A stretch of 64,000 nt of DNA, from positions 1 to 64,000 of the IMG/VR virus record IMGVR_UViG_3300037070_003657; one strand, 5' to 3'. Of the stretch, positions 1 through 64,000 are shown in pieces. Positions within the stretch are counted from its first letter, which is position 1; each line of letters begins with the position of its first letter. This DNA is from a virus. The notes under the pieces are model-generated. The model was given only the letters and a program-made list of their open reading frames with translations. It was not told where the DNA came from and did no database searches. Position numbers and translations under genes: made by a program.

Positions 1-5
1 GAGGC

Positions 6-20
6 CACACCTAGTCAACT
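6..20. repeat. 15-bp direct repeat, left copy (CACACCTAGTCAACT)
   Basis: This sequence is identical to 63883-63897 near the other edge. At the right-hand copy it forms the -35 box and part of the spacer of a good minus-strand promoter. Here the matching -10 would lie beyond the window edge. It may be a promoter duplicate or part of the genome-end structure. Confidence 0.6.
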
Positions 21-43
21 CGGCACACCCCTCGCCTCGCTCG

Positions 44-57
44 TTTATCCGGATAAA
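44..57. promoter_or_regulatory. 14-bp palindrome TTTATCCGGATAAA, site 1
   Basis: Perfect palindrome with G and C flanks, so it is 16 bp symmetric. It lies upstream of the first rightward gene block and is the leftmost of 17 copies. Operator or stoperator-like; the binding protein is unknown. Confidence 0.75.
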
Positions 58-281
58 CCGGAGGGTGCCTCCGGATACCCCGGGCATCCTCGGTCCCCAC
101 GCGCGCCCCTCCCGAAGTACGCTGCCCGCCCTCATACCCAAGCCAGAATCTGGGTAGATGGGATGTTTACGCCCCCCAGGGGCCTCAGAAAGCGGGATTC
201 TGGGCACGATCAGGGGTGTATGTGGGGGATATGGCCGCCGAGCGTGTAAACATGGCTCAGATCGAGGATTCTGGAGGAGAC

Positions 282-524
282 ATGGCACGGCCACAGGGCG
301 CAGCAGGGCACCGGACCGAGGTGGTGGGCGTCAGGCTCACCGCCAAGGAGCGGCGGACCCTCATCACGGACCGCAAGGGGTCGCTGACGGAGTCGGCGTA
401 CGTGAGGTGGGTGCTGACGAGGGCGGCGGACACCGATCCTCACTCGCGGGACCAGGTGGAGGTCACGAACTGGGCCGGAGACGTGCTCCTGACCTCCGAC
501 CAGATCGACTTCGACGACGAGTAG
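282..524 (+). CDS. Small ribbon-helix-helix-like protein
   Basis: 80 residues. The start is set by GGAGGA at 273-278; in-frame ATGs upstream lack a ribosome site. After a short polar N-terminus, the pattern VVGVRLTAKERRTLI followed by a SLTESAYVRWVL helix is like the MobC/Arc-type ribbon-helix-helix fold: one strand, then two helices. The tail is acidic (DQIDFDDE). It is first in the rightward operon, where a small DNA-binding regulator would fit. The fold is inferred from pattern only. Confidence 0.7.
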   Translation: MARPQGAAGHRTEVVGVRLTAKERRTLITDRKGSLTESAYVRWVLTRAADTDPHSRDQVEVTNWAGDVLLTSDQIDFDDE

Positions 525-572
525 CGCTTGTCGTTATCGACAAACCTTGTCTGATGTGACAAGGTGGCCGAC

Positions 573-755
573 ATGGACGAGAAGAAGCCCAAGAAGGTGT
601 ACCTGGGCACCCACGTCACCCTCGCGGGGAGGCAGTGGCTGGAGGACCTGGCCCACGAGCACCGGCTCTCGCTCTCGGAGGTGGCCCGCGTCTCCCTCGC
701 GGTCGCCAAGAGGCACGAGCCCGAGGTGCGCAACGCGCTGAAGGAGCGGATGTGA
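573..755 (+). CDS. Small ribbon-helix-helix-like protein
   Basis: 60 residues from ATG 573, which has AAGGTGG five bases upstream; a GTG at 564 is the alternative. A Lys-rich N-terminus precedes YLGTHVTLAGRQWLEDLA and a SLSEVARVSLAVA helix, again a strand-helix-helix pattern as in the previous gene. It could be a second small DNA-binding regulator. Its stop overlaps the next start by four bases (GTGA), so translation is probably coupled. Confidence 0.7.
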   Translation: MDEKKPKKVYLGTHVTLAGRQWLEDLAHEHRLSLSEVARVSLAVAKRHEPEVRNALKERM

Positions 756-901
756 GCATCAAGAGCGCACTCGACGAGATGTGGTGGTTCGGTGCCGCCG
801 TCCTGGGGTTCCTGTGCATGATGCTGGCGAGCCTCTTCCTCCTCGCGTGCTGCATCGTCATGGTGGCTGGCGTGAAGAACGCGCTGGAGATGCTCTCGTG
901 A
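752..901 (+). CDS. Small single-pass membrane protein
   Basis: 49 residues from GTG 752, overlapping the previous stop. About 25 consecutive hydrophobic residues (WWFGAAVLGFLCMMLASLFL onward) form one transmembrane helix, with short charged ends. It belongs to a chain of overlapping tiny genes. Function unknown. Confidence 0.65.
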   Translation: MSIKSALDEMWWFGAAVLGFLCMMLASLFLLACCIVMVAGVKNALEMLS

Positions 902-1086
902 TCCGGTGGCAGGAGATGCGAGACGCCGCCCACCTCGGGCAGGAGGTAGCCGAGCGTCAGACCCGGCCGAAGGTGCCGCCGGTCGAGAAACGCCGGTACT
1001 GGGCACCCGAACTCACCTGGTTCATGGTGGGTTACGCGCTGGGAGCCCTCATCGCTGGCACCCTGGTCTGGAACGCCCTCCGATGA
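898..1086 (+). CDS. Small membrane-anchored protein
   Basis: 62 residues from GTG 898, overlapping the previous stop by four bases. A charged, Arg-rich N-terminal region of about 38 residues is followed by one C-terminal transmembrane segment (WFMVGYALGALIAGTLVW). It ends in an ATGA overlap with the next gene. Function unknown. Confidence 0.65.
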   Translation: MIRWQEMRDAAHLGQEVAERQTRPKVPPVEKRRYWAPELTWFMVGYALGALIAGTLVWNALR

Positions 1087-1313
1087 AGAGAGTGGAGATA
1101 CCAGTGGCAGTCGAGATCACGATGTACGCGGTGCCGCTCGACTCCGAGATTCCGGCCAGGGAGGTGGCGGTGGAGTGCTCGGTCTGCGGGCCGGTCACCA
1201 TCACCCACCCCACCGAGACCGGTGAGGTGATCGGGGACCACCTGCGCGAGCACGGCTGCGACCTGAGCCAGGTCGTCTACGAGGAGAAGAACGAGGAGCG
1301 TCGAGAAGGATGA
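1083..1313 (+). CDS. Small Cys/His protein
   Basis: 76 residues from ATG 1083. It contains a CSVCG pair and a later H-x3-HGC group that could bind one zinc ion. It has ATGA overlaps on both sides, so it is part of the tightly coupled left-arm operon. No family recognised. Confidence 0.65.
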   Translation: MKRVEIPVAVEITMYAVPLDSEIPAREVAVECSVCGPVTITHPTETGEVIGDHLREHGCDLSQVVYEEKNEERREG

Positions 1314-1618
1314 GCCTCTCCGAGGACGCGACGCGACAGGCCCGACCCCTGTTCCTGGGGGTGCCGCCGACCATCAAGAAGGTCGTGATGCCGGAGTCGC
1401 ACTTCCTGGACGCCGCGTTCCTGCACTACGCCGACTACTCGACCCTGATCCAGAAGTACGTCGGCCGTCAGCACCGGCTCTACCGGCTGGCGGAGGAACT
1501 CACCCTCCTCGCGGTGGCGGCGAGGTTCCCCTGGGTGATGCGGATGGCCTGGGACCGGGGCTACCGGGGTCCCTGGCAGATGGTCGAGAACATCTACCGG
1601 ATGGAGAAGGACCTGTGA
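1310..1618 (+). CDS. Hypothetical protein
   Basis: 102 residues from ATG 1310 (ATGA overlap with the previous stop). Mixed alpha-helical composition with aromatic-rich stretches (HFLDAAFLHYADYSTLIQKY; WVMRMAWDRGYRGPW). No signal peptide or clear motif. Function unknown. Confidence 0.65.
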   Translation: MSLSEDATRQARPLFLGVPPTIKKVVMPESHFLDAAFLHYADYSTLIQKYVGRQHRLYRLAEELTLLAVAARFPWVMRMAWDRGYRGPWQMVENIYRMEKDL

Positions 1619-1743
1619 AGATCAGGCCCACCTGCTGCCCCGAGTGCAAGCAGGGCAAGCACCAGAACTGCGACGGCGAGGCGTGGTCCGAGGAGATCGA
1701 CGGGCCGGTCCGCTGCGGATGCGCCGAGAGAGGACACCGATGA
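1615..1743 (+). CDS. Cys-rich mini-protein
   Basis: 42 residues from GTG 1615, overlapping the previous stop (GTGA). A CCPEC group and a terminal CGC give five or more cysteines plus a His, consistent with a small zinc-binding knuckle. It ends in an ATGA overlap with the next gene. Function unknown. Confidence 0.6.
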   Translation: MKIRPTCCPECKQGKHQNCDGEAWSEEIDGPVRCGCAERGHR

Positions 1744-1931
1744 GAGACCTGATCACCTACTACAAGGACAGCCAGGGGAAGTGGCGCTGGCGGGTCACCG
1801 CCCTGGAGAACGGCAAGGTCATCGGGATGTCCTCGGAGTCCTACGAGAACTACAACGACGCCGTCGCCAACATCCACCGCCTGGGCACCATCAACGAGCG
1901 AGAGTTCAGTGCCGAAGTCATCGACACCTGA
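1740..1931 (+). CDS. DUF1508 (YegP-like) domain protein
   Basis: 63 residues from ATG 1740. The core YYKDSQGKWRWRV, then a GKVI-SSESY turn and a NDAVANIHRL helix, matches the short YegP/DUF1508 fold (beta-strands then helix, usually about 50 residues). The family is common in bacteria and phages but its role is unsettled. ATGA overlap with the upstream gene. The match is by remembered motif only. Confidence 0.7.
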   Translation: MRDLITYYKDSQGKWRWRVTALENGKVIGMSSESYENYNDAVANIHRLGTINEREFSAEVIDT

Positions 1932-2106
1932 GGTCTTCATCTGCTTCTGCGGGCCGGTGCCCATCGCCGGTCAGCCCGAGGACCACGCCTACTGCACCGA
2001 GTGCGACTGGGAGGCCAGAGGTGGGTACGCCGACCACCTGGGAACCCACCACCACCACGCCACGCAACACACCTGGAAACTCACCTGGGGAGGAAAGCCG
2101 GTATGA
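1909..2106 (+). CDS. Small Cys/His-rich protein
   Basis: 65 residues from GTG 1909, overlapping the upstream gene by 23 bases in another frame. It has CFCG, a CTEC pair and a His run (HHHHATQH), suggesting metal binding. It overlaps the next gene by ATGA. No family recognised. Confidence 0.6.
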   Translation: MPKSSTPEVFICFCGPVPIAGQPEDHAYCTECDWEARGGYADHLGTHHHHATQHTWKLTWGGKPV

Positions 2107-2339
2107 AGTGCAGTTGCGGCAACGAGATCGTCAAGCCCGACCCCAGCCAGACCCTCACCGCAGCCGCTGGCTGGTGTATGCCGAGCGAGGCGTTCTACGA
2201 GTTGGACACTAGTTCAATGGAGTGCTCGGACTGCCGGAGTCGGCTGCTCATGATGATGACCATCGGCATCGACCCCGGACACAACGGGGAGAACCTGAAG
2301 GTGAAGCGCGGTGGCATTCGGTACGAGCGGTCCGAGTAA
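2103..2339 (+). CDS. Small Cys-rich protein with two segments resembling the capsid protein
   Basis: 78 residues from ATG 2103. It starts with CSCG and has a central CSDC pair, so it may bind zinc. Residues 18-34 (LTAAAGWCMPSEAFYEL) and 67-74 (VKRGGIRY) closely match residues 247-263 and 280-287 of this phage's major capsid protein, in the same order. 12 of 17 and 7 of 8 residues are identical. It may be a capsid-derived fragment or a capsid-interacting mimic. Function unknown. Confidence 0.7.
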   Translation: MKCSCGNEIVKPDPSQTLTAAAGWCMPSEAFYELDTSSMECSDCRSRLLMMMTIGIDPGHNGENLKVKRGGIRYERSE

Positions 2340-2404
2340 GCCCTGGGGGGCGGGCCAGGCTGTGGCCCTCCTGATCGCAGTAGCCCAACAGCAGGAGGAC
2401 GACC

Positions 2405-2596
2405 ATGACCGTGAAGAACCCCGTGATCTTCCAGTGCGCGATCTGCCCCGCGACCCTGGACACCGGGACCGCCAGTGAGGAGAAGGCCGGTCAGTTCGCC
2501 GCCAAGCAGCGCTGGGTGCTCGGCCTCCCTCACGGCAACGTCTGGTGCGAGCGGTGTTCCTGGCTCCGAGGCCCGTACTCCACCGGTACGGTGTAG
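2405..2596 (+). CDS. Small zinc-ribbon-like protein
   Basis: 63 residues from ATG 2405 with a strong AGGAGG site eight bases upstream. CAIC and CERC pairs about 38 residues apart are typical of a small zinc ribbon. It sits directly before the small terminase. Function unknown. Confidence 0.7.
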   Translation: MTVKNPVIFQCAICPATLDTGTASEEKAGQFAAKQRWVLGLPHGNVWCERCSWLRGPYSTGTV

Positions 2597-2598
2597 TC

Positions 2599-3120
2599 AT
2601 GGCAATGGCACAGGACTCCTCGGACCCCACCGGGGTCAGGGACGACTCCGAGCGCGGCAACTCCGAGGTCTCCCGCGCCCGCGACCGCAAGGCCAACGCC
2701 GCCCTCGAACTGGCGATGGACAACCACGCCTCCTGGATCGAGATCGCAGAGGTGCTCGGCTACCCCACCGCCCGTGCTGCCAAGGTCGCCGTCGAGCAGG
2801 CACTGGAGCGGAACCTCCAGGCCGGGGACCGCGACCACATGCGCCGGTACGCCGCCACCCGGATGGAGCGGATGCTGCGCTCCATCTGGAAGCGCACCAT
2901 CGACGAGGAGGACCCCGACCAACTCGCCTTCATCCGTGAGGCCAGGGGCCTGATCGGGGACCAGGTGAAGTTGTGGGGCCTGGCGGCACCGTCCGAGGTC
3001 GTCATCTCCAACCCGTCCGCCAACGAGATCGAGGCATGGGTGGCGCAGATTCACCAGGCCAGCACTCCCGCGCTGGAGGAGGCCGACATCTTCGACATCG
3101 ACATTGTGGAGGACGAATGA
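2599..3120 (+). CDS. terS: Terminase small subunit (probable)
   Basis: 173 residues from ATG 2599 (an ATG at 2605 is the alternative). A polar N-terminus precedes a helix-turn-helix-like stretch around residues 28-58 (ALELAMDNHASWIEIAEVLG...ARAAKVAVEQAL). A long helical middle follows, then an acidic tail. The position shortly before the large terminase supports DNA recognition for packaging. The HTH and position are the basis; no direct sequence match is claimed. Confidence 0.75.
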   Translation: MAMAQDSSDPTGVRDDSERGNSEVSRARDRKANAALELAMDNHASWIEIAEVLGYPTARAAKVAVEQALERNLQAGDRDHMRRYAATRMERMLRSIWKRTIDEEDPDQLAFIREARGLIGDQVKLWGLAAPSEVVISNPSANEIEAWVAQIHQASTPALEEADIFDIDIVEDE

Positions 3121-3179
3121 CCGCCCTGATCGTGCTGCTCGTGATCGCCCTGATCATCTTCATCATCTGGAAGCACTGA
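3117..3179 (+). CDS. Twenty-residue membrane peptide
   Basis: MTALIVLLVIALIIFIIWKH: one hydrophobic helix with a basic end. The start overlaps the previous stop (ATGA) and the stop overlaps the next start by one base. This dovetail between two genes argues that it is translated. Function unknown. Confidence 0.55.
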   Translation: MTALIVLLVIALIIFIIWKH

Positions 3180-3457
3180 TGCCGTTCCGCCTCGACGAGT
3201 TCCGGGCGAAGATTCAGTTCATCGCCCCGGCCCGGTTCCCCAGCCTGATCTACCGTGCGTGCCTCGCCACCGACACGGTCAGCAACACCCGGTACATCCA
3301 GGAAGCGGTGTGCACGCGACTCGCCCGAGACCTCGGGCTCGACGAGCAGGAACTCCTTGACTCCCTTCCCACTCCTCGTGGCTCGGCTGGCGTGCGCTTC
3401 GGTCCTGACCGCAAGCCGGTACCTGTGCCGTCACGCCCGAACGAAGAAGTGAAGTAG
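3179..3457 (+). CDS. Hypothetical protein
   Basis: 92 residues from ATG 3179, directly coupled to the tiny membrane peptide. Predicted helical (YIQEAVCTRLARDLGLDEQELLDSL) with a Pro/Arg-rich C-terminus. It lies between the terminase subunits. No family recognised. Confidence 0.65.
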   Translation: MPFRLDEFRAKIQFIAPARFPSLIYRACLATDTVSNTRYIQEAVCTRLARDLGLDEQELLDSLPTPRGSAGVRFGPDRKPVPVPSRPNEEVK

Positions 3458-3472
3458 GTCTACCATGTTCAC

Positions 3473-3658
3473 ATGGTCAAGGTTCGGTGGACGCAGAAGT
3501 GCGCTGGCGGTTGTGGGCTCACCCTCAACGTCGGCTCGCACGCGACCCGCCTGCACGGAGGGCTGTGGTGCCTCGAATGCCTAGGACGACACCGCCTGAC
3601 GTGCAAGGTCTTGACAACTACCGGTACTGGAAGCCCGAGGCCCAGGCCAAGGCCCTGA
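3473..3658 (+). CDS. Small zinc-ribbon-like protein overlapping terminase
   Basis: 61 residues from ATG 3473. The first 45 residues carry C-x3-C, CLEC and a later Cys, a plausible zinc ribbon. The tail (GTGSPRPRPRP) is low complexity and lies inside the terminase start, so the overlap is about 90 bases. Real if the Cys pattern is meaningful; otherwise it is only leader sequence. Confidence 0.45.
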   Translation: MVKVRWTQKCAGGCGLTLNVGSHATRLHGGLWCLECLGRHRLTCKVLTTTGTGSPRPRPRP

Positions 3659-5004
3659 GGCTGCTCCAGCAGTCCGAGAACAAGAAGTGGCGACCCTTCT
3701 TCTGCCGCGACCCCAAGTGCTCGGGCGACCCCCACGACGAGTGGAAGTTCAACCACGCCCGCGCCGACCAGCGGCCCCCCCGGTGGACCAACGACTGGCT
3801 CACCCTGCTGCTGTCGGGGGGTCGTGGTAGCGGGAAGACCAGGACCGGCTCGGAGATCACCCACCGGGTCACCGACAAGGTGCCGCAGATCATCCTCATC
3901 GGGGCCACCACCGCAGCGCTGCGCGAGACCATGATCGAGGGACCGTCCGGAGTGCTGGCGACGGCGGCACCGGGCAAGCGCCCCGAGTGGGAGCCCTCCA
4001 AGAAGAAGTTGACCTGGCCCAACGGCTGCATCGGCCTGGGCTTCACAGCGGAGGAGCCCGACCGCCTTCGCGGCCCCGAGTCCGGCTACATCTGGGCCGA
4101 CGAGCCCGCCCACTACGACTACGTCGAGGACGTGTGGTCGAACATGCAGTTCGGCCTGCGGGTGGTGGCGGAGATTCCGCCCAAGATCATCGCCACCTCC
4201 ACCCCGCTGCCGATCAAGTGGATGCGCGACCTGGTCAAGATGGACGACACCATCGTCCGCAGGGTGTCCACCTACGCCAACCTCCAGAACCTGGCGCCGG
4301 TGTTCAAGAAGATGATCCTCGACAAGTACGAGGGCACCCGGCTCGGACGCCAGGAACTGCACGGCGAACTCCTCGAAGACGTGGAGGGCGCGCTGTGGAA
4401 CTGGGACATGTTCCAGTGGATCGAGGAGGCCCCCGAGCAGCAGCGCATGATCGTCGCCATCGACCCGGCCGGTACCGCCAACAAGCGCTCCGACGAGACC
4501 GGCATCATCGTGGTCGGCGTCGGCCACGACCGGAACATCTACGTCTTCCACGACCTCTCCGGGAAGTACAGCCCGGAGGGGTGGGCGAGCAAGGCCAACC
4601 GTGAGTACGAGGAGGACGCCTGTGACGCCATCGTCTACGAGAACACCTACGGCAAGGACATGGTCACCTTCACCCTCGAAAACTCGGGCTACAAGGGGGC
4701 TCGCCTCATCGGTGTCGACTCCCGCCGAGGTAAGGCGATTAGGGCCGAACCCGTTGTGGCTCTCTATGAGAAGCGCCGCGTGTTCCACGTTGGCAAGCAG
4801 GGTGACCTGTCCGACCTGGAGGACGAACTCACCTCCTGGGTTCCTACTGGACGTTTCCCTTCCCCGAACCGACTGGACGCTCTCGTCCACGGCATCACCG
4901 AAGTAGCGAAGTTCGCCAGTCCGGCGTCCTTCGCAGACCCCACCACGATCCTCAGGGACTACGGTCACCTGGGGATCGTCCCACCGTTCGGAGACTACCT
5001 GTGA
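3568..5004 (+). CDS. terL: Terminase large subunit
   Basis: 478 residues. GTG 3568 has GGAGGG five bases upstream; ATG 3577 is the alternative. The packaging ATPase shows a Walker A GGRGSGKT at about residues 83-90 and a Walker B-type YIWADEP at about 174-180. The C-terminal nuclease domain begins with MIVAIDPAG at about 298. The protein powers DNA translocation into the prohead and cuts concatemers. It is followed by a membrane protein gene and the portal. Confidence 0.95.
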   Translation: MPRMPRTTPPDVQGLDNYRYWKPEAQAKALRLLQQSENKKWRPFFCRDPKCSGDPHDEWKFNHARADQRPPRWTNDWLTLLLSGGRGSGKTRTGSEITHRVTDKVPQIILIGATTAALRETMIEGPSGVLATAAPGKRPEWEPSKKKLTWPNGCIGLGFTAEEPDRLRGPESGYIWADEPAHYDYVEDVWSNMQFGLRVVAEIPPKIIATSTPLPIKWMRDLVKMDDTIVRRVSTYANLQNLAPVFKKMILDKYEGTRLGRQELHGELLEDVEGALWNWDMFQWIEEAPEQQRMIVAIDPAGTANKRSDETGIIVVGVGHDRNIYVFHDLSGKYSPEGWASKANREYEEDACDAIVYENTYGKDMVTFTLENSGYKGARLIGVDSRRGKAIRAEPVVALYEKRRVFHVGKQGDLSDLEDELTSWVPTGRFPSPNRLDALVHGITEVAKFASPASFADPTTILRDYGHLGIVPPFGDYL

Positions 5005-5312
5005 GCACGTTCGAGTGGGTGGCCGTGGCAGTCGTCACGATCACCTCCGCCGCCCGCATCACCCGCCTCGTCACCTGGGACAAGTACCCGCCGGTGGCGT
5101 GGCTGCGGAGCAAGTGGCGGTCCCTCACCAAGGACGGTGAGTGGTCGATCATGCTGGAGTGTCCGTACTGCTTCTCGATGTACGTGGCCCCGGCTGTCCT
5201 ACTCTGGGGGTGGTTCACAGAGTTCGACACGGTGTGGTGGCTGATCAACGGGTCACTCGGAGCGGCCTACCTGGCTGCGATCATGGTCCGGTTCGACGGC
5301 GACGACGACTGA
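5001..5312 (+). CDS. DUF1360-like membrane protein
   Basis: 103 residues from GTG 5001, overlapping the terminase stop (GTGA). It has an N-terminal hydrophobic stretch, an RITRLVTWDK segment, a CPYC pair followed by a transmembrane helix (MYVAPAVLLWGWF) and a third hydrophobic helix. This pattern (R-x2-RL-x3-D then CP-x-C before a membrane span) is that of the DUF1360 family found next to terminase in many actinophages. Role unknown. Confidence 0.75.
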   Translation: MSTFEWVAVAVVTITSAARITRLVTWDKYPPVAWLRSKWRSLTKDGEWSIMLECPYCFSMYVAPAVLLWGWFTEFDTVWWLINGSLGAAYLAAIMVRFDGDDD

Positions 5313-5323
5313 CGGAGTAGGAC

Positions 5324-7144
5324 ATGGCAGGACGTACCCCGAGGAAGAAGACCGAGGCGGTCATCCCGACCAACGCGCTCGTCGCCTCCGCCACCCGCTA
5401 CACGGGCAAGGCAGCCCGCATCTACCAGGGCAACAAGGACTGGCAGAAGGAGGCGTACCGCCACTTCGCCATCTGCGGTGAGGCCCGCTTCGCCGCCAAG
5501 TTCTTCGGCCACGCCCTCTCACGGGCCACCCTCTCTCTCGTCACCCGCAAGGACGGTGAGAACGAGACGGTCACCAGCGGTGCCGGGTTCGACGCGCTGG
5601 AGGCCATGTTCGCCGGAGCCCAGGGCCAGCCCCAGATGCTCGAATCCATCGGCACCCACCTCACCATCGCCGGTGAGTGCTACATCGTCGGCCGGGAGTA
5701 CCAGCCCGACGAGGAGTTCGAGGGCGACCCGCCCCTGGACGACACGATCTGGGAAGTCATCTCGATCATGGAGATGCACGTCCTGGGTGACAAGTGGACC
5801 ATCAAGTACGGAAGCGTCCGGCACAAGGACGTGACGCTGGGCGACGACGACGTGGTCATCCGGGTGTGGATTCCCAACCCGGAGAAGCGCCTGGAGGCCG
5901 AGTCACCGTTCCGCTCCCTGCTCCCGATCCTCTCCGAGATCGAGTGGCTCACCCGCCACGTCTTCGCCCAGGTCCAGTCCCGGCTCGCCGGTGCGGGCAT
6001 CCTGTTCGTGGACCAGAACATGACCTTCCCCGACCCGCCCGCCGTGCTCGACCAGGACGGTAACCCGGTGGCACTGCCCACCAACATGGCCGAGCGCCTG
6101 ATGCTGGCCCTGGCCGACGCCATGATGAAGCCGATCACCGACCCCAGCAACCCGAGCGCGGTCATCCCCATCGTGATCGCAGCGGACGGCGAGCACATCG
6201 ACAAGAACAAGTTGATGCACTTCTGGTCCGACCTGGACGAGAACTCGATGGCGCTGCGCAACGAGGCCATCACCCGGTTCGCCCGAGGCATGGACCTCCC
6301 GCCCGAGCAGGTCCTCGGGATGTCGAGCAACGACGGCACCGGCGGCGGCAGCAGCAACGGCATCAGCCACTGGGGTCAGTGGCAGATCGAAGAGTCGACG
6401 ATCAAGATGCACGTCGAGCCGATGCTCGAACTGGTCGTCAACGCCATCACCGTCACCTACATCCGCCCGGCCAACGAGGGTGCGAACGAGTTCGTCACCT
6501 ACAACACCGAGGCGCTGCGGCTGCGGCCCGACCGGTCGCAGGAAGCCATCGTTCTCTACAACATGGGCCTCATCAAGGGTGAGGTCGTGGTGCAGGAGAA
6601 CGGCTTCGAGAAGAAGGACATGATGGACGACGAGGAGCGCCGGACGTGGCTCCTGGTCAAGATGGCCACCGGCTCCGCCACGCCCGAACAGGTGCAGGCG
6701 GCGCTGGGTATGTTGGGTGTAGAACTGGACGTGGAGGTAGTGCCGGTCAACGGTCCCCCGTCGCCCCCGGCGCTACCTCCACCCCCCTCTCTGGAGGACC
6801 TCCCTTCCCCCAAGGACCCCCCGGAGAGGGCAGCCCTCATCGCCGCTTCGGACGCTCTCGTGTTCCGGGCTCTGGAGCGGGCGGGGAACCGGCTGCGACA
6901 GACTGTCGGCAAGCCCCCCGGAGTGCCGTCGTACGAGACGCACACCTTGGTCGCCGCGAACGGCACCGCCGACAGTCTGCTGGACGACGCCTGGTCCTGT
7001 GCGCCGCAGGTGCTGGAGGGGATCGCCAACCCCGACGACGTGATCCCCGTCCTCACCGCCTACTGCAAGACCCTCTTCGCCAGCCAGCAGCCGCACACCC
7101 GTGACCTCCTCACGGCCTGGCTGGAGCGCGGAGTCCCGGCATGA
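5324..7144 (+). CDS. Portal protein
   Basis: 606 residues from ATG 5324 (GGAGTAGGAC upstream). Size, position between the terminase and a MuF-domain gene, and sequence character (NPEKRLEAESPFRSLLPILSEIEWL; RFARGMDLPPEQVLGM) fit the actinophage portal family. The dodecameric ring at the packaging vertex docks terminase and neck. The C-terminal third is Pro-rich and then helical. It overlaps the next gene by four bases. Confidence 0.9.
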   Translation: MAGRTPRKKTEAVIPTNALVASATRYTGKAARIYQGNKDWQKEAYRHFAICGEARFAAKFFGHALSRATLSLVTRKDGENETVTSGAGFDALEAMFAGAQGQPQMLESIGTHLTIAGECYIVGREYQPDEEFEGDPPLDDTIWEVISIMEMHVLGDKWTIKYGSVRHKDVTLGDDDVVIRVWIPNPEKRLEAESPFRSLLPILSEIEWLTRHVFAQVQSRLAGAGILFVDQNMTFPDPPAVLDQDGNPVALPTNMAERLMLALADAMMKPITDPSNPSAVIPIVIAADGEHIDKNKLMHFWSDLDENSMALRNEAITRFARGMDLPPEQVLGMSSNDGTGGGSSNGISHWGQWQIEESTIKMHVEPMLELVVNAITVTYIRPANEGANEFVTYNTEALRLRPDRSQEAIVLYNMGLIKGEVVVQENGFEKKDMMDDEERRTWLLVKMATGSATPEQVQAALGMLGVELDVEVVPVNGPPSPPALPPPPSLEDLPSPKDPPERAALIAASDALVFRALERAGNRLRQTVGKPPGVPSYETHTLVAANGTADSLLDDAWSCAPQVLEGIANPDDVIPVLTAYCKTLFASQQPHTRDLLTAWLERGVPA

Positions 7145-9327
7145 TAGACCTCACCGCCGACAGGGCAGCCTTCGCCTCCAAGCGCCGCAAGTCGCAGACC
7201 GACCTGGAGGAGTTGCTGCTCCCGTTCGTCCAGGAGGCGGTGGACCCCGAGCAGGAGACCGGCGTCTGGCACGAACTCCTCGAAGCGGTCGAGGCGCTCT
7301 ATGTCCGGCAGTACGCCGCCGAGGGTGGCGAGGGTGAGGCCCCGGTGCTGCGGCTGCGCGAGGTCAGGGAGACGCTCCAGAAGACCACGTTCCCCCGGAA
7401 CGAGAAGCAGACCGAGGAGCGGCTCACCGTCTGGCTGGCCACCTACATCCTGAGCCAGGCGACCATCGCTGCCTCTGAGACCGACCCCGAGGACCTGTTC
7501 CTCGAATGGGTCACCATGCACGACACCTCGGTGAGGACTGCGCACCGGGACACGGATGGTCAGGTCCGTCCCATCGGGGTGTCGTTCGACGTGGACGGGT
7601 CGGAGATGCCGTTCCCCGGCTGGCCCGGCGCGCCCATCGAACTGTGGATCAACTGCCGATGCACGCTACGTCCTACGCTTGCCGAGGAATCGCTCACCGC
7701 AGGAGGAACTATGTCCGAGACCGAGACCGAGCAGGTGGAGGCCACTCCCGGTGCTGTCCCCTGGTACGGGGTGCTCGCGCCTGAGGGCATCCCCTCCGGC
7801 GACAAGCGGATGTTCGCCAACAACGCGCTCCGCACCCGGCCGCTGCCGCTGCCGATGACCTGGCAGAAGTCGACCACCAGCGGTCACGACAACGCCAGCA
7901 CCGTGGCCCGCATCGACCGCATCGTGCGGGTGCCGGTCGAGGACGGCTTCGAGGCGCGGGGCGTCGGGGTGTTCCTCACCAACCCCGAGGCTGACGAGGC
8001 CATCGGTCTCATCGCGGACTTCAGCCGGTACGGCGTGTCCATCGACGCCGACGACACCGCGTTCGAGTTGGACGAAGAGAACGAGATGGTCGTCTTCACC
8101 GACTCCCGTGTGGCCGGTGCCGCCATCGTCGGCATCCCCGCCTTCCACCAGGCGTTCATCGCGCTGGGCGAGCCCCCCGAGGGCTTCATGGACGGCGAGG
8201 ACCTGGCGTCCGAGGGCTCCAGCCTGATGGACGAGGAGGCGCTGGTCGCCGCCCTGTCGTTCGACCGCGCCGAGGTCTTCAAGGACCTGGCCCCCGGCAA
8301 GACCGAGGACGGTCCCGGCTGGCTCACCCACCCCGTCGACACCGACCGGCTGCGCGACTACTGGGTGCGCGGCGAGGGTGCCGCCAAGATCGGCTGGGGC
8401 ACCGCCGGTGACTTCAACCGCTGCCGCCTGGCGGTCGCGGAGTACGTCAAGCCCCAGTACCTCAACGGCTACTGCGCCAACCGCCACTACGACGCCCTGG
8501 GCTTCTGGCCCGGCCGTCCGGTCAGCGGCGACGTGGACGTGTTCGCGGACCGCGAGGGCGACCCTGCCGAGGCGATCAGCCTGGTGGCCAGCAACGCCGA
8601 CGAGATCGTCATGCCGCACGGGTGGTTCACGATGGAGGAGCCGGACGAGATCACCCACTTCACCGTCACCGAGGAGGGCCAGGTGTTCGGCCACGCCGCT
8701 GCGTGGAACGAGTGCCACGGCGCCTTCCTCGACACTTGCGTGCTGCCGCCGAAGTCGTACACCAACTACGCCTACTACAACACCGGCCACGTCCTCACCG
8801 ACCAGGGAGTGGTGGCCACCGGCAGGATCACCGTCAGCGACTCCGACAAGCACGCCCCCGACCGGATGTCGATGCGTGCGGCCATCGACCACTACGACAA
8901 GACCGGCAGCGTGGTCGCGGACGTGGTGGCAGTGGACGGCAAGCACGGCATCTGGGTGTGCGGCGCGATCCGACCGACCGCTACCCCCGAGCAGGTCTAC
9001 ACCCTGCGCGCCAGCGACGTGTCCGGCGACTGGCGTCAGCCCGGCTGGGGCCAGGAGAAGGAACTGATCGCCATCAAGGCCGTCAACAAGGGCGGGTTCA
9101 ACACGCCCCGCGTGGCTGCCGCGATCCGCGACGGACAGGTCATCTCGCTGGTGGCGGCGGGCTACATCGCCCGTCCCCCGGAGCAGGAGCAGGCCAGGTT
9201 CGACAACGCCAGCATCGAGCGGATGGCTGACCTCCTCGCGGAGCAGGTGGCCCAGGCGCTGGAGAACCGCAAGGCACGCAAGGCCCGGATGGAAGAACTG
9301 GCACTCGCCCTGGAGGGGAGCAACTGA
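7141..9327 (+). CDS. MuF-like minor head protein fused to capsid maturation protease
   Basis: 728 residues from ATG 7141. Residues 1-185 end in the MuF signature (a D-x2-VRTAHRDTDGQ segment, then PGAPIELWINCRC), as in portal-associated head morphogenesis proteins. From residue 191 a second protein begins (MSETETEQVEATPG) that resembles the maturation protease/scaffold-processing proteins beside the portal in actinophages. A strong AGGAGG at 7701-7706 precedes the in-frame ATG 7711, so a 538-residue internal product is likely. The helical Lys/Arg-rich tail could serve scaffolding. Confidence 0.8.
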   Translation: MIDLTADRAAFASKRRKSQTDLEELLLPFVQEAVDPEQETGVWHELLEAVEALYVRQYAAEGGEGEAPVLRLREVRETLQKTTFPRNEKQTEERLTVWLATYILSQATIAASETDPEDLFLEWVTMHDTSVRTAHRDTDGQVRPIGVSFDVDGSEMPFPGWPGAPIELWINCRCTLRPTLAEESLTAGGTMSETETEQVEATPGAVPWYGVLAPEGIPSGDKRMFANNALRTRPLPLPMTWQKSTTSGHDNASTVARIDRIVRVPVEDGFEARGVGVFLTNPEADEAIGLIADFSRYGVSIDADDTAFELDEENEMVVFTDSRVAGAAIVGIPAFHQAFIALGEPPEGFMDGEDLASEGSSLMDEEALVAALSFDRAEVFKDLAPGKTEDGPGWLTHPVDTDRLRDYWVRGEGAAKIGWGTAGDFNRCRLAVAEYVKPQYLNGYCANRHYDALGFWPGRPVSGDVDVFADREGDPAEAISLVASNADEIVMPHGWFTMEEPDEITHFTVTEEGQVFGHAAAWNECHGAFLDTCVLPPKSYTNYAYYNTGHVLTDQGVVATGRITVSDSDKHAPDRMSMRAAIDHYDKTGSVVADVVAVDGKHGIWVCGAIRPTATPEQVYTLRASDVSGDWRQPGWGQEKELIAIKAVNKGGFNTPRVAAAIRDGQVISLVAAGYIARPPEQEQARFDNASIERMADLLAEQVAQALENRKARKARMEELALALEGSN
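7701..7713 (+). promoter_or_regulatory. Internal ribosome site and start within the MuF-protease gene
   Basis: AGGAGG at 7701-7706, a four-base gap, then ATG at 7711 in the same frame as the long gene. This is the best Shine-Dalgarno site within the gene and lies exactly at the join between the MuF domain and the protease part. It implies a separate 538-residue protease, as lambda makes scaffold from within its protease gene. Confidence 0.65.
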
Positions 9328-9485
9328 TGGGCTGCAACTGCGGAGGGACCACCAAGGCCCAGTCCTTCATCTACACCGACCCGAAGGGGAAGCAGACGGT
9401 GTACCGCACCGAGGTCGAGGCGCGTGCGGCACAGATCAGGGACGCCCGCGCTGGCAAGGGCCAGGGTTCCTACAAGGCGAAGTAG
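9327..9485 (+). CDS. Small GCNCGG-type protein
   Basis: 52 residues from ATG 9327, overlapping the previous stop by one base. The N-terminal MGCNCGG followed by a short domain with basic residues (YTDPKGKQTVYRTEVEARAAQIRDARAGKG) is a recurrent actinophage head-region protein (DUF7196-like as I recall it). The Cys pair may bind metal. Its stop abuts palindrome site 2. Confidence 0.7.
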   Translation: MGCNCGGTTKAQSFIYTDPKGKQTVYRTEVEARAAQIRDARAGKGQGSYKAK

Positions 9486-9499
9486 TTTATCCGGATAAA
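9486..9499. promoter_or_regulatory. 14-bp palindrome TTTATCCGGATAAA, site 2
   Basis: It fills the gap between two convergent stop codons (9485 plus, 9501 minus), so it is not at an operon start here. That fits a stoperator, insulator or roadblock better than a promoter part. Confidence 0.75.
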
Positions 9500-9500
9500 C

Positions 9501-9833
9501 TCAGGCGAGGTCGGGGTAGATCACGACCTTGTTGTCCGCCCGGAACGTCTGCGGCCTGTTGCCCGGCCACATCGCCTCCACCTCGAAGGTGATGGTGCCG
9601 GGCGTCAGCGTGTCAGCGGTGATCCACGACATCTGCACCACGCCGTTGGGGTCACCGATCCCAGGCCGGTCGATGAACGTCGCCCCGTTCTTCCTGCCGA
9701 TCACCCGGACGGCGGTGGCGAGGGTGAAGTCCACCGGACCCCTGATGTTCGTCAGCGGGTCTCTGGCGATGATGTCCAGCACCAAGTCGGGCTCCAGGTC
9801 GCCCGTGCGAAGTTCAAGGTTGCGTGTGATCAT
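9501..9833 (-). CDS. BppU-like baseplate/fibre N-terminal domain protein
   Basis: 110 residues from ATG 9833 (ATGA overlap with the larger fibre gene upstream on this strand). The pattern LELRTGDLEPDLVLDI, then a polar ligand-like segment, a short strand and FEVEAMWPGN, resembles the N-terminal domain of baseplate upper proteins (BppU_N) and related virion proteins. It is last in the leftward host-interaction operon. It probably attaches or caps a fibre. Confidence 0.55.
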   Translation of the reverse strand: MITRNLELRTGDLEPDLVLDIIARDPLTNIRGPVDFTLATAVRVIGRKNGATFIDRPGIGDPNGVVQMSWITADTLTPGTITFEVEAMWPGNRPQTFRADNKVVIYPDLA

Positions 9834-12800
9834 GCCTCGATGATCGCACCCGCCAGTGCGGGGACGCTGGAAGTGTCGTCCGTGTCCGGCCGAATCACCG
9901 CGCTCACCGCAGTCGTACGGATCGAAGCCCTGCCGTCCACCAGGGTGACGATGACCTCCGGCGACTCGCCGGTGACCGCACCGACCCTGGTGATGGCGCC
10001 CACGACAGCGCCCTTGGGCGGTGGGTGCCTGCCCACCACAGAGCCGACGCGAAGGACCGTGCCGGTGACGGCGCCCTTCGCAACGCGGACGCCGGTGACA
10101 CCCCCTATACGAATGAGGGCTCCGGTCACACTGCCGCCAGCGGGCTCCTTGCCGGTGACCGCACCGCTCCTGGTGAGCGCCCCCGTGATCGAGCCGCCAG
10201 CGATCCGCTTGCCCGTCACCGAGCCGACCCTGGTGAGAGTGCCGGTGATCGCACCCTTCTTCGGCGCCGAGCCGGTGACGCTCCCGACCCTGGTCAGGGT
10301 GCCGGTGACCGCAGCCTTCGGGACTCGGGTGCCGGTGACCACGCCGGTGCGGGTGACGGTGCCGATGACGCTACCGTCGTTCACACCGACCAGCGGGGCC
10401 TGGCCCGTCACCGAGCCAACCTTCGACAGCGCCCCCGTCACAGCACCGCCAGCGACACGCCTGCCGGTCACAGCGCCGACCCTCGTCACGGTCCCGGCGA
10501 CAGCGCCCTTGGGCGTCCGGACACCAGTGACGGTGCCAGCCCTGGTGATGGCGCCGATCACGTAGCCCAACTCCAGGCCCATGACCACGCCAGCCCTGCT
10601 GATGGCTCCCGTCACCGCACCTGCCGGGAAGCGCTTGCCGGTGACAGAGCCAACCCTGGTGAGGGTTCCCGACACCGAGCCGTCCTGCGCACCCACCGCC
10701 GGGGTCTCGCCGACCATAGAGCCGACGCGGGAGAGCGCCCCGGCGACAGAGCCAGCCGACGCACGAGCACCCGTCACCGAGCCCACGCGGCTCAGGGTGC
10801 CACTCACAGCGCCTCGGCGGACCGTTGTGCCGGTGATGCTGCCGACGCGGCTCAGAGCGCCTGTGACAGCGCCCCTGGAGACCCGCGTACCGGTGATGCT
10901 GCCGACCTTGGAGAGGGCACCTGTGACGGCTCCCCCGGCGACCCGCTTGCCCGTGACGGACCCGACCCTGGAGATGGCCCCTGTGATCGCTCCAGCAGGG
11001 AACCTCTTGCCGGTGACCGAGCCCACCTTGGAGAGCGCGCCCGTCACTGCACCGGCAGGGAACTTCTTCCCCGTGACCGAGCCCACCCGCGAGAGGGTGC
11101 CCGACACCGAGCCCTGCTGGATTCCGCTGGTGGTGGTGGCCGAGACCACCGAGGTCCAGTTCGAGACGTTGCGCCGGTTGCCCGTCACCGAGCCCACTCG
11201 GGTGAGAGTGCCGGTCACCTCGCCCTGGCCCAGCGCCGCCAGTGCGGTCTCGTTGTACCAGACCGCACTCTGGTCGTCGTCGACCTCCTGGACGTAGACC
11301 CAGGCGAACAGCAGGCTGGTGTCGGGCTTGGTCAGCACGGAGGCGTACACCCAGGCAGGCGTGAACGCGGGCTGGGAGATCGCCACCGGAGTCGACCAGG
11401 AGCCAGCCAGCGGGCGCTCGGAGTACATCACGTCGGAGTTCGACGCCTGCGACCAGATCGCGTAGAACGTGCCGTTGCTCGGGTTGACCGCGAGACTCAG
11501 CACCGCGCCCTGGTTGCCGGTGGCTCCAGGGTCGAGCACAACCGCGCTACTGCCGACCACCTCCTCCGAGCCTGGGGTGCCGTTGGTGATCAGCGAGAAG
11601 CGGGGCAGCCCGGTGCCGTTCGCCCACAGCGCTCCGACGTACTCGTTGGTCCCGTTGTCGTAGACCTGCGGGGCCGCGTGCGGCAGAGCCACCGCGTTGA
11701 CCCCGCTGGTGTCGATGCGAGTCGGTCCGGTCAGCGTGCCAGCCGAGGTCAGGCGCTTGTAGTGCAACTGGCTGGACTTGGCGTAGATGACGATGGAGGA
11801 GTTGTCGTCCGGGTTGATGATCGCCGCCGGGCCGATAGCAGCGGTGTCCAGCACGTTCTGGCTGGCCTCGACCCCGGTCGTGGAGTTCACGCTCAGGTAG
11901 GCCATGTCCGAGCCGTCGTTGAAGAACGCCCAGTGGTAGGACTGGTCGGCAGGCTTGGTGTGGCTCATGTACTGCGGCGAGCCGGTGCCGGTCCCGACCT
12001 GGTTGCGAGTCGTGATCAGCCAGGTGTCAGGGTTGGTCGCGTGGTCGCTGGTCCGGAACCGGACCCACACCGGGTAGGAGCGCTGCCACGAGAACGTCGC
12101 ATAGCCGCCTGCGTCGTAGGTCAACCAACCGGACTCCAGGTCACCGATGCCCGCTTCGGAGACGCCCGGACGGTTGGCCGCGTCCATCTCGGTCCATGTC
12201 TCGCCGTCCGAGGACTTCATCATGCGCGGCTGGTTCTGCTGGCCCGCCGGGTTGTTGTTCAGGGAGCCCTCGATGACGCGGTAGCGCATCCCGTTGGTGT
12301 CCATGATCACCGGGACGTACGAGTGCGACTCCGGCTCGACGGCGTTGGTCGCGGTGCCAATGCGGGCCGGGAGGGTCACCGAGCCGTTGTCACCGGTGAC
12401 CTCACCGACCTTGGAGAGCGTGCCAGTGACCTCACCACTCCGCAGCGTCTGCGGCACCAGCGGACGGACGGCGATGATGATGGCCGCGTCCCTGGTGTTC
12501 GTGGTGTCCTTGGTGAACCCGGCCGCGTCTTCCGAGGAGGCGTTCAACTGGCGGAAGGCGATGGCGCCCTGCACGCCGCCGACAGCGTCGTTCGAGATGG
12601 ACCCGATCACCGCACCGGTGTAGTTGGTCGGCGCGCCCAGCATCGTGTCGAAGGTGCCAGCCGTGCTGGTCTCGCCCTGAGCCCCGACGCTGATCCACAG
12701 GGTGTCCTCAGCCGCCCACGCGCCAGGGTCGAAGGATGTGGGGTTGCTGGTGCCAGCGGTGCCACTGGTACGGCCACCGGCCTCCGGTGCGGTGGAGGCG

Positions 12801-13162
12801 TGTGCACCGGGGATCGACAGCAGGAACATGGTGGCGCTGCCGGTGATCGTCGCGGCCTGGGTCACCGCGAAGGTGCCCGTCTCCGAGCCCGTCGAGAACT
12901 TGTAGGCGATGCCGATGGCCATCGTGGTCGAGGTGGCGGTGTCGCCACCGACCGGCAGTTCGGTGAACCCACCCGTCCACCCGGAGAAGGCGGCGTTGGT
13001 GCCGGTGCTCGTCTGGTAGGAGATGCAGATGGCAATGAGCAGGTCGCCGGAGTTCTTCGTCAGGCTGGACAGGCTCGGGAAGGTGCGGGTCGCGGTGGTG
13101 TTCGCCTGGACGTTCGAGAGAATCCGGCCAGCCCCCGTGGTCGGGATGGTGGGGAACGTCAT
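9830..13162 (-). CDS. Large tail fibre with beta-propeller-like region and 19 tandem repeats
   Basis: 1110 residues from ATG 13162 (ATGA overlap with the upstream gene). The N-terminal ~230 residues are Thr/Ser/Gly-rich and probably a jelly-roll. The middle (about 250-600) contains SSDGETW, like the sialidase Asp-box S-x-D-x-G-x-T-W, and beta-rich sequence typical of a propeller. The last ~430 residues are nineteen units of about 20 residues (GAVTGALSKVGSVTGKRFPA type), then a 40-residue cap. It is probably a host-surface binding fibre. An antiparallel open frame of 1053 codons covers most of it and is a GC artefact. Confidence 0.8.
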   Translation of the reverse strand: MTFPTIPTTGAGRILSNVQANTTATRTFPSLSSLTKNSGDLLIAICISYQTSTGTNAAFSGWTGGFTELPVGGDTATSTTMAIGIAYKFSTGSETGTFAVTQAATITGSATMFLLSIPGAHASTAPEAGGRTSGTAGTSNPTSFDPGAWAAEDTLWISVGAQGETSTAGTFDTMLGAPTNYTGAVIGSISNDAVGGVQGAIAFRQLNASSEDAAGFTKDTTNTRDAAIIIAVRPLVPQTLRSGEVTGTLSKVGEVTGDNGSVTLPARIGTATNAVEPESHSYVPVIMDTNGMRYRVIEGSLNNNPAGQQNQPRMMKSSDGETWTEMDAANRPGVSEAGIGDLESGWLTYDAGGYATFSWQRSYPVWVRFRTSDHATNPDTWLITTRNQVGTGTGSPQYMSHTKPADQSYHWAFFNDGSDMAYLSVNSTTGVEASQNVLDTAAIGPAAIINPDDNSSIVIYAKSSQLHYKRLTSAGTLTGPTRIDTSGVNAVALPHAAPQVYDNGTNEYVGALWANGTGLPRFSLITNGTPGSEEVVGSSAVVLDPGATGNQGAVLSLAVNPSNGTFYAIWSQASNSDVMYSERPLAGSWSTPVAISQPAFTPAWVYASVLTKPDTSLLFAWVYVQEVDDDQSAVWYNETALAALGQGEVTGTLTRVGSVTGNRRNVSNWTSVVSATTTSGIQQGSVSGTLSRVGSVTGKKFPAGAVTGALSKVGSVTGKRFPAGAITGAISRVGSVTGKRVAGGAVTGALSKVGSITGTRVSRGAVTGALSRVGSITGTTVRRGAVSGTLSRVGSVTGARASAGSVAGALSRVGSMVGETPAVGAQDGSVSGTLTRVGSVTGKRFPAGAVTGAISRAGVVMGLELGYVIGAITRAGTVTGVRTPKGAVAGTVTRVGAVTGRRVAGGAVTGALSKVGSVTGQAPLVGVNDGSVIGTVTRTGVVTGTRVPKAAVTGTLTRVGSVTGSAPKKGAITGTLTRVGSVTGKRIAGGSITGALTRSGAVTGKEPAGGSVTGALIRIGGVTGVRVAKGAVTGTVLRVGSVVGRHPPPKGAVVGAITRVGAVTGESPEVIVTLVDGRASIRTTAVSAVIRPDTDDTSSVPALAGAIIEA
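9953..11113 (-). repeat. Nineteen-unit 60-bp coding repeat array
   Basis: Each unit encodes about 20 residues made of two similar halves: G-[AS]-[VI]-T-G-x-[LIV]-[ST]-[RK]-V, then G-[SA]-V-T-G-x5. Fifteen units are exactly 20 residues long. Two have four-residue insertions (ending in GAQD and GVND), two have lost a residue and one has gained one. Single GEVTG units also occur earlier in this protein and in the next gene upstream. Confidence 0.9.
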
Positions 13163-14046
13163 GCCGTCACCGTCCGCACCCGGTAGTCGTACTCGGTGGA
13201 CGGGGTGCGCCCGGTGTCGGAGTAGGAACTGACCGGGTGGTCGTAGACGATGATGGCGCCGTCGCGCTCGATGTCGTAGCCGGTCGCACCGCTCATGTCG
13301 TCCCAGTTCAGGTTGATCTGGGTGCTGGAGATGGGCGTGGCCGTCAGGTTGGTCGGCACCGGCGGCAGCGGCATCTCTCCTGTCACGGCCCCCACCAGCG
13401 AGCGGGCTCCTGTCACCTCGCCGTCGTTCGGTCCGGCGCTGACGTTGGCAGCCCACACCACCGCCTGCACCAGGAGCGTCGAAGCGTCAGCGGTCCATGA
13501 GGCGGGAGCAGAGCCGACGCCGATGCCCATGCAGACCCGGCGAGCAGGAGCGGTGCCGGTGGTCAGAGTCGCACCGGACTCCGCGCGCAGCACCGTGCAG
13601 TGGGCCGTGTTCCCCACCGGGGCGCAGACCTGGACGGTGCCAGACGCCTTCTCCGTCGTCGTCACCCCGTAGTTGCCCGAGGAGCCCGAGCGCCAGGTGA
13701 ACGGGTCGGAGAGACCGGCGACGATGTCGTGCCCGGTCTCGATGATGTCGTACTGCGTGGTGGCGGTCGGGTTGGTTGCTGCCGCCGTCGCCATCCGGAT
13801 GTTGTTCCAAGAGGTCTCCAGGAAGACCAGCGGCACCGCCATCGTCGGGTAGGCGGTGATTGCGGTCGAGGTCGAGGAGCCCGACTCGGTGTGCACCACC
13901 ACGTCGTAGACGGAGGTGTCGGTCGGGGGTGCGGAGTTCTCCGACTGCTGGGTGACCGAGTGTCCAGCGGTGGTGAGCGCGCTGACAATGATCGCGTCGT
14001 TGGCGTTCGGCGTCGGGTCGTCGTGGACGACCAGGACATCGACCAT
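13159..14046 (-). CDS. Virion protein with Fn3 C-terminus
   Basis: 295 residues from ATG 14046, preceded by a GGGGAGGGGA purine tract. Residues 1-190 (MVDVLVVHDDPTPNANDAII then VFLETSWNNIRMA) look like an alpha/beta ThuA or amidotransferase-like fold. A linker with GEVTGARSLVGAVTG shares the motif of the neighbouring repeat array. The last ~80 residues (PTNLTATPISSTQINLNWDD) are a fibronectin type III domain. Probably a tail-fibre component; catalysis is not shown. Confidence 0.7.
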   Translation of the reverse strand: MVDVLVVHDDPTPNANDAIIVSALTTAGHSVTQQSENSAPPTDTSVYDVVVHTESGSSTSTAITAYPTMAVPLVFLETSWNNIRMATAAATNPTATTQYDIIETGHDIVAGLSDPFTWRSGSSGNYGVTTTEKASGTVQVCAPVGNTAHCTVLRAESGATLTTGTAPARRVCMGIGVGSAPASWTADASTLLVQAVVWAANVSAGPNDGEVTGARSLVGAVTGEMPLPPVPTNLTATPISSTQINLNWDDMSGATGYDIERDGAIIVYDHPVSSYSDTGRTPSTEYDYRVRTVTA

Positions 14047-14087
14047 GTTCCCCTCCCCTCAGAAGCCCCTGGGGCAAGGGGAGAGGA

Positions 14088-14456
14088 TCAGGTGGCGGTA
14101 CCGGTGATGGTGATGCCGGTGACCGTGTACTCCCCAGCGGCGTTGAAGGTCTGGTCGCCGGTCAGCGGGTAGTCGCCGTAGTACGTGCCACCGGTGGGCG
14201 GGGAGCCTGAGCCAGCGGCCGACCAGAAGCCAGCGTGCGTGCACGGCCCACTCGCGGCACCGCCGGTGAACGCGAGGTCCACGGTGGCGATCATGTCGCC
14301 GTTGGCAGCCGTCACCCAGGTGATGGCCTGGCGAGCGGACAGCGCCTGGTTCGTGGTACCCGCCGCGTTCGGCTGCGCGGTGGCAAGGGACATGTGGGTG
14401 GCAGCAGCCTGCATGGCCGCAGCGCCGATGTTCTGCAAGGTGTCGTTGAGCGGCAT
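14088..14456 (-). CDS. Small virion/fibre protein
   Basis: 122 residues from ATG 14456. Ala/Thr/Gly-rich beta-type sequence beginning MPLNDTLQNIGAAAMQAAATHM, without signal peptide or membrane span. Such proteins occur among actinophage tail fibres and are probably fibre tip or decoration domains. It is flanked by GC hairpins in the gaps on both sides. Specific function unknown. Confidence 0.6.
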   Translation of the reverse strand: MPLNDTLQNIGAAAMQAAATHMSLATAQPNAAGTTNQALSARQAITWVTAANGDMIATVDLAFTGGAASGPCTHAGFWSAAGSGSPPTGGTYYGDYPLTGDQTFNAAGEYTVTGITITGTAT

Positions 14457-14543
14457 TGTGTCTCCTCGGTCTGTCCTGGACGGAACCTAGTGTGCCTCGA
14501 CTCCCCTCAGTTTGGGGAGAGACTCGCTAGGCCGAGCATAGGG

Positions 14544-17429
14544 CTAGAGGGAGGCCACCCTCCGAATGTCGTCGCTGAGGACGTAGACCTCGGTCAGCGT
14601 GACTGCTGGGCTGGCGCCCTGTCCGCCGGTGGTGATCGAGGCCGCGTCCGGCTCGCCTCCGTGGGAGGTGGTCCGCACGACGATCCGGATGGCGTTGCAG
14701 TCCTGGGGTACCGGCAACTTCACCGGGAACACCCACTGCTCGTCCCAGAAGGTGTCGCGCTGGGTGCCGGTGTTGTGCGAGTCCGCACCGTGCAGCATCG
14801 AGGTGGGCGTCTTGGTCACCGTGGCCCTGGTGGTCCACGCGCCGCCACCGTTGGTGGAGGTCTGGATGTCGAAGTCGGCCAGCGTCGACTGCTGCTGCCA
14901 GCCCATCCCGGCGTAGATGATCACGTGGCTCACCTGGCGGAAGACCGGGAACCTCACCGTGTAGTTCGACGGCACCGCGCCCACCGACATCTCGGCGTTG
15001 TTGTCGTAGGTCAGTTGCCACTGCCCGTCCACCGCGAGGCGCGAGCCGGTGATCCCGTCGAAGGAGCCGAACGAGTCCAGCCCGGCGAGGTTCCCCGCGT
15101 CCCGGTTGTTCAGGTCGAGGAAGGTCTTGACCGTGGCCGTGCAGCCAGCAGGCAGGGCCACCCAGGTGGGAAGTCCGCCGATGCCCACAGTGATCTCACC
15201 GTTGATGGGGTTGACCACCGTGGGCTTGCCGAACCCGTCCCGCCAGGTCACGCTGCTCGGCACCGCACCGGCCAGTTTCAGCACCATCGTGGCGTTGTCG
15301 AGGTGGCTGGTCGCCACCAGCGCCAGCGTCGAGGTGTCGTCCGCGCCGGTGTAGACGTTGCCCATGAACAGGTGCGGACCCAGCCCCTTGCCGAAGTCCA
15401 TCGGACCCGAGTAGATCTTTCCGTACACCATCTCCGCCATCACCCGGACCATCTGCGCGTGCGGGTTCAGCGACTGGTCCTCGTTCATCCACCAGCCGGG
15501 GAAGCCCCAGAAGCCGTGGGACTTGTCGTACCAGAGGTTGTTGCGCTCCTTGGGGATGCCGTAGCGCTCCAGCATCAGGTGGTAAAGCATCTGCCAGCGC
15601 GCACGGCGAGGGTGGTAGACCCCGTAGACGGGGGTGAGGACGCCGAACTCCCCCTGCCAGCGGGGCATGTGCTCGACCCCGGCGGAAGTCAGCACCTCCG
15701 CGAACTTGTCCATCGTGTGGAAGCCGGTGTGGATGTCGGTGATCATGAAGTTGTAGACGTGGACCATGACCGCGTCGATGTAGTCCTTGGCCGCGACCAC
15801 TGGCCCGTCGATCTTCCAGGAGTCAGCCCCGTTGGCGTTGATGCCGGTCAGCCAGCGCCACAGCGCGGAGACACCGCCCAGGCTGCCATCGGCCAGCGGC
15901 CCCCACTGGTCGTTTCCGATGTCGACGATGCTCGGCCCCATGACCTTCGCCGCAGGGTTCGCAGCCTTCACAGCGGCGTGGAACATCCGGGCGTCGTGGG
16001 CGTAGCGCGACACGTTCTTGCGCAGGTCCGGCTCGTTCTCCGGCCCCTCGTACCACAGGCACTTGTACGGCGCCGCCGAGCACGCGGTCACGACCTGCTT
16101 GACGCCGTTGTACTTGGCGACCGGGATGGTCCCGCTGGCCACAGTGACCGCGCCGTTCGAGTCCTGGTCGTTCGCCCGGTAGGTAGCCACCAGTGCGCTG
16201 TTCGCGGTGGCCTGCAAGACGGCGGTAACGGTGGCCGGGACGTTGTCGTAGACCTCCACTTCACCGTGCTCGTGAGCGACCGCGCCCGTCTCCACCAGCA
16301 CCGCGTCGAGCCACGCCTGACCCGATCCGCTGTCGACGGGCACCGGCTCGAAGGTGATCTCGGTCAGTTCGGTGATCGGGGTGAAGGTCACCGACATCTT
16401 GGTCCAGGCGTTCTTGGTGGTCATGGACGCGCTGGTGTTGACCTCGGGGATGCTGAGCCGCACGTTCGGGGAGCCGGTGGGGACGTAGGCGTAGGCGCTG
16501 AGCGTGTACGTCGTGGCGGTGTCCAGTTCGAGGACGGTGTTGGTGTTCTGGGTGGTGCCACCAGCCCAGGTGCACAGCAGGGACTTGGTCCCGTGCTTGG
16601 CGACCACCGACGACTGCTCGACGGTGGCGTTGGGGTTCCAGCCCCAGGTGCCGGTGCCGGTCTCGAACGAGGCGTTCTCGGCGGAGAGCAGGTTGGTCGC
16701 GGTCGCTCCCTGGTTGAACGTGATCTTCAGCCCTGACGAGGTCCCTGCTGCCACCGTCACGGTCGTGGCACCGCGCTCCGCCACGGCCCCACTGCGGTGC
16801 ATCCCGTACATCCTGTTGCCACCGAAGACGAAGCGGTCGACCGAGTCGGCCGGGAACGAGATGTAGGCGTGGCGCGGACGGGCCGCGTCAGGTCCCAGGG
16901 CATCGGCCCCCGTGGTCCAGTATTCGTTCGAGACCAACAGGCTCGCCTGGGCGTTGGCGATGCTGTCGAAACCGGAGGTCGGGTTGTCGGGGATGGTGAT
17001 CTGGAGACGGCTGGTGCCGATCCCCAGCCAACCCTTCAACGCCAGGTCGGGGGACTCGCCGCCCACGGCCTGGTCCTCGGTCCGGTTCGGCCGAGGGGTG
17101 AAGCGTGCGTCGCTGGTGATCACCGAGAAGTTGGTGACGCCCCGGCTGAACCCGTACAGGGAGTCGTTCGTAGCACCGGTCAGGTAGAGCCGGTACCAGC
17201 CCACGGGCCAGCCACCGCCAGGCGCTGTGGGTGTGACGCCGGTAGCCGCCGACAGCGACCCCGTGGTGATCGTCGCGCCGGTGTAGTCCCTCACCGTCCA
17301 GGTGCCGGTGACGGCCTTGTCGAAGGTGAAGGTCGGAGTCTCCCCGACCAGGTAGATGTTGCCGCGTGTCGAGCCGCTGATCACCGCGTAGGCGCTGGGG
17401 ATCGGGCTCAGCGGGAAGGCGACAGCCAC
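14544..17429 (-). CDS. Tail fibre with GH-A-type glycoside hydrolase and carbohydrate-binding domains
   Basis: 961 residues from GTG 17429, two bases past the upstream stop. Domains: N-terminal beta-sandwich; FETGTGTWGWN-type CBM4/9-like module near residues 245-390; a TIM-barrel-like centre with WYEGPENEPD (candidate acid/base E466) and RWQGEFGVL (candidate nucleophile E594). The 128-residue spacing suits the strand 4 and 7 glutamates of clan GH-A. The C-terminal ~170 residues look like an F5/8 discoidin module. A likely depolymerase acting on host surface or extracellular polysaccharide; substrate unknown. A long antiparallel frame opposite it is a shadow. Confidence 0.75.
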   Translation of the reverse strand: MAVAFPLSPIPSAYAVISGSTRGNIYLVGETPTFTFDKAVTGTWTVRDYTGATITTGSLSAATGVTPTAPGGGWPVGWYRLYLTGATNDSLYGFSRGVTNFSVITSDARFTPRPNRTEDQAVGGESPDLALKGWLGIGTSRLQITIPDNPTSGFDSIANAQASLLVSNEYWTTGADALGPDAARPRHAYISFPADSVDRFVFGGNRMYGMHRSGAVAERGATTVTVAAGTSSGLKITFNQGATATNLLSAENASFETGTGTWGWNPNATVEQSSVVAKHGTKSLLCTWAGGTTQNTNTVLELDTATTYTLSAYAYVPTGSPNVRLSIPEVNTSASMTTKNAWTKMSVTFTPITELTEITFEPVPVDSGSGQAWLDAVLVETGAVAHEHGEVEVYDNVPATVTAVLQATANSALVATYRANDQDSNGAVTVASGTIPVAKYNGVKQVVTACSAAPYKCLWYEGPENEPDLRKNVSRYAHDARMFHAAVKAANPAAKVMGPSIVDIGNDQWGPLADGSLGGVSALWRWLTGINANGADSWKIDGPVVAAKDYIDAVMVHVYNFMITDIHTGFHTMDKFAEVLTSAGVEHMPRWQGEFGVLTPVYGVYHPRRARWQMLYHLMLERYGIPKERNNLWYDKSHGFWGFPGWWMNEDQSLNPHAQMVRVMAEMVYGKIYSGPMDFGKGLGPHLFMGNVYTGADDTSTLALVATSHLDNATMVLKLAGAVPSSVTWRDGFGKPTVVNPINGEITVGIGGLPTWVALPAGCTATVKTFLDLNNRDAGNLAGLDSFGSFDGITGSRLAVDGQWQLTYDNNAEMSVGAVPSNYTVRFPVFRQVSHVIIYAGMGWQQQSTLADFDIQTSTNGGGAWTTRATVTKTPTSMLHGADSHNTGTQRDTFWDEQWVFPVKLPVPQDCNAIRIVVRTTSHGGEPDAASITTGGQGASPAVTLTEVYVLSDDIRRVASL

Positions 17430-17430
17430 G

Positions 17431-18789
17431 TCAGACCCAGATGTTCGTACGGGTGATTCCGGCCTGACCGGCAGAGCCAGCCACCCCGGTTCCGTTCTTC
17501 GCCCCGCCTGCGCCACCTGCGGCTGACAGCACCCCGGTCCAGCCCGTGGTGTCCGTGGTGTTCAGGACTGCCACACCGCCAGCGCCACCGCCACCGCCAC
17601 CGGCGTTGGTGCCCACGGCGTTGCCGCCGTTCTCGGCGTCGGCGCGGATGTTCACCGAGCCGGTGATCCGGCGAGCGTTCACGATGACCACCTGGCCACC
17701 GTTGCCGCCCTTCCCGCCGTTGCCGCCGCCACCGCCGCCAGCGCCACCGGAGGCACCGCCTTCGAGGGGGTAGAAGTTGTTGTTGTTGGGGTTCAGCCAG
17801 TCGAAGATCGGCAGCATCCCGGTGAACGCCGAGGGGGCCGACTGCAACCAGTATTGGGTCAGGGCATTGGAGCCGAACTGGGTGTTGGTCCCGTTGGCAC
17901 CGCCTCCAGCGCCACCCGACCCGGCGCCACCCGCACCCGACCCGGCGAAGGAGTTGTAGGCGCCGTTCTCCACGCCACCAGTGCCAGCGCCAGCGCCACC
18001 GGCAGGCCCGATGGAGCCAGGGCCGAAGAAGCCGAAGCGGCCGGGAGTGGTGCCGCCGGTCTCAGCGACGATGTTGCCGGTCCCCGACAGTGTGCCCAGC
18101 ACGTTGATCGGCATCCCTGCCGGGCGGAGGGTGACGCCTGCACCCAGGACCAGGTCGGTGGCGTTGATCGGGTGGACAGCGGAGTAGACCGAGCCCGACT
18201 TGCTGAACGACGCATGGGTGACGGTGCCGTCGAGGACGAGGCTGCCGTGCGAGCCGGTGCCGAACCAGGCGTACTGCCCGACCGCAGGGTGGGAGTGGTC
18301 GCCGCGAGAGTAGGTGTCGTCGGAGCCTGCGCTGCCACCGGCCATGCTCGCCGGGGCCGGAGCGTCGTCCTCTGCGAGCGCGACGTTGGCGATGGAGTCC
18401 AGCACGTCGGCGCCGAAGGAGGTGGCGGTCGGCCACCAGGACCCGGCCGGGTCCGCGATGAACGTGCTGCCGGTGTGCTGGCCTGGAAGGACCAGGCTCT
18501 GCCCGCCCAGCCCTCGGATGTTGCCGGTGACCGTCACGTCGTTGATCGAGGCGTCGATCTTCTCGACGCCGATCATGGAGCCACCGGCCTGGCCGGTCGG
18601 CAGCGACATGGACTTGGCCCCGCCCGAGGCGTCCACCGGAGTGTGTCGCCCGACCTGGAGCGGTCCGCTCGTGGAGGTCGTGGCCGCGACGATCATCCCG
18701 CTGCCAGCAGCAGCCAGAGCCTCGATCCCGTCGAGGTCGAGGTTGAGGTCGTCTCCCCAACTCGGGATGCCGATGACTGGGCGAACCAT
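17431..18789 (-). CDS. Gly-rich tail fibre protein
   Basis: 452 residues from ATG 18789. The N-terminus MVRPVIGIPSWGDDLNLDL is a short virion-type domain. A SDDTYSRGDHSHP segment near residue 160 resembles the His-containing collar motif of phage fibres. The C-terminal half has long Gly runs (SGGAGGGGGGNGGKGGNGG) ending in GQAGITRTNIWV, like Gly-rich adhesion tips. Part of the leftward fibre operon; probably host recognition. Confidence 0.75.
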   Translation of the reverse strand: MVRPVIGIPSWGDDLNLDLDGIEALAAAGSGMIVAATTSTSGPLQVGRHTPVDASGGAKSMSLPTGQAGGSMIGVEKIDASINDVTVTGNIRGLGGQSLVLPGQHTGSTFIADPAGSWWPTATSFGADVLDSIANVALAEDDAPAPASMAGGSAGSDDTYSRGDHSHPAVGQYAWFGTGSHGSLVLDGTVTHASFSKSGSVYSAVHPINATDLVLGAGVTLRPAGMPINVLGTLSGTGNIVAETGGTTPGRFGFFGPGSIGPAGGAGAGTGGVENGAYNSFAGSGAGGAGSGGAGGGANGTNTQFGSNALTQYWLQSAPSAFTGMLPIFDWLNPNNNNFYPLEGGASGGAGGGGGGNGGKGGNGGQVVIVNARRITGSVNIRADAENGGNAVGTNAGGGGGGAGGVAVLNTTDTTGWTGVLSAAGGAGGAKNGTGVAGSAGQAGITRTNIWV

Positions 18790-18812
18790 AAGAGCCCTCG
18801 CTTCGCAAACAG

Positions 18813-18850
18813 AACTGGTCGGGACCAGTGTGCCCTGGTCCCGACCAGTT
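18813..18850. terminator. 16-bp perfect hairpin
   Basis: Arms AACTGGTCGGGACCAG (18813-18828) and its complement (18835-18850) flank a 6-base loop between the holin and fibre genes. On the minus strand no U-run follows, so it may be a processing or pause site that sets the lysis-to-fibre ratio rather than a full terminator. A protein-binding role is also possible. Confidence 0.65.
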
Positions 18851-18874
18851 TAGATACAGACGCGCCCCTGGGCG

Positions 18875-19246
18875 CTACGCAGCAGGAGGCGGGCTGTCGT
18901 GGTTCAGCGCACCCTGAGCCTTGGCCGTCACCCCGGTGGGGTTCCACAGGCCGTAGTGCGTGGCGACACCGATCACGAACGTCACCACCGTCGACAGCAG
19001 TGCCTGCTGCCACACGAAGTTGCTGCTGTTGATGAACTCCGTCAGGAACCCCGACACCGCCGAGAGTCCCAGGAGGAGCAGCGACTTGATGGTGGGGCTC
19101 GTGCTGGCCTTGGTCACCAGACCCACCAGGATCGGGATGAATACGCCGATCAGGAGGCTGGCCACCTGGACCGCGTCGATGGTCGTGTGCGCGGTGGGGT
19201 CGATGTCGTTGTCTAGCCCCAGCGTGGTGATGGTGTAGATGAGCAT
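18875..19246 (-). CDS. Holin
   Basis: 123 residues from ATG 19246 (GGAGATC upstream). Three hydrophobic helices are visible: about residues 26-45 (QVASLLIGVFIPILVGLV), 54-70 (IKSLLLLGLSAVSGF) and 77-98. The Pro-rich C-terminal tail is cytosolic. It lies directly downstream of the endolysin gene on the same strand. It probably forms membrane holes that time lysis. Confidence 0.8.
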   Translation of the reverse strand: MLIYTITTLGLDNDIDPTAHTTIDAVQVASLLIGVFIPILVGLVTKASTSPTIKSLLLLGLSAVSGFLTEFINSSNFVWQQALLSTVVTFVIGVATHYGLWNPTGVTAKAQGALNHDSPPPAA

Positions 19247-19252
19247 GATCTC

Positions 19253-19981
19253 CTACTTCCCTGAGGCCAGGAGCAGGAGCGCCTTGGCCTTGTCCTTCGC
19301 CTTGTTGAAACCGTCCCACATCCAGACGGCGGTGGCGATCTGTGGGACCAGGTTCGCACGAACGGCGTTCCAGTCGTCCTTGGTCCAGTCGACCGGTGAT
19401 GGCATGTCGTCCTCCAGTTCTTTCTCCCAGGCGTAGAAGTCGTCCAGGGTCTTGTCGATGTCGGCGCGCCACTGAGCGGGCGTGCCGACCGGCCACGGGG
19501 GACGGCCCTCGTCGCCAGGGAACCACGACTTGTCGAGGTCCACGTTGTGCATCCCCGCCAGCCCGAAGGCGTGCAGGTAGTAGTCCTCGATCTGGCCGGG
19601 CACGAACACCCCGACCGGGATGGCGAGGTGCGGGTGGACCAGCGAGCACATGTGGATGTGGTCGGACCACGGCCCCTGGCTGGGCTTGCGCCACCAGGCT
19701 GCCCACCCGCACGAGCGCAGGAACCGCTGTGCCGCCGACCAGGTGAGGCCCACGATCATCACGTCCAGACAGCGGTCCTTGTCGTGGGTGCCCGCCGAGA
19801 CATCCACGTCGTCGTGGTAGCAGCCCTGAATGATGATCAGCCTGGCGCTGGGGTGCTGCTTCGCCAGCCGCTGCTTCGTGTAGTCGAGGTGATTGGCGGT
19901 GGCCTTCGAGCACTGGAAGAATCCGTGGCCGGTGCTCGGCTGCGAGTAGGTGACCTTCTCGGTCAGGTCGAGGACGGTCAT
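19253..19981 (-). CDS. Endolysin, M15-like zinc peptidase
   Basis: 242 residues from ATG 19981. GTHDKDRCLDV supplies His66 and Asp73, and WSDHIHM supplies His108 and His110. This reproduces the H-x6-D ... H-x-H zinc ligand spacing of D-Ala-D-Ala carboxypeptidase/VanY (M15) enzymes used as endolysins. The C-terminal ~90 residues (WPVGTPAQWRADIDKTLDDFYAWEKE) may form a cell-wall or helical domain. It is next to the holin, and the start overlaps the following EEP gene's stop. Confidence 0.75.
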   Translation of the reverse strand: MTVLDLTEKVTYSQPSTGHGFFQCSKATANHLDYTKQRLAKQHPSARLIIIQGCYHDDVDVSAGTHDKDRCLDVMIVGLTWSAAQRFLRSCGWAAWWRKPSQGPWSDHIHMCSLVHPHLAIPVGVFVPGQIEDYYLHAFGLAGMHNVDLDKSWFPGDEGRPPWPVGTPAQWRADIDKTLDDFYAWEKELEDDMPSPVDWTKDDWNAVRANLVPQIATAVWMWDGFNKAKDKAKALLLLASGK

Positions 19982-20721
19982 GCCTCCAACTCCACGTACA
20001 GACCCTCGTGGTCCGTGGTCAGGTCCGCCCTCGGGATGACCTCGTAGGCCAGCACCCTCACGCCGGGGGTGACGAACACCTCGTCCAGCGACCGCCGGTG
20101 CGGGTCGGCCAGCCTCGCGGAGGTCGCACCCACGGACCCCATCACGCTCTCCACGTACGAGGAGCCCTGGCCGACCAACTCGTTCCAGTCACCGGCTGCG
20201 ACACCGGCCTGGTTCTTCTGCCTAGCCGTCCGCAACTGGCCCGCGTAGGCATCCACCTGCTTCTTGTGCTCGCGCCGGATGTGGGCGTCCATGCCGGGTG
20301 GGGGCTTGCCCAGCGTCCAAGTGTGCACGTCGATCAGCCGCCACAGCCTGCCGGTCTTCCGGTCCTCGACCAGCAACTTCGTGAGCCGTCGCTCGGGGTG
20401 CCACTTGTCACCGGGGATGGCTGCCGTGAGGAGGGGGTTGTTGCTGCCGCCCTTGATCTTCTTGAACCGGGAGCGCTTGGCGAAGATCAGGGTGCCGCTC
20501 GACGCCGGACCATCGGACTGTGGGACGAACCCCATGTTGATCCAGAAGATGGGGTTGTGCGCCAGCCGCGCTCGGGCTCGCACCCGGACGCGACCACACT
20601 CCTGGAGCATGGTGATGTTGGGCTTCTTCTGACGCCGTACGCGCCTGAACCCTCCCTCACGCAGGGACTGTCCGACATGGGTGTTCACGCACAGGATGCG
20701 GACGGGCTCGTGCTTCGACAT
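19978..20721 (-). CDS. Endonuclease/exonuclease/phosphatase (EEP) fold protein
   Basis: 247 residues from ATG 20721 (GGGAAGGGAGC upstream). EEP landmarks in order: RILCVNTHVG (Asn), MLQECG (Glu metal ligand), LIDVHTWTLG (Asp/His), AAGDWNE (D-x-N) and TTDHEGLYVEL (terminal Asp-His). This is the DNase I/exonuclease III-like metal hydrolase fold. It is first gene of the leftward lysis/fibre operon, an odd place for a nuclease. Host DNA degradation or phosphodiester removal is possible. Confidence 0.8.
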   Translation of the reverse strand: MSKHEPVRILCVNTHVGQSLREGGFRRVRRQKKPNITMLQECGRVRVRARARLAHNPIFWINMGFVPQSDGPASSGTLIFAKRSRFKKIKGGSNNPLLTAAIPGDKWHPERRLTKLLVEDRKTGRLWRLIDVHTWTLGKPPPGMDAHIRREHKKQVDAYAGQLRTARQKNQAGVAAGDWNELVGQGSSYVESVMGSVGATSARLADPHRRSLDEVFVTPGVRVLAYEVIPRADLTTDHEGLYVELEA

Positions 20722-20884
20722 TGGCTGCTCCCTTCCCTGTAAACATACGCCCGGCACGGCGTGTCTTCCGGCAACTCCCTGTGCGTGTGTAGAGTCACCC
20801 TCAGAACTGACTGTGGGTCTTGGAACCTGGGTCTCTGGCGCGAAGCGCACCCGACTTTCCCGTACACACCCACAGGAGCCCATC
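20722..20884. other. Divergent intergenic region between lysis operon and capsid gene
   Basis: 162 bases separate the divergent starts 20721 (minus) and 20885 (plus). GTAAACAT occurs at 20739-20746, matching the motif before the first left-arm gene. TAGAGT near 20790 could be a weak rightward -10 with a poor -35. No palindrome copy is present, which is unusual for a block boundary in this phage. Confidence 0.5.
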
Positions 20885-22564
20885 GTGGACAAGTTCAAGG
20901 ACATGACCGACGAGGCCCTCGCCGCACTGCGCGTCGAGAAGAAGGCCGAGTTCGACGCACTCCGCGCCGCCGACACGTTCTCCGCAGAGGAGATCGCCAA
21001 GGGTGAGGCGCTGTTCGCGGAGATCGGGGAGATCGACGAGGAGACCCAGCGTCGCAGCACCGAGGCCGAGGAACTGGCCGGTCGCGCGCAGGCACTGAAG
21101 GACGCCTTCTCCGAGGGTGACGCCGAGCCGGAGCCCGAGGGCGACGAGGACGAGAAGGACGAGAAGGGCGAGCCCGCCGAGGGCACGGTCGAGGGCGAGA
21201 CCGAGATCAACCCCGAGGACGAGGCCAAGGACAAGGTCGAGGAGGGCGCCGAGAAGGCAGCCGCCTCCGGCCGCACCGTCCGGGTCAGCGCCCGCGTCAA
21301 GGCCGCTGCCGCCAAGGGCAAGCCCGACGTGCCGGACAACGCCGAGCGCGTGTCCATCACCGTGGGCGCCGACGTAGAGGGCTTCGCCTCCGGCTCCCGG
21401 CTGGAGGGCCTGGAGCAACTGACCACGGCAGCCATCAACCGCATGAGCGGCTTCCAGGCCCCGAACGGTGACGGCGAGTCCGAGGACCTGCGCAAGTTCG
21501 CGGTCGCCGCGATCAAGCGCCCGTACCCCGAGGACCTCACCATCACCCGAGGCGCCACCGAGGACACCATGATGGAGGTCCTCTACCGGGCCTCCAACGA
21601 GAGCCGCCTCGACGGTGGAAGCCTCACCGCCGCGAACGGCTGGTGTGCCCCGAGCGAGACGCTCTACGACCTGTGTGCGCAGGAGACCGCCGAGGGCATC
21701 CTCTCGATCCCCGAGGTCAACGTGAAGCGGGGCGGCATCAAGTACACGACCGGTCCGGACTTCTCCACGATCTACTCCGGCGTCGGCTTCCTCCAGACGG
21801 AGGCCCAGGCCATCGCCGGTACCACCAAGGCGTGCTACGAGGTCCCCTGCCCGACCTTCACCGACGTGCGGCTCGACGCCATCGGCCTCTGCATCAAGGT
21901 GCCGATCCTGCTCAACGTCGGCTACCCGGAGGTCACCAACCGGATCATGTCCGGCGCGCTGATCGCCCACCAGCACAAGGTGAACGCCTCGGTCATCTCG
22001 CGGATGGTCACCCTCGCGGGTACCGCCAACGCGGTGACGGACTTCTCGTCCACCACGCAGAACACCCTGGCCGGGCTCGAACTCCTGGCGGACCGGCTCC
22101 GTCAGAAGTACGTGCTCTCCATGAACCAGACGATGGAGGTCGTCATCCCGTTCTGGGTCAAGGGCGCGATCCGGTCTGACCTCTCGCTCCGCACGGGGCA
22201 GGAGTACGACGCGGTCACCGACCAGCAGATCATGGCTCACTTCGCGGCGCGGAAGTTGAAGGTCCAGTTCGTCTACGACTGGCAGGCGCTCACCGACTAC
22301 GCCACGACCGAGGGCTACCCGGCCACCTACCAGGCGCTCATCTACCCGAGCGGCACCTTCGTGAAGGGCACGACCGACGTGATCAACCTGTCGAGCGTGT
22401 ACGACGCGGCCAGCCTGGCGGTGAACACCTACACCGGGCTGTTCTTCGAGGAGGGCCTGCTCGTCGCCAAGATGTGCAACGAGGCCATGCTCGTCACGCT
22501 CGCCATGTCGTCCAGCGGTCGCACCGGTATCGCCAACGTCGCGGCTGCCGGGACCGGGGCCTGA
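20885..22564 (+). CDS. Major capsid protein with N-terminal scaffold-like region
   Basis: 559 residues from GTG 20885 (AGGAG at 20873-20877). Residues 1-105 are charged and helical with a very acidic Glu/Asp stretch (EPEPEGDEDEKDEKGEPAEG), like the HK97 delta domain. An Ala/Lys-rich linker follows, then the HK97-fold shell part (ITRGATEDTMMEVLYRAS; VPILLNVGYPEVTNRIMSG). The N-terminal region is probably cut off by the maturation protease encoded 11 kb upstream. A hairpin follows the stop. Confidence 0.9.
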   Translation: MDKFKDMTDEALAALRVEKKAEFDALRAADTFSAEEIAKGEALFAEIGEIDEETQRRSTEAEELAGRAQALKDAFSEGDAEPEPEGDEDEKDEKGEPAEGTVEGETEINPEDEAKDKVEEGAEKAAASGRTVRVSARVKAAAAKGKPDVPDNAERVSITVGADVEGFASGSRLEGLEQLTTAAINRMSGFQAPNGDGESEDLRKFAVAAIKRPYPEDLTITRGATEDTMMEVLYRASNESRLDGGSLTAANGWCAPSETLYDLCAQETAEGILSIPEVNVKRGGIKYTTGPDFSTIYSGVGFLQTEAQAIAGTTKACYEVPCPTFTDVRLDAIGLCIKVPILLNVGYPEVTNRIMSGALIAHQHKVNASVISRMVTLAGTANAVTDFSSTTQNTLAGLELLADRLRQKYVLSMNQTMEVVIPFWVKGAIRSDLSLRTGQEYDAVTDQQIMAHFAARKLKVQFVYDWQALTDYATTEGYPATYQALIYPSGTFVKGTTDVINLSSVYDAASLAVNTYTGLFFEEGLLVAKMCNEAMLVTLAMSSSGRTGIANVAAAGTGA

Positions 22565-22573
22565 TCCTCAGCA

Positions 22574-22602
22574 GGGGGAGGGGCTCACGAGGCCCCTCCC
22601 CC
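22574..22602 (+). terminator. GC-rich hairpin after capsid gene
   Basis: Eleven-base-pair stem (GGGGGAGGGGC with its complement) around a 7-base loop, starting 10 bases after the capsid stop. There is no U-tract. It probably attenuates or processes the transcript so that capsid mRNA is over-represented. Confidence 0.6.
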
Positions 22603-22627
22603 CACCTGGCCCTAGAGAGGAGACGAC

Positions 22628-23782
22628 GTGACTGAGACCCTGATCCAGCCGACGCGGTTCTCCGTTCCCGCGATCACCCCGCGACCCGGCGAACTGCTCG
22701 ACGTGGCGACCATCGTCGAGAGCGGAATCCAGTGGCTGCCGCGCGAGGGCCTGTTCGAGACCTTCAACTGCGTGCCTACCGGCAACGTGGCGACCATGCC
22801 CTGCCCGGTGGTCACCATCGCCGCGCCCGTCCAGGCTGCGTCCGGCACCGCCACCACCGGCGGCACCCTGGCAGCCACCACCTACCGAGCCGTCATCACC
22901 GCGCTGAACGCTCGCGGTGAGACGGTCAAGTCCAACGAGATCAGCCAGGCCACCACGGGCGCTACGTCCACGGTGACCTTCAACTGGGGCGCGGTCTCCG
23001 GGGCCACCGGCTACCGGGTCTACGTCACCAACGGCGCTGCCGGTACCCAGGCGAACTTCGTCCAGGTCGGAGCCGTGACCACCTACGTCATGACCGCCTA
23101 CCTCCCGGCTGGCTCCCTGCCGGGCACTCCGTCCGCCACGAACACGGCAGTCGTGTCGGTCCCCAAGACCTTCTCGAACTCGGGGTTCCAGGACGGCATC
23201 CTGTTCGCCGCCTACGCGGGTCACACCTGCAAGGGGATCGGCAACGACGGTGAGGCTGAGACCGAACTCCGTCGAGTCTTCGAGGCCAACGAGTCCATCG
23301 CAGTGGAGCGCGCGATCATGCAGCAGCGCATGGTCGTCAACGGCACCGTGTGGGCTGCCGCCACCGACCTCACTCCTGTCGGTGGTGCTGTCTCGGCCAA
23401 GGCCGGGCTCGCCATCCTGGAGGGTCACGCCTCGTGGAACTACGCGGGCGTCCCGACCATCCACGCACCGCGCTCCATCGGCTCCCTCCTCACGCAGTCC
23501 AACAGCATCGAGCGGGACGGCGACGCTCTCCGGTCGGTGCTGGGTGCCAAGGTGGCAGCAGGCGGAGGCTACGAGTCCCCGAACACCGGTCCCACCGGTG
23601 CCGCGCCGGGTGCCGGAGAGAAGTGGATGTTCGCCTCCGGCGAGGTGGTCATCGCCCGGTCTGAGATCGTGCCGAAGCAAGAGATGGACCGTTCGACCAA
23701 CGAGATTCTGACGCTGGTGGAGCGGATGTACGTGGCCGCAGTCGACTGCTACACGGCAGCCGTCCGAGTGAAGGTGGAGTGA
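22628..23782 (+). CDS. Accessory head protein with Fn3/Ig-like insert
   Basis: 384 residues from GTG 22628 (GAGAGGAG upstream). Residues ~1-55 and ~170-384 are a capsid-like body (FQDGILFAAYAGHTCKGIG; NEILTLVERMYVAAVDCYTAAVRVKV). Residues ~65-165 form an Ig/Fn3-type insert (TYRAVITALNARGETVKSN then GATGYRVYVTNG). Its place right after capsid suggests a head minor protein, possibly displayed on the shell surface. Confidence 0.7.
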   Translation: MTETLIQPTRFSVPAITPRPGELLDVATIVESGIQWLPREGLFETFNCVPTGNVATMPCPVVTIAAPVQAASGTATTGGTLAATTYRAVITALNARGETVKSNEISQATTGATSTVTFNWGAVSGATGYRVYVTNGAAGTQANFVQVGAVTTYVMTAYLPAGSLPGTPSATNTAVVSVPKTFSNSGFQDGILFAAYAGHTCKGIGNDGEAETELRRVFEANESIAVERAIMQQRMVVNGTVWAAATDLTPVGGAVSAKAGLAILEGHASWNYAGVPTIHAPRSIGSLLTQSNSIERDGDALRSVLGAKVAAGGGYESPNTGPTGAAPGAGEKWMFASGEVVIARSEIVPKQEMDRSTNEILTLVERMYVAAVDCYTAAVRVKVE

Positions 23783-23783
23783 C

Positions 23784-24140
23784 ATGAGTGACGAGACCGT
23801 AGAGGTTGCGTTCAGCGCCAACAACCAGGAGACGGCAGTCCTGCTCCTGGCTGCGGCGGAGGAACTGGGCCTCGACCAGGCGACCACCGTGCGGACCGGT
23901 GAGGGCAACTTCATCGTGCCGAAGGAGGTCGCGGACAAGGCGTTCGGCAAGGGCAAGACCGAGGCTGCTGACACGGCCAAGGTCCAGGCCGAGGCCGACG
24001 CTGCTGCCCTGGAGGCTGCTCTCCGCACCGCCCCCTCCAACGAGGAGGACAAGGCGGGCTACGACGAGAAGCCCAAGGCAGCGAAGAAGACCACGGCCCC
24101 GGCCAAGAAGGCTGCGGCCAAGAAGTCCACGGCGAAGTAG
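23784..24140 (+). CDS. Small head protein with Lys/Ala-rich tail
   Basis: 118 residues from ATG 23784, one base after the previous stop. The N-terminal ~55 residues form a compact domain (LLLAAAEELGLDQATTVRT). The C-terminal half is helical and ends in a histone-like tail (KPKAAKKTTAPAKKAAAKKS). The basic tail could contact DNA inside the head. Function unknown. Confidence 0.7.
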   Translation: MSDETVEVAFSANNQETAVLLLAAAEELGLDQATTVRTGEGNFIVPKEVADKAFGKGKTEAADTAKVQAEADAAALEAALRTAPSNEEDKAGYDEKPKAAKKTTAPAKKAAAKKSTAK

Positions 24141-24150
24141 GAGATAGCCA

Positions 24151-25044
24151 ATGCCTGACACCAGCGCACCCTTCTCACTCGTTCGCGGACGGGTGATGCG
24201 GGCCACCAAGGTGGACGCCTGCGGGAACGTGGTCCTCGGACCCGACTCGAAGGTCACCTCGAAGGGGTTCATCTCCGTCGACCTGACGGCGAACACCGAG
24301 GCAGGCACCGCGATCTCTGTGACGAACGCCAACAACGACGTGTGCATCCTCGACGAGCCTCCGGCAGCCTTCACCGGCTACGGGGTCGTCGTGAACTTCT
24401 GCGGCGTGGACCCCGACCTCATCCGGCTCATGACTGGCCAGCAGATGGTCATGGACGCGGCGGGCACCCTCGGTGTCGGCTTCCGGGTCAACAGCAAGGT
24501 GGACCTCTCCGGGGTCGGCTTCGCTCTGGAGGTCTGGTCCGTGGTCCCGGCCGCAGCCTGCGTCCCTGGCTCGGCTGGGAACTACGGCTACGTCCTGCTC
24601 CCGTTCATCAAGGGCGGGTACCTCGGTGACTTCTCCATCGCCAACGACGCGGTCAACTTCACCCTCTCCGGTGCGGTGACCAAGGACGGGAACGCCTGGG
24701 GAGTCGGCCCGAACAACGTCACCACCAACGTGGCTGGCAACCCGGCCCCGCTGAACCTGGCGATGGACGACACCGACCACCTGCACGTCGAGAAGGTCAG
24801 TGTGGCACCGCCGACTCCGGTCAACGGCGCCACCGCAGTGGGCGTCCCCGCCACCGGCGCGACCGCCGGTGTTCCGGGCGCGTTCACACCGGCCAACTCC
24901 TACGCACCGCTGAACCTGGCGGGCATGACCGGCATCACGGCCTCCCCCGGCACCAACTGGACCGTGGGCCAGCGGGTCCTGCTGCGCGACGGGACGTTCG
25001 CACACTGGAACGGCACCATCTGGGTGGCTGGAGCCCACCCGTAG
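24151..25044 (+). CDS. Major tail (tube) protein, probable
   Basis: 297 residues from ATG 24151 (GGAGATAGCC upstream). Residues 1-190 have the beta-rich character of siphovirus tube subunits (KGFISVDLTANTEAGTAIS; DPDLIRLMTGQ). The C-terminal ~90 residues (TPVNGATAVGVPATGATAGV) form an extra exposed domain. It lies between head and neck genes rather than after the neck, but this occurs in actinophages. A strong hairpin follows. Confidence 0.7.
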   Translation: MPDTSAPFSLVRGRVMRATKVDACGNVVLGPDSKVTSKGFISVDLTANTEAGTAISVTNANNDVCILDEPPAAFTGYGVVVNFCGVDPDLIRLMTGQQMVMDAAGTLGVGFRVNSKVDLSGVGFALEVWSVVPAAACVPGSAGNYGYVLLPFIKGGYLGDFSIANDAVNFTLSGAVTKDGNAWGVGPNNVTTNVAGNPAPLNLAMDDTDHLHVEKVSVAPPTPVNGATAVGVPATGATAGVPGAFTPANSYAPLNLAGMTGITASPGTNWTVGQRVLLRDGTFAHWNGTIWVAGAHP

Positions 25045-25081
25045 GCCAGCCAGGAAGACCTCCAGGGGGTGGAGGGCAACG

Positions 25082-25115
25082 GAGGAGCCTCGATCTGCCC
25101 GGATCGAGGCTCCTC
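25082..25115 (+). terminator. 14-bp perfect hairpin after tail tube gene
   Basis: GAGGAGCCTCGATC and its complement flank a 6-base loop, 37 bases after the stop. There is no clear U-tract (GTCTGAG follows). As with the capsid hairpin, it may stabilise or end mRNA of an abundantly needed structural gene. Confidence 0.65.
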
Positions 25116-25133
25116 GTCTGAGAAGGTGGAGCC

Positions 25134-25901
25134 ATGAGTGAACCGATCCCCGAGTTCGGCGGCTGCCTGTGGCCGACCGACCCCGCCTGCTTCGACGACG
25201 AGTGGCAGGCGATGGACGAGGCCATCCGAAACAGGGCGCTGGCGTACGCCTCGTCCACGCTGGAGCGCCTCACAGGGCGTCAGGTAGGTCATTGCCCCGT
25301 CACCGTCCGCCCGATCCTCCAGACGGCATCCTGCTTCATCCCGTTCGAGGGCACGGCCTGGCTCCACCCCGGTGTGAACGTCTTCGGCAACTGGGTGAAC
25401 AACTGCGGCTACGTCAGCGGCTACCCCGGTGGCCCCTCCGCCGTCCAACTGCCCTTCCCCATCGGCCGCGTCGACCAGGTGAAGATCAACGGTGGCGTGG
25501 TCGCCCCCGCCGACTACTGGGTGCAGTCCAACCAGTTCCTCCGGCTGGCCTCCAGCATCACGCCGCCCACCATGCAGGACCTGAGTAAGCCCGACACCGA
25601 GCCCGGCACGTTCAGCGTCACCTACCTCAACGCCTGGCCGGTGGACGCCCTCGGTGCCAACGCCGCAGCCCTGCTGGCGGTGGAGTTCGCCAAGGCGTGC
25701 GCTGGTGAGGAGTGCGACCTGCCCAGCGGGGTCACGCAGATCGTCCGCCAGGGCATCTCCATGACCATCGACACCGGGTCCTTCACCGATGGCAAGACCG
25801 GCATCCAGGCCGTGGACTCCTTCATCGCGCTCTGGAACCCCAAGGGCCTGACCCGTGGGGCCAGCGTCTGGTCGCCCGACACTCCCAGGGTTGCCTGGTG
25901 A
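25134..25901 (+). CDS. Head-to-tail adaptor (neck) protein
   Basis: 255 residues from ATG 25134 (GAAGGTGGAGCC upstream). The N-terminal helix ALAYASSTLERLTGRQVGHCP, then a beta-rich middle (FPIGRVDQVKINGGVVAPADYWVQ), and a C-terminal helical part with VEFAKACAGEECDLP match the HK97 gp6-like adaptor of actinophages. It binds the portal and starts the neck. It overlaps the next gene by four bases. Confidence 0.75.
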   Translation: MSEPIPEFGGCLWPTDPACFDDEWQAMDEAIRNRALAYASSTLERLTGRQVGHCPVTVRPILQTASCFIPFEGTAWLHPGVNVFGNWVNNCGYVSGYPGGPSAVQLPFPIGRVDQVKINGGVVAPADYWVQSNQFLRLASSITPPTMQDLSKPDTEPGTFSVTYLNAWPVDALGANAAALLAVEFAKACAGEECDLPSGVTQIVRQGISMTIDTGSFTDGKTGIQAVDSFIALWNPKGLTRGASVWSPDTPRVAW

Positions 25902-26410
25902 GCGCTCTCGCTGACGCGCTCAACGAGCAGTTGCTCGACCTGGCCGCGTGCCTGTGCAGCCAGATCGAGGAGGAGGACCTGCCCGAGCCCTGCTACTGCG
26001 GGGTGGTGCCCGGTGACGCGGTGGCCGTGGACTACGTGACCATGAACTGCGGCAGGAAGAACGGGCTCGCGTTCGTCCGGCTCGCCCAGGTGTACCCGGC
26101 CAGCCGGGTGGGCGTGGTCAACCAGACCCTCAACAACTGCTCGGCAGGGATCGGCGTCGAGGCCGAGGTCGGGATCATCCGCAGAGCACCCGCCTGGGGA
26201 AAGAAGGGCGAGCCGCCCACCGACGCCGCCAACCTCGCCGGGTCCAACCTCCTGGTCGACGACATGGCCGCGATCCTGGCCGCGATCCAGTGCTGCTTCG
26301 GCAACCCCACCGACCCCACCAAGCAGATCGACCACATCGTGCAGACCTACCGCCCCACCATCCTGGGCGGTGCGCTCGGCGGGTCCTTCGTGGTCATGTG
26401 GGCCTACTGA
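25898..26410 (+). CDS. Neck / tail-terminator-like protein
   Basis: 170 residues from GTG 25898 (GTGA overlap). Alternating hydrophobic pattern with several Cys (CYCGVVPGD; NNCSAGIG), ending in TYRPTILGGALGGSFVVMWAY, typical of actinophage neck or tail-terminator proteins. Position between adaptor and gp10-like genes supports a head-tail joining role. Which ring it forms is not certain. Confidence 0.6.
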   Translation: MSALADALNEQLLDLAACLCSQIEEEDLPEPCYCGVVPGDAVAVDYVTMNCGRKNGLAFVRLAQVYPASRVGVVNQTLNNCSAGIGVEAEVGIIRRAPAWGKKGEPPTDAANLAGSNLLVDDMAAILAAIQCCFGNPTDPTKQIDHIVQTYRPTILGGALGGSFVVMWAY

Positions 26411-26895
26411 TGCACCTCGAACTCATCGCCACCGAGGTCCACGACGAGGTGCTGTTCGTGCCCGGTGGAGAGATCAGCCGGTGGGTCTACGGCGTCGCCA
26501 GCGAACTGCACTTCTACACGCTGAACGAGGCCCCCATGAACAAGCGGCCGAACAAGACCAGCAACTCCCCGCCACCGGGCCACCTCATCTCCATGCTCAA
26601 CAGCGACGTGACCCAGGTGGGCAAGGTCTTCGACATCGTGGAGCGCTCCCGTGCCTCCTACTCGCGCTACGTCATCGAGGGCACCGGCACCATCTACGCC
26701 CGCAGTCCTGACCGCAAGGGCTTCGCCACCGCAGGTGAGGGCGGCGGTGCCATGTACCTGCCCGCCAACCCCGGCTACGGCCGAGGGCGGTGGCGGCAGC
26801 GCGTCCGTGGCCAGAGCGCGAACAACTTCCTGGGCAGGGCCTACGACCTCACAGCCAGGACACACCCGGCCTTGAAGGGCATCTCGATGGAGTGA
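26410..26895 (+). CDS. HK97 gp10-like neck protein
   Basis: 161 residues from ATG 26410 (one-base overlap). An RSRASYSRYVIEGTGTIYAR segment and a C-terminal MYLPANPGYGRGRWRQRVRG stretch resemble the gp10/tail completion family: helix, then a beta turn with G-x-Y-x2-G, then Arg-rich end. Probably part of the head-tail connector. Palindrome site 3 follows three bases after the stop. Confidence 0.6.
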   Translation: MHLELIATEVHDEVLFVPGGEISRWVYGVASELHFYTLNEAPMNKRPNKTSNSPPPGHLISMLNSDVTQVGKVFDIVERSRASYSRYVIEGTGTIYARSPDRKGFATAGEGGGAMYLPANPGYGRGRWRQRVRGQSANNFLGRAYDLTARTHPALKGISME

Positions 26896-26897
26896 CG

Positions 26898-26911
26898 TTT
26901 ATCCGGATAAA
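26898..26911. promoter_or_regulatory. 14-bp palindrome TTTATCCGGATAAA, site 3
   Basis: Symmetry extends to 20 bp (26895-26914, ACGTTTATCC / GGATAAACGT). It lies three bases after the neck gene stop and 91 bases before the tail chaperone gene. It marks the boundary between the neck and tail transcription blocks. Confidence 0.75.
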
Positions 26912-27002
26912 CGTGACTCCCCCAACACGCTGAGAGTAGATCGCCGGCACTCGCACTGCCTATCCTCTGTGAGGACAGTTACCACCCCCACCGAGGAGAA
27001 CC

Positions 27003-27401
27003 ATGAAGCAGTTCGAGACAGCCGTCCGGGCAGCCGAGGCCGAGGACGACAAGCCGGACCTGGAGTTCGACCTGGACGGCGTGATGTGCCAGGCGTACTA
27101 CCCAGGCGACGGGCAGTTGGCCTTCCTGATGGCCAGCACCGGCAGACACCAGCCCTCCTCCGAGCGAGTAGCCGGACTGGTCAACTTCTTCGTCGCCGTG
27201 CTCGACGACGACTCCCACTCCCTCATCGTCAACCGGCTCCTCGACCGCGAGGACACCTTCGGCCTGGAGGAGATTCAGAACATCTTCGAGTGGATGGTCG
27301 AGGAGTGGTCTGGCCGCCCTACCAAGCAGCCCTCCGACTTTCAATCATCACAGCGGAGTGCTGGCCAGACCTCGAAGCGTCGTACCCCGGTCAAGCGCTG
27401 A
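27003..27401 (+). CDS. Tail assembly chaperone, short form (G)
   Basis: 132 residues from ATG 27003 (GAGGAGAACC upstream). Acidic N-terminal domain (AEAEDDKPDLEFDLDGVMCQ) then a helical part (FGLEEIQNIFEWMVEEW) and a Ser/Lys/Arg-rich tail. Directly precedes the tape measure gene, the classic place of the chaperone that coats the tape measure. An overlapping frame continues it (see long form). Confidence 0.85.
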   Translation: MKQFETAVRAAEAEDDKPDLEFDLDGVMCQAYYPGDGQLAFLMASTGRHQPSSERVAGLVNFFVAVLDDDSHSLIVNRLLDREDTFGLEEIQNIFEWMVEEWSGRPTKQPSDFQSSQRSAGQTSKRRTPVKR

Positions 27402-27613
27402 TCCACCTACCCCTGCACCGTCTCTTCAACCTGGTCTACGTCTGGTGCATCAACAGACTCGCCCAGGGTGAAGGCGGCAAGGAGAGAGTCGAGGAGTGGA
27501 AGATGGACCTGATGGCACCGCTCGACCCGGACGCTCCGCCCTCTGAGGAGGAACTGGAAGCCGAAGGTGACCTGTTCATGAACAGCCTGGCCCAGTTCGG
27601 AGGAGGCAAGTAG
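27003..27613 (+). CDS. Tail assembly chaperone, frameshifted long form (G-T)
   Basis: The -1 frame is open to 27613 and encodes coherent sequence: LSIITAECWPDLEASYPGQ, then a helical stretch with RLFNLVYVWCINRLAQGEGG, and an acidic EEELEAEGDLFMNSLAQFGGGK end. A -1 shift in about 27320-27370 would join it to the short form, as in most siphoviruses. No canonical X-XXY-YYZ heptamer is evident; C-TTT-CAA at 27338-27344 is only a weak candidate. The stop is next to the tape measure TTG. Confidence 0.75.
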
Positions 27614-30388
27614 TTGCCCATCGGTGGTGAGAACGTCGGCACCGCGTACGTCCGCATCCTGGCGGACGGCGGTGACCTCGACGACTCCATTGCCGACCAG
27701 ATGGACAACATCGACTGGGACAAGATGGGTCGGAAGTCCTCCAAGGAGTGGTCCGAGGGCTTCGAGGACGAGCAGAAGAAGGCCCCCAACCAGACCAAGT
27801 TGCGGGACGCCATCGCTGGGACCCTGGCACGTGGGGACTGGCTCACCCAGACCTTCTTCCGCAGCAAGAACTGGACCAACTTCCGGTCCTCGATGGAGAA
27901 GGAGTTCGGTGACGCCGGGAAGTTGGCGGCGCAGAGCCTGGAGGAGGACCTGTTCAACGGGCTCGACTTCGACGGGCTCGACCGGCGGCTCGACAACCTG
28001 ACCGCCGACCTGGTCAAGGCCCGCAAGACCCTGGACGCCCAACTGAGCAAGCAGACCCAGCAGACCCTCGACGAGGCGTACGCCATGAACGTCGAGTTCA
28101 ACAAGCGAGTGCTCGCCGCCGAGGTCAAGTTGCGGCAGGACCGGGACAAGCAGTGGGACCTGCACCTGAGCACCGTCCAGGACACCCTCGACGAGGCGTA
28201 CGCCATGAACGTCGAGTTCAACAAGCGGGTCGACGAGGACGAGGTCAAGTTGCGTCTGGACCGGGACAAGCAGTGGGACCTGCACCTGAGCACCGTCCAG
28301 GACACCCTCGAAGAGGCGTACCGGATGAACGTCGACTTCAACAAGCGGGTCACCGAGGAGGAGCGGCAACTGCGTCTGGACCGGGACAAGCAGTTGGACA
28401 TCCACCTCCAGCGCACCCGTGCGTACTACGAGGAGGCGTACGACCTCAACGCCAAGTTTGACAAGGCGTCCCACGAGGCGCTGCGGCGCCAGGCCATCGA
28501 CCACCAGCACCTGCACCCGATCCTGCGCCAGACCATCCGAACCAGCGACCGGCTCACCGAGTCCATCGCGCGGGTGTTCGGCAAGGGCTCGCGGTCCGAG
28601 TTCCTCAACGTCTTCGGCCGCTCCGTGGGCGCGCTCTCCTCGCTGCTGGTGCTGCCGCTGAAGGCGTTCTCCGGTCTGCTGTCCATCGGCGGCAAGGTCA
28701 GCGACATGTTCGAGGGTGGCTTCAGCAAGGGGATCGTGAAGTTGACTGCCTCCTTCGGCCTGCTCGCCGTGGGCGCTGCCGGTCTGACCGTTCTGCTCGG
28801 TGGAGTGTTCGTCGCCGTGGGGGTGCTGACCTCAGCCTTGTTGTCCCTGGCCGGTGCCGCCGTCGCCGTCGCCTCCTCCCTCACGTTCGCCCTGGCCGGT
28901 GGAGCCGTTGTGGCCCTGGGTGCCCTGGTCCCGCTGGCTGCTGGGATCGGTGTGGCCACCCTGGCGATCATGAACATGGACGAGGAGACCAAGAAGGCGT
29001 TCGACGGCATCGGCAAGTCCTTCAAGGCTCTGGGCACAGACGCTGCTGGCAACATCTTCAACTCGGCAGCCAAGGACGCGGAGGCCCTGGAGGAGGCGGT
29101 CAAGGGACTGTCGGTCATCACCGGTCCCGTGTCGAAGGCGCTCGGTGGGCTGCTGGACGAGTTCATCGACTCCCTCTCCGACCCGGCCCTGGTCAACTTC
29201 CAGGCGTTCCTGGGCCGCACCCTGCCCGGCATGGTCACCTCCCTGGGTCACATCGTGGGCAACTTCGGTGAGATTTTCATGGGCATCTGGATCGCCATCA
29301 CCCCCTTCGTGCAGCGCTTCCTCGACTGGTTCAGCCAGGTCACCCAGGAGTTCGCCAACTGGGTCAACTCGGCCGAGGGGAAGAACACCATCCGCCAGTT
29401 CCTGGAGGACGCCTTCGACTCGGCGGAGTCCCTGGGTGGGGCGCTGGAGGAGATCATCGGGCTCATCGGTGACCTCTTCGGGGTCAGCCGGGAGACCGGT
29501 GACAGCATCTTCGACACCCTGGCCGGAAAGGTCGAGGAGTGGCGGGCGGCGCTGAACCGGGCCAAGGAGGACGGCGTCATCCAGCAGTGGTTCAGAGACG
29601 CCAAGGAGACCACCGATGAGATCGGCCGGATGGTCGAGGCCATCGGCAAGTTCGCTGACGCTATGGACACCCCGGAGAACCGGGAGACCGTCCGTCAACT
29701 GACGGGCCTGTTCGACGACCTGCTCCTGATCATCGAGACCCTGGCCCCGGTCTTTGTCTCCGCCTTCCACTCGATGGGTATCGCCATCGAGCCCGTTGCC
29801 ACCGCCATCCGCCAGACCAAGGCAGCCTTCAAGGACTTCGGTGGGACCGTCCGCACCATCTACAACTCGATGATCGGACCCGCCTTCTCCCAGATTCTGA
29901 AGGCCATCGGTGGAGTGCTCGGAAAGATGGGCGACCTGTTCGGGGCGCTGGCCTCCGTCAAGGGCGCCCCCGACTGGATCGGCAAGACCGCTGACGCCCT
30001 TCACGGGGCCGAGGACCAGACCAACCAACTGGCCGACGCCATCCGAACCATCCCCGACGCCGACATCAAGGTCACCGGTCCCAGCGACGCCACCATCAAC
30101 AAGATCGAGGCCCAACTGGCTGGCCTGTCCCGCCCGCGTACCGCCACGATCACCGTCAACACCCTGCTGACCGGTCACCCCGGCCCTGGTGCTGGCGGTC
30201 AGGACGACCGTGGCGTCACCGCCGTGACCACCCCCACCACCAGCAACCCCGGCGGCAAGCCCACCACTGGACAGGGTGGCAACAGCAGGACGGTCAACGC
30301 CAACGGCTGGCAGATCGTCACTCCCACCAAGGACCCCGAGGCCGTCGCCGCAGAGGTCCTCAACCGCCTCGCAGGCGCAGGATACTGA
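27614..30388 (+). CDS. Tape measure protein
   Basis: 924 residues from TTG 27614, with AGGAGG at 27601-27606. N-terminal helical region; four 40-residue repeats at about residues 149-296; hydrophobic membrane-like stretches at about 395-455 (VGAAGLTVLLGGVFVAVGVL and following); long helical C-terminal part. It sets tail length (each residue about 0.15 nm) and may insert in the host membrane. It is next to the chaperones. Confidence 0.9.
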   Translation: MPIGGENVGTAYVRILADGGDLDDSIADQMDNIDWDKMGRKSSKEWSEGFEDEQKKAPNQTKLRDAIAGTLARGDWLTQTFFRSKNWTNFRSSMEKEFGDAGKLAAQSLEEDLFNGLDFDGLDRRLDNLTADLVKARKTLDAQLSKQTQQTLDEAYAMNVEFNKRVLAAEVKLRQDRDKQWDLHLSTVQDTLDEAYAMNVEFNKRVDEDEVKLRLDRDKQWDLHLSTVQDTLEEAYRMNVDFNKRVTEEERQLRLDRDKQLDIHLQRTRAYYEEAYDLNAKFDKASHEALRRQAIDHQHLHPILRQTIRTSDRLTESIARVFGKGSRSEFLNVFGRSVGALSSLLVLPLKAFSGLLSIGGKVSDMFEGGFSKGIVKLTASFGLLAVGAAGLTVLLGGVFVAVGVLTSALLSLAGAAVAVASSLTFALAGGAVVALGALVPLAAGIGVATLAIMNMDEETKKAFDGIGKSFKALGTDAAGNIFNSAAKDAEALEEAVKGLSVITGPVSKALGGLLDEFIDSLSDPALVNFQAFLGRTLPGMVTSLGHIVGNFGEIFMGIWIAITPFVQRFLDWFSQVTQEFANWVNSAEGKNTIRQFLEDAFDSAESLGGALEEIIGLIGDLFGVSRETGDSIFDTLAGKVEEWRAALNRAKEDGVIQQWFRDAKETTDEIGRMVEAIGKFADAMDTPENRETVRQLTGLFDDLLLIIETLAPVFVSAFHSMGIAIEPVATAIRQTKAAFKDFGGTVRTIYNSMIGPAFSQILKAIGGVLGKMGDLFGALASVKGAPDWIGKTADALHGAEDQTNQLADAIRTIPDADIKVTGPSDATINKIEAQLAGLSRPRTATITVNTLLTGHPGPGAGGQDDRGVTAVTTPTTSNPGGKPTTGQGGNSRTVNANGWQIVTPTKDPEAVAAEVLNRLAGAGY
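28045..28490 (+). repeat. Four 120-bp tandem repeats in tape measure gene
   Basis: GAGGCGTA recurs ending at exactly 28080, 28200, 28320 and 28440. Each 40-residue unit reads like DEAYAMNVEFNKRV then LRxDRDKQWDLHLSTVQDTL. Units 1 to 3 are nearly identical at DNA level; the fourth has diverged. A coiled-coil rod whose copy number would change tail length. Confidence 0.85.
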
Positions 30389-30398
30389 GGAGCACGAG

Positions 30399-30437
30399 AT
30401 GGCCTGGCCTGGATGGTTCCAGTTCGACGGCAGCGAG
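30399..30437 (+). pseudogene. Orphan 5' end of minor tail gene (first copy)
   Basis: ATG 30399 has GAGGAG 11 bases upstream and reads MAWPGWFQFDGSE, the expected start of the minor tail protein. It then runs into unrelated sequence at the HNH gene. The same 13 residues reappear after the HNH gene at 30972-31011 with synonymous differences. It looks like the original start left behind by the insertion. It would give a nonsense fusion read out of frame through the HNH gene to 30962. Confidence 0.65.
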
Positions 30438-30454
30438 AGTGCTAGTGTCCTGCC

Positions 30455-30955
30455 ATGCGTAACTGTACCCATCCAGGCTGCGACCGCCCCTACCGACGCA
30501 GCGGCTACTGCTCATCCCACGCTCGGCAGTTCCGCCAGTGGGGGAAGACGTTCGATCTCACCAGCACGGGCAGAGCGATGCACCGGTGCCAAGAGCCTGA
30601 GTGTGACGAGGTGGCCACGGGGTTCTGCGAGAAGCACATGCCCGAGTGTGCAGCGGTCGGTTGCAGCGACCCTCGTCGCTCCCACTTGGCCACCTACTGC
30701 GAGGTGCACCACAAGCGGAACTACTTCCTCCACCGGAACTTCAACATCTCTCTCCCAGAAGTCGAGGAGATGCTGGACCAGCAAGACAACCGGTGCGCGA
30801 TCTGTCGCCGGAACGGTCCGGCGACACTGCACCTCGACCACTGTCACGAGACCGGTCGGATTCGTGGCCTACTCTGTGGCAACTGCAACAGAGGAATCGG
30901 GCTCCTTGCCCACGACCCAGAGGTACTGCGGCGAGCAGCCGACTACCTCGCGTAG
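30455..30955 (+). CDS. HNH endonuclease, recombination endonuclease VII type
   Basis: 166 residues from ATG 30455, with no clear ribosome site. N-terminal Cys/His-rich zinc modules: C-x4-C, C-x2-H, CEKHMPEC, C-x3-H. The nuclease core is CAIC (114-117), LHLDHCHETG (126-134), RGLLCGNCN (138-145) and GIGLL, matching the T4 endonuclease VII family (PF02945). It occupies almost the whole insert between two copies of a gene start, so it is probably a mobile homing-type element. No intron core fits in the few flanking bases. Confidence 0.9.
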   Translation: MRNCTHPGCDRPYRRSGYCSSHARQFRQWGKTFDLTSTGRAMHRCQEPECDEVATGFCEKHMPECAAVGCSDPRRSHLATYCEVHHKRNYFLHRNFNISLPEVEEMLDQQDNRCAICRRNGPATLHLDHCHETGRIRGLLCGNCNRGIGLLAHDPEVLRRAADYLA

Positions 30956-30971
30956 GGGGTGAGTTGGAACT

Positions 30972-32385
30972 ATGGCATGGACAGGCTGGTTCCAGTTTTG
31001 ACGGCTCAGAGATCATCAACGCCCAGCGGACCGAGCAGTACGCCGCCAACCTGCGGCTGCCCTGGTTCAAGCCGGTCTACAAGAACGACTCGCTGGGGTA
31101 CATGCTCGGGGACGACGTTGCCTACCGCACCCCGCTGCTCGACAACGCCCCCTGGATGGACAACGACGCCGATGAGAGCGCCGACTTCCTCGGCCTCTAC
31201 CCGCTCGACGTGGTGGGCATCGAGGCGTCCTCACGGCAGGCCAGCATCATCGAGTCCACCCGCAACGGCGGTGCCGTACGCGGGGTCCGGCACGGCACCA
31301 AGTCCATCGTGTTCAGCGCGGTGCTCATCGCCCTCTCCGAGGACGGGGTGGAGTACGGCCACCGCTGGTTGAAGCAGGTCCTCAACGGTGCGCCCTGCGT
31401 CAGCGGGGACTGCGGTGGGGGCGCCCTGTGCTACCTGTCGGCCGAGCCCAACATGGAGATTCCCCAGCCCACGGACGGCTACACCATCGGGTACGAGGAG
31501 GTCAGCGGGTACGGCGACGGGCTCTACGGCGACGGCCCCTACGGTGGCAGCAACGTCGTCATGGTTCCGCCGCAGCAGCAGTCCTTCTTCGACCCGACCC
31601 CCTGCCTGGACCCGCTGATGCGGTCCTTCCGGGACGTGACCGTCACCTCCGGCCCCCTCGTGACCAGCAAGATGAAGTTGTCGGACGGCTCCCACGCCTG
31701 GGCTGTCACCTTCACCGCCACCGCCTCCAACCCCTACGAGTTCGGCCGCGAGGTGGCCGTGATCGAGGGCTTTCTAGACCCTGCGGTGGACGTGCCCTGG
31801 GCTGAGGGGATCGTGCCCGGCTCCTACGACGCGCTGGGCACGGTGTACGACGAGGTCCCCTGCTACGACGCCGTGCCCGGCCCGGTCTACGACCCGCTGT
31901 GCCCGGCCCTGATCCCGCCACCGGCTCCGGCCGACGTGCCGCTCGGGTGCTACACCGCCCCGGCGAACTGGCACCGCCGTCAGATCACCATCCCGAAGGA
32001 GAACATCCCCCTGTGGGGCGACGTGCTCCCGATCATCCGCGTCCACGCCAGGGACGCCGAGGTGCGAGCCCTGCGGTTGCGGTTCTACACCGACGTGGAC
32101 GAGACCGGCGACCCCAACGTGGACCCGTGCTCCTTCTGCGGGGACATCGTGCTGTCCTACATCCCCAGGGGCGGCACGCTGGTGTTCGACGCCGCCTCCG
32201 AGGCCATCTACGTGGAGACCCCCAATGCCAGCCGCCGTGCCGACTCCCTGGTGTTCAGCACCGAGGGCAAGCCCTTCGACTGGCCCGCGCTCACCTGCGG
32301 GTTCGGCTACATCGTCACCTTCGACACCACCCAGACCCAGGCGCCGCCGATCATCGACCTCTCGCTCATCTCGCGGGTGATCTGA
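30972..32385 (+). CDS. Minor tail protein requiring a +1 shift near its start
   Basis: About 470 residues. GGGGGTGAG at 30956-30964 precedes ATG 30972, which reads MAWTGWFQF and then meets TGA at 30999. The sequence TTT-TGA-C allows the Phe tRNA to slip one base onto TTT, continuing as DGSEIINAQRTEQYAANLRL, like the prfB-type +1 site. Alternatives are TTG 30964 in the main frame, or a sequence error. The body is a beta-rich distal-tail type protein. The main frame is intact from 31000 to 32385. Confidence 0.7.
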
Positions 32386-32386
32386 C

Positions 32387-35300
32387 TTGCCCAGCGAGAC
32401 GTTTGACTTCACCGGAGGTTGGCAGAAGTTCCGCGTTCCCGACGATGTCCAGGAGATCGACATCGACGTGCGCGGAGCAGGCTCCGGCGTCAACCACGGC
32501 GGTCGCATGACGGCCACCATGAACGTCAACCCCCGCCAGGAACTCTGGCTGATGGTCGGGCGGGAGGGGAAGTCCCGCAACGGGCACCAGGGCGGTGGCG
32601 ACGCCTGGGGCGGTGGCGCACGAGGCGGCGACGGACGCGGTGGCGGTACCCAGGGCGGCAACGGTGGCGGTGGCGCGAGCGCCATCCGCAAGGGCTCGCA
32701 CGACGGCACCATTGCAGCGGTCGCCGGTGGCGCTGGCGGTAACTCCGGGGACGGCGGCAAGGGTGGCGACGGCGGAGGCAACAACGGCGAGAACGGGTCC
32801 AACGGCAACGCGGGCTCTGGCGGCACCACGGTCGCCAGGGGCGGCTCGCAGGACGGCGGTGGGGCTGGAGGCCGCTCGTCTCGTGGCGGCTACTGGACGG
32901 GCCAGGACGCGCCTGACGTGAAGTTGGCCCAGGGCGGCGTGGGCGCCTCGGCCAACAGGGACAAGACTGACGGCGGCGGTGGCGGCGGCGGTGGCTACTA
33001 CTCCGGTGGTGGTGGCCAAGCCTCAGCCCCCGGCTTCACCCCTGGTGGCGGTGGCGGTGGTGGCTCGAACTACCGGGGCGGCTCGCTGTCCAACGTCGAG
33101 TTCATCCGAGGCGGCGGCGGCATCGGCAACGGCCGGATCATCCTGTCGTGGAAGCCCCCGACCGTCGACATCACCCCGCCTCCTCCGCCGAGCAACCTGA
33201 ACTTCACCGGTCTGGTCATCGACAACGAGACTCCGACCCGCATCTTCGTGAACACCGTCAACCTGCTCATGGAGACCCCGGAGACTAACGACGCCTGGCT
33301 CCGTCCCATCGTTCGGTGGGGCAAGACGTGGGACTTCTCCGACGCCATCACGGTGGTCGGGGAGCGCGCCATCCCCGGCGTCATGACCTGGGCCACGCTG
33401 GCAGGGCTCGCGCCCAACACCCTGTACTACGTCCGAGCCTGGCTCCAGGACCCGGCCGGGCACATCTCGGAGTCCTACAACCAGGCGTCCTTCTGGACCA
33501 ACCGTCCGCCTGAGCCGCCGGAACTGGTGGACCCCAGCGAGAACCGCCAGTTCTCCGAGGTCGAGAACATCACCTTCAACTGGAAGCACGTAGACCCGGA
33601 CGACCCGGACGCGATGCGCACGTGGGAGTTCCACTGGCGGCAGATTCCTTTCCCCGGCTCACCGCAGACGGAGTGGCAGCCCTCGATCTTCGGAGAGGGA
33701 GCCGACCTGCCCGGCAACAACAAGTCCATCGTGCTCGACGCGGGGACCTTCCAGGGCAACCGGTTCTACGAGTGGACCGTTCGCACGATGGACGGTGCCG
33801 GGGTATGGGGCGACTGGGCTCGGCCCAACTCGCTGTACGTCATCAGCGAGACGATGCCTCCGCGCCTCACCTTCCCCATCAACGACGAGGCTGCCATCGG
33901 TGAGGACCCGCTGTTCATGCGGTGGGTGTTCGTCGACCCCGAGGCCGGGTCCACCCAGCAGAAGGCGGACCTGCGCTACCGGGCGGTGGGCACCATCGAC
34001 TGGATCACCCTGTACGGCGAGCCCGACCCCGGCCAGCCCGGACCCATCCAGGAGTGGGTCATTCCGAACGGCACGTTCCAGCCCGGCTACCGCTACGAGT
34101 GGTCGGTCCGGACCTACAACGAGGACGGGTTCGACTCGGACTGGGCAGAGCCCAAGACCTTCTGGGCGGTCGAGCGTCCAGGCACCGGGCTGAACGTCGT
34201 CATCGGACTGGAGCCCCGGCCCGAGATGCCCCCACTGGGGTGCGGGGTGAACCGGTTCTTCATCTACGACCGGGGTGGCGAGGTGTTCCGTGGGGAACTT
34301 ACCCCGATCCAGCAGTTCTCCTACGGCCGGAAGCGTGACGACATCTCCTCCTGCACCCTCGCGCTGAACGGCTTCGGCAAGGACTGCGGGGAACTGCTCT
34401 CGCAACTGCGCACCTGGATGCACGAGATCGTGGTGTTCCGTGATGGCAAGCGGGTCTGGGAAGGGCCGATCAGCCGCATCGACCTCGGTGTGGGCGAGGC
34501 GGAGATCGAGGCCAAGGACGTGATGAACTACGTCTACCGCCGGATCATGCGCCAGGGCTACAACGACACCGCGAAGTACCACCCGGAGACCGACTCCGTC
34601 TCAGGTGGGTACTCGGTGGTGAAGCGCGCCACCTCCATCGTCATGAACTGCCTGGCCTACGACGACCCCAACGTCTTGAAGTGGATGACCGCGCTCGACC
34701 ACAGCGACGACGCGATCCAGCACCGGGCCGTCCCCGACTACTCGAAGATGGCGTGGGAGGAGATCGACGACATGGCTGCCCACGCCGGTCTCGACTACAC
34801 GGTCTCCGGTCGGCGCATCATGTTCTGGGACACCCACCGCCCCATCGGTCGCCTGCCCGAGATGAGGGACGGGCACTTCTCCGAGCCGCCCCGCATCACG
34901 GAGTACGGGATGCAGTTGGCCAACCACCTCGGCACCACCAACGGCCAGGGTGTGTACGGCGTCGCGGAGCGAGGCATGAGCCCCGGTGGTGGGGTGCCGC
35001 CGTTCTACGGCTGGGTCGAGCAGTTGATCAGCGCGTACGGCGAGACCGAGGGCACCGCCCCCGAGGCGCTGACCCGTGCCGCCCGTGCCGAACTGGAGCA
35101 GGTGCTCGCCCGGCAGAGTGACCGGAACATCGCCGGGCGCTGGCCCGCACCGGTGATCGTGCGCGTCCCCGACAACGCCTACCTCAACCCGGACATCCAG
35201 GTCTCGTTCGACCACCTCATCCCCGGCGTGTGGATTCCGGTCCGGGCGGTGGGCACCGTGCGCGAGGTGGCCCAGTGGCAGAAGTTGGACTCGGTGACCG

Positions 35301-35404
35301 TCACCCAGCAGGGTGGCGACGAGGAGAAGATCGCGGTCGTCATGAGCCCTGCCCCCAACGACGGGCTCGACCCCGACGCCGACGCTGCCTCCGAGGAGGG
35401 CTGA
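32387..35404 (+). CDS. Large minor tail/baseplate protein (ReqiPepy6 Gp37-like)
   Basis: 1005 residues from TTG 32387. Order: short beta domain; Gly-rich region at about 60-245; two or three Fn3-like modules at about 260-595 (PSNLNFTGLV; PPEPPELVDPSENRQFSEVE; FPINDEAAIGEDPLFMRWVF); then a C-terminal part (FFIYDRGGEVFRGELTPIQ then CTLALNGFGKDCGELLSQLR and VWEGPISRIDLGVGEAEIEA) resembling the Gp37-like tail hub proteins. Probably the tail tip hub bearing adhesins. The next gene overlaps by one base. Confidence 0.8.
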   Translation: MPSETFDFTGGWQKFRVPDDVQEIDIDVRGAGSGVNHGGRMTATMNVNPRQELWLMVGREGKSRNGHQGGGDAWGGGARGGDGRGGGTQGGNGGGGASAIRKGSHDGTIAAVAGGAGGNSGDGGKGGDGGGNNGENGSNGNAGSGGTTVARGGSQDGGGAGGRSSRGGYWTGQDAPDVKLAQGGVGASANRDKTDGGGGGGGGYYSGGGGQASAPGFTPGGGGGGGSNYRGGSLSNVEFIRGGGGIGNGRIILSWKPPTVDITPPPPPSNLNFTGLVIDNETPTRIFVNTVNLLMETPETNDAWLRPIVRWGKTWDFSDAITVVGERAIPGVMTWATLAGLAPNTLYYVRAWLQDPAGHISESYNQASFWTNRPPEPPELVDPSENRQFSEVENITFNWKHVDPDDPDAMRTWEFHWRQIPFPGSPQTEWQPSIFGEGADLPGNNKSIVLDAGTFQGNRFYEWTVRTMDGAGVWGDWARPNSLYVISETMPPRLTFPINDEAAIGEDPLFMRWVFVDPEAGSTQQKADLRYRAVGTIDWITLYGEPDPGQPGPIQEWVIPNGTFQPGYRYEWSVRTYNEDGFDSDWAEPKTFWAVERPGTGLNVVIGLEPRPEMPPLGCGVNRFFIYDRGGEVFRGELTPIQQFSYGRKRDDISSCTLALNGFGKDCGELLSQLRTWMHEIVVFRDGKRVWEGPISRIDLGVGEAEIEAKDVMNYVYRRIMRQGYNDTAKYHPETDSVSGGYSVVKRATSIVMNCLAYDDPNVLKWMTALDHSDDAIQHRAVPDYSKMAWEEIDDMAAHAGLDYTVSGRRIMFWDTHRPIGRLPEMRDGHFSEPPRITEYGMQLANHLGTTNGQGVYGVAERGMSPGGGVPPFYGWVEQLISAYGETEGTAPEALTRAARAELEQVLARQSDRNIAGRWPAPVIVRVPDNAYLNPDIQVSFDHLIPGVWIPVRAVGTVREVAQWQKLDSVTVTQQGGDEEKIAVVMSPAPNDGLDPDADAASEEG

Positions 35405-35781
35405 TGACCAACCGAATCCCCCAGGGGGCGGACGGGTGGATGCGTGACATGGAGCGCCGGATGATGGCGGTCGAGCGCAGGCCCGTGTTCGCTCTCGGGT
35501 CGCTCGGTCCCAACATCGCCCCGATGGCGAAGCAGATCGTCGACTGGAACTCCGACGAGGCCATGCTCAACGGGTGGGTGTGGACCGACATCAACAGCCT
35601 GAACGGTCCCAACCAGACCCGTGTCTGGATCGGCATGTCCATCAACACCACGGTGGGTCACGGGATGCAGTTGGCCTGGTCGCACGACGAGACCCTGCTG
35701 GCCCCCCAGCAGTACGTGAGGACCTACCACAAGACCGACCTCGGGGCGATCCCACTGTTCTCGGCGTGGACCCTGGTGTGA
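35404..35781 (+). CDS. Small minor tail protein
   Basis: 125 residues from ATG 35404 (one-base overlap with the stop upstream). Starts with a helical MRDMERRMMAVERRP segment, then a beta-rich domain (NGWVWTDINSLNGPNQTRVW; NTTVGHGMQLAWSHDETLL). Position after the tip hub suggests a baseplate or fibre-attachment part. No named family. Confidence 0.65.
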   Translation: MTNRIPQGADGWMRDMERRMMAVERRPVFALGSLGPNIAPMAKQIVDWNSDEAMLNGWVWTDINSLNGPNQTRVWIGMSINTTVGHGMQLAWSHDETLLAPQQYVRTYHKTDLGAIPLFSAWTLV

Positions 35782-35838
35782 GGTCCCCGTAAACACCACC
35801 TGACGTGGTTCACTGGTCGCGCAGGACGGCCACCCACG

Positions 35839-35852
35839 TTTATCCGGATAAA
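35839..35852. promoter_or_regulatory. 14-bp palindrome TTTATCCGGATAAA, site 4
   Basis: It lies 30 bases before GTG 35883, at the head of the rightward fibre gene block. A small hairpin, ACCAC/GTGGT (35797-35811), lies upstream. Flanking G and C extend symmetry to 16 bp. Confidence 0.75.
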
Positions 35853-35882
35853 CCAGGGCGGAGCCCAGACGGAGGAGGAACC

Positions 35883-36872
35883 GTGGCGAAGAAGTGCGGC
35901 TGTGCGTCGAACAAGTGCTCGTGCAAGATCGAGGGCGGCAACGGCATCGTCGTCCAGGGCACCGGCACCGACTCCGCCCCCTACATCATCTCCGCCGATG
36001 GCACCGGCACCGTCCTCACGGTCGAGGACACCCCCACCGTCAACCTCACCCTCACCGGTGACGGCTCCGTCGAGGCCCCCTACCTGATCAGCGCTGTCGG
36101 CGCGCCAGGCACGGTCACGGTGAACGTCCAGCACTTCACCGGCTCCGGCACCTGGACCAAGCCCGGTGGCGTGACCACCGTCCTGGTCAAGGCGGTCGGC
36201 GGCGGCGGCGGAGGGGGCGGCGGCGCTCGTCAGACCGGCACCGGCACTCTGTACTACGGCGGCAGGGGCGGCGGCGGCGGCGGGTACACCGAGCAGACCC
36301 TGTCGGCCGCAGACATGGGGGCCACGGTCGCCGTGACCATCGGCGCCGGTGGCACAGCGGGCTCAGGCGGCACGACACCCACCATCGGTGGCGACGGCGG
36401 CAACACCACCTTCGGTGCCTTCCTCACCGCCCAGGGAGGCAAGGGCGGAGCGGTCGGCACGACCACGCCCACTCCCGCTGCGCTCGGTGGGTGGGGCTCG
36501 ACCGCCGGGGCCTCCACGGACGGCGGCAACGGCATCGGCGCGGCTGGCGGTGGCGGAGGTGGGACCTCGGACGGCACCACCAACGGCGCAGGCGCCGTGG
36601 GCGGCACGGCGTTCAGCAGCGGCTCGACCGGGGGGACGGGCGGAACGGCCCCTGGAGGGGCTGGCGGAGCAGCGACGGCATCATCCTCCAGCGCGACCGC
36701 AGGAGGCGGTGGAGGTGGCGGTGGCGGTGGGCACACAGGCACTGGTGGCGTCGGCGGGGTCGGCGTACGAGGCGGAGGCGGCGGAGGGGGCGGTGCCGGG
36801 GTCGGGGCGTCGTCCAGCGCTGGCGCCGGTGGCGTCGGTGGCGCTGGCCGCATGACAGTGATCGCGTGGTGA
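35883..36872 (+). CDS. Gly-rich tail fibre/adhesin 1
   Basis: 329 residues from GTG 35883 (GGAGGAGGAACC upstream). The N-terminal module CGCASNKCSCKIEGGNGIVV then GTGTDSAPYIIS is shared with the next two fibres. Then a beta domain (FTGSGTWTKPGGVTTVLVKA) and about 220 residues dominated by Gly runs. The FTGSGTWTKP unit is typical of phage Gly-rich receptor-binding tips. Likely a host adhesin. Confidence 0.8.
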   Translation: MAKKCGCASNKCSCKIEGGNGIVVQGTGTDSAPYIISADGTGTVLTVEDTPTVNLTLTGDGSVEAPYLISAVGAPGTVTVNVQHFTGSGTWTKPGGVTTVLVKAVGGGGGGGGGARQTGTGTLYYGGRGGGGGGYTEQTLSAADMGATVAVTIGAGGTAGSGGTTPTIGGDGGNTTFGAFLTAQGGKGGAVGTTTPTPAALGGWGSTAGASTDGGNGIGAAGGGGGGTSDGTTNGAGAVGGTAFSSGSTGGTGGTAPGGAGGAATASSSSATAGGGGGGGGGGHTGTGGVGGVGVRGGGGGGGGAGVGASSSAGAGGVGGAGRMTVIAW

Positions 36873-36875
36873 CCC

Positions 36876-38432
36876 GTGGGTGAGCGCTGCGGCTGCGTGT
36901 CCCGAGAGTGCACGTGCGGAGTCTTCGAGGGCGACGGCATCATCATCACCGGGACCGGCAACGAGACCAACCCTCACATCGTCGAGGTAGGACCCACCTC
37001 CACCAAGATGGTCGGCGTCCCCTCGTCCTACGTGGACGTAGTCGTGACCGGTGCGGGTACGGCTCCGTCCCCCTACCTGATCAAGATGAACAAGAGCCTG
37101 CTCTCCCCGCCTGCTGCCCCCATCGCGGTCCGGACCTTTCTCGCCGCAGGCACCGCCAACATCGTCAAGCCCACCGGCTGCACGCTGGTCGAGATCGTGC
37201 TGATCGGCGGCGGCGCCGGTGGACAGGGCGGCGGGGGCGACCAAGCCGGGGGCAGGGGTGGGTCCGGTGGCGGCAGGCTGGCCACCACCATCCCAGTGTC
37301 CTCGGCGCAGTTCGACTGCACCGTCCAGGTGGGCAGTGGCGGCACGGGCGGTACCGGTGGCACTGGTGGCGTTGGCTCCGGCAGTGCTGGGGGCGACACG
37401 ACACTGACGCTGGCCGACCCGGCAGGGACCTTCTCGTTGAAGGCCACCGGCGCACAGCCTGTCCAGGGTGCGGGCCTCGGCTCCCCTGGGCTGGGCTCGC
37501 TCCACGGTCAGCCGATCACCAGCAGCAAGTACGTCCCGCCGGTGGGCGACCTCCAAGCCGGTGCCGGGGGCTGGGGAGCCACCAGCAACATCCTCACCGG
37601 CGGTCCCTCCCGCGCTCCTCGCGGCGGCGGCAAGCACGCCCAGTTCCTCACCGGCCGGGTCAACCTGATCAAGAACCCCAACTTCGACTACGGCCTGACC
37701 GGGTGGCAGAACCGGACCAACGCCTCTCTTGTCTGGCGCACCAGTGACGGCGCCTCTAGTCCTGGTCCCGGCATCGAGTGCTTGGAGGTGACGGTCGTTG
37801 CCAACGGCTTCAGCGAGATCGAGCAGATCGAGACCGGCCAGAACGCCATCCGCATCATCCCCGGCCAGCCGCTGACGCTCCAGGCCAAGTTCTGGACTGC
37901 CAACGCTGGGCGCCAGTGGCGTCTCGGCCTCGGCTACTTCTCAGCCGCCGGTGTCGCCATCGGCACCTTCGGCGTCAGCGGCTCGATGGCCCAGAACTCC
38001 TGGACCATGCCGACGTGGACCCACGGGAACGTGCCAGCCGACGCAGCGTACGCACGAGCGCTCATCGGGGTGGACCTCGGCCTGGCCGGTGAGACGTGGA
38101 GGCTCGACCACGTGTTCCTGGAGCAGGGAGCCGTGTCTCCCCTCGACTACTTCGACGGCGACTTCCCCAACTCCGGCACCATCACCTACGACTGGGCTGG
38201 GGCCAACGCGGGTGGCAGTCCCAGCACGGCCTACTCCGAGGACGTGAGCAAGACGCTCGCCGCACGGGGTGGCGGGATCGGTGGCGACGGCGGCAACCTG
38301 AACGGCCCCGGCTACAACGGGAACGGTCCCGGTGCTGGTGGTGGGGGTGGTGGGGGTAGCACCTCGCCTGGCGTGGCCGGAGGTACCGGCGGACGTGGTG
38401 GCGACGGCGCTGCCTGGATCATCTTCTACTGA
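36876..38432 (+). CDS. Gly-rich tail fibre/adhesin 2 with carbohydrate-binding-like domain
   Basis: 518 residues from GTG 36876. N-terminal CGCVSRECTCGVFEGDGIII then GTGNETNPHIVEV matches adhesin 1. A Gly-rich stretch follows. Residues ~265-430 (NLIKNPNFDYGLTGWQNRTN through WRLDHVFLEQG) look like a CBM4/9-type jelly-roll, and the end is again Gly-rich (NGPGAGGGGGGGSTSPG). It probably binds host glycans. Confidence 0.8.
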   Translation: MGERCGCVSRECTCGVFEGDGIIITGTGNETNPHIVEVGPTSTKMVGVPSSYVDVVVTGAGTAPSPYLIKMNKSLLSPPAAPIAVRTFLAAGTANIVKPTGCTLVEIVLIGGGAGGQGGGGDQAGGRGGSGGGRLATTIPVSSAQFDCTVQVGSGGTGGTGGTGGVGSGSAGGDTTLTLADPAGTFSLKATGAQPVQGAGLGSPGLGSLHGQPITSSKYVPPVGDLQAGAGGWGATSNILTGGPSRAPRGGGKHAQFLTGRVNLIKNPNFDYGLTGWQNRTNASLVWRTSDGASSPGPGIECLEVTVVANGFSEIEQIETGQNAIRIIPGQPLTLQAKFWTANAGRQWRLGLGYFSAAGVAIGTFGVSGSMAQNSWTMPTWTHGNVPADAAYARALIGVDLGLAGETWRLDHVFLEQGAVSPLDYFDGDFPNSGTITYDWAGANAGGSPSTAYSEDVSKTLAARGGGIGGDGGNLNGPGYNGNGPGAGGGGGGGSTSPGVAGGTGGRGGDGAAWIIFY

Positions 38433-38442
38433 GGAGGACAAC

Positions 38443-39360
38443 ATGGCTCGATGCTGCGGGGGTTCTCCTCGTACCAACATCGAAGGTGGGCAGAACATCC
38501 TGGTCACCGGGATCGGGACGCTCGACGACCCGTTCGTGATCGCCACCGACCTGTCGATGCTGGCACTCGACAACGACGTGTTCGACGTGACCATCGGCGG
38601 GTCCGGCACCATCGCCTCGCCGTGGACCATCGGCGTGGCGTTCGCTGCCACCGCTGACCTGAACGACCTGCCCGACGTGGACGCACCCACCCCGACCAAC
38701 GGCCAGGTGCTCGCCTGGAACGCCGGGGCCGGGCTGTGGCAGCCGGTCGCTCCCACCACCGCCGCCGCTGGCTCCGTCATCCACAACACCTCGCTCACCG
38801 GTGACGGCTCGGTCGGCTCCCCTCTCGCGGTCGCTGTCGACGCGGCCCGGTACATCCAGTCCACCGCCTCCGGCGTGGGGATCAACGACGCCGGGATCAA
38901 CCAGTTGGTGCGCACCTTCGCCGACGACGCCGCTCGCACCGCAGCCACCATCGCCCCAGTGCTCAACACCCTGTCCGTGGTCAACACCAGGCCCGGCCGG
39001 GTGGACCACTGGAACGGCTCGGCGTGGGTGCAGATCGACGACGCCCTGGAGTTCGACGGCGCTGCCCACGAACTGGTGCAACTCTCGGGCGCATACGCAA
39101 ACAGCCCGCTCACGATGGTGGTCCGGAAGTTCTCCGGTACCACCGACGCGAACGGGCTGCTGACGGTGCTGGACTCAGCGACGCTGAGCGGTCGTGCGGG
39201 GGTGCTGTCGGCCACGGTCTCACCGACTGGGGCTGTGGCCTACAACGTGTCTCTGACGCCTGGTGTCAACTCGTTGGCAGTCACCGCCCGTAGAGTTGAC
39301 GACGGAGTCCTGCTGGCGAACCAGACGATCACCGGCCAGGTCACCGCGTACGTCTACTGA
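38443..39360 (+). CDS. Tail fibre/adhesin 3
   Basis: 305 residues from ATG 38443 (GAGGAGGACAAC upstream). MARCCGGSPRTNIEGGQNIL then VTGIGTLDDPFVIATD is a variant of the N-terminal module of adhesins 1 and 2. The rest has repeated short beta motifs (GDGSVGSPLAVAV; GSGTIASPWTIGV) typical of trimeric fibre shafts, and a compact C-terminal domain. Probably the third fibre type on the same tail tip. Confidence 0.75.
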   Translation: MARCCGGSPRTNIEGGQNILVTGIGTLDDPFVIATDLSMLALDNDVFDVTIGGSGTIASPWTIGVAFAATADLNDLPDVDAPTPTNGQVLAWNAGAGLWQPVAPTTAAAGSVIHNTSLTGDGSVGSPLAVAVDAARYIQSTASGVGINDAGINQLVRTFADDAARTAATIAPVLNTLSVVNTRPGRVDHWNGSAWVQIDDALEFDGAAHELVQLSGAYANSPLTMVVRKFSGTTDANGLLTVLDSATLSGRAGVLSATVSPTGAVAYNVSLTPGVNSLAVTARRVDDGVLLANQTITGQVTAYVY

Positions 39361-39368
39361 GAGCAGGG

Positions 39369-39635
39369 GTGACGGTTGTGGAATGGCTCGGCGTGCAGGA
39401 CCTCACCGCCAAGGACTACTTTCTTGCGCTACCGTGGCTGTTCATCATCCTCGGGAGGCTGGTTCCTCATTCCAGGGTGAGGGAGGTATGGGACTTGTAC
39501 TACAAGTCCGAGGCAAGCAGGGAGCGTGGCGTCGCCGCGATGGAGCGCGGGGCTGACGCCATCGAAGCGACCAACCGTCTGGTCAAGTCCACCCTCGCTC
39601 CCATCGAGGAGCGGGCACATGAGCCTCGTCAGTGA
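39369..39635 (+). CDS. Small membrane-anchored protein
   Basis: 88 residues from GTG 39369 (GTG 39378 is also possible). One hydrophobic segment near residues 18-32 (FLALPWLFIILGRLV) and a charged helical C-terminus (RERGVAAMERGADAIEATNR). It overlaps the next gene by 17 bases. Possibly part of a second lysis or membrane module. Unknown. Confidence 0.65.
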   Translation: MTVVEWLGVQDLTAKDYFLALPWLFIILGRLVPHSRVREVWDLYYKSEASRERGVAAMERGADAIEATNRLVKSTLAPIEERAHEPRQ

Positions 39636-39825
39636 GTTGTGGCACAAGGTGTTCCGGACGAGCACAGAGGTCGAGGCTGCTCGTAAGCGGATCGAGTTGG
39701 ACGACGCCCGGATCAGCATCCAGGCCGAGCGCATCGAGAAGGGCACCAGTGCCCTGGAGAACAGAGTTGACCGCGTGAACCACATCTCGGCTGCGGTCGA
39801 GGCGATGTTGAAGGGGCACCGATGA
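39619..39825 (+). CDS. Small coiled-coil protein
   Basis: 68 residues from ATG 39619, starting within the previous gene. Highly helical: VEAARKRIELDDARISIQAE then KGTSALENRVDRVNHIS suggests a coiled coil. ATGA overlap with the next gene. Function unknown. Confidence 0.65.
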   Translation: MSLVSELWHKVFRTSTEVEAARKRIELDDARISIQAERIEKGTSALENRVDRVNHISAAVEAMLKGHR

Positions 39826-40196
39826 ACGCCGAACTCATGGGGGTCGGCACGCTGCTGCTGATCCTGGCGGTGATCCCGGCCTACGGGGTTCTCTGGGAAC
39901 TCCACCAGGTGCCGTGGAACAAAGGACCCTACCGGAAACTCGGCAGGGTCCTTTTCAGCAAGTCGGCCGTGATCGTCCTCATCCTCACACTGTCGACCGT
40001 GGGCGCGATACTGCTGATCTTCGGCCACGGACGACCGCTGTGGTACGAGGTCATCCGGCTGTGCGCTTTCGCGCTGATCATCCCGGTCCTCTACTGGCAG
40101 TGGTACGTCTACCGGCGCACCCGGCTGGCGGGACTGGCTGAGCCAGCCACCCACCGGGCCGACGACGACGACGTGTCAGGCCACTTCACTCACTGA
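39822..40196 (+). CDS. Membrane protein with three predicted helices
   Basis: 124 residues from ATG 39822 (AAGGGGCACCG upstream). Hydrophobic stretches at about 6-24 (GVGTLLLILAVIPAYGVLW), 49-67 (AVIVLILTLSTVGAILLIF) and 77-95 (IRLCAFALIIPVLYWQW). Acidic C-terminus. It is the last rightward structural-region gene; its end overlaps the first leftward gene by 11 bases. May act with the two small genes before it at the membrane. Confidence 0.7.
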   Translation: MNAELMGVGTLLLILAVIPAYGVLWELHQVPWNKGPYRKLGRVLFSKSAVIVLILTLSTVGAILLIFGHGRPLWYEVIRLCAFALIIPVLYWQWYVYRRTRLAGLAEPATHRADDDDVSGHFTH

Positions 40197-40482
40197 GGAC
40201 GGCGTCCACCTCGGCCAGCGGGAACTCGTCCACGTGGTCGGCCTCGACGCCGGGCACGAACGTGACGTGCAGGCGCTCCTTCAGCAGGTGCGTCTCCGCG
40301 ATGCGCGGGTCCTCGGCTGCCTCCAGGATGGGAGCCAGCCACTTGCTCGACCCCTTGTCGAACGAGATGGTGCGGTAGGTGTCGAACCCGTCCGGGTCAC
40401 CCTCGTTCTGGAAGGTGGCGGACTTGCGCTCGGCCTGCACCTGGGTGATCAGTTGGGTGGCGGCGTGCGGGATGCGGGACAT
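40186..40482 (-). CDS. Hypothetical protein
   Basis: 98 residues from ATG 40482. Mixed charge, with SFDKGSSKWLAPILEAAEDP and a C-terminal acidic segment. It is the last gene of the leftward right-arm operon and converges with 39822-40196. No family recognised. Confidence 0.65.
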   Translation of the reverse strand: MSRIPHAATQLITQVQAERKSATFQNEGDPDGFDTYRTISFDKGSSKWLAPILEAAEDPRIAETHLLKERLHVTFVPGVEADHVDEFPLAEVDAVLSE

Positions 40483-40485
40483 GGT

Positions 40486-40839
40486 TCACTCCTTGCGAAA
40501 CGGTTGGTCTGAGAATAGTGCGGTGTCCTCGAACGGTGGGGCTTTGCGACCGAGCCGGGTGTCGAGTTCGTCGGCCAGTTGCAGCCAGATTCTCTGGTCC
40601 GCCTCGGAGCAGCCGGGCTCGTCGGCCTGCTTGCGGTAGTAGTCCGCCTGGCTGGCCAGCGGTGGCGTCCTCGACTGGAGGTGGGACCTGGCCCGCTCCA
40701 CCTGCTGGGCGTGGGCGACCAGGAAGTCCTCGGCCTCCTGGCGGTTGGGGTTCCACAGCCCGGCGGCACCGCACGAGCACTCCCCCCGGTACTTCTCGTG
40801 CAGCCCCAGCATGTTGACCGAGCCCTCGTGGTAGCCCAT
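40486..40839 (-). CDS. Hypothetical Cys-containing protein
   Basis: 117 residues from ATG 40839, overlapping the upstream stop (TGATG). GECSCGAAGLWN near the N-terminus and a DEPGCSEADQRIWLQLADEL segment; largely helical. Function unknown. Confidence 0.65.
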   Translation of the reverse strand: MGYHEGSVNMLGLHEKYRGECSCGAAGLWNPNRQEAEDFLVAHAQQVERARSHLQSRTPPLASQADYYRKQADEPGCSEADQRIWLQLADELDTRLGRKAPPFEDTALFSDQPFRKE

Positions 40840-41024
40840 CACGCGCTCTTGATGAGGAAGCCAGGCTCCTCGCAGTAGATGCAGCGAACAGGCTGGGAGG
40901 TCTGGCCCTGGAAGTGGGTGATGAGTGAGGACGCCCAGCGACCGGCGAAGTGCCAGCCCTCCTGCTCGTCGGCCCACCACTTGTCGGACCACTCGTGTCC
41001 CTTGGGGTTGGTGCAGTTCTTCAC
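40839..41024 (-). CDS. Small zinc-ribbon-like protein
   Basis: 61 residues from ATG 41024. C4 near the N-terminus and a CIYC pair near the C-terminus, Trp-rich (EWSDKWWADEQEGWHFAGRW). Four-base overlap with the upstream gene. Unknown. Confidence 0.6.
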   Translation of the reverse strand: MKNCTNPKGHEWSDKWWADEQEGWHFAGRWASSLITHFQGQTSQPVRCIYCEEPGFLIKSA

Positions 41025-41308
41025 GATTCCTCCATGTCTTCGAGCACCATCTTGATGGTGTCGTCGTCGAGGTCGAACAGCGTCACCTCACCGGACAGCA
41101 CAATGTGGATGCCGGTGAGGATCAGCACAGCACGGCGAGCGCGGTCGTTGTGGTAGGCGGGGTCGTCCTCGGTGAACTCCTCCACCCCCACGAGGAGGCT
41201 CGGCTGGTCGTCCCGCATGATCCGCAGCGCAGCCATCATCGAGGCAGGCTGGTGGCCAGCGGCGAAGACGGCTGGCTCGTTGAGCAGGGGGATGACGAGG
41301 TTGCTCAC
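41021..41308 (-). CDS. Hypothetical protein
   Basis: 95 residues from GTG 41308 (GGAGGAGAT upstream), overlapping the upstream stop by four bases. Alpha/beta type sequence with an acidic C-terminus (LFDLDDDTIKMVLEDMEES). No motif recognised. Confidence 0.65.
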   Translation of the reverse strand: MSNLVIPLLNEPAVFAAGHQPASMMAALRIMRDDQPSLLVGVEEFTEDDPAYHNDRARRAVLILTGIHIVLSGEVTLFDLDDDTIKMVLEDMEES

Positions 41309-41667
41309 ATCTCCTCCTTCGGCCAGGCGGGGTCGTCCCCGAGCACGATCTGGGCGACCTTGCCCTGGGTCACGGTGACGCCCTGCCGGAGGTCCTCCTG
41401 CTCGGCGTCGGGCTCGTCCCACTTGGCGTTCGTCAGGTCGGCCTGGCAGTACAGGTTGCCCGGCATCAACAGCGTGACCTCCCCCGTGATGGCGCCCGTC
41501 TCCTCACGGCGGATGTTGTCGATCCGGCCGATCACGTGGGTGCCGCCGCTGGTGGTGTTCACGACCACCGGCAGGGGCTCGTCCCAGGTGAGGGCACCGT
41601 GCAGAATCTGCCGTCCGCTGTCGCTGGTGGGCTTGCCCTCCCAGATCAGCACTCGTCTACTTGTCAC
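41305..41667 (-). CDS. Hypothetical protein
   Basis: 120 residues from ATG 41667. Beta-rich (VLIWEGKPTSDSGRQILHGA; EVTLLMPGNLYCQADLTNA) with conserved-looking Trp and Pro. It overlaps both neighbours. Unknown function. Confidence 0.65.
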   Translation of the reverse strand: MTSRRVLIWEGKPTSDSGRQILHGALTWDEPLPVVVNTTSGGTHVIGRIDNIRREETGAITGEVTLLMPGNLYCQADLTNAKWDEPDAEQEDLRQGVTVTQGKVAQIVLGDDPAWPKEEM

Positions 41668-41860
41668 GCTGTCCTCCTCCTTCGATCATGCAGTTGTGGT
41701 GTGCCGGGGTGGCGGGGGTGTAGCCGTGCGTGTCGAGCGTCGCCAGGTCCATCTCCTGGATCGCGTCGATCAACTTGCCCTGCTCGACGTAGGCCACGCC
41801 GTCCACCACCAGGTCGGCGGCACCGACCGAGGTCAGCCCTCGCAGTCTCTGGTCACTCAT
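41657..41860 (-). CDS. Hypothetical protein
   Basis: 67 residues from ATG 41860. The leader reads palindrome site 5 followed directly by AAAGGAGCAACC and the ATG, so the palindrome edge supplies part of the ribosome site. Small helical protein (YVEQGKLIDAIQEMDLATLD). It starts the lowest-coordinate leftward block. Confidence 0.65.
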   Translation of the reverse strand: MSDQRLRGLTSVGAADLVVDGVAYVEQGKLIDAIQEMDLATLDTHGYTPATPAHHNCMIEGGGQRDK

Positions 41861-41869
41861 GGTTGCTCC

Positions 41870-41883
41870 TTTATCCGGATAAA
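41870..41883. promoter_or_regulatory. 14-bp palindrome TTTATCCGGATAAA, site 5
   Basis: Nine bases upstream of ATG 41860 on the minus strand and two bases beyond the exonuclease stop. Its last As merge into the AAAGGAG ribosome site, so a bound protein could block both transcription and translation initiation. Confidence 0.8.
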
Positions 41884-41885
41884 CG

Positions 41886-42827
41886 TCAGCGAATCTTCTT
41901 GATCTCCAACTTGTCGTGCGCCCTGCGCACACCGGGTGCCGTGAGGGCCTCGTTGACGTGGACCCACCGGATGGTGAACTCGCCGGTCGATCCCTTGATC
42001 CCCTCCAGGTGGCGCTTCGCCTGGTCCTTCAACTTGGTCCCCTCCCGCACCATGTCCATGCCCTCGGTGTACGCCTGCACGTGGTCGATGATCGAGGGGT
42101 CGGTGATGAGGCCCTGGGCGTCGGTGTCGAACGCCCGGCAGACGGTGAAGAACCCGCAGGTCACCGCGCACATCTCGCGCGGCGGCTCCTTCCGGGCCTC
42201 CTCGTCCTGGGTGTAGGCGTACACCACGTCATCGAGCCACTCCGCTGCCAGCCGCACCTGCTCGGGGTCGTACGGCTCCATCTGGACGTGCCCGTACTTG
42301 TCGATGGCGGCACGGTCCAGCCAGAAGTTCGCCACCCGGATGTCCCCCAGCGGGATGTCCCCGAACAGCCCCATGTCGTGCGCCGCCTTGGCGTAGCCGT
42401 GGCGCTGGAACTGCTGCTGCTGGGACGGACCCTGACGGGCGATGGTGCCCAGTCCGTAGTCGGTCTTCACGTCCAGCAGCAGACCGTCGTCAGCGAGGAT
42501 CACGTCCGGGTGCCCGGACAGCCGGTAGGTGCCGTGGTCCCCCTCCAGGGTCAGCGACACCTCCCGCTGTACGAGCGCGTTGGGGTAGGCAGCGGCGATG
42601 GCCACCTCGACCCCCTCCCCCAGCCACGTCCCGATGAACGCCGCCAGCAGGTCGGTGTCCTCCGGCACCTGGCGGTCGATCATCCGGCGCATCCGCTCCG
42701 AGCAGAAGCCCAGGTCGGAGACGCCCATCTTGAACTCCGAGGACTGCTTGCTCCGCACGGAGTAGCGGGACGACGCCATGACAGCGTCGTAGATGTCATC
42801 GGCCAGGAGTTGCTCTTCCTCGTTCAC
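41886..42827 (-). CDS. Cas4/RecB-like PD-(D/E)XK exonuclease with Fe-S cysteines
   Basis: 313 residues from ATG 42827. GHPDVILADDGLLLDVKT (105-122) supplies the Asp and D-x-K catalytic motif. Cys42 (GFCSERM) plus CAVTCGFFTVC near residues 218-228 give the four-Cys pattern of Cas4/AddB-type iron-sulfur exonucleases. It probably resects DNA ends for recombination; a Rad52-like annealing gene lies two genes upstream. Palindrome site 5 lies just beyond its stop. Confidence 0.8.
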   Translation of the reverse strand: MNEEEQLLADDIYDAVMASSRYSVRSKQSSEFKMGVSDLGFCSERMRRMIDRQVPEDTDLLAAFIGTWLGEGVEVAIAAAYPNALVQREVSLTLEGDHGTYRLSGHPDVILADDGLLLDVKTDYGLGTIARQGPSQQQQFQRHGYAKAAHDMGLFGDIPLGDIRVANFWLDRAAIDKYGHVQMEPYDPEQVRLAAEWLDDVVYAYTQDEEARKEPPREMCAVTCGFFTVCRAFDTDAQGLITDPSIIDHVQAYTEGMDMVREGTKLKDQAKRHLEGIKGSTGEFTIRWVHVNEALTAPGVRRAHDKLEIKKIR

Positions 42828-42988
42828 CGGAGCACCTCCAGCGCCTCGGGGTGACGCTCCAGGAACCAGCCGTACATCAGGTACAGCATCTCCACCGCCC
42901 CGAAGTCGCGCAGTTGGGCGCAGTTCTTCACGTCCTCCTGCACCGTCTTCTCGTGTTTGCGGTAGAACCGCGTGTCGTTGCTGTTCAC
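42824..42988 (-). CDS. Small hypothetical protein
   Basis: 54 residues from GTG 42988, overlapping both neighbours by four bases. Helical, with RKHEKTVQEDVKNCAQLRDF and an aromatic C-terminus. It lies between a winged-helix-like gene and the exonuclease. Unknown. Confidence 0.6.
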   Translation of the reverse strand: MNSNDTRFYRKHEKTVQEDVKNCAQLRDFGAVEMLYLMYGWFLERHPEALEVLR

Positions 42989-43593
42989 TCGTCGTCTCCC
43001 TTCACGATCTGGGCCAGCGTCTGGCCGGTGTCTGCTGCCAGCCGGTACTCGTCGAGCAGTGCGTCCAGCGCGTCCCAAGGACCGTAGACGTCCAAAGGAC
43101 CGCTCAGGTCCTCCGCGTCACGGTGAGCCTTGATCCACGCCTCCACGGCGTCCCCACGATGGGGCAGACCGGCCCCCCTGGCTGCACAGGGCTCGATCTC
43201 CCGGCCGTTCACGTACTCGGGGAGCACGTACACCTTGCAGCGGTCCCGACGCTCTGAGAGGCGGGCGATGGACCCAGCCTTGTGCAGGTTCGACAGCGCA
43301 CCGCTGGCCTGGCCGTGGTGCCAGCCCTCCAGGTAGGCCAGTTCCTTCCAGGTGAGCCCGGCCTCGCCGTACCTGTTGAGCGCCATGAAGGTCTTGGACT
43401 GGCGAGCGCCGGTGACACCTGTGCTGTCGTCACGACGGGCACGCTCGGCGCTGGTGTCGGTGCCGGAGTACCCGGACGACGGGTTGGTGGTGCCGTACGG
43501 CAGGACCGGTTCGCCAACGTGCAGGTAGGGGGCCTGGGTGCTGGGGATGACCTCCAGCGAGGGGTCCTGTTCGGAGTGTGGGGTGTGAGTCAT
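42985..43593 (-). CDS. Winged-helix DNA-binding-like protein
   Basis: 202 residues from ATG 43593. A long polar N-terminus precedes a winged-helix pattern at residues ~80-130: GLTWKELAYLEGWHHGQASG, then ALSNLHKAGSIARL, then a wing RRDRCKVYVLP. The C-terminal part is helical. Could regulate transcription or assist replication. It lies between the Rad52-like and exonuclease genes. Confidence 0.65.
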   Translation of the reverse strand: MTHTPHSEQDPSLEVIPSTQAPYLHVGEPVLPYGTTNPSSGYSGTDTSAERARRDDSTGVTGARQSKTFMALNRYGEAGLTWKELAYLEGWHHGQASGALSNLHKAGSIARLSERRDRCKVYVLPEYVNGREIEPCAARGAGLPHRGDAVEAWIKAHRDAEDLSGPLDVYGPWDALDALLDEYRLAADTGQTLAQIVKGDDE

Positions 43594-44288
43594 GACTGCA
43601 CCGTCTCTGTGTGGTCGGGGTTGGGTTCCTCGATCTCGGTCTCCTCGATGACGGTGCCACCGAGGGTGGCCTGGATGTTCGCCACCTGCTCCTCGGTGCG
43701 CTTCTCCTCGGAGACCACCACGCCGTCCGGCTTGACCAGCGTCTGCTTGATCACGTCGGTCTTGGCACCGTTGTCGTAGAGGGACAGCCCGAACTGCGTG
43801 CCCCAGTTGATGGCGCACCGCTTGGTGGCGTCGGACGCCGCCGTCTTCAGCGCGTTGTCGTGGTGGTCACCGAGCATGGAGGCGGGACCGCTGGCGCTGC
43901 CCACCGCTGCCTCGGAGTGGGTGGCGATCTCCCGGCCCTGGTTGTCGCGGACGGTGAGCATCATCTTGGCCATCCAGACGACCTCGACCATGTCCTTGCC
44001 TGCGTCGTTCAGGTAGGGCCGGGTGGCCACGTGCTCCTGCTCCAGCATGTTCAGGTCCCAGTTCCCGAACCCGAAGATGCGGGTGAGGTGGGCCTTCACG
44101 TCCCACGCCTCCAGGTAGGAGAGCGTCTTGCCACCCTGCTGCCGGGTGGCGACCCGCGCTGAGCGCAGCGGGTTCATCAGGTAGGCGTACTGCTCGGCGG
44201 TGATGGTGCCCGAGGAACGGTAGCCAGCGTCCCAGGGGAACGGCTCGTGACCTTCCTGGTTCTCGGTCTCGGGGGTGGTGTCAGTCAT
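43590..44288 (-). CDS. Rad52/Erf-class single-strand annealing protein
   Basis: 232 residues from ATG 44288 (AAGGAGCAATCAC upstream). KTLSYLEAWDVKAHLTRIFG with FGNWDLNMLEQ, a central ASMLGDHHDNALKTAASDAT and TKRCAINWGTQFGLSLY match the Rad52/Rad22 core. The acidic C-terminal tail (EETEIEEPNPDHTE) may recruit partners. With the Cas4-like exonuclease it forms a phage recombination pair. Palindrome site 6 is 16 bases upstream. Confidence 0.8.
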   Translation of the reverse strand: MTDTTPETENQEGHEPFPWDAGYRSSGTITAEQYAYLMNPLRSARVATRQQGGKTLSYLEAWDVKAHLTRIFGFGNWDLNMLEQEHVATRPYLNDAGKDMVEVVWMAKMMLTVRDNQGREIATHSEAAVGSASGPASMLGDHHDNALKTAASDATKRCAINWGTQFGLSLYDNGAKTDVIKQTLVKPDGVVVSEEKRTEEQVANIQATLGGTVIEETEIEEPNPDHTETVQS

Positions 44289-44304
44289 GTGATTGCTCCT
44301 TCGG

Positions 44305-44318
44305 TTTATCCGGATAAA
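44305..44318. promoter_or_regulatory. 14-bp palindrome TTTATCCGGATAAA, site 6
   Basis: Sixteen bases upstream of the Rad52-like gene, within the divergent gap to the single rightward gene at 44395. G and C flanks extend symmetry to 16 bp. Confidence 0.8.
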
Positions 44319-44394
44319 CGATGCTGCCGGTCGGCTCCGACACATCTCTTGATCTTACTGCAAACTCCCCTCTCAGGGGATAGTCTTCTGTGCT

Positions 44395-44673
44395 ATGTCA
44401 CTACTGAACCTGAGCAAGGCCCCGAAGGACCCCGCCCTGCGTATCGTCTGGCTGGCCGGTGTGAACGCCAAGGTCCGTGAGGAACTGGACGCTGCGCTGG
44501 CTGACGCCTACTTCGAGGTGCGCCTGCACGGCCAACTCGAAGAGGTCCTCGCCCTGGGTCTCCACTCCCGCAAGCGGGTGTTGGCGTGGACCCGTCAGGA
44601 GAACGAGCGCCGAGGCCGGGTGGTCCGTTGGGGTGACGGACTCGACCCGACCTCCAGCGCCTACTCCGACTGA
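44395..44673 (+). CDS. Lone rightward small protein in the leftward arm
   Basis: 92 residues from ATG 44395. Its leader has a TCCCC/GGGGA hairpin (44366-44380) and no clear ribosome site. The sequence is plausibly folded: VREELDAALADAYFEVRLHG then QLEEVLALGLHSRKRVLAWT. It is the only convincing plus-strand gene in the right arm, divergent from the Rad52-like gene across palindrome site 6. It could be the regulator of that region. No family recognised. Confidence 0.6.
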   Translation: MSLLNLSKAPKDPALRIVWLAGVNAKVREELDAALADAYFEVRLHGQLEEVLALGLHSRKRVLAWTRQENERRGRVVRWGDGLDPTSSAYSD

Positions 44674-44828
44674 CCCAGTCCGGGCGGAATGGGGCGGGAC
44701 TCTGCCGTCACCTGACCGGCATGGAGAACCGTGTGCGACACCCGGACCCACCCGTATCCCCACGGCTCACCCTTGAATCGCTCCTCGCGGGCAATCGGCA
44801 ACTCCGGTACGTCATTCTCGGCGGTCAT
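44661..44828 (-). CDS. Small hypothetical protein
   Basis: 55 residues from ATG 44828, reading MTAENDVPELPIAREERFKG then EPWGYGWVRVSHTV. It overlaps the upstream gene by 17 bases and converges with the rightward gene by 13 bases. The tight fit supports it, though the ribosome site is weak. Unknown. Confidence 0.5.
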   Translation of the reverse strand: MTAENDVPELPIAREERFKGEPWGYGWVRVSHTVLHAGQVTAESRPIPPGLGQSE

Positions 44829-45063
44829 GGGCGGGTCCCGCTGGCGGAATGACGCGGGTGGAGCGCATCTCCAGCCAGGGCCTTAGCCACTCGGCTTGCG
44901 TCTCCCCTGGCTGGCGCAGACGCTCGGGCACCACACCCGATGCGCCCTGGCTCACCTTGGCCGCGCCTCGCGCTTCGGCGCGGACGGCAACCGACTCGCT
45001 CACCTCCTCGCCATCGATGAAGTAGCGCATGTCTGGCGCGTCATAGTCGGCGGGCTGACTCAT
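44812..45063 (-). CDS. Hypothetical protein
   Basis: 83 residues from ATG 45063, overlapping the upstream stop by four bases. Acidic N-terminus (DYDAPDMRYFIDGEEVSESV), basic C-terminus. Unknown. Confidence 0.6.
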   Translation of the reverse strand: MSQPADYDAPDMRYFIDGEEVSESVAVRAEARGAAKVSQGASGVVPERLRQPGETQAEWLRPWLEMRSTRVIPPAGPAHDRRE

Positions 45064-45272
45064 CGCAGGTCCCGCTGGTGAGTGGTGCCGCACAGCGGAC
45101 AGGTCCACTCCGCGATCCCAGCGTGGACGTAGGTCTGCTCGGTGACGAGCCCGTCCCAGGGACAGGTGTCGAACGACACCGCTGTCACGCCCCTCGGACT
45201 GACGACGTTCACCGTCACATCCTCGGCACCGCACTCGACCTCAATGGTCCGCTCTAGTGGAGACACACTCAT
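45060..45272 (-). CDS. Small zinc-ribbon-like protein
   Basis: 70 residues from ATG 45272. CPWDG and a CPLCG pair about 23 residues later suggest one zinc site; beta-rich N-terminal part (IEVECGAEDVTVNVV). Four-base overlaps on both sides. Unknown. Confidence 0.65.
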   Translation of the reverse strand: MSVSPLERTIEVECGAEDVTVNVVSPRGVTAVSFDTCPWDGLVTEQTYVHAGIAEWTCPLCGTTHQRDLR

Positions 45273-45538
45273 ACGATCTTCCTCACTTCCTCGGTTGGTA
45301 GGTGCCACTGGTCTGCGAAGTCCCTGATGAAGATCAGGGAATCCTTGGCCGGGCGGTGGCCGCTCACCTTGAACGGCTGCGTCTCCCCGTCCGGCGGGTA
45401 CAGCAGGATGTGCTGCCCGTCGATCAGCCGGTACTTGATGCCGCACACCTCGACCAGATAGATCAAGGTGCGCGCCACCTCCTTGTCGAACCCCCGCAGA
45501 TGTCGACGGGACAGCCCTATCGGTGCTCGTGAACTCAT
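45269..45538 (-). CDS. HicA-like small protein
   Basis: 89 residues from ATG 45538. A helix (FDKEVARTLIYLVEVCGIKY) followed by RLIDGQHILLYPPDG, TQPFKVSGHRP and AKDSLIFIRDFADQW resembles the HicA/YcfA dsRBD-like fold, where the conserved His sits in a beta-hairpin (here GQH). No HicB-type partner is evident next to it. It may be an RNA-binding protein rather than a toxin. Confidence 0.5.
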   Translation of the reverse strand: MSSRAPIGLSRRHLRGFDKEVARTLIYLVEVCGIKYRLIDGQHILLYPPDGETQPFKVSGHRPAKDSLIFIRDFADQWHLPTEEVRKIV

Positions 45539-45879
45539 GGTTCCTCCTCTACTCGGACCACCTGCTGGTCGCAGGTGAGTCGGACCAGCCCGTGTTGGCT
45601 GGCCGTGACCGGGATGGTGCCGGGCTCGGCCACCGAGCGCAGGACGATGAAGCCCAGCGCTCGGGACTCGAAGGGGTGGTCGTGCACCCAGTCGTGGCAG
45701 GGGTCGCACATCCACACCCCGTTGCAGGTGCAGTGGGTGTGCTGGTCCCTGACCCGGCGTCCCCGCCGGTGGTGCCACTGCCCGTGCCTGGTCGGTGTGC
45801 CACAGCGGCAGCACTTCAGGTAGTCACGGACCTGGACAGCGGCACGCTGCACGGCGGGGATGCCCTTGGTCGGCTTCAC
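45535..45879 (-). CDS. HNH endonuclease
   Basis: 114 residues from GTG 45879. CCRCG, QWHHRRGRR, CTCNGVWMCDPCHDWVHDHP give the Cys pairs and His-Asn-His core of a classic small HNH nuclease. It sits in the replication arm rather than near terminase and may be a homing or repair nuclease. Four-base overlaps with neighbours. Confidence 0.8.
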   Translation of the reverse strand: MKPTKGIPAVQRAAVQVRDYLKCCRCGTPTRHGQWHHRRGRRVRDQHTHCTCNGVWMCDPCHDWVHDHPFESRALGFIVLRSVAEPGTIPVTASQHGLVRLTCDQQVVRVEEEP

Positions 45880-46331
45880 CCGCGCTCCGCCTCCCAGCCC
45901 TCGAACCCCCGGACGGCGTGCTCCAGCATGATGAAGCCAGCCTCGTCCAGGCGGAGGTGGTTCCACTCGACCCGGCCGAGTTGGTCGAACAGCGCCGGGT
46001 CGATGGGCCACGTCAGGGCCTTGGACACGTAGTCGTGCTGGCCCACCGGGTGGGTGGCGGAGTGGAAGCAGCCGTACAACTCGCCTCGGGCGAGGGCGGC
46101 ATGGGCTTCGTCGCAGGAGGACTCGTAGTAGTCCGGTCCTGCATCGGCAGCGATCTCGTCGAGTGTCCAGAACCTCCCGAACATCGGTTCGCTGCGTACG
46201 TCGCACATCATCCACGTGTCACCGAACGTCATGGTCGACTGGGCTGGGTGGATGCCTTGGTGCGAGTCCTTCTCGATCTGTCGGATGGCCGCTTCCATGT
46301 GAGCGGTCGTTGGGTAGGTGCGTAGGTTCAC
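45876..46331 (-). CDS. Hypothetical protein
   Basis: 151 residues from GTG 46331 (AAGGAGCAACC upstream; ATG 12 codons in is an alternative). Trp/His-rich (MTFGDTWMMCDVRSEPMFGR; YDQLG-like PALFDQLGRVEWNHLRLDE). First gene of its block, 18 bases after palindrome variant site 7 and downstream of a good promoter. Unknown. Confidence 0.65.
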   Translation of the reverse strand: MNLRTYPTTAHMEAAIRQIEKDSHQGIHPAQSTMTFGDTWMMCDVRSEPMFGRFWTLDEIAADAGPDYYESSCDEAHAALARGELYGCFHSATHPVGQHDYVSKALTWPIDPALFDQLGRVEWNHLRLDEAGFIMLEHAVRGFEGWEAERG

Positions 46332-46349
46332 GTCTGGTTGCTCCTTGCG

Positions 46350-46363
46350 TTTATCCCGATAAA
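46350..46363. promoter_or_regulatory. Palindrome variant TTTATCCCGATAAA, site 7
   Basis: One central base departs from the consensus. It lies 18 bases upstream of the first gene of the block and about 30 bases downstream of the -10 of a sigma-70-like promoter, so it would be in the 5' untranslated region. Confidence 0.7.
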
Positions 46364-46392
46364 ACAGTTGGCTTGCTTTGCCTGCTTCTCTA

Positions 46393-46422
46393 AGTATACC
46401 ACATTAGTACACTTCTACTCAA
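46393..46422 (-). promoter_or_regulatory. Sigma-70-like promoter for the 46.3-44.7 kb leftward block
   Basis: TTGAGT (46422-46417) and TATACT (46398-46393) separated by 18 bases, in an unusually AT-rich gap. The predicted start near 46386 gives a ~55-base leader that contains palindrome variant site 7. Confidence 0.65.
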
Positions 46423-46615
46423 CCACCCCCCGGACGATGAAGTCCTCGGGATGGAGTGCGAACGGGCTGTCGGGGTGCGTCTCGATGAAGCAGTCACACC
46501 GCCAGGAGGGGCACCGCAGCGCACCCTCCTCGGCGTACGGACAGTGGAACTCCTCGTGCGAACACTGAGGCTCGCCCGTCTCGGGGTCGAAAGTCCAGTG
46601 CTCTACCCGTGCCAC
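46415..46615 (-). CDS. Small Cys-rich protein
   Basis: 66 residues from GTG 46615 (GAGGAGGGGAA upstream), overlapping the primase gene end by 13 bases. CSHEEFHCPY and CPSWRCDCF contain five Cys and one His, a likely zinc site. The stop lies within the -35 region of the next promoter. Unknown. Confidence 0.65.
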   Translation of the reverse strand: MARVEHWTFDPETGEPQCSHEEFHCPYAEEGALRCPSWRCDCFIETHPDSPFALHPEDFIVRGVVE

Positions 46616-48225
46616 TTCCCCTCCTCGTCCTGGATCACCGGCATCCACGGCCACTCGATGGAGTTGGCCGCGCCCTCCCGCAGTCCGTCCGGCCAGCGCC
46701 GGGTGCGCACGCGGGGACCACGGTTCTTGTGCCACTCGAAGATGCGCTCGTCCTCGGTGGGCTTGATGCCGTACCCGTAGTCCGGCCACTTGATGAACAG
46801 GCTGGACCCGTACGGGCGGAGCGGACGCTCCTTGTCGAGCGGCCCCTTGTGCGGGGCGTGGTGCTCCATGATGAACGCGCTGTTGCAGATCGAGCGCGCC
46901 AGTGTCACCGCGTTCTTGATCTTCCGCACCGGCTCGTCGTCACGGAGGTCACGACCAGCCAGGTTGGTGAGCGGACCCATCACCACCAGGTCGGGCTGAT
47001 AGGCGAACACCCGCTCGTGCAGCCAGTCCGATCCCGAGGGGACACACAGGTCCCGGTCGGACTCCCACTCCTCCAGCACGGTGAGCATCCCCCGCTCCAC
47101 CGGGTGCTCGTGCCGGGCAGCCAGCCCCACCATCTGGTTCCACGAGTCCAGCGTCTGCTCGGGGTGGTTCTCCGCGTCCACGAACAGGACTTTGCGGGGC
47201 TCCATCGGCTGGTGCGTGAAGGGGTGGATGCCTGCCGCCACCATCACCGCGATCTGACGGCAGAGGGTGGACTTGCCGGTGCCCTCGAAGCCGAGCAGGA
47301 TCAGCCGCTCGCCCTTCGCCAGCGTGTTGTCGATGACGTACTCGACCTTGTCCCGTGGGCGCAGGATCAGGTCGAGCACGTCCACCCCGGTGCGGGCGCG
47401 CTCGTCGGCCATCTCCGGTGTGGTCTCCAGCAGCATCTCCAACGTGCGCCCGGCCTCGATGTGGTCGGCCACGTCGTTGATCGGCTTGCCCTCGGTGGTC
47501 ACCCCCGAGGGTGCCTCCACGATCTTGACCGTGCAGCCGTGCTCGACCAGCGACTCGCGCACCTCACGTGCGTGCTTCTGCCCGGTGTCGTCGGCGTCGG
47601 AGTAGATGACCACGGTGGCCCCGGCCAGCGCCTGGCTGAACTCGGCCTGCCACTTCCCGGCACCGCCGGGGTTGCAGGTCGCAGCCTCACCGGCACCGAT
47701 CACCCGGAGTAGGGCGTGCACACACTTCTCTCCCTCCGCCACGTGGATGGTGCGCCCGTCAGCGACGGCGGCGAGCACCTGCGGCAGCCGGTAGAGCACA
47801 CGCTGCACCCCGTCCAGGTTCCACTTGTGACCGTGCGGTGCGGTGGCGTCGGGCTGGCGCTGCATGAAGGTCTTCTTGCCACCGGGCTGCGGCACCCGGA
47901 GCACCTCGAACGCCAGCATCCCGTTGCCCAGAACGTAGGGGTAGATGTGGGAGGCCGTGCCCCTCGGCGTCCACATCGAGCGGTCGTCCAACTCCCCGTC
48001 CTCACGGGGCTGGCACACCGCGTCCCAGTCCAGGCCAGCGGCAGCGATGATCTCGGCCTGCGTGCAGCCGGTGTGACAGTGCAGGACTACCGGCTGAGAC
48101 GTGCCAGGACCCACGCTGAGCGAGGGACTGGCGTCGTCGTGGGCGGGACAGAGCATGACGGTCTTCCGGCCCGCCAGAGCGGCTTCTACGGCTGCCTGTA
48201 CGTCGTTGTTGAGAACCGTGGTCAC
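46603..48225 (-). CDS. Primase-helicase (TOPRIM plus RecA-like ATPase)
   Basis: 540 residues from ATG 48225. A CPAHDD (Cys26, His29) with HCHTGC (50-54) forms a zinc-binding start. TOPRIM motifs are HVAEGEK (Glu164/166) and YSDADD (Asp210/212). The ATPase has Walker A GFEGTGKST (312-320) and Walker B KVLFVDAENHP (Asp350), as in RepA/AAA_25 helicases. It probably both primes and unwinds DNA at the phage fork. SSB, ParB-like and DnaT-like genes are upstream. Confidence 0.9.
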   Translation of the reverse strand: MTTVLNNDVQAAVEAALAGRKTVMLCPAHDDASPSLSVGPGTSQPVVLHCHTGCTQAEIIAAAGLDWDAVCQPREDGELDDRSMWTPRGTASHIYPYVLGNGMLAFEVLRVPQPGGKKTFMQRQPDATAPHGHKWNLDGVQRVLYRLPQVLAAVADGRTIHVAEGEKCVHALLRVIGAGEAATCNPGGAGKWQAEFSQALAGATVVIYSDADDTGQKHAREVRESLVEHGCTVKIVEAPSGVTTEGKPINDVADHIEAGRTLEMLLETTPEMADERARTGVDVLDLILRPRDKVEYVIDNTLAKGERLILLGFEGTGKSTLCRQIAVMVAAGIHPFTHQPMEPRKVLFVDAENHPEQTLDSWNQMVGLAARHEHPVERGMLTVLEEWESDRDLCVPSGSDWLHERVFAYQPDLVVMGPLTNLAGRDLRDDEPVRKIKNAVTLARSICNSAFIMEHHAPHKGPLDKERPLRPYGSSLFIKWPDYGYGIKPTEDERIFEWHKNRGPRVRTRRWPDGLREGAANSIEWPWMPVIQDEEGKWHG

Positions 48226-48491
48226 TCGGGTTGCTCCTGTCGGTTGGCGCGCGCCAGGTCGGCTGCGCGTGTGGATGCTGCGGTAGGTCGTGGCGCCTCA
48301 GGTGCGCCGGGTGCAGGACCCAGCCCGAAGGCTGAGCCCTGCACGGAGTGGTCGCAGTCCAGGTCGGTGACGGTGTAGCCGTACTCCCTGGCACCACCGG
48401 CACCGCCGTCGTAGTAGGTCTCCAGGTGCACGTCGACCACGACGCGGTAGCGCCTGCACTCGGGACACCACCGGGTGTCTCCGAGTCTCAC
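48222..48491 (-). CDS. Small hypothetical protein with Cys pair
   Basis: 89 residues from ATG 48491. CPECRRYRVVVDVHLETYY and a CDHS segment in the N-terminal half; disordered Pro/Ala-rich C-terminus. Four-base overlaps with both neighbours. Unknown. Confidence 0.65.
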   Translation of the reverse strand: MRLGDTRWCPECRRYRVVVDVHLETYYDGGAGGAREYGYTVTDLDCDHSVQGSAFGLGPAPGAPEAPRPTAASTRAADLARANRQEQPE

Positions 48492-49237
48492 GAGCCGGTG
48501 CCGTGCCCGCAGTGAGCCGGTACGCGGTGGCTGTCACGAGGACCGCCCTTCACCTGCACCACGATGGTCTGCTTCGGGAGCACGCGGAACCCGGTGAACC
48601 GCAGGATGTGACCGGCTCGCACCACGAAGCCCTTGCGCTTGACCTCCTGGTAGTCCTGGTCGAGCACCGAGATGTGACCCACGGCGGTGTAGTTGACCGA
48701 CTTGCCGTTGTTCACCACCGCCTTGGAGAAGCCCAGGCAGGTGGCCCAGGTGGACACGCTGACCCTGTCCTTGACCGGCGGCGCTGGCGGGGGAGTGACC
48801 GGCGGCTCGGTGGGCGGCGGAGTCGTCGGAGGCACCGTGGTCGGCGGCTCGGTGGGGACCGAGGGTGTCGGGGTGGGTGTGGGTGTGGGTGTCGGGGTGG
48901 GCGTGGTGCCACACGGACCGACCGTGCCCGAGCGGTACTGGTCGTACTGGTTGGACTGCACCACGTCGATGTAGGCGGACCACGGCGTGCTGGCACCACC
49001 CTGCGGGACCGGGAACGTCTGGTCCATCCCGGTGGTGAACGTACCCGAGGTGGTGACTCCGCCGATGGTGACCGACCAGCGGTTGGTGTCGTTGGCGGAG
49101 TAGTTGGTGGCCAGGATGCGGACCCCTGCACAGGTCGCGGTGATGGCCGGTGTGTGAGCCTCCGCCGTCAGCGTGGGTACGCCGACAGCCAGGACACCGA
49201 GTGCTCCGACTGCTGCGATGGTGATGGACTTCTTCAT
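48488..49237 (-). CDS. Secreted protein with Thr-Pro linker
   Basis: 249 residues from ATG 49237 (GGAGCAACC upstream). MKKSITIAAVGALGVLAVGV then ALTAEA-like residues form a Sec signal peptide, cut near residue 27. Then a ~75-residue beta domain, a mucin-like TPTPTPTPTPTPTPS and PPTTVPPTTPPPTEPP linker at about 110-150, and a second domain (DRVSVSTWATCLGFSKAVVN). Lacks an LPXTG anchor. Odd within a replication operon; perhaps host-derived and acting outside the cell. Confidence 0.75.
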   Translation of the reverse strand: MKKSITIAAVGALGVLAVGVPTLTAEAHTPAITATCAGVRILATNYSANDTNRWSVTIGGVTTSGTFTTGMDQTFPVPQGGASTPWSAYIDVVQSNQYDQYRSGTVGPCGTTPTPTPTPTPTPTPSVPTEPPTTVPPTTPPPTEPPVTPPPAPPVKDRVSVSTWATCLGFSKAVVNNGKSVNYTAVGHISVLDQDYQEVKRKGFVVRAGHILRFTGFRVLPKQTIVVQVKGGPRDSHRVPAHCGHGTGS

Positions 49238-49266
49238 GGTTGCTCCTCTGTTGGTGATGGGTTTGG

Positions 49267-49437
49267 TTATGCGCTGGGACTGACAGTGATGGGTGCCAGC
49301 GCCAGATGGGCGTCAACCGCCTGCACGTACGGCTGGCCTTTCTTGCTGACGGTGCGGGTGCGGAGCCAGCCCTCGACTCCCTCGAACAGGTGCTCGATCC
49401 CGTCCTCGTCGGTAACTCTGATGGCGGTGATCTTCAT
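49267..49437 (-). CDS. Small hypothetical protein
   Basis: 56 residues from ATG 49437, overlapping the upstream stop by four bases. Beta-type sequence (ITAIRVTDEDGIEHLFEGVE). Unknown. Confidence 0.6.
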   Translation of the reverse strand: MKITAIRVTDEDGIEHLFEGVEGWLRTRTVSKKGQPYVQAVDAHLALAPITVSPSA

Positions 49438-49730
49438 GAGGGCTGCACCTCCTCGATGATCGGCACAAGCCAGTCGATGTTGCGGCTGGCGTAGGAGTCC
49501 CGTGCGTCTGCGCCCAGTCCACCGCCCTTCAACCGGCGCTTGCCGAAGATGGTGACGCGAGGGTTCTCCCACTCCTCCTCGTCGTACTTCATCCAGCGGA
49601 GGACTACCCGCTCGGGTGCGAGGGGGAAGGGGCTGTAACGCCCGTCGTAGTCGGGTGCGTCGGTGACCGCGAGGTGGACTACGTGCTCCCTCGTGGTCTT
49701 GTCGCTGGTCATGGTGATCTCGTGCTTCAT
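49434..49730 (-). CDS. Hypothetical protein
   Basis: 98 residues from ATG 49730. RVVLRWMKYDEEEWENPRVT and basic GKRRLKGGGLG segments. It overlaps the DnaT-like gene by four bases. Unknown. Confidence 0.65.
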   Translation of the reverse strand: MKHEITMTSDKTTREHVVHLAVTDAPDYDGRYSPFPLAPERVVLRWMKYDEEEWENPRVTIFGKRRLKGGGLGADARDSYASRNIDWLVPIIEEVQPS

Positions 49731-50077
49731 GAGGCTGCTCCTCTCCTCGCCCACTCAGCGAGGTCGTCGATGCTGGCGTAGCCGGGTTCTCCCGGTGCCA
49801 GTTCCCTGCACTTGCTTCTCTTCTGCGTGATGGGGATGCCGAGGTCATCGGTCTCCACACCTGGACCCTTGCGCTCTCGCAGTCGGGTCACGTCTTCGAG
49901 CACCCACCGCTCGAACTTGGCTGACCAGTCCCGTGAGGTCTGGCCCTCGGAGTAGAAGGCCACGAACCTGCGACACGAGATGGTCAGGTCGATCTCACTT
50001 CCGAACTCCTGGTGCAGCCTGTCCCACTGGTAGGTAGACGGTTGCCATCCAGCAGGGATGGGAAGCATGGGGTTCAT
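49727..50077 (-). CDS. DnaT/replisome-organiser-like protein
   Basis: 116 residues from ATG 50077 (GAGGAGCAACCAG upstream). RRFVAFYSEGQTSRDWSAKF with ERWVLEDV matches the F-x2-Y/F-x8-DW-x3-F-x2-W signature at the C-terminus of phage replication proteins that load helicase. The usual N-terminal HTH is missing but a separate winged-helix protein is encoded just upstream (50201-50545), so the two may be a split replication initiator. Confidence 0.55.
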   Translation of the reverse strand: MNPMLPIPAGWQPSTYQWDRLHQEFGSEIDLTISCRRFVAFYSEGQTSRDWSAKFERWVLEDVTRLRERKGPGVETDDLGIPITQKRSKCRELAPGEPGYASIDDLAEWARRGAAS

Positions 50078-50092
50078 CTGGTTGCTCCTCGG

Positions 50093-50106
50093 TTTATCCG
50101 GATAAA
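50093..50106. promoter_or_regulatory. 14-bp palindrome TTTATCCGGATAAA, site 8
   Basis: Fifteen bases upstream of ATG 50077 on the minus strand, at the head of the block that runs into the primase-helicase. Flanking G and C extend symmetry. Confidence 0.8.
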
Positions 50107-50174
50107 CGGTGCTCTGCACACCAGCACCTGTTGTTCTTGTCTAAGAGGTTGTAGTTCCTATGGCTCTAGTTCTT

Positions 50175-50212
50175 GCATCACTGTGATGCGACCCATCGCA
50201 TCAGGGTGATGC
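50175..50212. promoter_or_regulatory. Tandem operator-like palindromes GCATCA-N3-TGATGC
   Basis: Two copies, 50175-50189 (centre CTG) and 50198-50212 (centre GGG), are 23 bases centre to centre, about two helical turns. They lie at the end of the winged-helix gene and upstream of the DnaT-like gene start. This is the arrangement expected for cooperative binding of a dimeric HTH regulator. Confidence 0.65.
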
Positions 50213-50545
50213 CTTCCCCCCGACCTGAGCGTTGGCGAACCGGTCCACCGCCAGGTGGTACATGTTCCGCTTGCCGGTCGGTGTCCGCTCCACCGTGACG
50301 GTGATCAGACCCCCCTCACGGAGTTCCCTGAGAGCGCGCTGGACGGTCGCCCTGCTCATGCCGGAGTCCAGGGTCAGCGTCTCCTGGCTGGGCCAGGCAG
50401 CACCGTGCTGGTTGACCCGCGAGGACAGGTGCAGGAACATCTCGCGTGCGTTGCGAGAGAAGTACGTGCTGCGCAGCAACCAGATCGGTATCACTGCGAA
50501 GCCTTCGGGCTGTTCGCCCGGCTCGATGCTTGCTAAAGTTTCCAC
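50201..50545 (-). CDS. Winged-helix DNA-binding protein (replication initiator-like)
   Basis: 114 residues from GTG 50545 (AGAGGTGG upstream); ATG 50605 is possible but lacks a ribosome site. WPSQETLTLDSGMSRATVQR with ALRELREGGLITV and a VERTPTGKRNMYHLA wing is the HTH_36/winged-helix pattern seen in phage replication proteins and repressors. The GCATCA-N3-TGATGC pair overlaps its 3' end. It may bind there, or act as the DNA-binding half of the replication initiator. Confidence 0.75.
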   Translation of the reverse strand: METLASIEPGEQPEGFAVIPIWLLRSTYFSRNAREMFLHLSSRVNQHGAAWPSQETLTLDSGMSRATVQRALRELREGGLITVTVERTPTGKRNMYHLAVDRFANAQVGGKASP

Positions 50546-50698
50546 TAGCCACCACCTCTGGCTCGTTGCCCCCGGCCGACTCGTCATCGGTGCGGGGGCT
50601 TTCATCTGTCTGAACTTGGGACCTCGAATCTACCTCCGGGTGTGGGCCAGGTCCATAGCCCGCTACCCTTGACATTCAGTGGTTGCTCCACTCGGCAC

Positions 50699-50738
50699 GG
50701 ATGGCCGGTCCCTTACCTGCATGGGGGACCGGCCATCC
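50699..50738 (-). terminator. 14-bp perfect hairpin after ParB-like gene
   Basis: GGATGGCCGGTCCC and its complement with a 12-base loop, 17 bases past the stop at 50756 on the minus strand. No U-tract. It separates the ParB-like gene from the winged-helix gene. Confidence 0.6.
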
Positions 50739-50755
50739 ATCTGTCAAGGCCCTGT

Positions 50756-51595
50756 CTAGACGGGCTTGACAGGAGGAATCCAGCCCTCCCGAGAGCGGAC
50801 CAGGATGGTGTCGGCCTGCACTCCCTTGCGCCACATGTTCCACGAGCGGGTCAGGACCGAGACGGTGGCGATGACCAGCATCTGGCCGTGCTTCATCTCC
50901 TCGTCGTTCAGCATCTTGGCGATGCGGTTGAAGGCAGCCTTGCGCGGGTCGCCCTCGTCGTGGAAGGCCAGGTCGGTGAAGGCGTAGAAGTACTGCTCGG
51001 TCCTCTCGATGTCGAGGTTGGCGAACTGGAAGAAGCAGTAGCCCAGCGCGCTCACCGACATGGGCAGAGGGGTGACGTTGCGGACGTGGACGCCCCGCTC
51101 CGCCGCCCTGCTGATGCCGTGACTGTCCCCCCGGTAGGTCTCCAGCGCCTGGGCCGGTGGGCACTTGCGCTTCAGGTGGTTCATGAACTCCTCGTCGGGC
51201 ACCGGTGCCAGCGTCAGCCAGCGAGCGATGGCGGCGCAGACCTGGACGTTCTTCAGGTCCGGCTCCTCCATCTTCAGCATGTCCGCGATGGTGCGCGGGG
51301 TGCCCTGGTCCATGAGGAGGTTCGACTTCTCGGGGAGCCCCCGCACCACCAGCATGTCGATGTGATCCACGAACGTGCACCACGACAGGGCGAGCAGTCG
51401 GTGCTGCCCGTTGAGCAGGGCACCCGACTCCGAGAACTGGATGGGCTCGCCGGTCATCGACCAGCCACCCGCCTCCATGTCCCGGCGGTACGCCGCCGCC
51501 ACCCGCTCCTTCACCTTCCGGTTGGAGTGGTTGTTCTTCAACATCTCCTTGGCCTGCGCCGGGGTGATGCTCTCGACCTTTGCCTCGATGCTCAT
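50756..51595 (-). CDS. ParB-like nuclease/DNA-binding domain protein
   Basis: 279 residues from ATG 51595. ITPAQAKEMLKNNHSNRKVK, then GEPIQFSESGALLNGQHRLL matches the ParB/sulfiredoxin-type domain (GQHRL motif). The rest is helical (ALGYCFFQFANLDIERTEQY). Phage proteins of this type act in DNA nicking, CTP binding or replication; the role is not settled here. It has its own hairpin on either side, so it may be a separate transcription unit. Confidence 0.75.
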   Translation of the reverse strand: MSIEAKVESITPAQAKEMLKNNHSNRKVKERVAAAYRRDMEAGGWSMTGEPIQFSESGALLNGQHRLLALSWCTFVDHIDMLVVRGLPEKSNLLMDQGTPRTIADMLKMEEPDLKNVQVCAAIARWLTLAPVPDEEFMNHLKRKCPPAQALETYRGDSHGISRAAERGVHVRNVTPLPMSVSALGYCFFQFANLDIERTEQYFYAFTDLAFHDEGDPRKAAFNRIAKMLNDEEMKHGQMLVIATVSVLTRSWNMWRKGVQADTILVRSREGWIPPVKPV

Positions 51596-51616
51596 ACCTA
51601 GTCCTTCCTGCATGGC

Positions 51617-51652
51617 ACAGCCCACCCCCACCATGTGACAGGGGTGGGCTGT
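51617..51652 (-). terminator. 12-bp hairpin between 51.7 kb gene and ParB-like gene
   Basis: ACAGCCCACCCC and its complement, loop 12 bases. It sits in the 64-base gap ahead of the ParB-like gene. GC-rich without U-run. Confidence 0.55.
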
Positions 51653-51659
51653 GTAGTTG

Positions 51660-51956
51660 TCACGGAGCGGGCTGCTCCGCCGTGGTGGTGTACCCCTCGG
51701 GGTCACCGGTGATCCTGGCCGCGAGGCCGGGGTGCTCCGCGAGGATGGCCTGGAGTTGAGCCTCCGCCTTCTCCTCCGCCGTGGGCTTCGGCGCCCACTC
51801 CAGCCCCCGTGCCTTCATCTCCTCCTGCATGTAGAGGTTGAAGGTCGAGCGGTTGTCCTCACGGATGCGCTTGGTGGCGGCACCGTACGCCTCCCGCTGG
51901 AGCGAGTCCTTGGACTTCTCCTCGGTGGTGGCGGTCTTGCCGTCTGCTGTTGCCAT
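51660..51956 (-). CDS. Hypothetical helical protein
   Basis: 98 residues from ATG 51956 (AGGAGAACCACAC upstream). Charged and helical: SLQREAYGAATKRIREDNRS then LYMQEEMKARGLEW. No motif. It follows the SSB gene across palindrome site 9. Unknown. Confidence 0.65.
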   Translation of the reverse strand: MATADGKTATTEEKSKDSLQREAYGAATKRIREDNRSTFNLYMQEEMKARGLEWAPKPTAEEKAEAQLQAILAEHPGLAARITGDPEGYTTTAEQPAP

Positions 51957-51980
51957 GTGTGGTTCTCCTAGTGTGTTTGG

Positions 51981-51994
51981 TTTATCCGGATAAA
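51981..51994. promoter_or_regulatory. 14-bp palindrome TTTATCCGGATAAA, site 9
   Basis: 24 bases upstream of ATG 51956 and seven bases after the SSB stop. The copy is followed by G rather than C on its right. Confidence 0.8.
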
Positions 51995-52001
51995 GCAGGG
52001 C

Positions 52002-52433
52002 CTAGAACGGCGGCTCGTCGTCCTGGGGCGGGGTGCCGTACGGGTCGGCGGGCGGTGGTGTGGCGGTCGAGCCTGAGCGCCGCTCCGTCTTCGAGACCTT
52101 GGCCGTGGCGAACGCCAGCGACGGGCCGATCTGGTCCGCCGTCACGTCGAACGACTGACGCTTCTCGCCGTCCTTGGTCTCGTACTCGCGGGTCTCCAGC
52201 CTGCCCGTGACCATGATGAGGTCGCCCTTCTGGACGGACTCGGCCACGTTCTCGGCCTGCTGCTTCCAGCAGGTGAGGTTGAGGAAGACGACCTTGTCGT
52301 CCACCCACTCCTCACCCACCTTCTTCCGCGAGTTGGCCGCGATGCGCAGGTTGGCGACTGCCACCCCGCTCGGGGTGAACCGCAGTTCCGGGTCTGTCAC
52401 CGCACGGAACTCACCCGTGATGGTTGGTAGCAC
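52002..52433 (-). CDS. ssb: Single-stranded DNA-binding protein
   Basis: 143 residues from GTG 52433 (GAAGGAGGACTA upstream). OB-fold markers: PTITGEFRAVTDPELRFTPS, VANLRIAANSRKK, VVFLNLTCWKQQAENVAESV and KGDLIMVTGRLETREYETKD. Disordered Pro-rich tail ends in the acidic DDEPPF tip that recruits partner proteins. It coats single strands for replication and recombination. Confidence 0.95.
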   Translation of the reverse strand: MLPTITGEFRAVTDPELRFTPSGVAVANLRIAANSRKKVGEEWVDDKVVFLNLTCWKQQAENVAESVQKGDLIMVTGRLETREYETKDGEKRQSFDVTADQIGPSLAFATAKVSKTERRSGSTATPPPADPYGTPPQDDEPPF

Positions 52434-52726
52434 TAGTCCTCCTTCTGCTCGGGGTCGACCCAGCGCATGTGCAGGGTGCACCGGCGCTTGCCGTCCACGA
52501 TCCTGTTGTTGCTGGTCCGCAACTCGAACCCGTCCTGCGGCTTCAGCGCAGCGATGCTGCCTGCCCGCAGTGCGATGGTCAATGAGGTGCGGTCGTCCTT
52601 GAAGACCCGCCGCCACCGCCCAGGGTTCTTCCTGAGCAGTGCCGCGATCTTGTCCCACGGGTACGCCGGTGTCCGGGCTGGCGGAGGGTCACTCCACTCT
52701 CCGGTCGGCTGCTTGGATGTGGTCAT
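52433..52726 (-). CDS. Hypothetical basic protein
   Basis: 97 residues from ATG 52726. AALLRKNPGRWRRVFKDDRT and TSLTIALRAGSIAALKP suggest a small alpha/beta protein that may bind nucleic acid. Its stop overlaps the SSB start by one base; the upstream gene overlaps by four. Unknown. Confidence 0.65.
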   Translation of the reverse strand: MTTSKQPTGEWSDPPPARTPAYPWDKIAALLRKNPGRWRRVFKDDRTSLTIALRAGSIAALKPQDGFELRTSNNRIVDGKRRCTLHMRWVDPEQKED

Positions 52727-53046
52727 TCGTTCTCCTGGTTCCTCCTTGTTGAGTCGATCAGTTGCTCCAGTTCGGGCAGGTGGTCGGTGACCCAGGCCCT
52801 TGCCTCGGTGACGACCTGCTCCATGCGGTCGTCCTCCCAGGTGGGGTCACCGTGGTTGGCGTGCCACCACAGTCGGGCCAGGTTCCTGCGCTCGGACTCC
52901 AGCCGGTTGACGGTGCCCTGGGGTACGGGCACCTGGACCTGGCGGAGCGCAGCGAGGTGGTCGAGTGCGGTGGTGTACTCAGCGATGCCGTACGCACACA
53001 GCAAGAACTTCCTGTGCGTCGGCTTCTCTTCATCGGTGATCGTCAT
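52723..53046 (-). CDS. Hypothetical helical protein
   Basis: 107 residues from ATG 53046 (GAGGAGAGAC upstream). Three or four helices (IAEYTTALDHLAALRQVQVP; RMEQVVTEARAWVTDHLPEL). It starts the SSB block after two hairpins. Unknown. Confidence 0.65.
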   Translation of the reverse strand: MTITDEEKPTHRKFLLCAYGIAEYTTALDHLAALRQVQVPVPQGTVNRLESERRNLARLWWHANHGDPTWEDDRMEQVVTEARAWVTDHLPELEQLIDSTRRNQENE

Positions 53047-53064
53047 GTCTCTCCTCGTGACCAG

Positions 53065-53103
53065 GGTGGGGCGGGTACTCTCCCGAGCCCTTCCCGCCCC
53101 ACC
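53065..53103 (-). terminator. 11-bp GC hairpin upstream of SSB block
   Basis: GGTGGGGCGGG and its complement, loop 17 bases. A second inverted repeat, CCGGGGGC/GCCCCCGG, lies at about 53118-53155. Together they fill the 113-base gap after gene 53161-53496 on the minus strand. Confidence 0.55.
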
Positions 53104-53160
53104 GGTGTGTCGAGCCACCGGGGGCCACGTCCTTCCCCAAGGCGCAGCCCCCGGCGACGA

Positions 53161-53496
53161 TCAGATGCGCAGCCCGCGCGAGGCTGCGGCCTGGACCAGG
53201 CGCTCCACGACGCCCGCGAGGTGCGCCACCTGGGCGGTCAGGCTGAGGGAGTCCTCGTCCTGGCCGACGAGGGTGAAGTCCGCCTCGGGGGTGGGCTCGA
53301 TGAGACCGGCCTCGGTGAGGACCTCGTCGATCTGGTCCTCGCTCGCGCCCAGCGCCATGCCCTTCTCGCGGAGGACGGCGACCGCGTTCTCCTCGCGCTG
53401 CTCCAGCGCCTCGATGACGGGCGCGGCGTACGAGGCGTACTGGCCGTAGCCAGCGGAGGTCAGAGCGGACTGCACGGTCTCGGTGATGTTCGTCAT
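53161..53496 (-). CDS. Small helical protein, ETV-type paralogue 1
   Basis: 111 residues from ATG 53496 (GAAGGAGCATCACC upstream). Begins MTNITETVQSALTSAGYGQY, then IEALEQREENAVAVLREKGM and a C-terminal helix. It resembles gene 59869-60204 (MSTIRETV..., LELREQEKVDAL). Alone in its block between hairpins and palindrome site 10. Unknown. Confidence 0.65.
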   Translation of the reverse strand: MTNITETVQSALTSAGYGQYASYAAPVIEALEQREENAVAVLREKGMALGASEDQIDEVLTEAGLIEPTPEADFTLVGQDEDSLSLTAQVAHLAGVVERLVQAAASRGLRI

Positions 53497-53589
53497 GGTG
53501 ATGCTCCTTCTGTTGATGGGTGACAGGTGTGTCCTGCCACCTGCCCTCACACTCGGCTGGTGAGGGGTGCTGCAAACTAGGGCCATCGG

Positions 53590-53603
53590 TTTATCCAGAT
53601 AAA
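53590..53603. promoter_or_regulatory. Palindrome variant TTTATCCAGATAAA, site 10
   Basis: One central base departs from consensus. It is 93 bases upstream of gene 53496, farther than usual. Confidence 0.7.
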
Positions 53604-53618
53604 CCCTAGCGAATGTGA

Positions 53619-53640
53619 CCACCCAGGTCTAGTTGGGTGG
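53619..53640 (-). terminator. Short hairpin after the 639-residue gene
   Basis: CCACCCA and TGGGTGG flank an 8-base loop, 63 bases past the stop at 53703. Weak and without U-run; it may end the long gene's transcript. Confidence 0.35.
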
Positions 53641-53702
53641 GTTGACCAGGTTGGGAAATCTCGAGCCCTCGGTGGACCCGAGACCCCCCAGCCCTGGCCG
53701 GG

Positions 53703-55622
53703 TCAGCCGTTCTCGCAGTTGACGATCTCGAAGTCCACGCCGGACACGTCCGGCAGGTCCAGGTCCCGCAGCCTGCGGCGCAGGGCCTCGACGTTGATCG
53801 TCTCCTCCGGGTCGTTACCGCAGACGCAGACGCTCTGCTCCACGGTCACGTCCTCGACCCGCTCCTCACGCTCCCAGTTGAAGCACACGGTGTACGACGA
53901 GGACTCGGTGGCGAGGTTGTTGTCGAAGTGGGCCTCGATGTCGGAGTCCGGCACTTCGTAGTACGACTCGCCGGTGACCTTGACCTCCACCCAGATGGTC
54001 TCGGTGGGCCGCTCGCGCGGGTACCCTGCCTCCTCCAGGGTGTCGTCATGACCACAGCCGTAGTCGTAGTCGTGGTCGTCGAGCACCTCCCGCAGCGAGG
54101 CGCTCACCCGCTCCAGGTGACGGCGCATCCGGTCGGTCTCGGCGTGGGCGCCGTCGATCAGCCGCTGCATCCGCTGCTCGACCTCACCCACAGCGTCGGT
54201 GATCCGCGCCAGGACCTCGGTCTCCTGCTCGTCGGGCGTCAGCACCCGCTCGGTGTACTCGGGGTTCACCCAGTAGCCGAACAGGTCGTTGCCCAGGTGG
54301 TCGCGCAGGTGCTCGGGGATGAACGGGCGCATGTCGCCGTCGTCCCAGAACCCCCAGTCCAGGCCGTCGAAGGTGTCACGGCCACCGAAGAACAGACCTC
54401 CGGTGCCGTCACCCCGACCCGTGTCGACGTAGGCCACCGGCGGACGGGTGTCCATGTAGTCGCCGGACGGCGGGTCGGTCCCCTCAGTGGTGTAACTCCG
54501 CTTCGGCAGGGACTCCAGCCACTCGGCCACCGGGTCCACCAGCGTGAGGAAGCGGGCCGGGACCCAGTACCCCCACATCCCGACCGTCTCCAGCGGCAGG
54601 TGGAACTCCGCCTGGCGCTGGACCGTCACGTCCCACAGCCCCACGTCACGGCAGGTCTGCCCCTCGATGGGCAGGATGCCGACCCAGTCCTCGTTCCTCG
54701 ACGAGCCCACGTTCGGCAGGTGCATCACCGTGAGGCCGGTGTTGTGGAAGGCGCGGCTGATCCGGGTGTTGTGGACCCGGTACTGCGGCTGGCTGTTGAA
54801 CCACTCCGTCTGCCTGGCCTGCGCAGCCTCACGCTCAGCGATCTCCTCCTCCGAGGGTGCGATCTGGGTGTCCCGCACCCACTGCCCGCGCATCCCGACC
54901 AGGTCGGCCGGGACCTCGTAGGTCCCACAGTGCTCGGCCTCGACGATGAAGCCACCGGTGTCCACCCCCTCGGGTGCCACCATGAAGTGGGTGTACGACC
55001 CGGCGTTCCTCACCGGCGCACAGCGGAACTCCACGATCTCCTCGTCCCCGAACCACGACCGCTGGTATTCGCCGTGCATGGCGACGGTCGGCTCACGGGA
55101 GATGCGGAGGAGGGGCAGCGACCAGAGCAGCGCCTCCTGCCCGGTCAACTGCTCGACGTGCGTGCTCCGGAAGAACCGGAACCAGCACCCGATGAGACCG
55201 CCGGGGATGCCGTACTGCCGGGCGAGCGGTGCGGTCACCTCACGGAACGAGGCGTGTCGCTCCTGCCTGACGAAGCAGACGTACGTCTCGTCGTACCCGT
55301 CGAGGCTGGTGCGCATCTCGGGCGTCACGCCGCCGAACACCTCGCCCCTCAGGGCGCGCGCCCACGTCGAGCGGGTGGGCACGTCGAGCCAGTCCTCGGT
55401 GAACCGGAACTTGGGCAGGTCGGCCCAGGTCATGTCGTCCTTGGTGATGACCTGCACCCGGTCCGCTGCCAGCGGTGCGGTGAAGGTGGCGGCGGTGGCG
55501 AACAGCGAGTTGTAGGAGAACGAGCCGTTGTCGTGCTTGACCCACGTCTGGTGAGGTCGGTCGTCGAGAGTGACACGGATGCGCGAGCCGGTGGCCAGCG
55601 CTTCCAGTTCGGATACCTGCAT
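53703..55622 (-). CDS. Large protein of unknown function
   Basis: 639 residues from ATG 55622 (GGAAGGATCAACC upstream). No signal peptide or membrane span. Trp/Arg/Glu-rich, with a beta-rich first half (TGSRIRVTLDDRPHQTWVKH; CWFRFFRSTHVEQLTGQEAL), a helical stretch (ARITDAVGEVEQRMQRLIDG) at about 480-535, and a Cys-containing end (SVCVCGND). Codon use matches the phage. The largest unassigned right-arm gene, paired with the 403-residue gene upstream. Confidence 0.75.
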   Translation of the reverse strand: MQVSELEALATGSRIRVTLDDRPHQTWVKHDNGSFSYNSLFATAATFTAPLAADRVQVITKDDMTWADLPKFRFTEDWLDVPTRSTWARALRGEVFGGVTPEMRTSLDGYDETYVCFVRQERHASFREVTAPLARQYGIPGGLIGCWFRFFRSTHVEQLTGQEALLWSLPLLRISREPTVAMHGEYQRSWFGDEEIVEFRCAPVRNAGSYTHFMVAPEGVDTGGFIVEAEHCGTYEVPADLVGMRGQWVRDTQIAPSEEEIAEREAAQARQTEWFNSQPQYRVHNTRISRAFHNTGLTVMHLPNVGSSRNEDWVGILPIEGQTCRDVGLWDVTVQRQAEFHLPLETVGMWGYWVPARFLTLVDPVAEWLESLPKRSYTTEGTDPPSGDYMDTRPPVAYVDTGRGDGTGGLFFGGRDTFDGLDWGFWDDGDMRPFIPEHLRDHLGNDLFGYWVNPEYTERVLTPDEQETEVLARITDAVGEVEQRMQRLIDGAHAETDRMRRHLERVSASLREVLDDHDYDYGCGHDDTLEEAGYPRERPTETIWVEVKVTGESYYEVPDSDIEAHFDNNLATESSSYTVCFNWEREERVEDVTVEQSVCVCGNDPEETINVEALRRRLRDLDLPDVSGVDFEIVNCENG

Positions 55623-55641
55623 GGTTGATCCTTCCGTTGGG

Positions 55642-55655
55642 TTTATCCGGATAAA
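55642..55655. promoter_or_regulatory. 14-bp palindrome TTTATCCGGATAAA, site 11
   Basis: 19 bases upstream of ATG 55622 and seven bases beyond the stop of the upstream gene. Confidence 0.8.
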
Positions 55656-55662
55656 GCGATGG

Positions 55663-56874
55663 TCAGAGGAGGTCGTCGAGAGTGACGGTGCCGCCCGGAC
55701 CCTGGCTGGGCTCGGCACCGGGCACGCCCGGAATCTCCATGATGTGCAGCGGCCAGCCGTGGTCGAGCGTGGCCTGGGTGCTCATCGCTGCATGGGTGTT
55801 GATGAGCGAGGCGTGCCACCCGTTGCTGTGCTTGTAGAGGTGGCCGTTGCCAGACATCGCCGCTTCCCGACCTCCGGTACCCAGGTGGGTGCCGAGGGGC
55901 AGGGCCTCCAGCAGGGTGCGACCGGCGTCACCGGTGGGCACCTCGATCCACATCGGCTGGCTGCCGTCGTGGACCAGGATGTCCTGGCTGCCGGACGAGT
56001 AGTGGCCCGTGTTGGGGCCGCACAGGTAGTCGGTGCCAGCCCTGTTCTGACTGGCGTGGTTGTTGTCGACCCGGACGGTCCAGTTCCAGCCACCACCGGT
56101 CCCGTCCCACCGGAAGATGCTGCCGAGGGGACTGCCGTGCCGCTGGTCCGGCGTGGTCCGCTGGCCGATGGTCAGCCCGGACGCAGGGGTGCCACCGTCC
56201 GGTGCCGCCGTCGCCTGGGTCACCGGTGCCGTGACGCGGGTGATGTTGGCGTCGATCCTCATCGACCCCACCATCCGCTCGAACGCACCGCACCAGGACT
56301 GGTTGGACTTGGCGCGCACGCCCGCCTCCCACACCCGGACCTTCAGCGCACGGATGCGCTCACGGTCCTCCTCGGTGGGAGTGGGGTAGGGACCGTCCAC
56401 CCTGGCGAACCGGGCGCTACGCAGGCCACCGAACAGTGGTCGCCAGTCGGGGGCGAACGCCCCGAAGTGGTCCCAGTCCGTGCGCACCCCGACCGTGAGC
56501 ACACGGTCACCCGGTGGGCGCAGGAGCACGTCGCTGTTGTAGACCCACATGCCCGGCTCCGCCTCGCCCTCGAACCAGCAGTCGAAGCCCTGGAGCAGGT
56601 CGTGGACAGGCCCAGCGTCGACACCGTGGTCCCGCTGGAACCCACGGGCCATGATGCACAGCCGCTGACGGAACTCGTCGAAGGTCTCCCGCCTCCGGAC
56701 CAGTGGGTTGTCGGCCACCTCCACCTCGTAGCCGGTGAACGACTGTGCTGCGAAGCCGTCACCGACCAGGGTCTGGATCATGCCCTCGTCGTTGATGAAG
56801 TAGGTGCGGTCGAACGTGGTGCCGGGTGGCAGGGGGTAGATGTCCTCCACTCGGCGCAGGTTGATGGTCGTCAT
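55663..56874 (-). CDS. Protein of unknown function
   Basis: 403 residues from ATG 56874. Begins MTTINLRRVEDIYPLPPGTT and has FDEFRQRLCIMARGFQRDHG, then a Gly/Trp-rich middle (FRWDGTGGGWNWTVRVDNNH) and HLYKHSNGWHASLINTHAAM. Contents suggest a globular enzyme or binding protein, but no catalytic motif is clear. In tandem with the 639-residue protein across palindrome site 11. Confidence 0.7.
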   Translation of the reverse strand: MTTINLRRVEDIYPLPPGTTFDRTYFINDEGMIQTLVGDGFAAQSFTGYEVEVADNPLVRRRETFDEFRQRLCIMARGFQRDHGVDAGPVHDLLQGFDCWFEGEAEPGMWVYNSDVLLRPPGDRVLTVGVRTDWDHFGAFAPDWRPLFGGLRSARFARVDGPYPTPTEEDRERIRALKVRVWEAGVRAKSNQSWCGAFERMVGSMRIDANITRVTAPVTQATAAPDGGTPASGLTIGQRTTPDQRHGSPLGSIFRWDGTGGGWNWTVRVDNNHASQNRAGTDYLCGPNTGHYSSGSQDILVHDGSQPMWIEVPTGDAGRTLLEALPLGTHLGTGGREAAMSGNGHLYKHSNGWHASLINTHAAMSTQATLDHGWPLHIMEIPGVPGAEPSQGPGGTVTLDDLL

Positions 56875-57056
56875 CGTTGTTCCCTTCTCTGGATTCGTTT
56901 CCGGTTGGGGTCGACGGCGAGGCGTGCCTCAGCGTCGGCCATTGCGAGGGTGTGTGCGCACCGGCGACAGGTCACCGGTGTTGGGATCGTGCTGCTTGCG
57001 CCCATGTAGGGCACACCGCAGGCAGCACGACCTTTGACCGAGAGGTGGACGAGCAT
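56871..57056 (-). CDS. Cys-pair mini-protein
   Basis: 61 residues from ATG 57056 (GGTGGTGG upstream; TGATG junction with the upstream stop), or 67 from ATG 57074. GRAACGVPYMG then VTCRRC matches a CG...C-x-RC layout shared with other small genes here. Basic C-terminus (NRKRIQRREQR). Probable zinc-binding mini-protein. Confidence 0.6.
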   Translation of the reverse strand: MLVHLSVKGRAACGVPYMGASSTIPTPVTCRRCAHTLAMADAEARLAVDPNRKRIQRREQR

Positions 57057-57268
57057 CAGCCACCACCGATCCATCGGTTGAGTTCGTCACGCATGGCGGT
57101 GACCTCGGCCCAGAACTCCTCGTCACCCATGTCGGGTGCGAGGGCGTTGGTCCGGTCGATGAAGGGCATGACGTTCTCCTCGTGCCACCTCTGCCACGTC
57201 TCCGCTCGGGTGGCCACCGCCTCCTCGACCTGCTTCTCCTGGCCGGGGAAGGCGATCACCTTGCCCAT
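57056..57268 (-). CDS. Small helical protein
   Basis: 70 residues from ATG 57268, junction TGATG-like with the upstream stop. MGKVIAFPGQEKQVEEAVAT and long helices (RWHEENVMPFIDRTN). Unknown. Confidence 0.6.
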   Translation of the reverse strand: MGKVIAFPGQEKQVEEAVATRAETWQRWHEENVMPFIDRTNALAPDMGDEEFWAEVTAMRDELNRWIGGG

Positions 57269-57477
57269 CACTCCGGCACCTTGTTCAGGTTGCACGGCAG
57301 GCCCCAGGTGTTGCCGCGCAGGTTGGCGGGTCGAGTGGCCAGCGTCATGGTGCCGTCGCCGTAGGTGGTGACGAGGAACTCGACCCCGTCCTGCATGGCC
57401 ACGTGCAGCGCCACGATCCTGTCCCGCTCAGCCCTGCACGCCGAGCAGAACTGCGGGTCCACGTTGTCGTGCTTCAT
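57268..57477 (-). CDS. Small Cys-pair protein
   Basis: 69 residues from ATG 57477. MKHDNVDPQFCSACRAERDR has one C-x2-C; a beta part follows (EFLVTTYGDGTMTLATRPAN). Four-base overlap with the upstream gene. Unknown. Confidence 0.6.
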   Translation of the reverse strand: MKHDNVDPQFCSACRAERDRIVALHVAMQDGVEFLVTTYGDGTMTLATRPANLRGNTWGLPCNLNKVPE

Positions 57478-57629
57478 GACTTGCCCTCCTCGTACCAGTT
57501 GAGCCGCCACTGCACGGTGGTCGGGCAGCGACGGCAGTCCACCTTGGCCTTGTCCGTCGTCATCGACACCCGCACGTCGGCCAGTCCGCAGGCCGGGCGG
57601 TAGCCGGGCCTGCCGTAGTGGGTCCTCAT
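57474..57629 (-). CDS. Cys-pair mini-protein
   Basis: 51 residues from ATG 57629. MRTHYGRPGYRPACGLADVR then VDCRRCPTTVQW: the CG...C-x-RC layout again, with His at the front. Probable single zinc site. Unknown role. Confidence 0.6.
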   Translation of the reverse strand: MRTHYGRPGYRPACGLADVRVSMTTDKAKVDCRRCPTTVQWRLNWYEEGKS

Positions 57630-57787
57630 GACTCGCTCCTGTCGATGGAGTTGAGCACCATCCACAGCGCGAACGCGGCAGCGACGCACAGGTAGATCGC
57701 CTGGCCCGTGTCGAAGTACAGCCACAGGTCGTAGCCGAAGACGACTGCCATCGCCAGGTTGATGAAGACGTTGGCCATGTGGCTCAT
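57626..57787 (-). CDS. Small two-helix membrane protein
   Basis: 53 residues from ATG 57787. MANVFINLAMAVVFGYDLWL and AIYLCVAAAFALWMVL are two transmembrane spans. Four-base overlaps on both sides. Unknown. Confidence 0.65.
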   Translation of the reverse strand: MSHMANVFINLAMAVVFGYDLWLYFDTGQAIYLCVAAAFALWMVLNSIDRSES

Positions 57788-57924
57788 CGGGTGAACACCT
57801 CCATCCACTCCCGCACGGCGGGGTCGATGCGCATGTCCGGCGTGAGCACGCCGTCGAACGGCGGCTCGCTCTCGATGACAGGAGCGGTGACCGTGGTGAT
57901 GACCTCGGTCTTGGTTGTCGTCAT
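57784..57924 (-). CDS. Small hypothetical protein
   Basis: 46 residues from ATG 57924 (AGAAAGGATCAGTC upstream): MTTTKTEVITTVTAPVIESE then LTPDMRIDPAVREWMEVFTR. It starts a five-gene block after palindrome site 12 and overlaps the next gene by four bases. Unknown. Confidence 0.6.
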   Translation of the reverse strand: MTTTKTEVITTVTAPVIESEPPFDGVLTPDMRIDPAVREWMEVFTR

Positions 57925-57958
57925 GACTGATCCTTTCTGGTTGGGTTGGTTGACCCAG

Positions 57959-57972
57959 TTTATCCGGATAAA
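57959..57972. promoter_or_regulatory. 14-bp palindrome TTTATCCGGATAAA, site 12
   Basis: 34 bases upstream of ATG 57924 and nine bases beyond the next gene's stop. Confidence 0.8.
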
Positions 57973-57981
57973 GCGGGTTTG

Positions 57982-58185
57982 TCAGGAGACGTTGACCCAC
58001 CGCATGGCGGTCTGCAAGAGGTGGTCGTAGTCGCCAGACATGGACTCCTCCTTGTACTTCTCGACCTCTTTGCGGGAGACGCCGTTGTCGAGGAGCGCTC
58101 TGCTCACCGCGCCCATGACTGCGAAGGCGTTGCCGTCCTGACCGCTCAGTTGGACGTTGACGCGGGGGTACCTGATGTCGCTCAT
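57982..58185 (-). CDS. Small hypothetical protein
   Basis: 67 residues from ATG 58185 (GAAGGAGCATCAC upstream). NVQLSGQDGNAFAVMGAVSR then ALLDNGVSRKEVEKYKEE: alpha/beta. A similar GxDGNAF arrangement is common in small phage proteins. Unknown. Confidence 0.65.
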   Translation of the reverse strand: MSDIRYPRVNVQLSGQDGNAFAVMGAVSRALLDNGVSRKEVEKYKEESMSGDYDHLLQTAMRWVNVS

Positions 58186-58216
58186 GTGATGCTCCTTCGG
58201 TTGATGGGTTGGTTGG

Positions 58217-58285
58217 TCACCGGCAGCGCACGTGGCACAGCCGGAACAGCAGGCCGACGATCAGGTCAGCGACTCGGTCGATCAC
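58217..58285 (-). CDS. Tiny hydrophobic peptide
   Basis: 22 residues from GTG 58285: VIDRVADLIVGLLFRLCHVR then CR. GGAGGAGGTGAT lies just upstream and the start overlaps the previous stop. Amphipathic or membrane helix. The ribosome site makes translation plausible, but the size leaves doubt. Confidence 0.4.
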   Translation of the reverse strand: MIDRVADLIVGLLFRLCHVRCR

Positions 58286-58767
58286 CACATCACCTCCTCC
58301 GCGATGCGCCACTCCTGAGCGGGAGTGAGGTAGGCAGCGACGGCGATGCGCAGCGCCAGGTTGTGGTCAGTTGACTGACCGACCTCGGCGAACACGTCCG
58401 GCTCCTCACACAGCGCCACCGTCCACACCCCATCGGGGCTGACGCAGTCCCAGTAGAGGCGGTCCCGGCACAGCAGGTGCGCCACCGTCTGGAGTGGTCC
58501 GATGTAGACGAACTCACCCAGGTCAGCGCGGTACTGGACCACCGGTGACTCGACCACCACCCCCTCCTCACGGCGGATGCGGACCTGTGCCTGGAGGGAG
58601 GGACCTGTCGGCACCCGGTAGGACAGGCAGCGCAGGCAGTCCACCCTGTCGTGGTTGCGGGTCATCCGTTGACCACCCCACTGACCGCACATGGCACGGC
58701 CAGCCACCTGGTAGTGGGTCTTGGCCTTGGTCCGTCGCCCGTCGATGACGTTGGGCGTGGCCCTCAT
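58282..58767 (-). CDS. Cys-pair N-terminal module fused to a larger domain
   Basis: 161 residues from ATG 58767. Residues 1-55 (THYQVAGRAMCGQWGG then VDCLRCLSYRVP) are the CG...CLRC module seen in the mini-proteins; a ~100-residue domain follows (VQYRADLGEFVYIGPLQTVA; YWDCVSPDGVWTVAL). It shows the module can be an add-on. Unknown role. Confidence 0.65.
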   Translation of the reverse strand: MRATPNVIDGRRTKAKTHYQVAGRAMCGQWGGQRMTRNHDRVDCLRCLSYRVPTGPSLQAQVRIRREEGVVVESPVVQYRADLGEFVYIGPLQTVAHLLCRDRLYWDCVSPDGVWTVALCEEPDVFAEVGQSTDHNLALRIAVAAYLTPAQEWRIAEEVMW

Positions 58768-59105
58768 GAGGCCACCAACCAGACAGCCCGGTCGGGCGTG
58801 AGTGGGGCGTAGGTCCCCGGACCCAGGGTCCAGGGACGGCAGGTCCCGCACTCGAAGGGACGGTGCTTCAACAGGTACCCCTCGGGTACCCGCAGACCGA
58901 GGACGTTGGACCCGTAGTCGGCACCGCACCTGTCGGTTGACCACTGCCCCGGCCAGACGGCACGCCACTCCCCCGTGGTGGAGCAGCGCACGTGGATGGG
59001 CACGTCGCTGCCGCCCAGCACGTGCCGGTAGATCACGTCCGTCCCGCTGGCTGACGCTGGCGCCGCCACCCCCAGCGAGAGGAGGACGGCCAGCACCCAC
59101 CTCAT
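58764..59105 (-). CDS. Secreted protein
   Basis: 113 residues from ATG 59105. MRWVLAVLLSLGVAAPASAS is a Sec signal peptide, likely cut after ASA. The mature part has four Cys (HVRCSTTGEW, STDRCGADYG, FECGTCRPW) probably in disulfides. Acts outside the cytoplasm. Unknown. Confidence 0.7.
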   Translation of the reverse strand: MRWVLAVLLSLGVAAPASASGTDVIYRHVLGGSDVPIHVRCSTTGEWRAVWPGQWSTDRCGADYGSNVLGLRVPEGYLLKHRPFECGTCRPWTLGPGTYAPLTPDRAVWLVAS

Positions 59106-59332
59106 GACTCACCGCCCTGCCCGATCATGAAGATGACGACCAGCGTCATGCACCGAGGGCACTCCAGCAGGGACACGTGCAGGTCCATCCTGCTCAGGTC
59201 CCCGCCGAGGCGCTTCCCGCACAGGGCGAGGTCCGACTCGCTGCCCTGGATGTGCCACGCACCGCCGCCCCTTGACGAGACGGCGTGGGCCACGTAGTCG
59301 CCGTAGATGGTGGCCCTGGCCCAGCCCTTCAC
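59102..59332 (-). CDS. Cys-pair mini-protein
   Basis: 76 residues from GTG 59332. YVAHAVSSRGGGAWHIQGSE then LALCGKRLGGD and LLECPRCMTLVVIFMIG: the CG...C-x-RC module with an added hydrophobic tail. Its 3' end overlaps the secreted gene by four bases. Confidence 0.6.
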   Translation of the reverse strand: MKGWARATIYGDYVAHAVSSRGGGAWHIQGSESDLALCGKRLGGDLSRMDLHVSLLECPRCMTLVVIFMIGQGGES

Positions 59333-59493
59333 AGCCGACCCTTCCTCGACCAGTGCCCGATCATGAAGATGACGACCAGGTTGACGGGCAGGATGATGAC
59401 CAACGCCAGCCATGCCTCGTTGGCCACACACAGGCCGAGGTTGAAGCCCAGCCAGATCATCGCAATGCCGAGCAGCCAGGCTGCGGTGCTCAT
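59329..59493 (-). CDS. Small two-helix membrane protein
   Basis: 54 residues from ATG 59493. MSTAAWLLGIAMIWLGFNLG then LCVANEAWLALVIILPVNLV: two transmembrane spans and a basic end (HWSRKGRL). Its VVIFMIG end resembles the tail of the next gene, hinting at local duplication. Overlaps both neighbours. Confidence 0.65.
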   Translation of the reverse strand: MSTAAWLLGIAMIWLGFNLGLCVANEAWLALVIILPVNLVVIFMIGHWSRKGRL

Positions 59494-59687
59494 GACCCGC
59501 TCCGGCTGGCCGCGTTGCCACCGGTGGCGAGCAGCAACATGCTGACCCCCCAGAAGATGAGGTCGTTGGTGTCCTCCGCCTCGTGCGCCCCGAGGAACTG
59601 GATCAGGGAGAAGAAGAAGGCGAGCAGGATGAGGACCGTGACGAGCACCGGCAGCCAGTCGAGGATGGAGTCGCTCCGCCTGCTCAT
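59490..59687 (-). CDS. Small two-helix membrane protein
   Basis: 65 residues from ATG 59687. ILDWLPVLVTVLILLAFFFS and IFWGVSMLLLATGG are hydrophobic spans with an acidic loop (GAHEAEDTND). Four-base overlaps. Unknown. Confidence 0.65.
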   Translation of the reverse strand: MSRRSDSILDWLPVLVTVLILLAFFFSLIQFLGAHEAEDTNDLIFWGVSMLLLATGGNAASRSGS

Positions 59688-59869
59688 GACGGACTCCAGA
59701 CCATGCTGAAGGTGAAGCGCAGACCGTCCTCCTGGCCGCAGCACTTGCACCAGTTGGTGGTCATCGACCCCTGGCTGAGCCAGGCACCGGGGTACTGGCT
59801 GAGAACCTGCTTGCGGGCTGGCTCCCACGCAGTCGGGCTCGCCATGACGACGTGCACCAGCGTCTTCAT
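59684..59869 (-). CDS. Small hypothetical protein
   Basis: 61 residues from ATG 59869. MKTLVHVVMASPTAWEPARK, then NWCKCCGQEDG (Cys cluster) and a beta end. One-base junction with the upstream gene. Unknown. Confidence 0.6.
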   Translation of the reverse strand: MKTLVHVVMASPTAWEPARKQVLSQYPGAWLSQGSMTTNWCKCCGQEDGLRFTFSMVWSPS

Positions 59870-60204
59870 CACAGCCCCTCCTCGGTGGGCTCGGGCGGGG
59901 TGGTGTCGGGGAACTGGAGCAGGTCGGCCGGGATGCCGGTGGCCTCGCTGAACCGGGCGATCATCTCCGCCTTGAACGCCTCGAACTGCGCGTTGATGAA
60001 CTCGATGGTGGCCTGGTCCCTCGGACCACCCAGGTCCAGGTCGGCCAGCACCTTGGCCAGCACAGGAGCCTGCACCCCGTGCTGGAGGGCGACCTGGCTG
60101 AGCGCGTCCACCTTCTCCTGCTCCCGCAGTTCGAGCGCGCTGATGAGCGCGTCGAGTGACTCCTCGACGGCCCACGTTCCTACGGTCTCTCTGATGGTGC
60201 TCAT
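59869..60204 (-). CDS. Small helical protein, ETV-type paralogue 2
   Basis: 111 residues from ATG 60204 (GAGGAGTCAACC upstream). MSTIRETVGTWAVEESLDAL, then LELREQEKVDALSQVAL and an acidic Pro-rich end. Same plan and length as gene 53161-53496. Unknown. Confidence 0.65.
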   Translation of the reverse strand: MSTIRETVGTWAVEESLDALISALELREQEKVDALSQVALQHGVQAPVLAKVLADLDLGGPRDQATIEFINAQFEAFKAEMIARFSEATGIPADLLQFPDTTPPEPTEEGL

Positions 60205-60216
60205 TGGTTGACTCCT

Positions 60217-60600
60217 CTACTTGTTGGTGGTGGCGGACTTGGCGAGGGCGGTGGCGAACTCGTCGCTCATCCGGTGGACGACCCTGATCTGCTGGCGCAG
60301 GCCGACCCTCGCCTGCTCGGGCAGGTGGGTGGCGCGTTCGAGGATCGCCTCGATCTTGGCGATGGTCATGACCCGCAGGATGGTGGTCTGGCCGACCAGC
60401 ACCACGACCGGGACGTTGAGGTCGGTGGCCTGGTAGACGCCCCGGCAGTAGTGGATGACGTGCTCGCTGTCGGTCCGTCCGTCGAACGGGGTGAGCGAGC
60501 GTGCGATCTGCTTGCGCAGCACGTCGAAGTGACGGTTGCCGTGGGTCGGTGCGTCCCACATCGGGTGACGCTCGACCTGGATGTTGAGTGTGTCCTGCAT
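60217..60600 (-). CDS. Hypothetical protein
   Basis: 127 residues from ATG 60600 (AAAGGATCAGCC upstream). NVPVVVLVGQTTILRVMTIA and EHVIHYCRGVYQ suggest an alpha/beta fold. First gene of its block, 18 bases after palindrome site 13. Unknown. Confidence 0.65.
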   Translation of the reverse strand: MQDTLNIQVERHPMWDAPTHGNRHFDVLRKQIARSLTPFDGRTDSEHVIHYCRGVYQATDLNVPVVVLVGQTTILRVMTIAKIEAILERATHLPEQARVGLRQQIRVVHRMSDEFATALAKSATTNK

Positions 60601-60618
60601 GGCTGATCCTTTCGTGGG

Positions 60619-60632
60619 TTTATCCGGATAAA
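60619..60632. promoter_or_regulatory. 14-bp palindrome TTTATCCGGATAAA, site 13
   Basis: 18 bases upstream of ATG 60600 and five bases beyond the metalloprotease stop. Confidence 0.8.
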
Positions 60633-60637
60633 GCAGG

Positions 60638-61177
60638 TCAGTACAGGTTGATGACGTTGCGCACGTCGACCGGACCGGGCATCCCCCGGAGCAGGTCGAC
60701 GCGGTAGTTGACTGACATGACCGAGCGGGTCGAGTCGTTGTGGGTCAGGCCCATGACGTGACCCAACTCGTGGGCCAGGATGGAGCGGGTGGTGTACCGC
60801 CCGAACCCCAGGCACCAGTCGTTGAGGTAGATGTCGGCCCCGTCGTAGAGCACGACCCCGTCGACGATCCGCACGTTGACCTCGGGTCGCTCCCACTTGG
60901 TCCACCCGCAGGCACCGTCCGTGCCCGGTGAGTAGTAGCGATGGATGATGACGCCGGTGCACGTCGAGTCGCCCATCGTCAGGTGGACGGCTGACTGGCT
61001 GGCGTTCCAGACCTCGACCATCCGCTGCACTTTCCAGCCTGAGCCGGTGACGGGGAAGTCGGTGCGGACACAGACCTCGGTCGAGGACAGCCGGAACGGG
61101 GTGCCGTCATCGGCTGACGCTGGCGGTGCGAGGCACACCACCGTGAGTGCCGCGAGTGCGGCGAGTGACTTGCGCAT
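60638..61177 (-). CDS. Secreted metzincin metalloprotease
   Basis: 179 residues from ATG 61177 (GGAGGGACC upstream). MRKSLAALAALTVVCLAPPA SA forms a Sec signal peptide with cleavage near residue 22. HELGHVMGLTH gives His136, Glu137, His140 and His146 (HExxHxxGxxH), and Met154 in TRSVMS fits the Met-turn, as in matrixin-like peptidases. A mature ~157-residue domain is minimal for the clan. It would act outside the host cytoplasm on cell-surface or secreted proteins. Alone in its block. Confidence 0.85.
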   Translation of the reverse strand: MRKSLAALAALTVVCLAPPASADDGTPFRLSSTEVCVRTDFPVTGSGWKVQRMVEVWNASQSAVHLTMGDSTCTGVIIHRYYSPGTDGACGWTKWERPEVNVRIVDGVVLYDGADIYLNDWCLGFGRYTTRSILAHELGHVMGLTHNDSTRSVMSVNYRVDLLRGMPGPVDVRNVINLY

Positions 61178-61202
61178 GGTCCCTCCTTAGGACATGGGTG
61201 AA

Positions 61203-61254
61203 CCCACCCCCCGGTGCGGAGTGAGGGAGTCACGGCCACGCACCGGGAGGTGGG
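61203..61254 (-). terminator. Long hairpin between 61.3 kb gene and protease
   Basis: CCCACC-C-CCCGGTGCG and its complement pair over 15 of 16 positions, loop 20 bases, in the 89-base gap. No U-tract. It isolates the protease gene from upstream transcription. Confidence 0.6.
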
Positions 61255-61266
61255 AGTTGAGAGGCA

Positions 61267-61812
61267 CTAGTCCAGGATGATGGTGTCCATGATCCCGAAG
61301 TAGCGCAGCACGTCAGCGATCTGGCTGAACGTGAGGTTGTACCTGTCGTTGAGCACCGAGCACCCGAGCCTGGGTTCGAGGTGCTCGTTGGTCGAGATCG
61401 GCTGACCACCGTGCAGGGCCACGTTGTTCAGTTCGCCCTGGCTCATGGCGTACTCGTCGGGCAGGTCGACGAAGATGTCACTCTGCTCCAGGTCGTGCTC
61501 GACCCCGAGGTGGGCGAGCAACTCCGGCGGTGCCATCTCCGCCCACTGGTCGTAGTACCCGACCTCGTCATAGACGGTCTCACCCTCCAGGGTCGGGCTG
61601 TCCCAGTCCGAGGTGTCCTCCTCGTTGATCGACAGGGACAGGTGCGGCACCAGCGTGCACGCCTGGCCCATGCAGCAGTAGCCGATGGGCTTGCCGGTCT
61701 CCTGGCCGATGGTGACCAGACGACCGGTCCCCTGCGGCAGGGTGGTGGTGGCCAGGCTGTCCACCCACTCGTCGAAGTGGTCGTTGCCGGTGCCGTACAT
61801 GATGGCTCTCAT
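61267..61812 (-). CDS. Hypothetical protein
   Basis: 181 residues from ATG 61812. GKPIGYCCMGQACTLVPHLS has a Cys cluster; acidic middle (NEEDTSDWDSPTLEGE); C-terminal LNDRYNLTFSQIADVLRYFG. The layout (Cys group, then a ...LTFSQIADVLRYF helix) recurs in small phage proteins. Unknown. Confidence 0.65.
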   Translation of the reverse strand: MRAIMYGTGNDHFDEWVDSLATTTLPQGTGRLVTIGQETGKPIGYCCMGQACTLVPHLSLSINEEDTSDWDSPTLEGETVYDEVGYYDQWAEMAPPELLAHLGVEHDLEQSDIFVDLPDEYAMSQGELNNVALHGGQPISTNEHLEPRLGCSVLNDRYNLTFSQIADVLRYFGIMDTIILD

Positions 61813-61910
61813 GCGTTGACCTCCGCTCCGCAGCACTGGCACGGCGTACCGGTGCCGTCGTCGGCGTGGTCACCGGCAGCGCACGGAGGGCAGTTGACCG
61901 GGGCGCTCAC
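61809..61910 (-). CDS. Cys-rich mini-protein
   Basis: 33 residues from GTG 61910: VSAPVNCPPCAAGDHADDG then TGTPCQCCGAEVNA. Two CxxC-type groups form a likely zinc knuckle. Four-base overlaps on both sides support it. Confidence 0.55.
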   Translation of the reverse strand: MSAPVNCPPCAAGDHADDGTGTPCQCCGAEVNA

Positions 61911-62095
61911 AGCGCACCACGCAGGGTGAGGAACTCGCTGCCGTCGATGACCTGGGACTGGAGCACCAGGTCGAACTCCGCCTCCGCCGCACGCCGCTCG
62001 TCCTCGGTCATCGGCTGACGCTGACCGACCGACGACTCACGACGGCGCTCGCTCGTCCGGTACTTGGCCTTGTTCTTCTTGCTCGGGATGGTCAT
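61907..62095 (-). CDS. Small basic protein
   Basis: 62 residues from ATG 62095 (GAGAGGATCAGCAGC upstream). KKNKAKYRTSERRRESSVGQ is very basic, followed by an acidic helix. Starts the block 15 bases after palindrome site 14. May bind nucleic acid. Unknown. Confidence 0.6.
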   Translation of the reverse strand: MTIPSKKNKAKYRTSERRRESSVGQRQPMTEDERRAAEAEFDLVLQSQVIDGSEFLTLRGAL

Positions 62096-62110
62096 GCTGC
62101 TGATCCTCTC

Positions 62111-62124
62111 TTTATCCGGATAAA
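62111..62124. promoter_or_regulatory. 14-bp palindrome TTTATCCGGATAAA, site 14
   Basis: 15 bases upstream of ATG 62095 and two bases beyond the stop at 62127. Confidence 0.8.
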
Positions 62125-62126
62125 CG

Positions 62127-62390
62127 TCAGGCGTTGACGGGGACGGGGACGGCGACGTGACGGGCCACGTCCCAGGTCATGACCTGGTCGGTGATGTGGC
62201 TGACGAAGTCGGGGGTGAGGCGGACCCGGATGGACCGGGGCAGGCAGCCGAAGTAGGCGACGAACATGTAGCGGGTCTGCTTCATGCCGTCGTGGGCGTT
62301 GGCGTGGTACTCGCGCCACTCGTCGAGCCCCTCCTTGACCTCGGTCTCCAAGGCGGTGAACTCCACGGTGCGGTCGTCGATGCGCAGCAT
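62127..62390 (-). CDS. Hypothetical protein
   Basis: 87 residues from ATG 62390 (AAAGGATCACGTC upstream). MLRIDDRTVEFTALETEVKE, then YMFVAYFGCLPRSIRVRL. Sits alone between a hairpin and palindrome site 14. Unknown. Confidence 0.65.
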   Translation of the reverse strand: MLRIDDRTVEFTALETEVKEGLDEWREYHANAHDGMKQTRYMFVAYFGCLPRSIRVRLTPDFVSHITDQVMTWDVARHVAVPVPVNA

Positions 62391-62430
62391 GACGTGATCC
62401 TTTCTGTGCTGAGGTGTGACGGTCACAACC

Positions 62431-62472
62431 TCACCGCCAGCCCCGCACCATGAGGCACGGGGCTGACGGTGA
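62431..62472 (-). terminator. 15-bp hairpin after the LPHH-repeat gene
   Basis: TCACCGCCAGCCCCG pairs with CGGGGCTGACGGTGA (one mismatch), loop 12 bases. It starts nine bases past the stop at 62481. GC-rich; no U-tract. Confidence 0.65.
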
Positions 62473-62480
62473 AGCGGTGC

Positions 62481-63098
62481 TCAGCGGGCGAGCAGGAAGT
62501 GCGCGACGTGGTGCGGCAGGTACCACAGGTTGGGTGACCTGCCGGTGCCGGTGTAGAACGACTGGCCCATGCCGTTGCCACGGTGACGGGCATCCCAGAC
62601 GCAGTCCTTGCTGTCCTCGTTGGCGCACTTCTCGTACGCCCCGTGAGGTGAGGTCAGGTACAGCATGGAGTGGGCGATGTGGTGAGGCAGCCGCCAGATG
62701 CGGCCACTCTCACCGATGAACACGATGCCGTCAGCACCGGTGGCGTGCGGCTCGTAGACGCAGTTGCGGGGCATCGGCTCCTGCCCGCACGGCAGGTACT
62801 CGGTGCGGGGCTGAGCGGCGTGCGCCTTGCCGATCACAGCCAGCGCCAGGAACACGCCGACCACGATGATGCTGAGCAGCGATCCGAGGACAGCGCAGCC
62901 GGTGGCCACCGTGCCCCGCTCACTCCTCACGTGACGCCCGGTCTCGACGCAGCGGTAGGTCTGGCTGGCCCACCGGTTGGAGAGGATGATCGCTGACTTG
63001 CGGATGTAGTGACTCGACGAGCGGTACCGAGCCGACAGGATGGCGAACGCCAAGGCGTCGAACCTGGTCGGGTCGTTGTCGCAGAGGTTGGTACTCAT
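62481..63098 (-). CDS. Membrane-anchored protein with two LPHHxAH repeats
   Basis: 205 residues from ATG 63098 (GAGGGAGTCACC upstream). The N-terminal ~65 residues are cytosolic; a transmembrane span follows (VLGSLLSIIVVGVFLALAVI). The outside part has two similar ~40-residue units: CVYEPHATGADGIVFIGESG...LPHHIAHSML and CVWDARHRGNGMGQSFYTGT...LPHHVAHFLL. The paired His could bind metal. Alone in its block. Function unknown. Confidence 0.7.
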   Translation of the reverse strand: MSTNLCDNDPTRFDALAFAILSARYRSSSHYIRKSAIILSNRWASQTYRCVETGRHVRSERGTVATGCAVLGSLLSIIVVGVFLALAVIGKAHAAQPRTEYLPCGQEPMPRNCVYEPHATGADGIVFIGESGRIWRLPHHIAHSMLYLTSPHGAYEKCANEDSKDCVWDARHRGNGMGQSFYTGTGRSPNLWYLPHHVAHFLLAR

Positions 63099-63117
63099 GG
63101 TGACTCCCTCACTCATG

Positions 63118-63131
63118 TTTATCCGGATAAA
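63118..63131. promoter_or_regulatory. 14-bp palindrome TTTATCCGGATAAA, site 15
   Basis: 19 bases upstream of ATG 63098, just after the hairpin at 63165-63194 on the minus strand. Confidence 0.8.
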
Positions 63132-63164
63132 CCGGACGGGGTGACTGACTGTCACTCCGCGACA

Positions 63165-63194
63165 CAAGCCCGGCATCGGAGGATGACGGGCTTG
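63165..63194 (-). terminator. 8-bp hairpin between 63.2 kb gene and site 15
   Basis: CAAGCCCG and CGGGCTTG, loop 14 bases, 16 bases past the stop at 63210. It gives the order gene, hairpin, palindrome, ribosome site, gene. Confidence 0.5.
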
Positions 63195-63209
63195 CATCGT
63201 GGTGCGGTG

Positions 63210-63437
63210 TCAGCGCGTGACCACAGCGTTGTGGTCGGGCGTGCCGTTGTGCAGGTTGTTCGCCAGGGTGCGCGGCTCGGCGTGGATGTACGCGCCACCG
63301 TCACCGGCCAGCGAGAGGAAGCGGGTGCCGATGCCGCAGACCTCGCACACCTTGACCGTGCTGGGCAGGTTGCCCGTCGAGCGACGGGTCAGGTCAACCT
63401 CGACGGGCTGACGGGCGGCATCCCGGATGACGCCCAT
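63210..63437 (-). CDS. Small zinc-ribbon-like protein
   Basis: 75 residues from ATG 63437 (TGATG junction; GTG one codon upstream is possible). VKVCEVCGIGTRFLSLAGDG contains a C-x2-C and a later His-rich end. Unknown. Confidence 0.6.
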   Translation of the reverse strand: MGVIRDAARQPVEVDLTRRSTGNLPSTVKVCEVCGIGTRFLSLAGDGGAYIHAEPRTLANNLHNGTPDHNAVVTR

Positions 63438-63541
63438 CACCGACGCCCGCCCAGGTTGGACGGGTCACGCCAGCAGAGGACGACGAGCCCGGTGAAGTGG
63501 GCCACGATGATCGCCACCGTGACCCACTCGCTGGCGGTCAC
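63437..63541 (-). CDS. Small membrane peptide
   Basis: 34 residues from GTG 63541: VTASEWVTVAIIVAHFTGLV then VLCWRDPSNLGGRR, one transmembrane span and a basic end. Overlaps both neighbours by a few bases. Confidence 0.55.
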   Translation of the reverse strand: MTASEWVTVAIIVAHFTGLVVLCWRDPSNLGGRR

Positions 63542-63744
63542 GACTCCACCGGCATGTTCAGGACGAACGAGCCGAGCAACTCGTCGATGGTGTAGCCGTT
63601 GCGGAACATGCTGACCACGGTCTGCGCGTTCTCCGCGTTCCACCCCATGCCCGCCGCCTCGAACGCCTCGCGGGCCAGCGTTCGGTAGGCGATGAACTCC
63701 GGGCTGAGCCCGGCGTTGGGGACCTGCTTGGTTGTTGCGGCCAT
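63538..63744 (-). CDS. Small helical protein
   Basis: 68 residues from ATG 63744 (GAGGGAGTCACGTC upstream). YRTLAREAFEAAGMGWNAEN then VVSMFRNGYTIDELLGSFVL. It is the first gene of the leftward arm, behind two palindrome copies and a strong promoter. May be an early regulator; unknown. Confidence 0.65.
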   Translation of the reverse strand: MAATTKQVPNAGLSPEFIAYRTLAREAFEAAGMGWNAENAQTVVSMFRNGYTIDELLGSFVLNMPVES

Positions 63745-63774
63745 GACGTGACTCCCTCACTCATGATGGTTGGC

Positions 63775-63788
63775 TTTATCCGGATAAA
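63775..63788. promoter_or_regulatory. 14-bp palindrome TTTATCCGGATAAA, site 16
   Basis: 30 bases upstream of ATG 63744. Its centre is 25 bases from site 17, close to 2.4 helical turns, the only paired arrangement in the window. Confidence 0.8.
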
Positions 63789-63799
63789 CGTTGACCGGG

Positions 63800-63813
63800 T
63801 TTATCCGGATAAA
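63800..63813. promoter_or_regulatory. 14-bp palindrome TTTATCCGGATAAA, site 17
   Basis: It lies about 45 bases downstream of the predicted start of the strong leftward promoter, in tandem with site 16. G and C flanks are kept. Confidence 0.8.
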
Positions 63814-63865
63814 CGCCGGTCGGCTGACCGGCTGACGGTGGGCAGACTTCTCCCACTCAGAACCC

Positions 63866-63895
63866 ATTCTATCCCAACCTGACACACCTAGTCAA
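63866..63895 (-). promoter_or_regulatory. Strong sigma-70-like leftward promoter
   Basis: TTGACT (63895-63890) and TAGAAT (63871-63866) with an 18-base spacer; predicted start near 63858. It would drive the leftward right arm, with palindromes 16 and 17 in its leader. The -35 and part of the spacer belong to the 15-bp direct repeat shared with the left edge. Confidence 0.75.
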
Positions 63896-63897
63896 CT
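63883..63897. repeat. 15-bp direct repeat, right copy (CACACCTAGTCAACT)
   Basis: Identical to 6-20. It contains the -35 box of the strong leftward promoter. CTAG recurs just beyond (ACTAGATCACTAGAC). Confidence 0.6.
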
Positions 63898-64000
63898 AGA
63901 TCACTAGACAATGACGGGCTCGGTTGACCCCTCGGTTGACTGGCCCAGCGCGTCCCGTTCGGTGACTCGTTGACTGACTGACTGACTGGCTCACCCCGGT

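Follow-up and report, generated by a model that had tools for sequence, protein, structure and literature searches.

A nuclease gene and a re-spelled 5' coding end interrupt a phage tail gene: a probable intron-like mobile unit without splicing

On the earlier view, a homing endonuclease that occupies an essential gene depends on an intron or an intein, or on the gene tolerating a split. Fungal mitochondria offer a further arrangement, in which mORFs make hybrid genes (Allomyces atp6; Glomus atp6, atp9, cox2 and nad3; PMC3630166): an endonuclease gene lies inside a protein gene together with a diverged, largely synonymous replacement end, and the native end is left stranded. By carrying in a re-spelled gene end, a nuclease can occupy an essential gene in a third way, one that is absent from the phage papers we searched; a search of the open literature, which took in few subscription papers, returned no natural example of it in phages. 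Essential phage genes are known to have nuclease genes nearby (PMC10448857), and the tail and capsid genes of mycobacteriophages contain introns, one of only 265 bp (PMC3706429). F-CphI, the founder of the DHHRN family, belongs to an endonuclease clade with a C-terminal catalytic domain (PMC6083498). In the phage tail gene described here, and at a second locus designated L099, we find the fungal combination of an endonuclease ORF within a gene, a replacement end and a stranded native end.

The window, by which we mean the whole stretch of DNA analyzed, is 64,000 bases long and comes from an IMG/VR virus contig of 64,224 bases. The structural genes stand out clearly, with the terminase at 3487, the portal at 5324, the major head protein at 20681 and the major tail protein at 24151. 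Several large ORFs (1208, 990 and 452 aa) occupy the minus strand at 9830-19981, with the portal/head-morphogenesis genes on one side and the gene for the major head protein on the other, and the two largest are nearly without family matches. Megablast against 50,697 phage records found no relative of the window phage, blastn over the region recovered a nuclease fragment only, and no close relative came up when viral and bacterial contigs were scanned by pattern, so the empty site of the window itself was not seen directly. By tblastn, the body of the tail gene matches 569 phage records, in most of which the annotation reads minor tail protein.

The start is indeed duplicated. ATG 30399 opens MAWPGWFQFDGSE and ATG 30972 opens MAWTGWFQF, with the endonuclease ORF between the two (Table 1). 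An earlier note on this DNA had described a tail-gene start duplicated and diverged on both sides of a nuclease gene, and the comparison bears this out: over the first 27 nt the copies are identical at 22 positions, and the next-best match elsewhere in the window, on either strand, is 18/27. Once a single extra T is removed from the downstream copy, the 13 codons comprise eight identical, four synonymous and one non-synonymous; the note had described the differences as mainly synonymous. The upstream copy enters the insert after GAG 30437 and the downstream copy enters the gene body (IINAQRTEQYA...) after GAG 31011; these two ends define an insert of 574 bp that interrupts a Dit-like minor tail gene between codons 13 and 14. 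Its GC content is 0.62, compared with 0.66 and 0.69 in the flanks, and outside the endonuclease ORF the material between the copies amounts to 17 nt on the 5' side and 16 nt on the 3' side. The layout departs from that of an intein, as the endonuclease ends at a stop codon of its own (30953-30955) and the insert has a length in nt not divisible by 3, and from that of a gene in pieces, as the 13 stub codons recur downstream and the two parts overlap.

Table 1. Features of the interrupted tail gene and its surroundings (window coordinates)
Feature	Position	Strand	Basis or remark
Tape measure gene	27614..30388	+	phrog_305 and others, E down to 4e-24; directly 5' of the native tail-gene start
Native Shine-Dalgarno region GAGGAG	30383..30398	+	Duplex energy -7.8 kcal/mol; 5-nt spacing to ATG 30399
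Native 5' end of the tail gene (stub), MAWPGWFQFDGSE	30399..30437	+	Position as in relatives; codon usage
574-bp insert with the endonuclease gene and the replacement 5' coding end	30438..31011	+	Copy ends
Endo VII-type (DHHRN) putative homing endonuclease, 166 aa	30455..30955	+	PF02945, phrog_2914, T4 Endo VII structure
Strong Shine-Dalgarno AGGGGGTGA of the replacement start	30954..30962	+	Duplex energy -13.6 kcal/mol
Replacement (re-spelled) 5' end, MAWTGWFQF then +1 DGSE, one extra T	30972..31011	+	Codon comparison with the stub
TTTTGAC frameshift point	30996..31002	+	Sequence; UUU UGA C resembles an RF2-type +1 shift site
Body of the interrupted Dit-like minor tail gene	31012..32385	+	phrog_838, E 2e-51
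Minor tail gene 3' of the interrupted tail gene	32387-35404

Position and codon usage both show the upstream copy to be the native one. In related phages (Arthrobacter, Rhodococcus and Microbacterium phages and Saccharomonospora phage PIS 136) no more than ~11 nt separate the tail-gene start from the tape-measure stop; MAYEGWFRFGGNEIINNERARGY is an example of their N-termini, and there is one start only at that position. The upstream copy lies 10 nt after the tape-measure stop, has a normal Shine-Dalgarno sequence, and has a codon usage at the 29th percentile of the window phage's own genes. Since its position thus matches that in the relatives and its codon usage is normal, we regard it as the original, and the downstream copy as carried in with the insert. 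The downstream copy falls in the lowest 2.3% of the phage's 13-codon windows; the nuclease gene is also codon-atypical, and the gene body is not. The Shine-Dalgarno sequence of the downstream start is the strongest among the starts tested; its spacing is 9 nt to ATG 30972 but only 1 nt to the in-frame TTG 30964. The frame of the stub itself stays open for 187 codons across the nuclease gene, ending at TGA 30960 just 5' of the replacement start; openness of this kind is seen in ~3% of comparable windows in other genes, and coupling by termination and reinitiation is possible.

A scan for the tail-gene motif gave a single distant match, L040. Two further loci, L127 and L128, were considered as tail genes with a 0.5-kb insert and rejected, the insert being an in-frame protein domain: at 3495-4045 of L127 and 3477-4054 of L128, ~180 residues lie in frame between the conserved halves of a Dit-like tail protein.

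The nuclease gene had been described as an HNH gene splitting a minor tail gene. The split stands, but the enzyme is not a canonical HNH nuclease. It matches Endonuclease_7 (PF02945, E 2.8e-22) and phrog_2914 (E 5e-30), and the nearest solved structure is that of T4 Endo VII (1e7d, E 9e-6). Aligned to 1e7d, the active-site residues of Endo VII are present (C114-C117, D128-H129-H131, R137 and C141-C144-N145), in the DHHRN pattern CX2-4C, DHxH, R and CX2C-N. The catalytic domain occupies residues 93-165 of 166, a C-terminal placement that goes with the endonuclease clade and not with the N-terminal resolvase clade. By its residues, then, the enzyme is of the DHHRN type, as in F-CphI.

The best-resolved case is L099, a terminase gene for which uninterrupted relatives exist. 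In these (L130 and L131) the terminase body is 97% identical, and their single 5' end has 91%-92% base identity to the L099 stub and 63%-66% to the downstream copy. The L099 insert amounts to a precise 641 bp against these relatives, and counted per ten codons the copy is identical to them at 17-20 of 30 bases before the insertion point but at 27-29 of 30 immediately beyond; the insertion is base-precise. Between stub and copy, 31 codons comprise five identical, 25 with synonymous changes and one with an amino-acid change, a synonymous excess without parallel in natural homologues: none of 861 natural homologue pairs of this segment has 20 synonymous differences, and pairs with at most two amino-acid differences have at most ten. 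A common GC-rich codon bias restricts the synonymous range of the natural set, so that the evidence for an L099 copy recoded rather than imported is strong but not complete. The suggestion that both copies had been under selection at the protein level or came from different phages was too narrow; the L099 pattern points to recoding with the protein kept, and not to ordinary import. Comparison with phages lacking the nuclease, which the note had proposed, agrees with the idea of a carried-in end, as tail-gene relatives have one start and the L099 relatives a single 5' end.

To see how widely the arrangement recurs, we gathered related endonuclease loci from viral and bacterial contigs and compared the DNA before and after 313 distinct ORFs; for 255 of them a start-anchored test compared the frame starting after the nuclease with start peptides before it, with the chance expectation taken from mismatched loci. 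This test found seven re-spelled 5' ends that we judge genuine besides that of the window, against 0.26 expected, in a locus sample that is not a random draw because one collection scan was seeded with an alignment including L099, L122 and L005. They belong to genes for a terminase (L099, VTTATELVHHFRPRGAAAELLRYRGGEVLIVGAA), a helicase (L122, MITPRSYQEDSL), an HTH protein (L005) and a portal protein (L364), all assigned by Pfam, and, by sequence resemblance, to a polymerase-like gene (L341, MKRIALDIETNLVH), a portal-like gene (L321) and a long terminase-like ORF without a Pfam match that is preceded by MKLLDQVEN (L373). Two more loci, L399 and L119, are the mirror image, with a replacement 3' end before the nuclease and a stranded native 3' end after it. 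Some 97% of the 313 loci have no such duplication.

The candidate pairs L213, L317, L231, L232, L398 and L404 were rejected as low-complexity translations of GC-rich DNA, as was the L001 match, which represents the window read in a meaningless frame and was left out of the count; a zinc ribbon locus (L054) was ambiguous and likewise not counted. L354 and L355 have nucleases before terminase starts but no stub, and were not accepted as cases. At positions 1640-2492 of both there are apparent tandem CxxxC zinc-finger-like repeats upstream of the nuclease and in the same frame.

At L005, L122, L321 and L364 the native start codon of the target gene and the endonuclease ORF share a reading frame, so that the nuclease would use the translation signal of its host gene. 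At 2830-2908 of L119 the final codons of the nuclease overlap the native portal coding sequence in another frame, and the C-terminus of this nuclease appears to be made from target-gene DNA. Endo VII-type nuclease genes also lie directly 5' of the same helicase family at five loci (L002 4288, L070 2875, L112 2510, L122 2737 and L220 2707); the helicases behind them are only ~40%-70% identical across loci, a recurrent resident site. Amino-acid change is also substantial in L005 and L119, and amino acids differ in L399 too. Relatives close enough to separate recoding from a diverged donor exist for L099 only: L298, L028 and L066 are too diverged to distinguish stub from copy in L364, L399 and L341, and a search of isolated phages with L341 and L119 returned no relatives.

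Taken together, these observations make it probable that the insert, made up of an Endo VII-type endonuclease gene and a re-spelled 5' end of its target, is a mobile unit resembling an intron but without splicing. The enzyme would cut uninterrupted alleles early in the target gene, the empty allele being the stub joined to the body (in the window, the uninterrupted gene would encode MAWPGWFQFDGSEIINAQRT). Repair of the break from an occupied allele would then copy in the whole unit, with the native stub and the DNA upstream of it serving as homology on the left and the gene body on the right. It is this homology to the empty allele on both flanks, with the nuclease and the re-spelled end between, that would make the unit intron-like. 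The native start would be left upstream as a stranded stub, and the target gene would be translated from the carried-in start with its own Shine-Dalgarno sequence. The re-spelled end, which stops exactly at the insertion point, could keep the enzyme from cutting the repaired gene and could prevent the recombination between stub and copy that removes the nuclease. The note's proposal of a homing event that carried in a replacement 5' end draws support from the native position and codon usage in the window and from the seven further 5' cases, one of which has uninterrupted relatives and a base-precise boundary. Judged by reading frame, the re-spelled end would restore the protein in the other 5' cases.

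We would rate as plausible, at somewhat less than an even call, that ordinary intergenic homing with co-conversion accounts for the same layout. The nuclease would have been resident just 5' of its target in the donor, the donor's natural 5' end would have been dragged into a diverged phage with no selection for re-spelling, and an imperfect left join would have left the stub as a scar. Co-conversion of flanks is well documented for the free-standing endonucleases of T4 (PMC2988022), related endonucleases lie directly before the helicase start in L002, L070, L112 and L220 and before terminase starts, with no visible stub, in L354 and L355, and the amino acids of stub and copy differ too in L005, L119 and L399. 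This reading fits less well at L099, where the copy is nearest in protein to its own stub (1 of 31 residues different) and yet has synonymous changes in 25 of 31 codons, unlike the 861 natural pairs, and it does not lead one to expect a copy that stops exactly at the insertion point, as in L099 and the window, since co-conversion tracts normally run on. The home-and-rescue and co-conversion readings overlap, as a replacement 5' end has to arrive with the insertion in either; they differ on whether selection for re-spelling shaped the copy.

How the interrupted gene of the window is read depends on the extra T in its 13-codon replacement copy. Where the upstream copy has TTCGAC, the downstream copy has TTTTGAC, and because of this the frame from ATG 30972 stops at TGA 30999 after MAWTGWFQF, with DGSEIINAQRT... 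one frame on (GAC 31000). The note had written this start as a continuous MAWTGWFQF-DGSE; the hyphen conceals a frameshift with a stop codon, and the statement that the replacement keeps the tail gene alive goes beyond a copy that, as sequenced, is shifted by one base. The copy may be broken, mis-sequenced or read by frameshifting, and whether the tail gene is alive depends on which of these holds. The other 5' copies are in frame, and for this reason the likeliest cause is an error of sequencing or assembly or else a genuine recent indel.

A programmed +1 frameshift, by which the replacement start would be read through to give MAWTGWFQF-DGSEIIN..., seems unlikely. UUU UGA C, a YUU UGA C slippery stop and one of two YTTTGAC sites in the window, permits perfect +1 re-pairing of tRNA-Phe and resembles the RF2 site; the strong Shine-Dalgarno sequence suits ATG 30972 and not TTG 30964, and a conserved motif is encoded on both sides of the shift. 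On the other hand, no stimulator resembling a Shine-Dalgarno sequence lies ~3 nt 5' of the shift site, where the sequence is GGTTCCAG, the remaining rescue copies are in frame, and one surplus T in a run of T's is a frequent mutation or assembly error. Still harder to credit is a tail gene starting at TTG 30964 (LELWHGQAGSSFDGSE...), with the second MAWTGWFQF a relic. That start is in frame with the gene body, but it would lose the conserved WFxF motif of the relatives, and its Shine-Dalgarno sequence is only 1 nt away, compared with ~5-6 nt at the clearest starts of the window phage, a spacing that makes it improbable.

Finally, splicing of the native start onto the gene body, by a group I or II self-splicing intron or otherwise, with the second copy an accident, is very improbable, even though mycobacteriophage tail and capsid genes do contain introns and one is as short as 265 bp: the Rfam intron families gave no match, and hence no catalytic RNA core, in the window at gathering or permissive thresholds, nor any match at eight sister loci, inspection of the duplicated stretch found no group I-like junction pair (exon ending in U, intron ending in G) with conserved spacing, and the 17 and 16 nt outside the ORF agree with the note's remark that there is no room for such an intron.

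As the arrangement recurs in other phages and in genes unrelated to this one, it suggests a natural counterpart of the engineered "home-and-rescue" design. Whether phages carry a general class of such elements, with Endo VII-type nucleases in essential genes (terminase, portal, polymerase, helicase, tail) and a selection-recoded target terminus that resists both cutting and recombination, keeps the protein and gives intron-like mobility without splicing, is to our minds evenly balanced. If confirmed, it would explain how a free-standing nuclease is able to attack an essential phage gene in its most conserved part. It would also provide a signature for which genomes can easily be scanned, a nuclease ORF flanked by the synonymous twin of a gene end, and a means of pinpointing the insertion site by comparison with empty alleles, as well as a natural precedent for synthetic home-and-rescue drives.

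The phage cases differ from each of the described systems in some respect. Fungal mORFs replace the C-terminal end, reside in mitochondria and use LAGLIDADG or GIY-YIG enzymes (PMC3630166), whereas the phage cases have Endo VII-type enzymes and replace mainly the 5' end, as in the window and seven loci; L399 and L119, the only 3'-end cases, match the fungal layout. F-CphI, known from collaborative homing, has the same C-terminal catalytic domain and is likewise encoded by a free-standing gene beside its target, but there an intron in the target guards against self-cutting, for which the phage insert would use its re-spelled copy (PMC6083498). In the T4 free-standing endonucleases and genes in pieces (Aeh1 nrdA, T4 gene 60), too, a nuclease gene sits within an essential phage gene that is kept functional; the gene there exists as two working parts, whereas here the lost end is duplicated and re-spelled (PMC2988022). 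Cluster J mycobacteriophages are also phages of high-GC hosts with mobile nuclease genes and introns in virion genes, but their HNH insertions are intergenic or intron-borne, and a re-spelled gene start is not reported (PMC3706429). The engineered home-and-rescue gene drive shares the logic proposed here, a nuclease that cuts an essential gene and brings the recoded functional remainder; it is CRISPR-based and was built for insects, whereas the phage case would be natural (PMC7968924).
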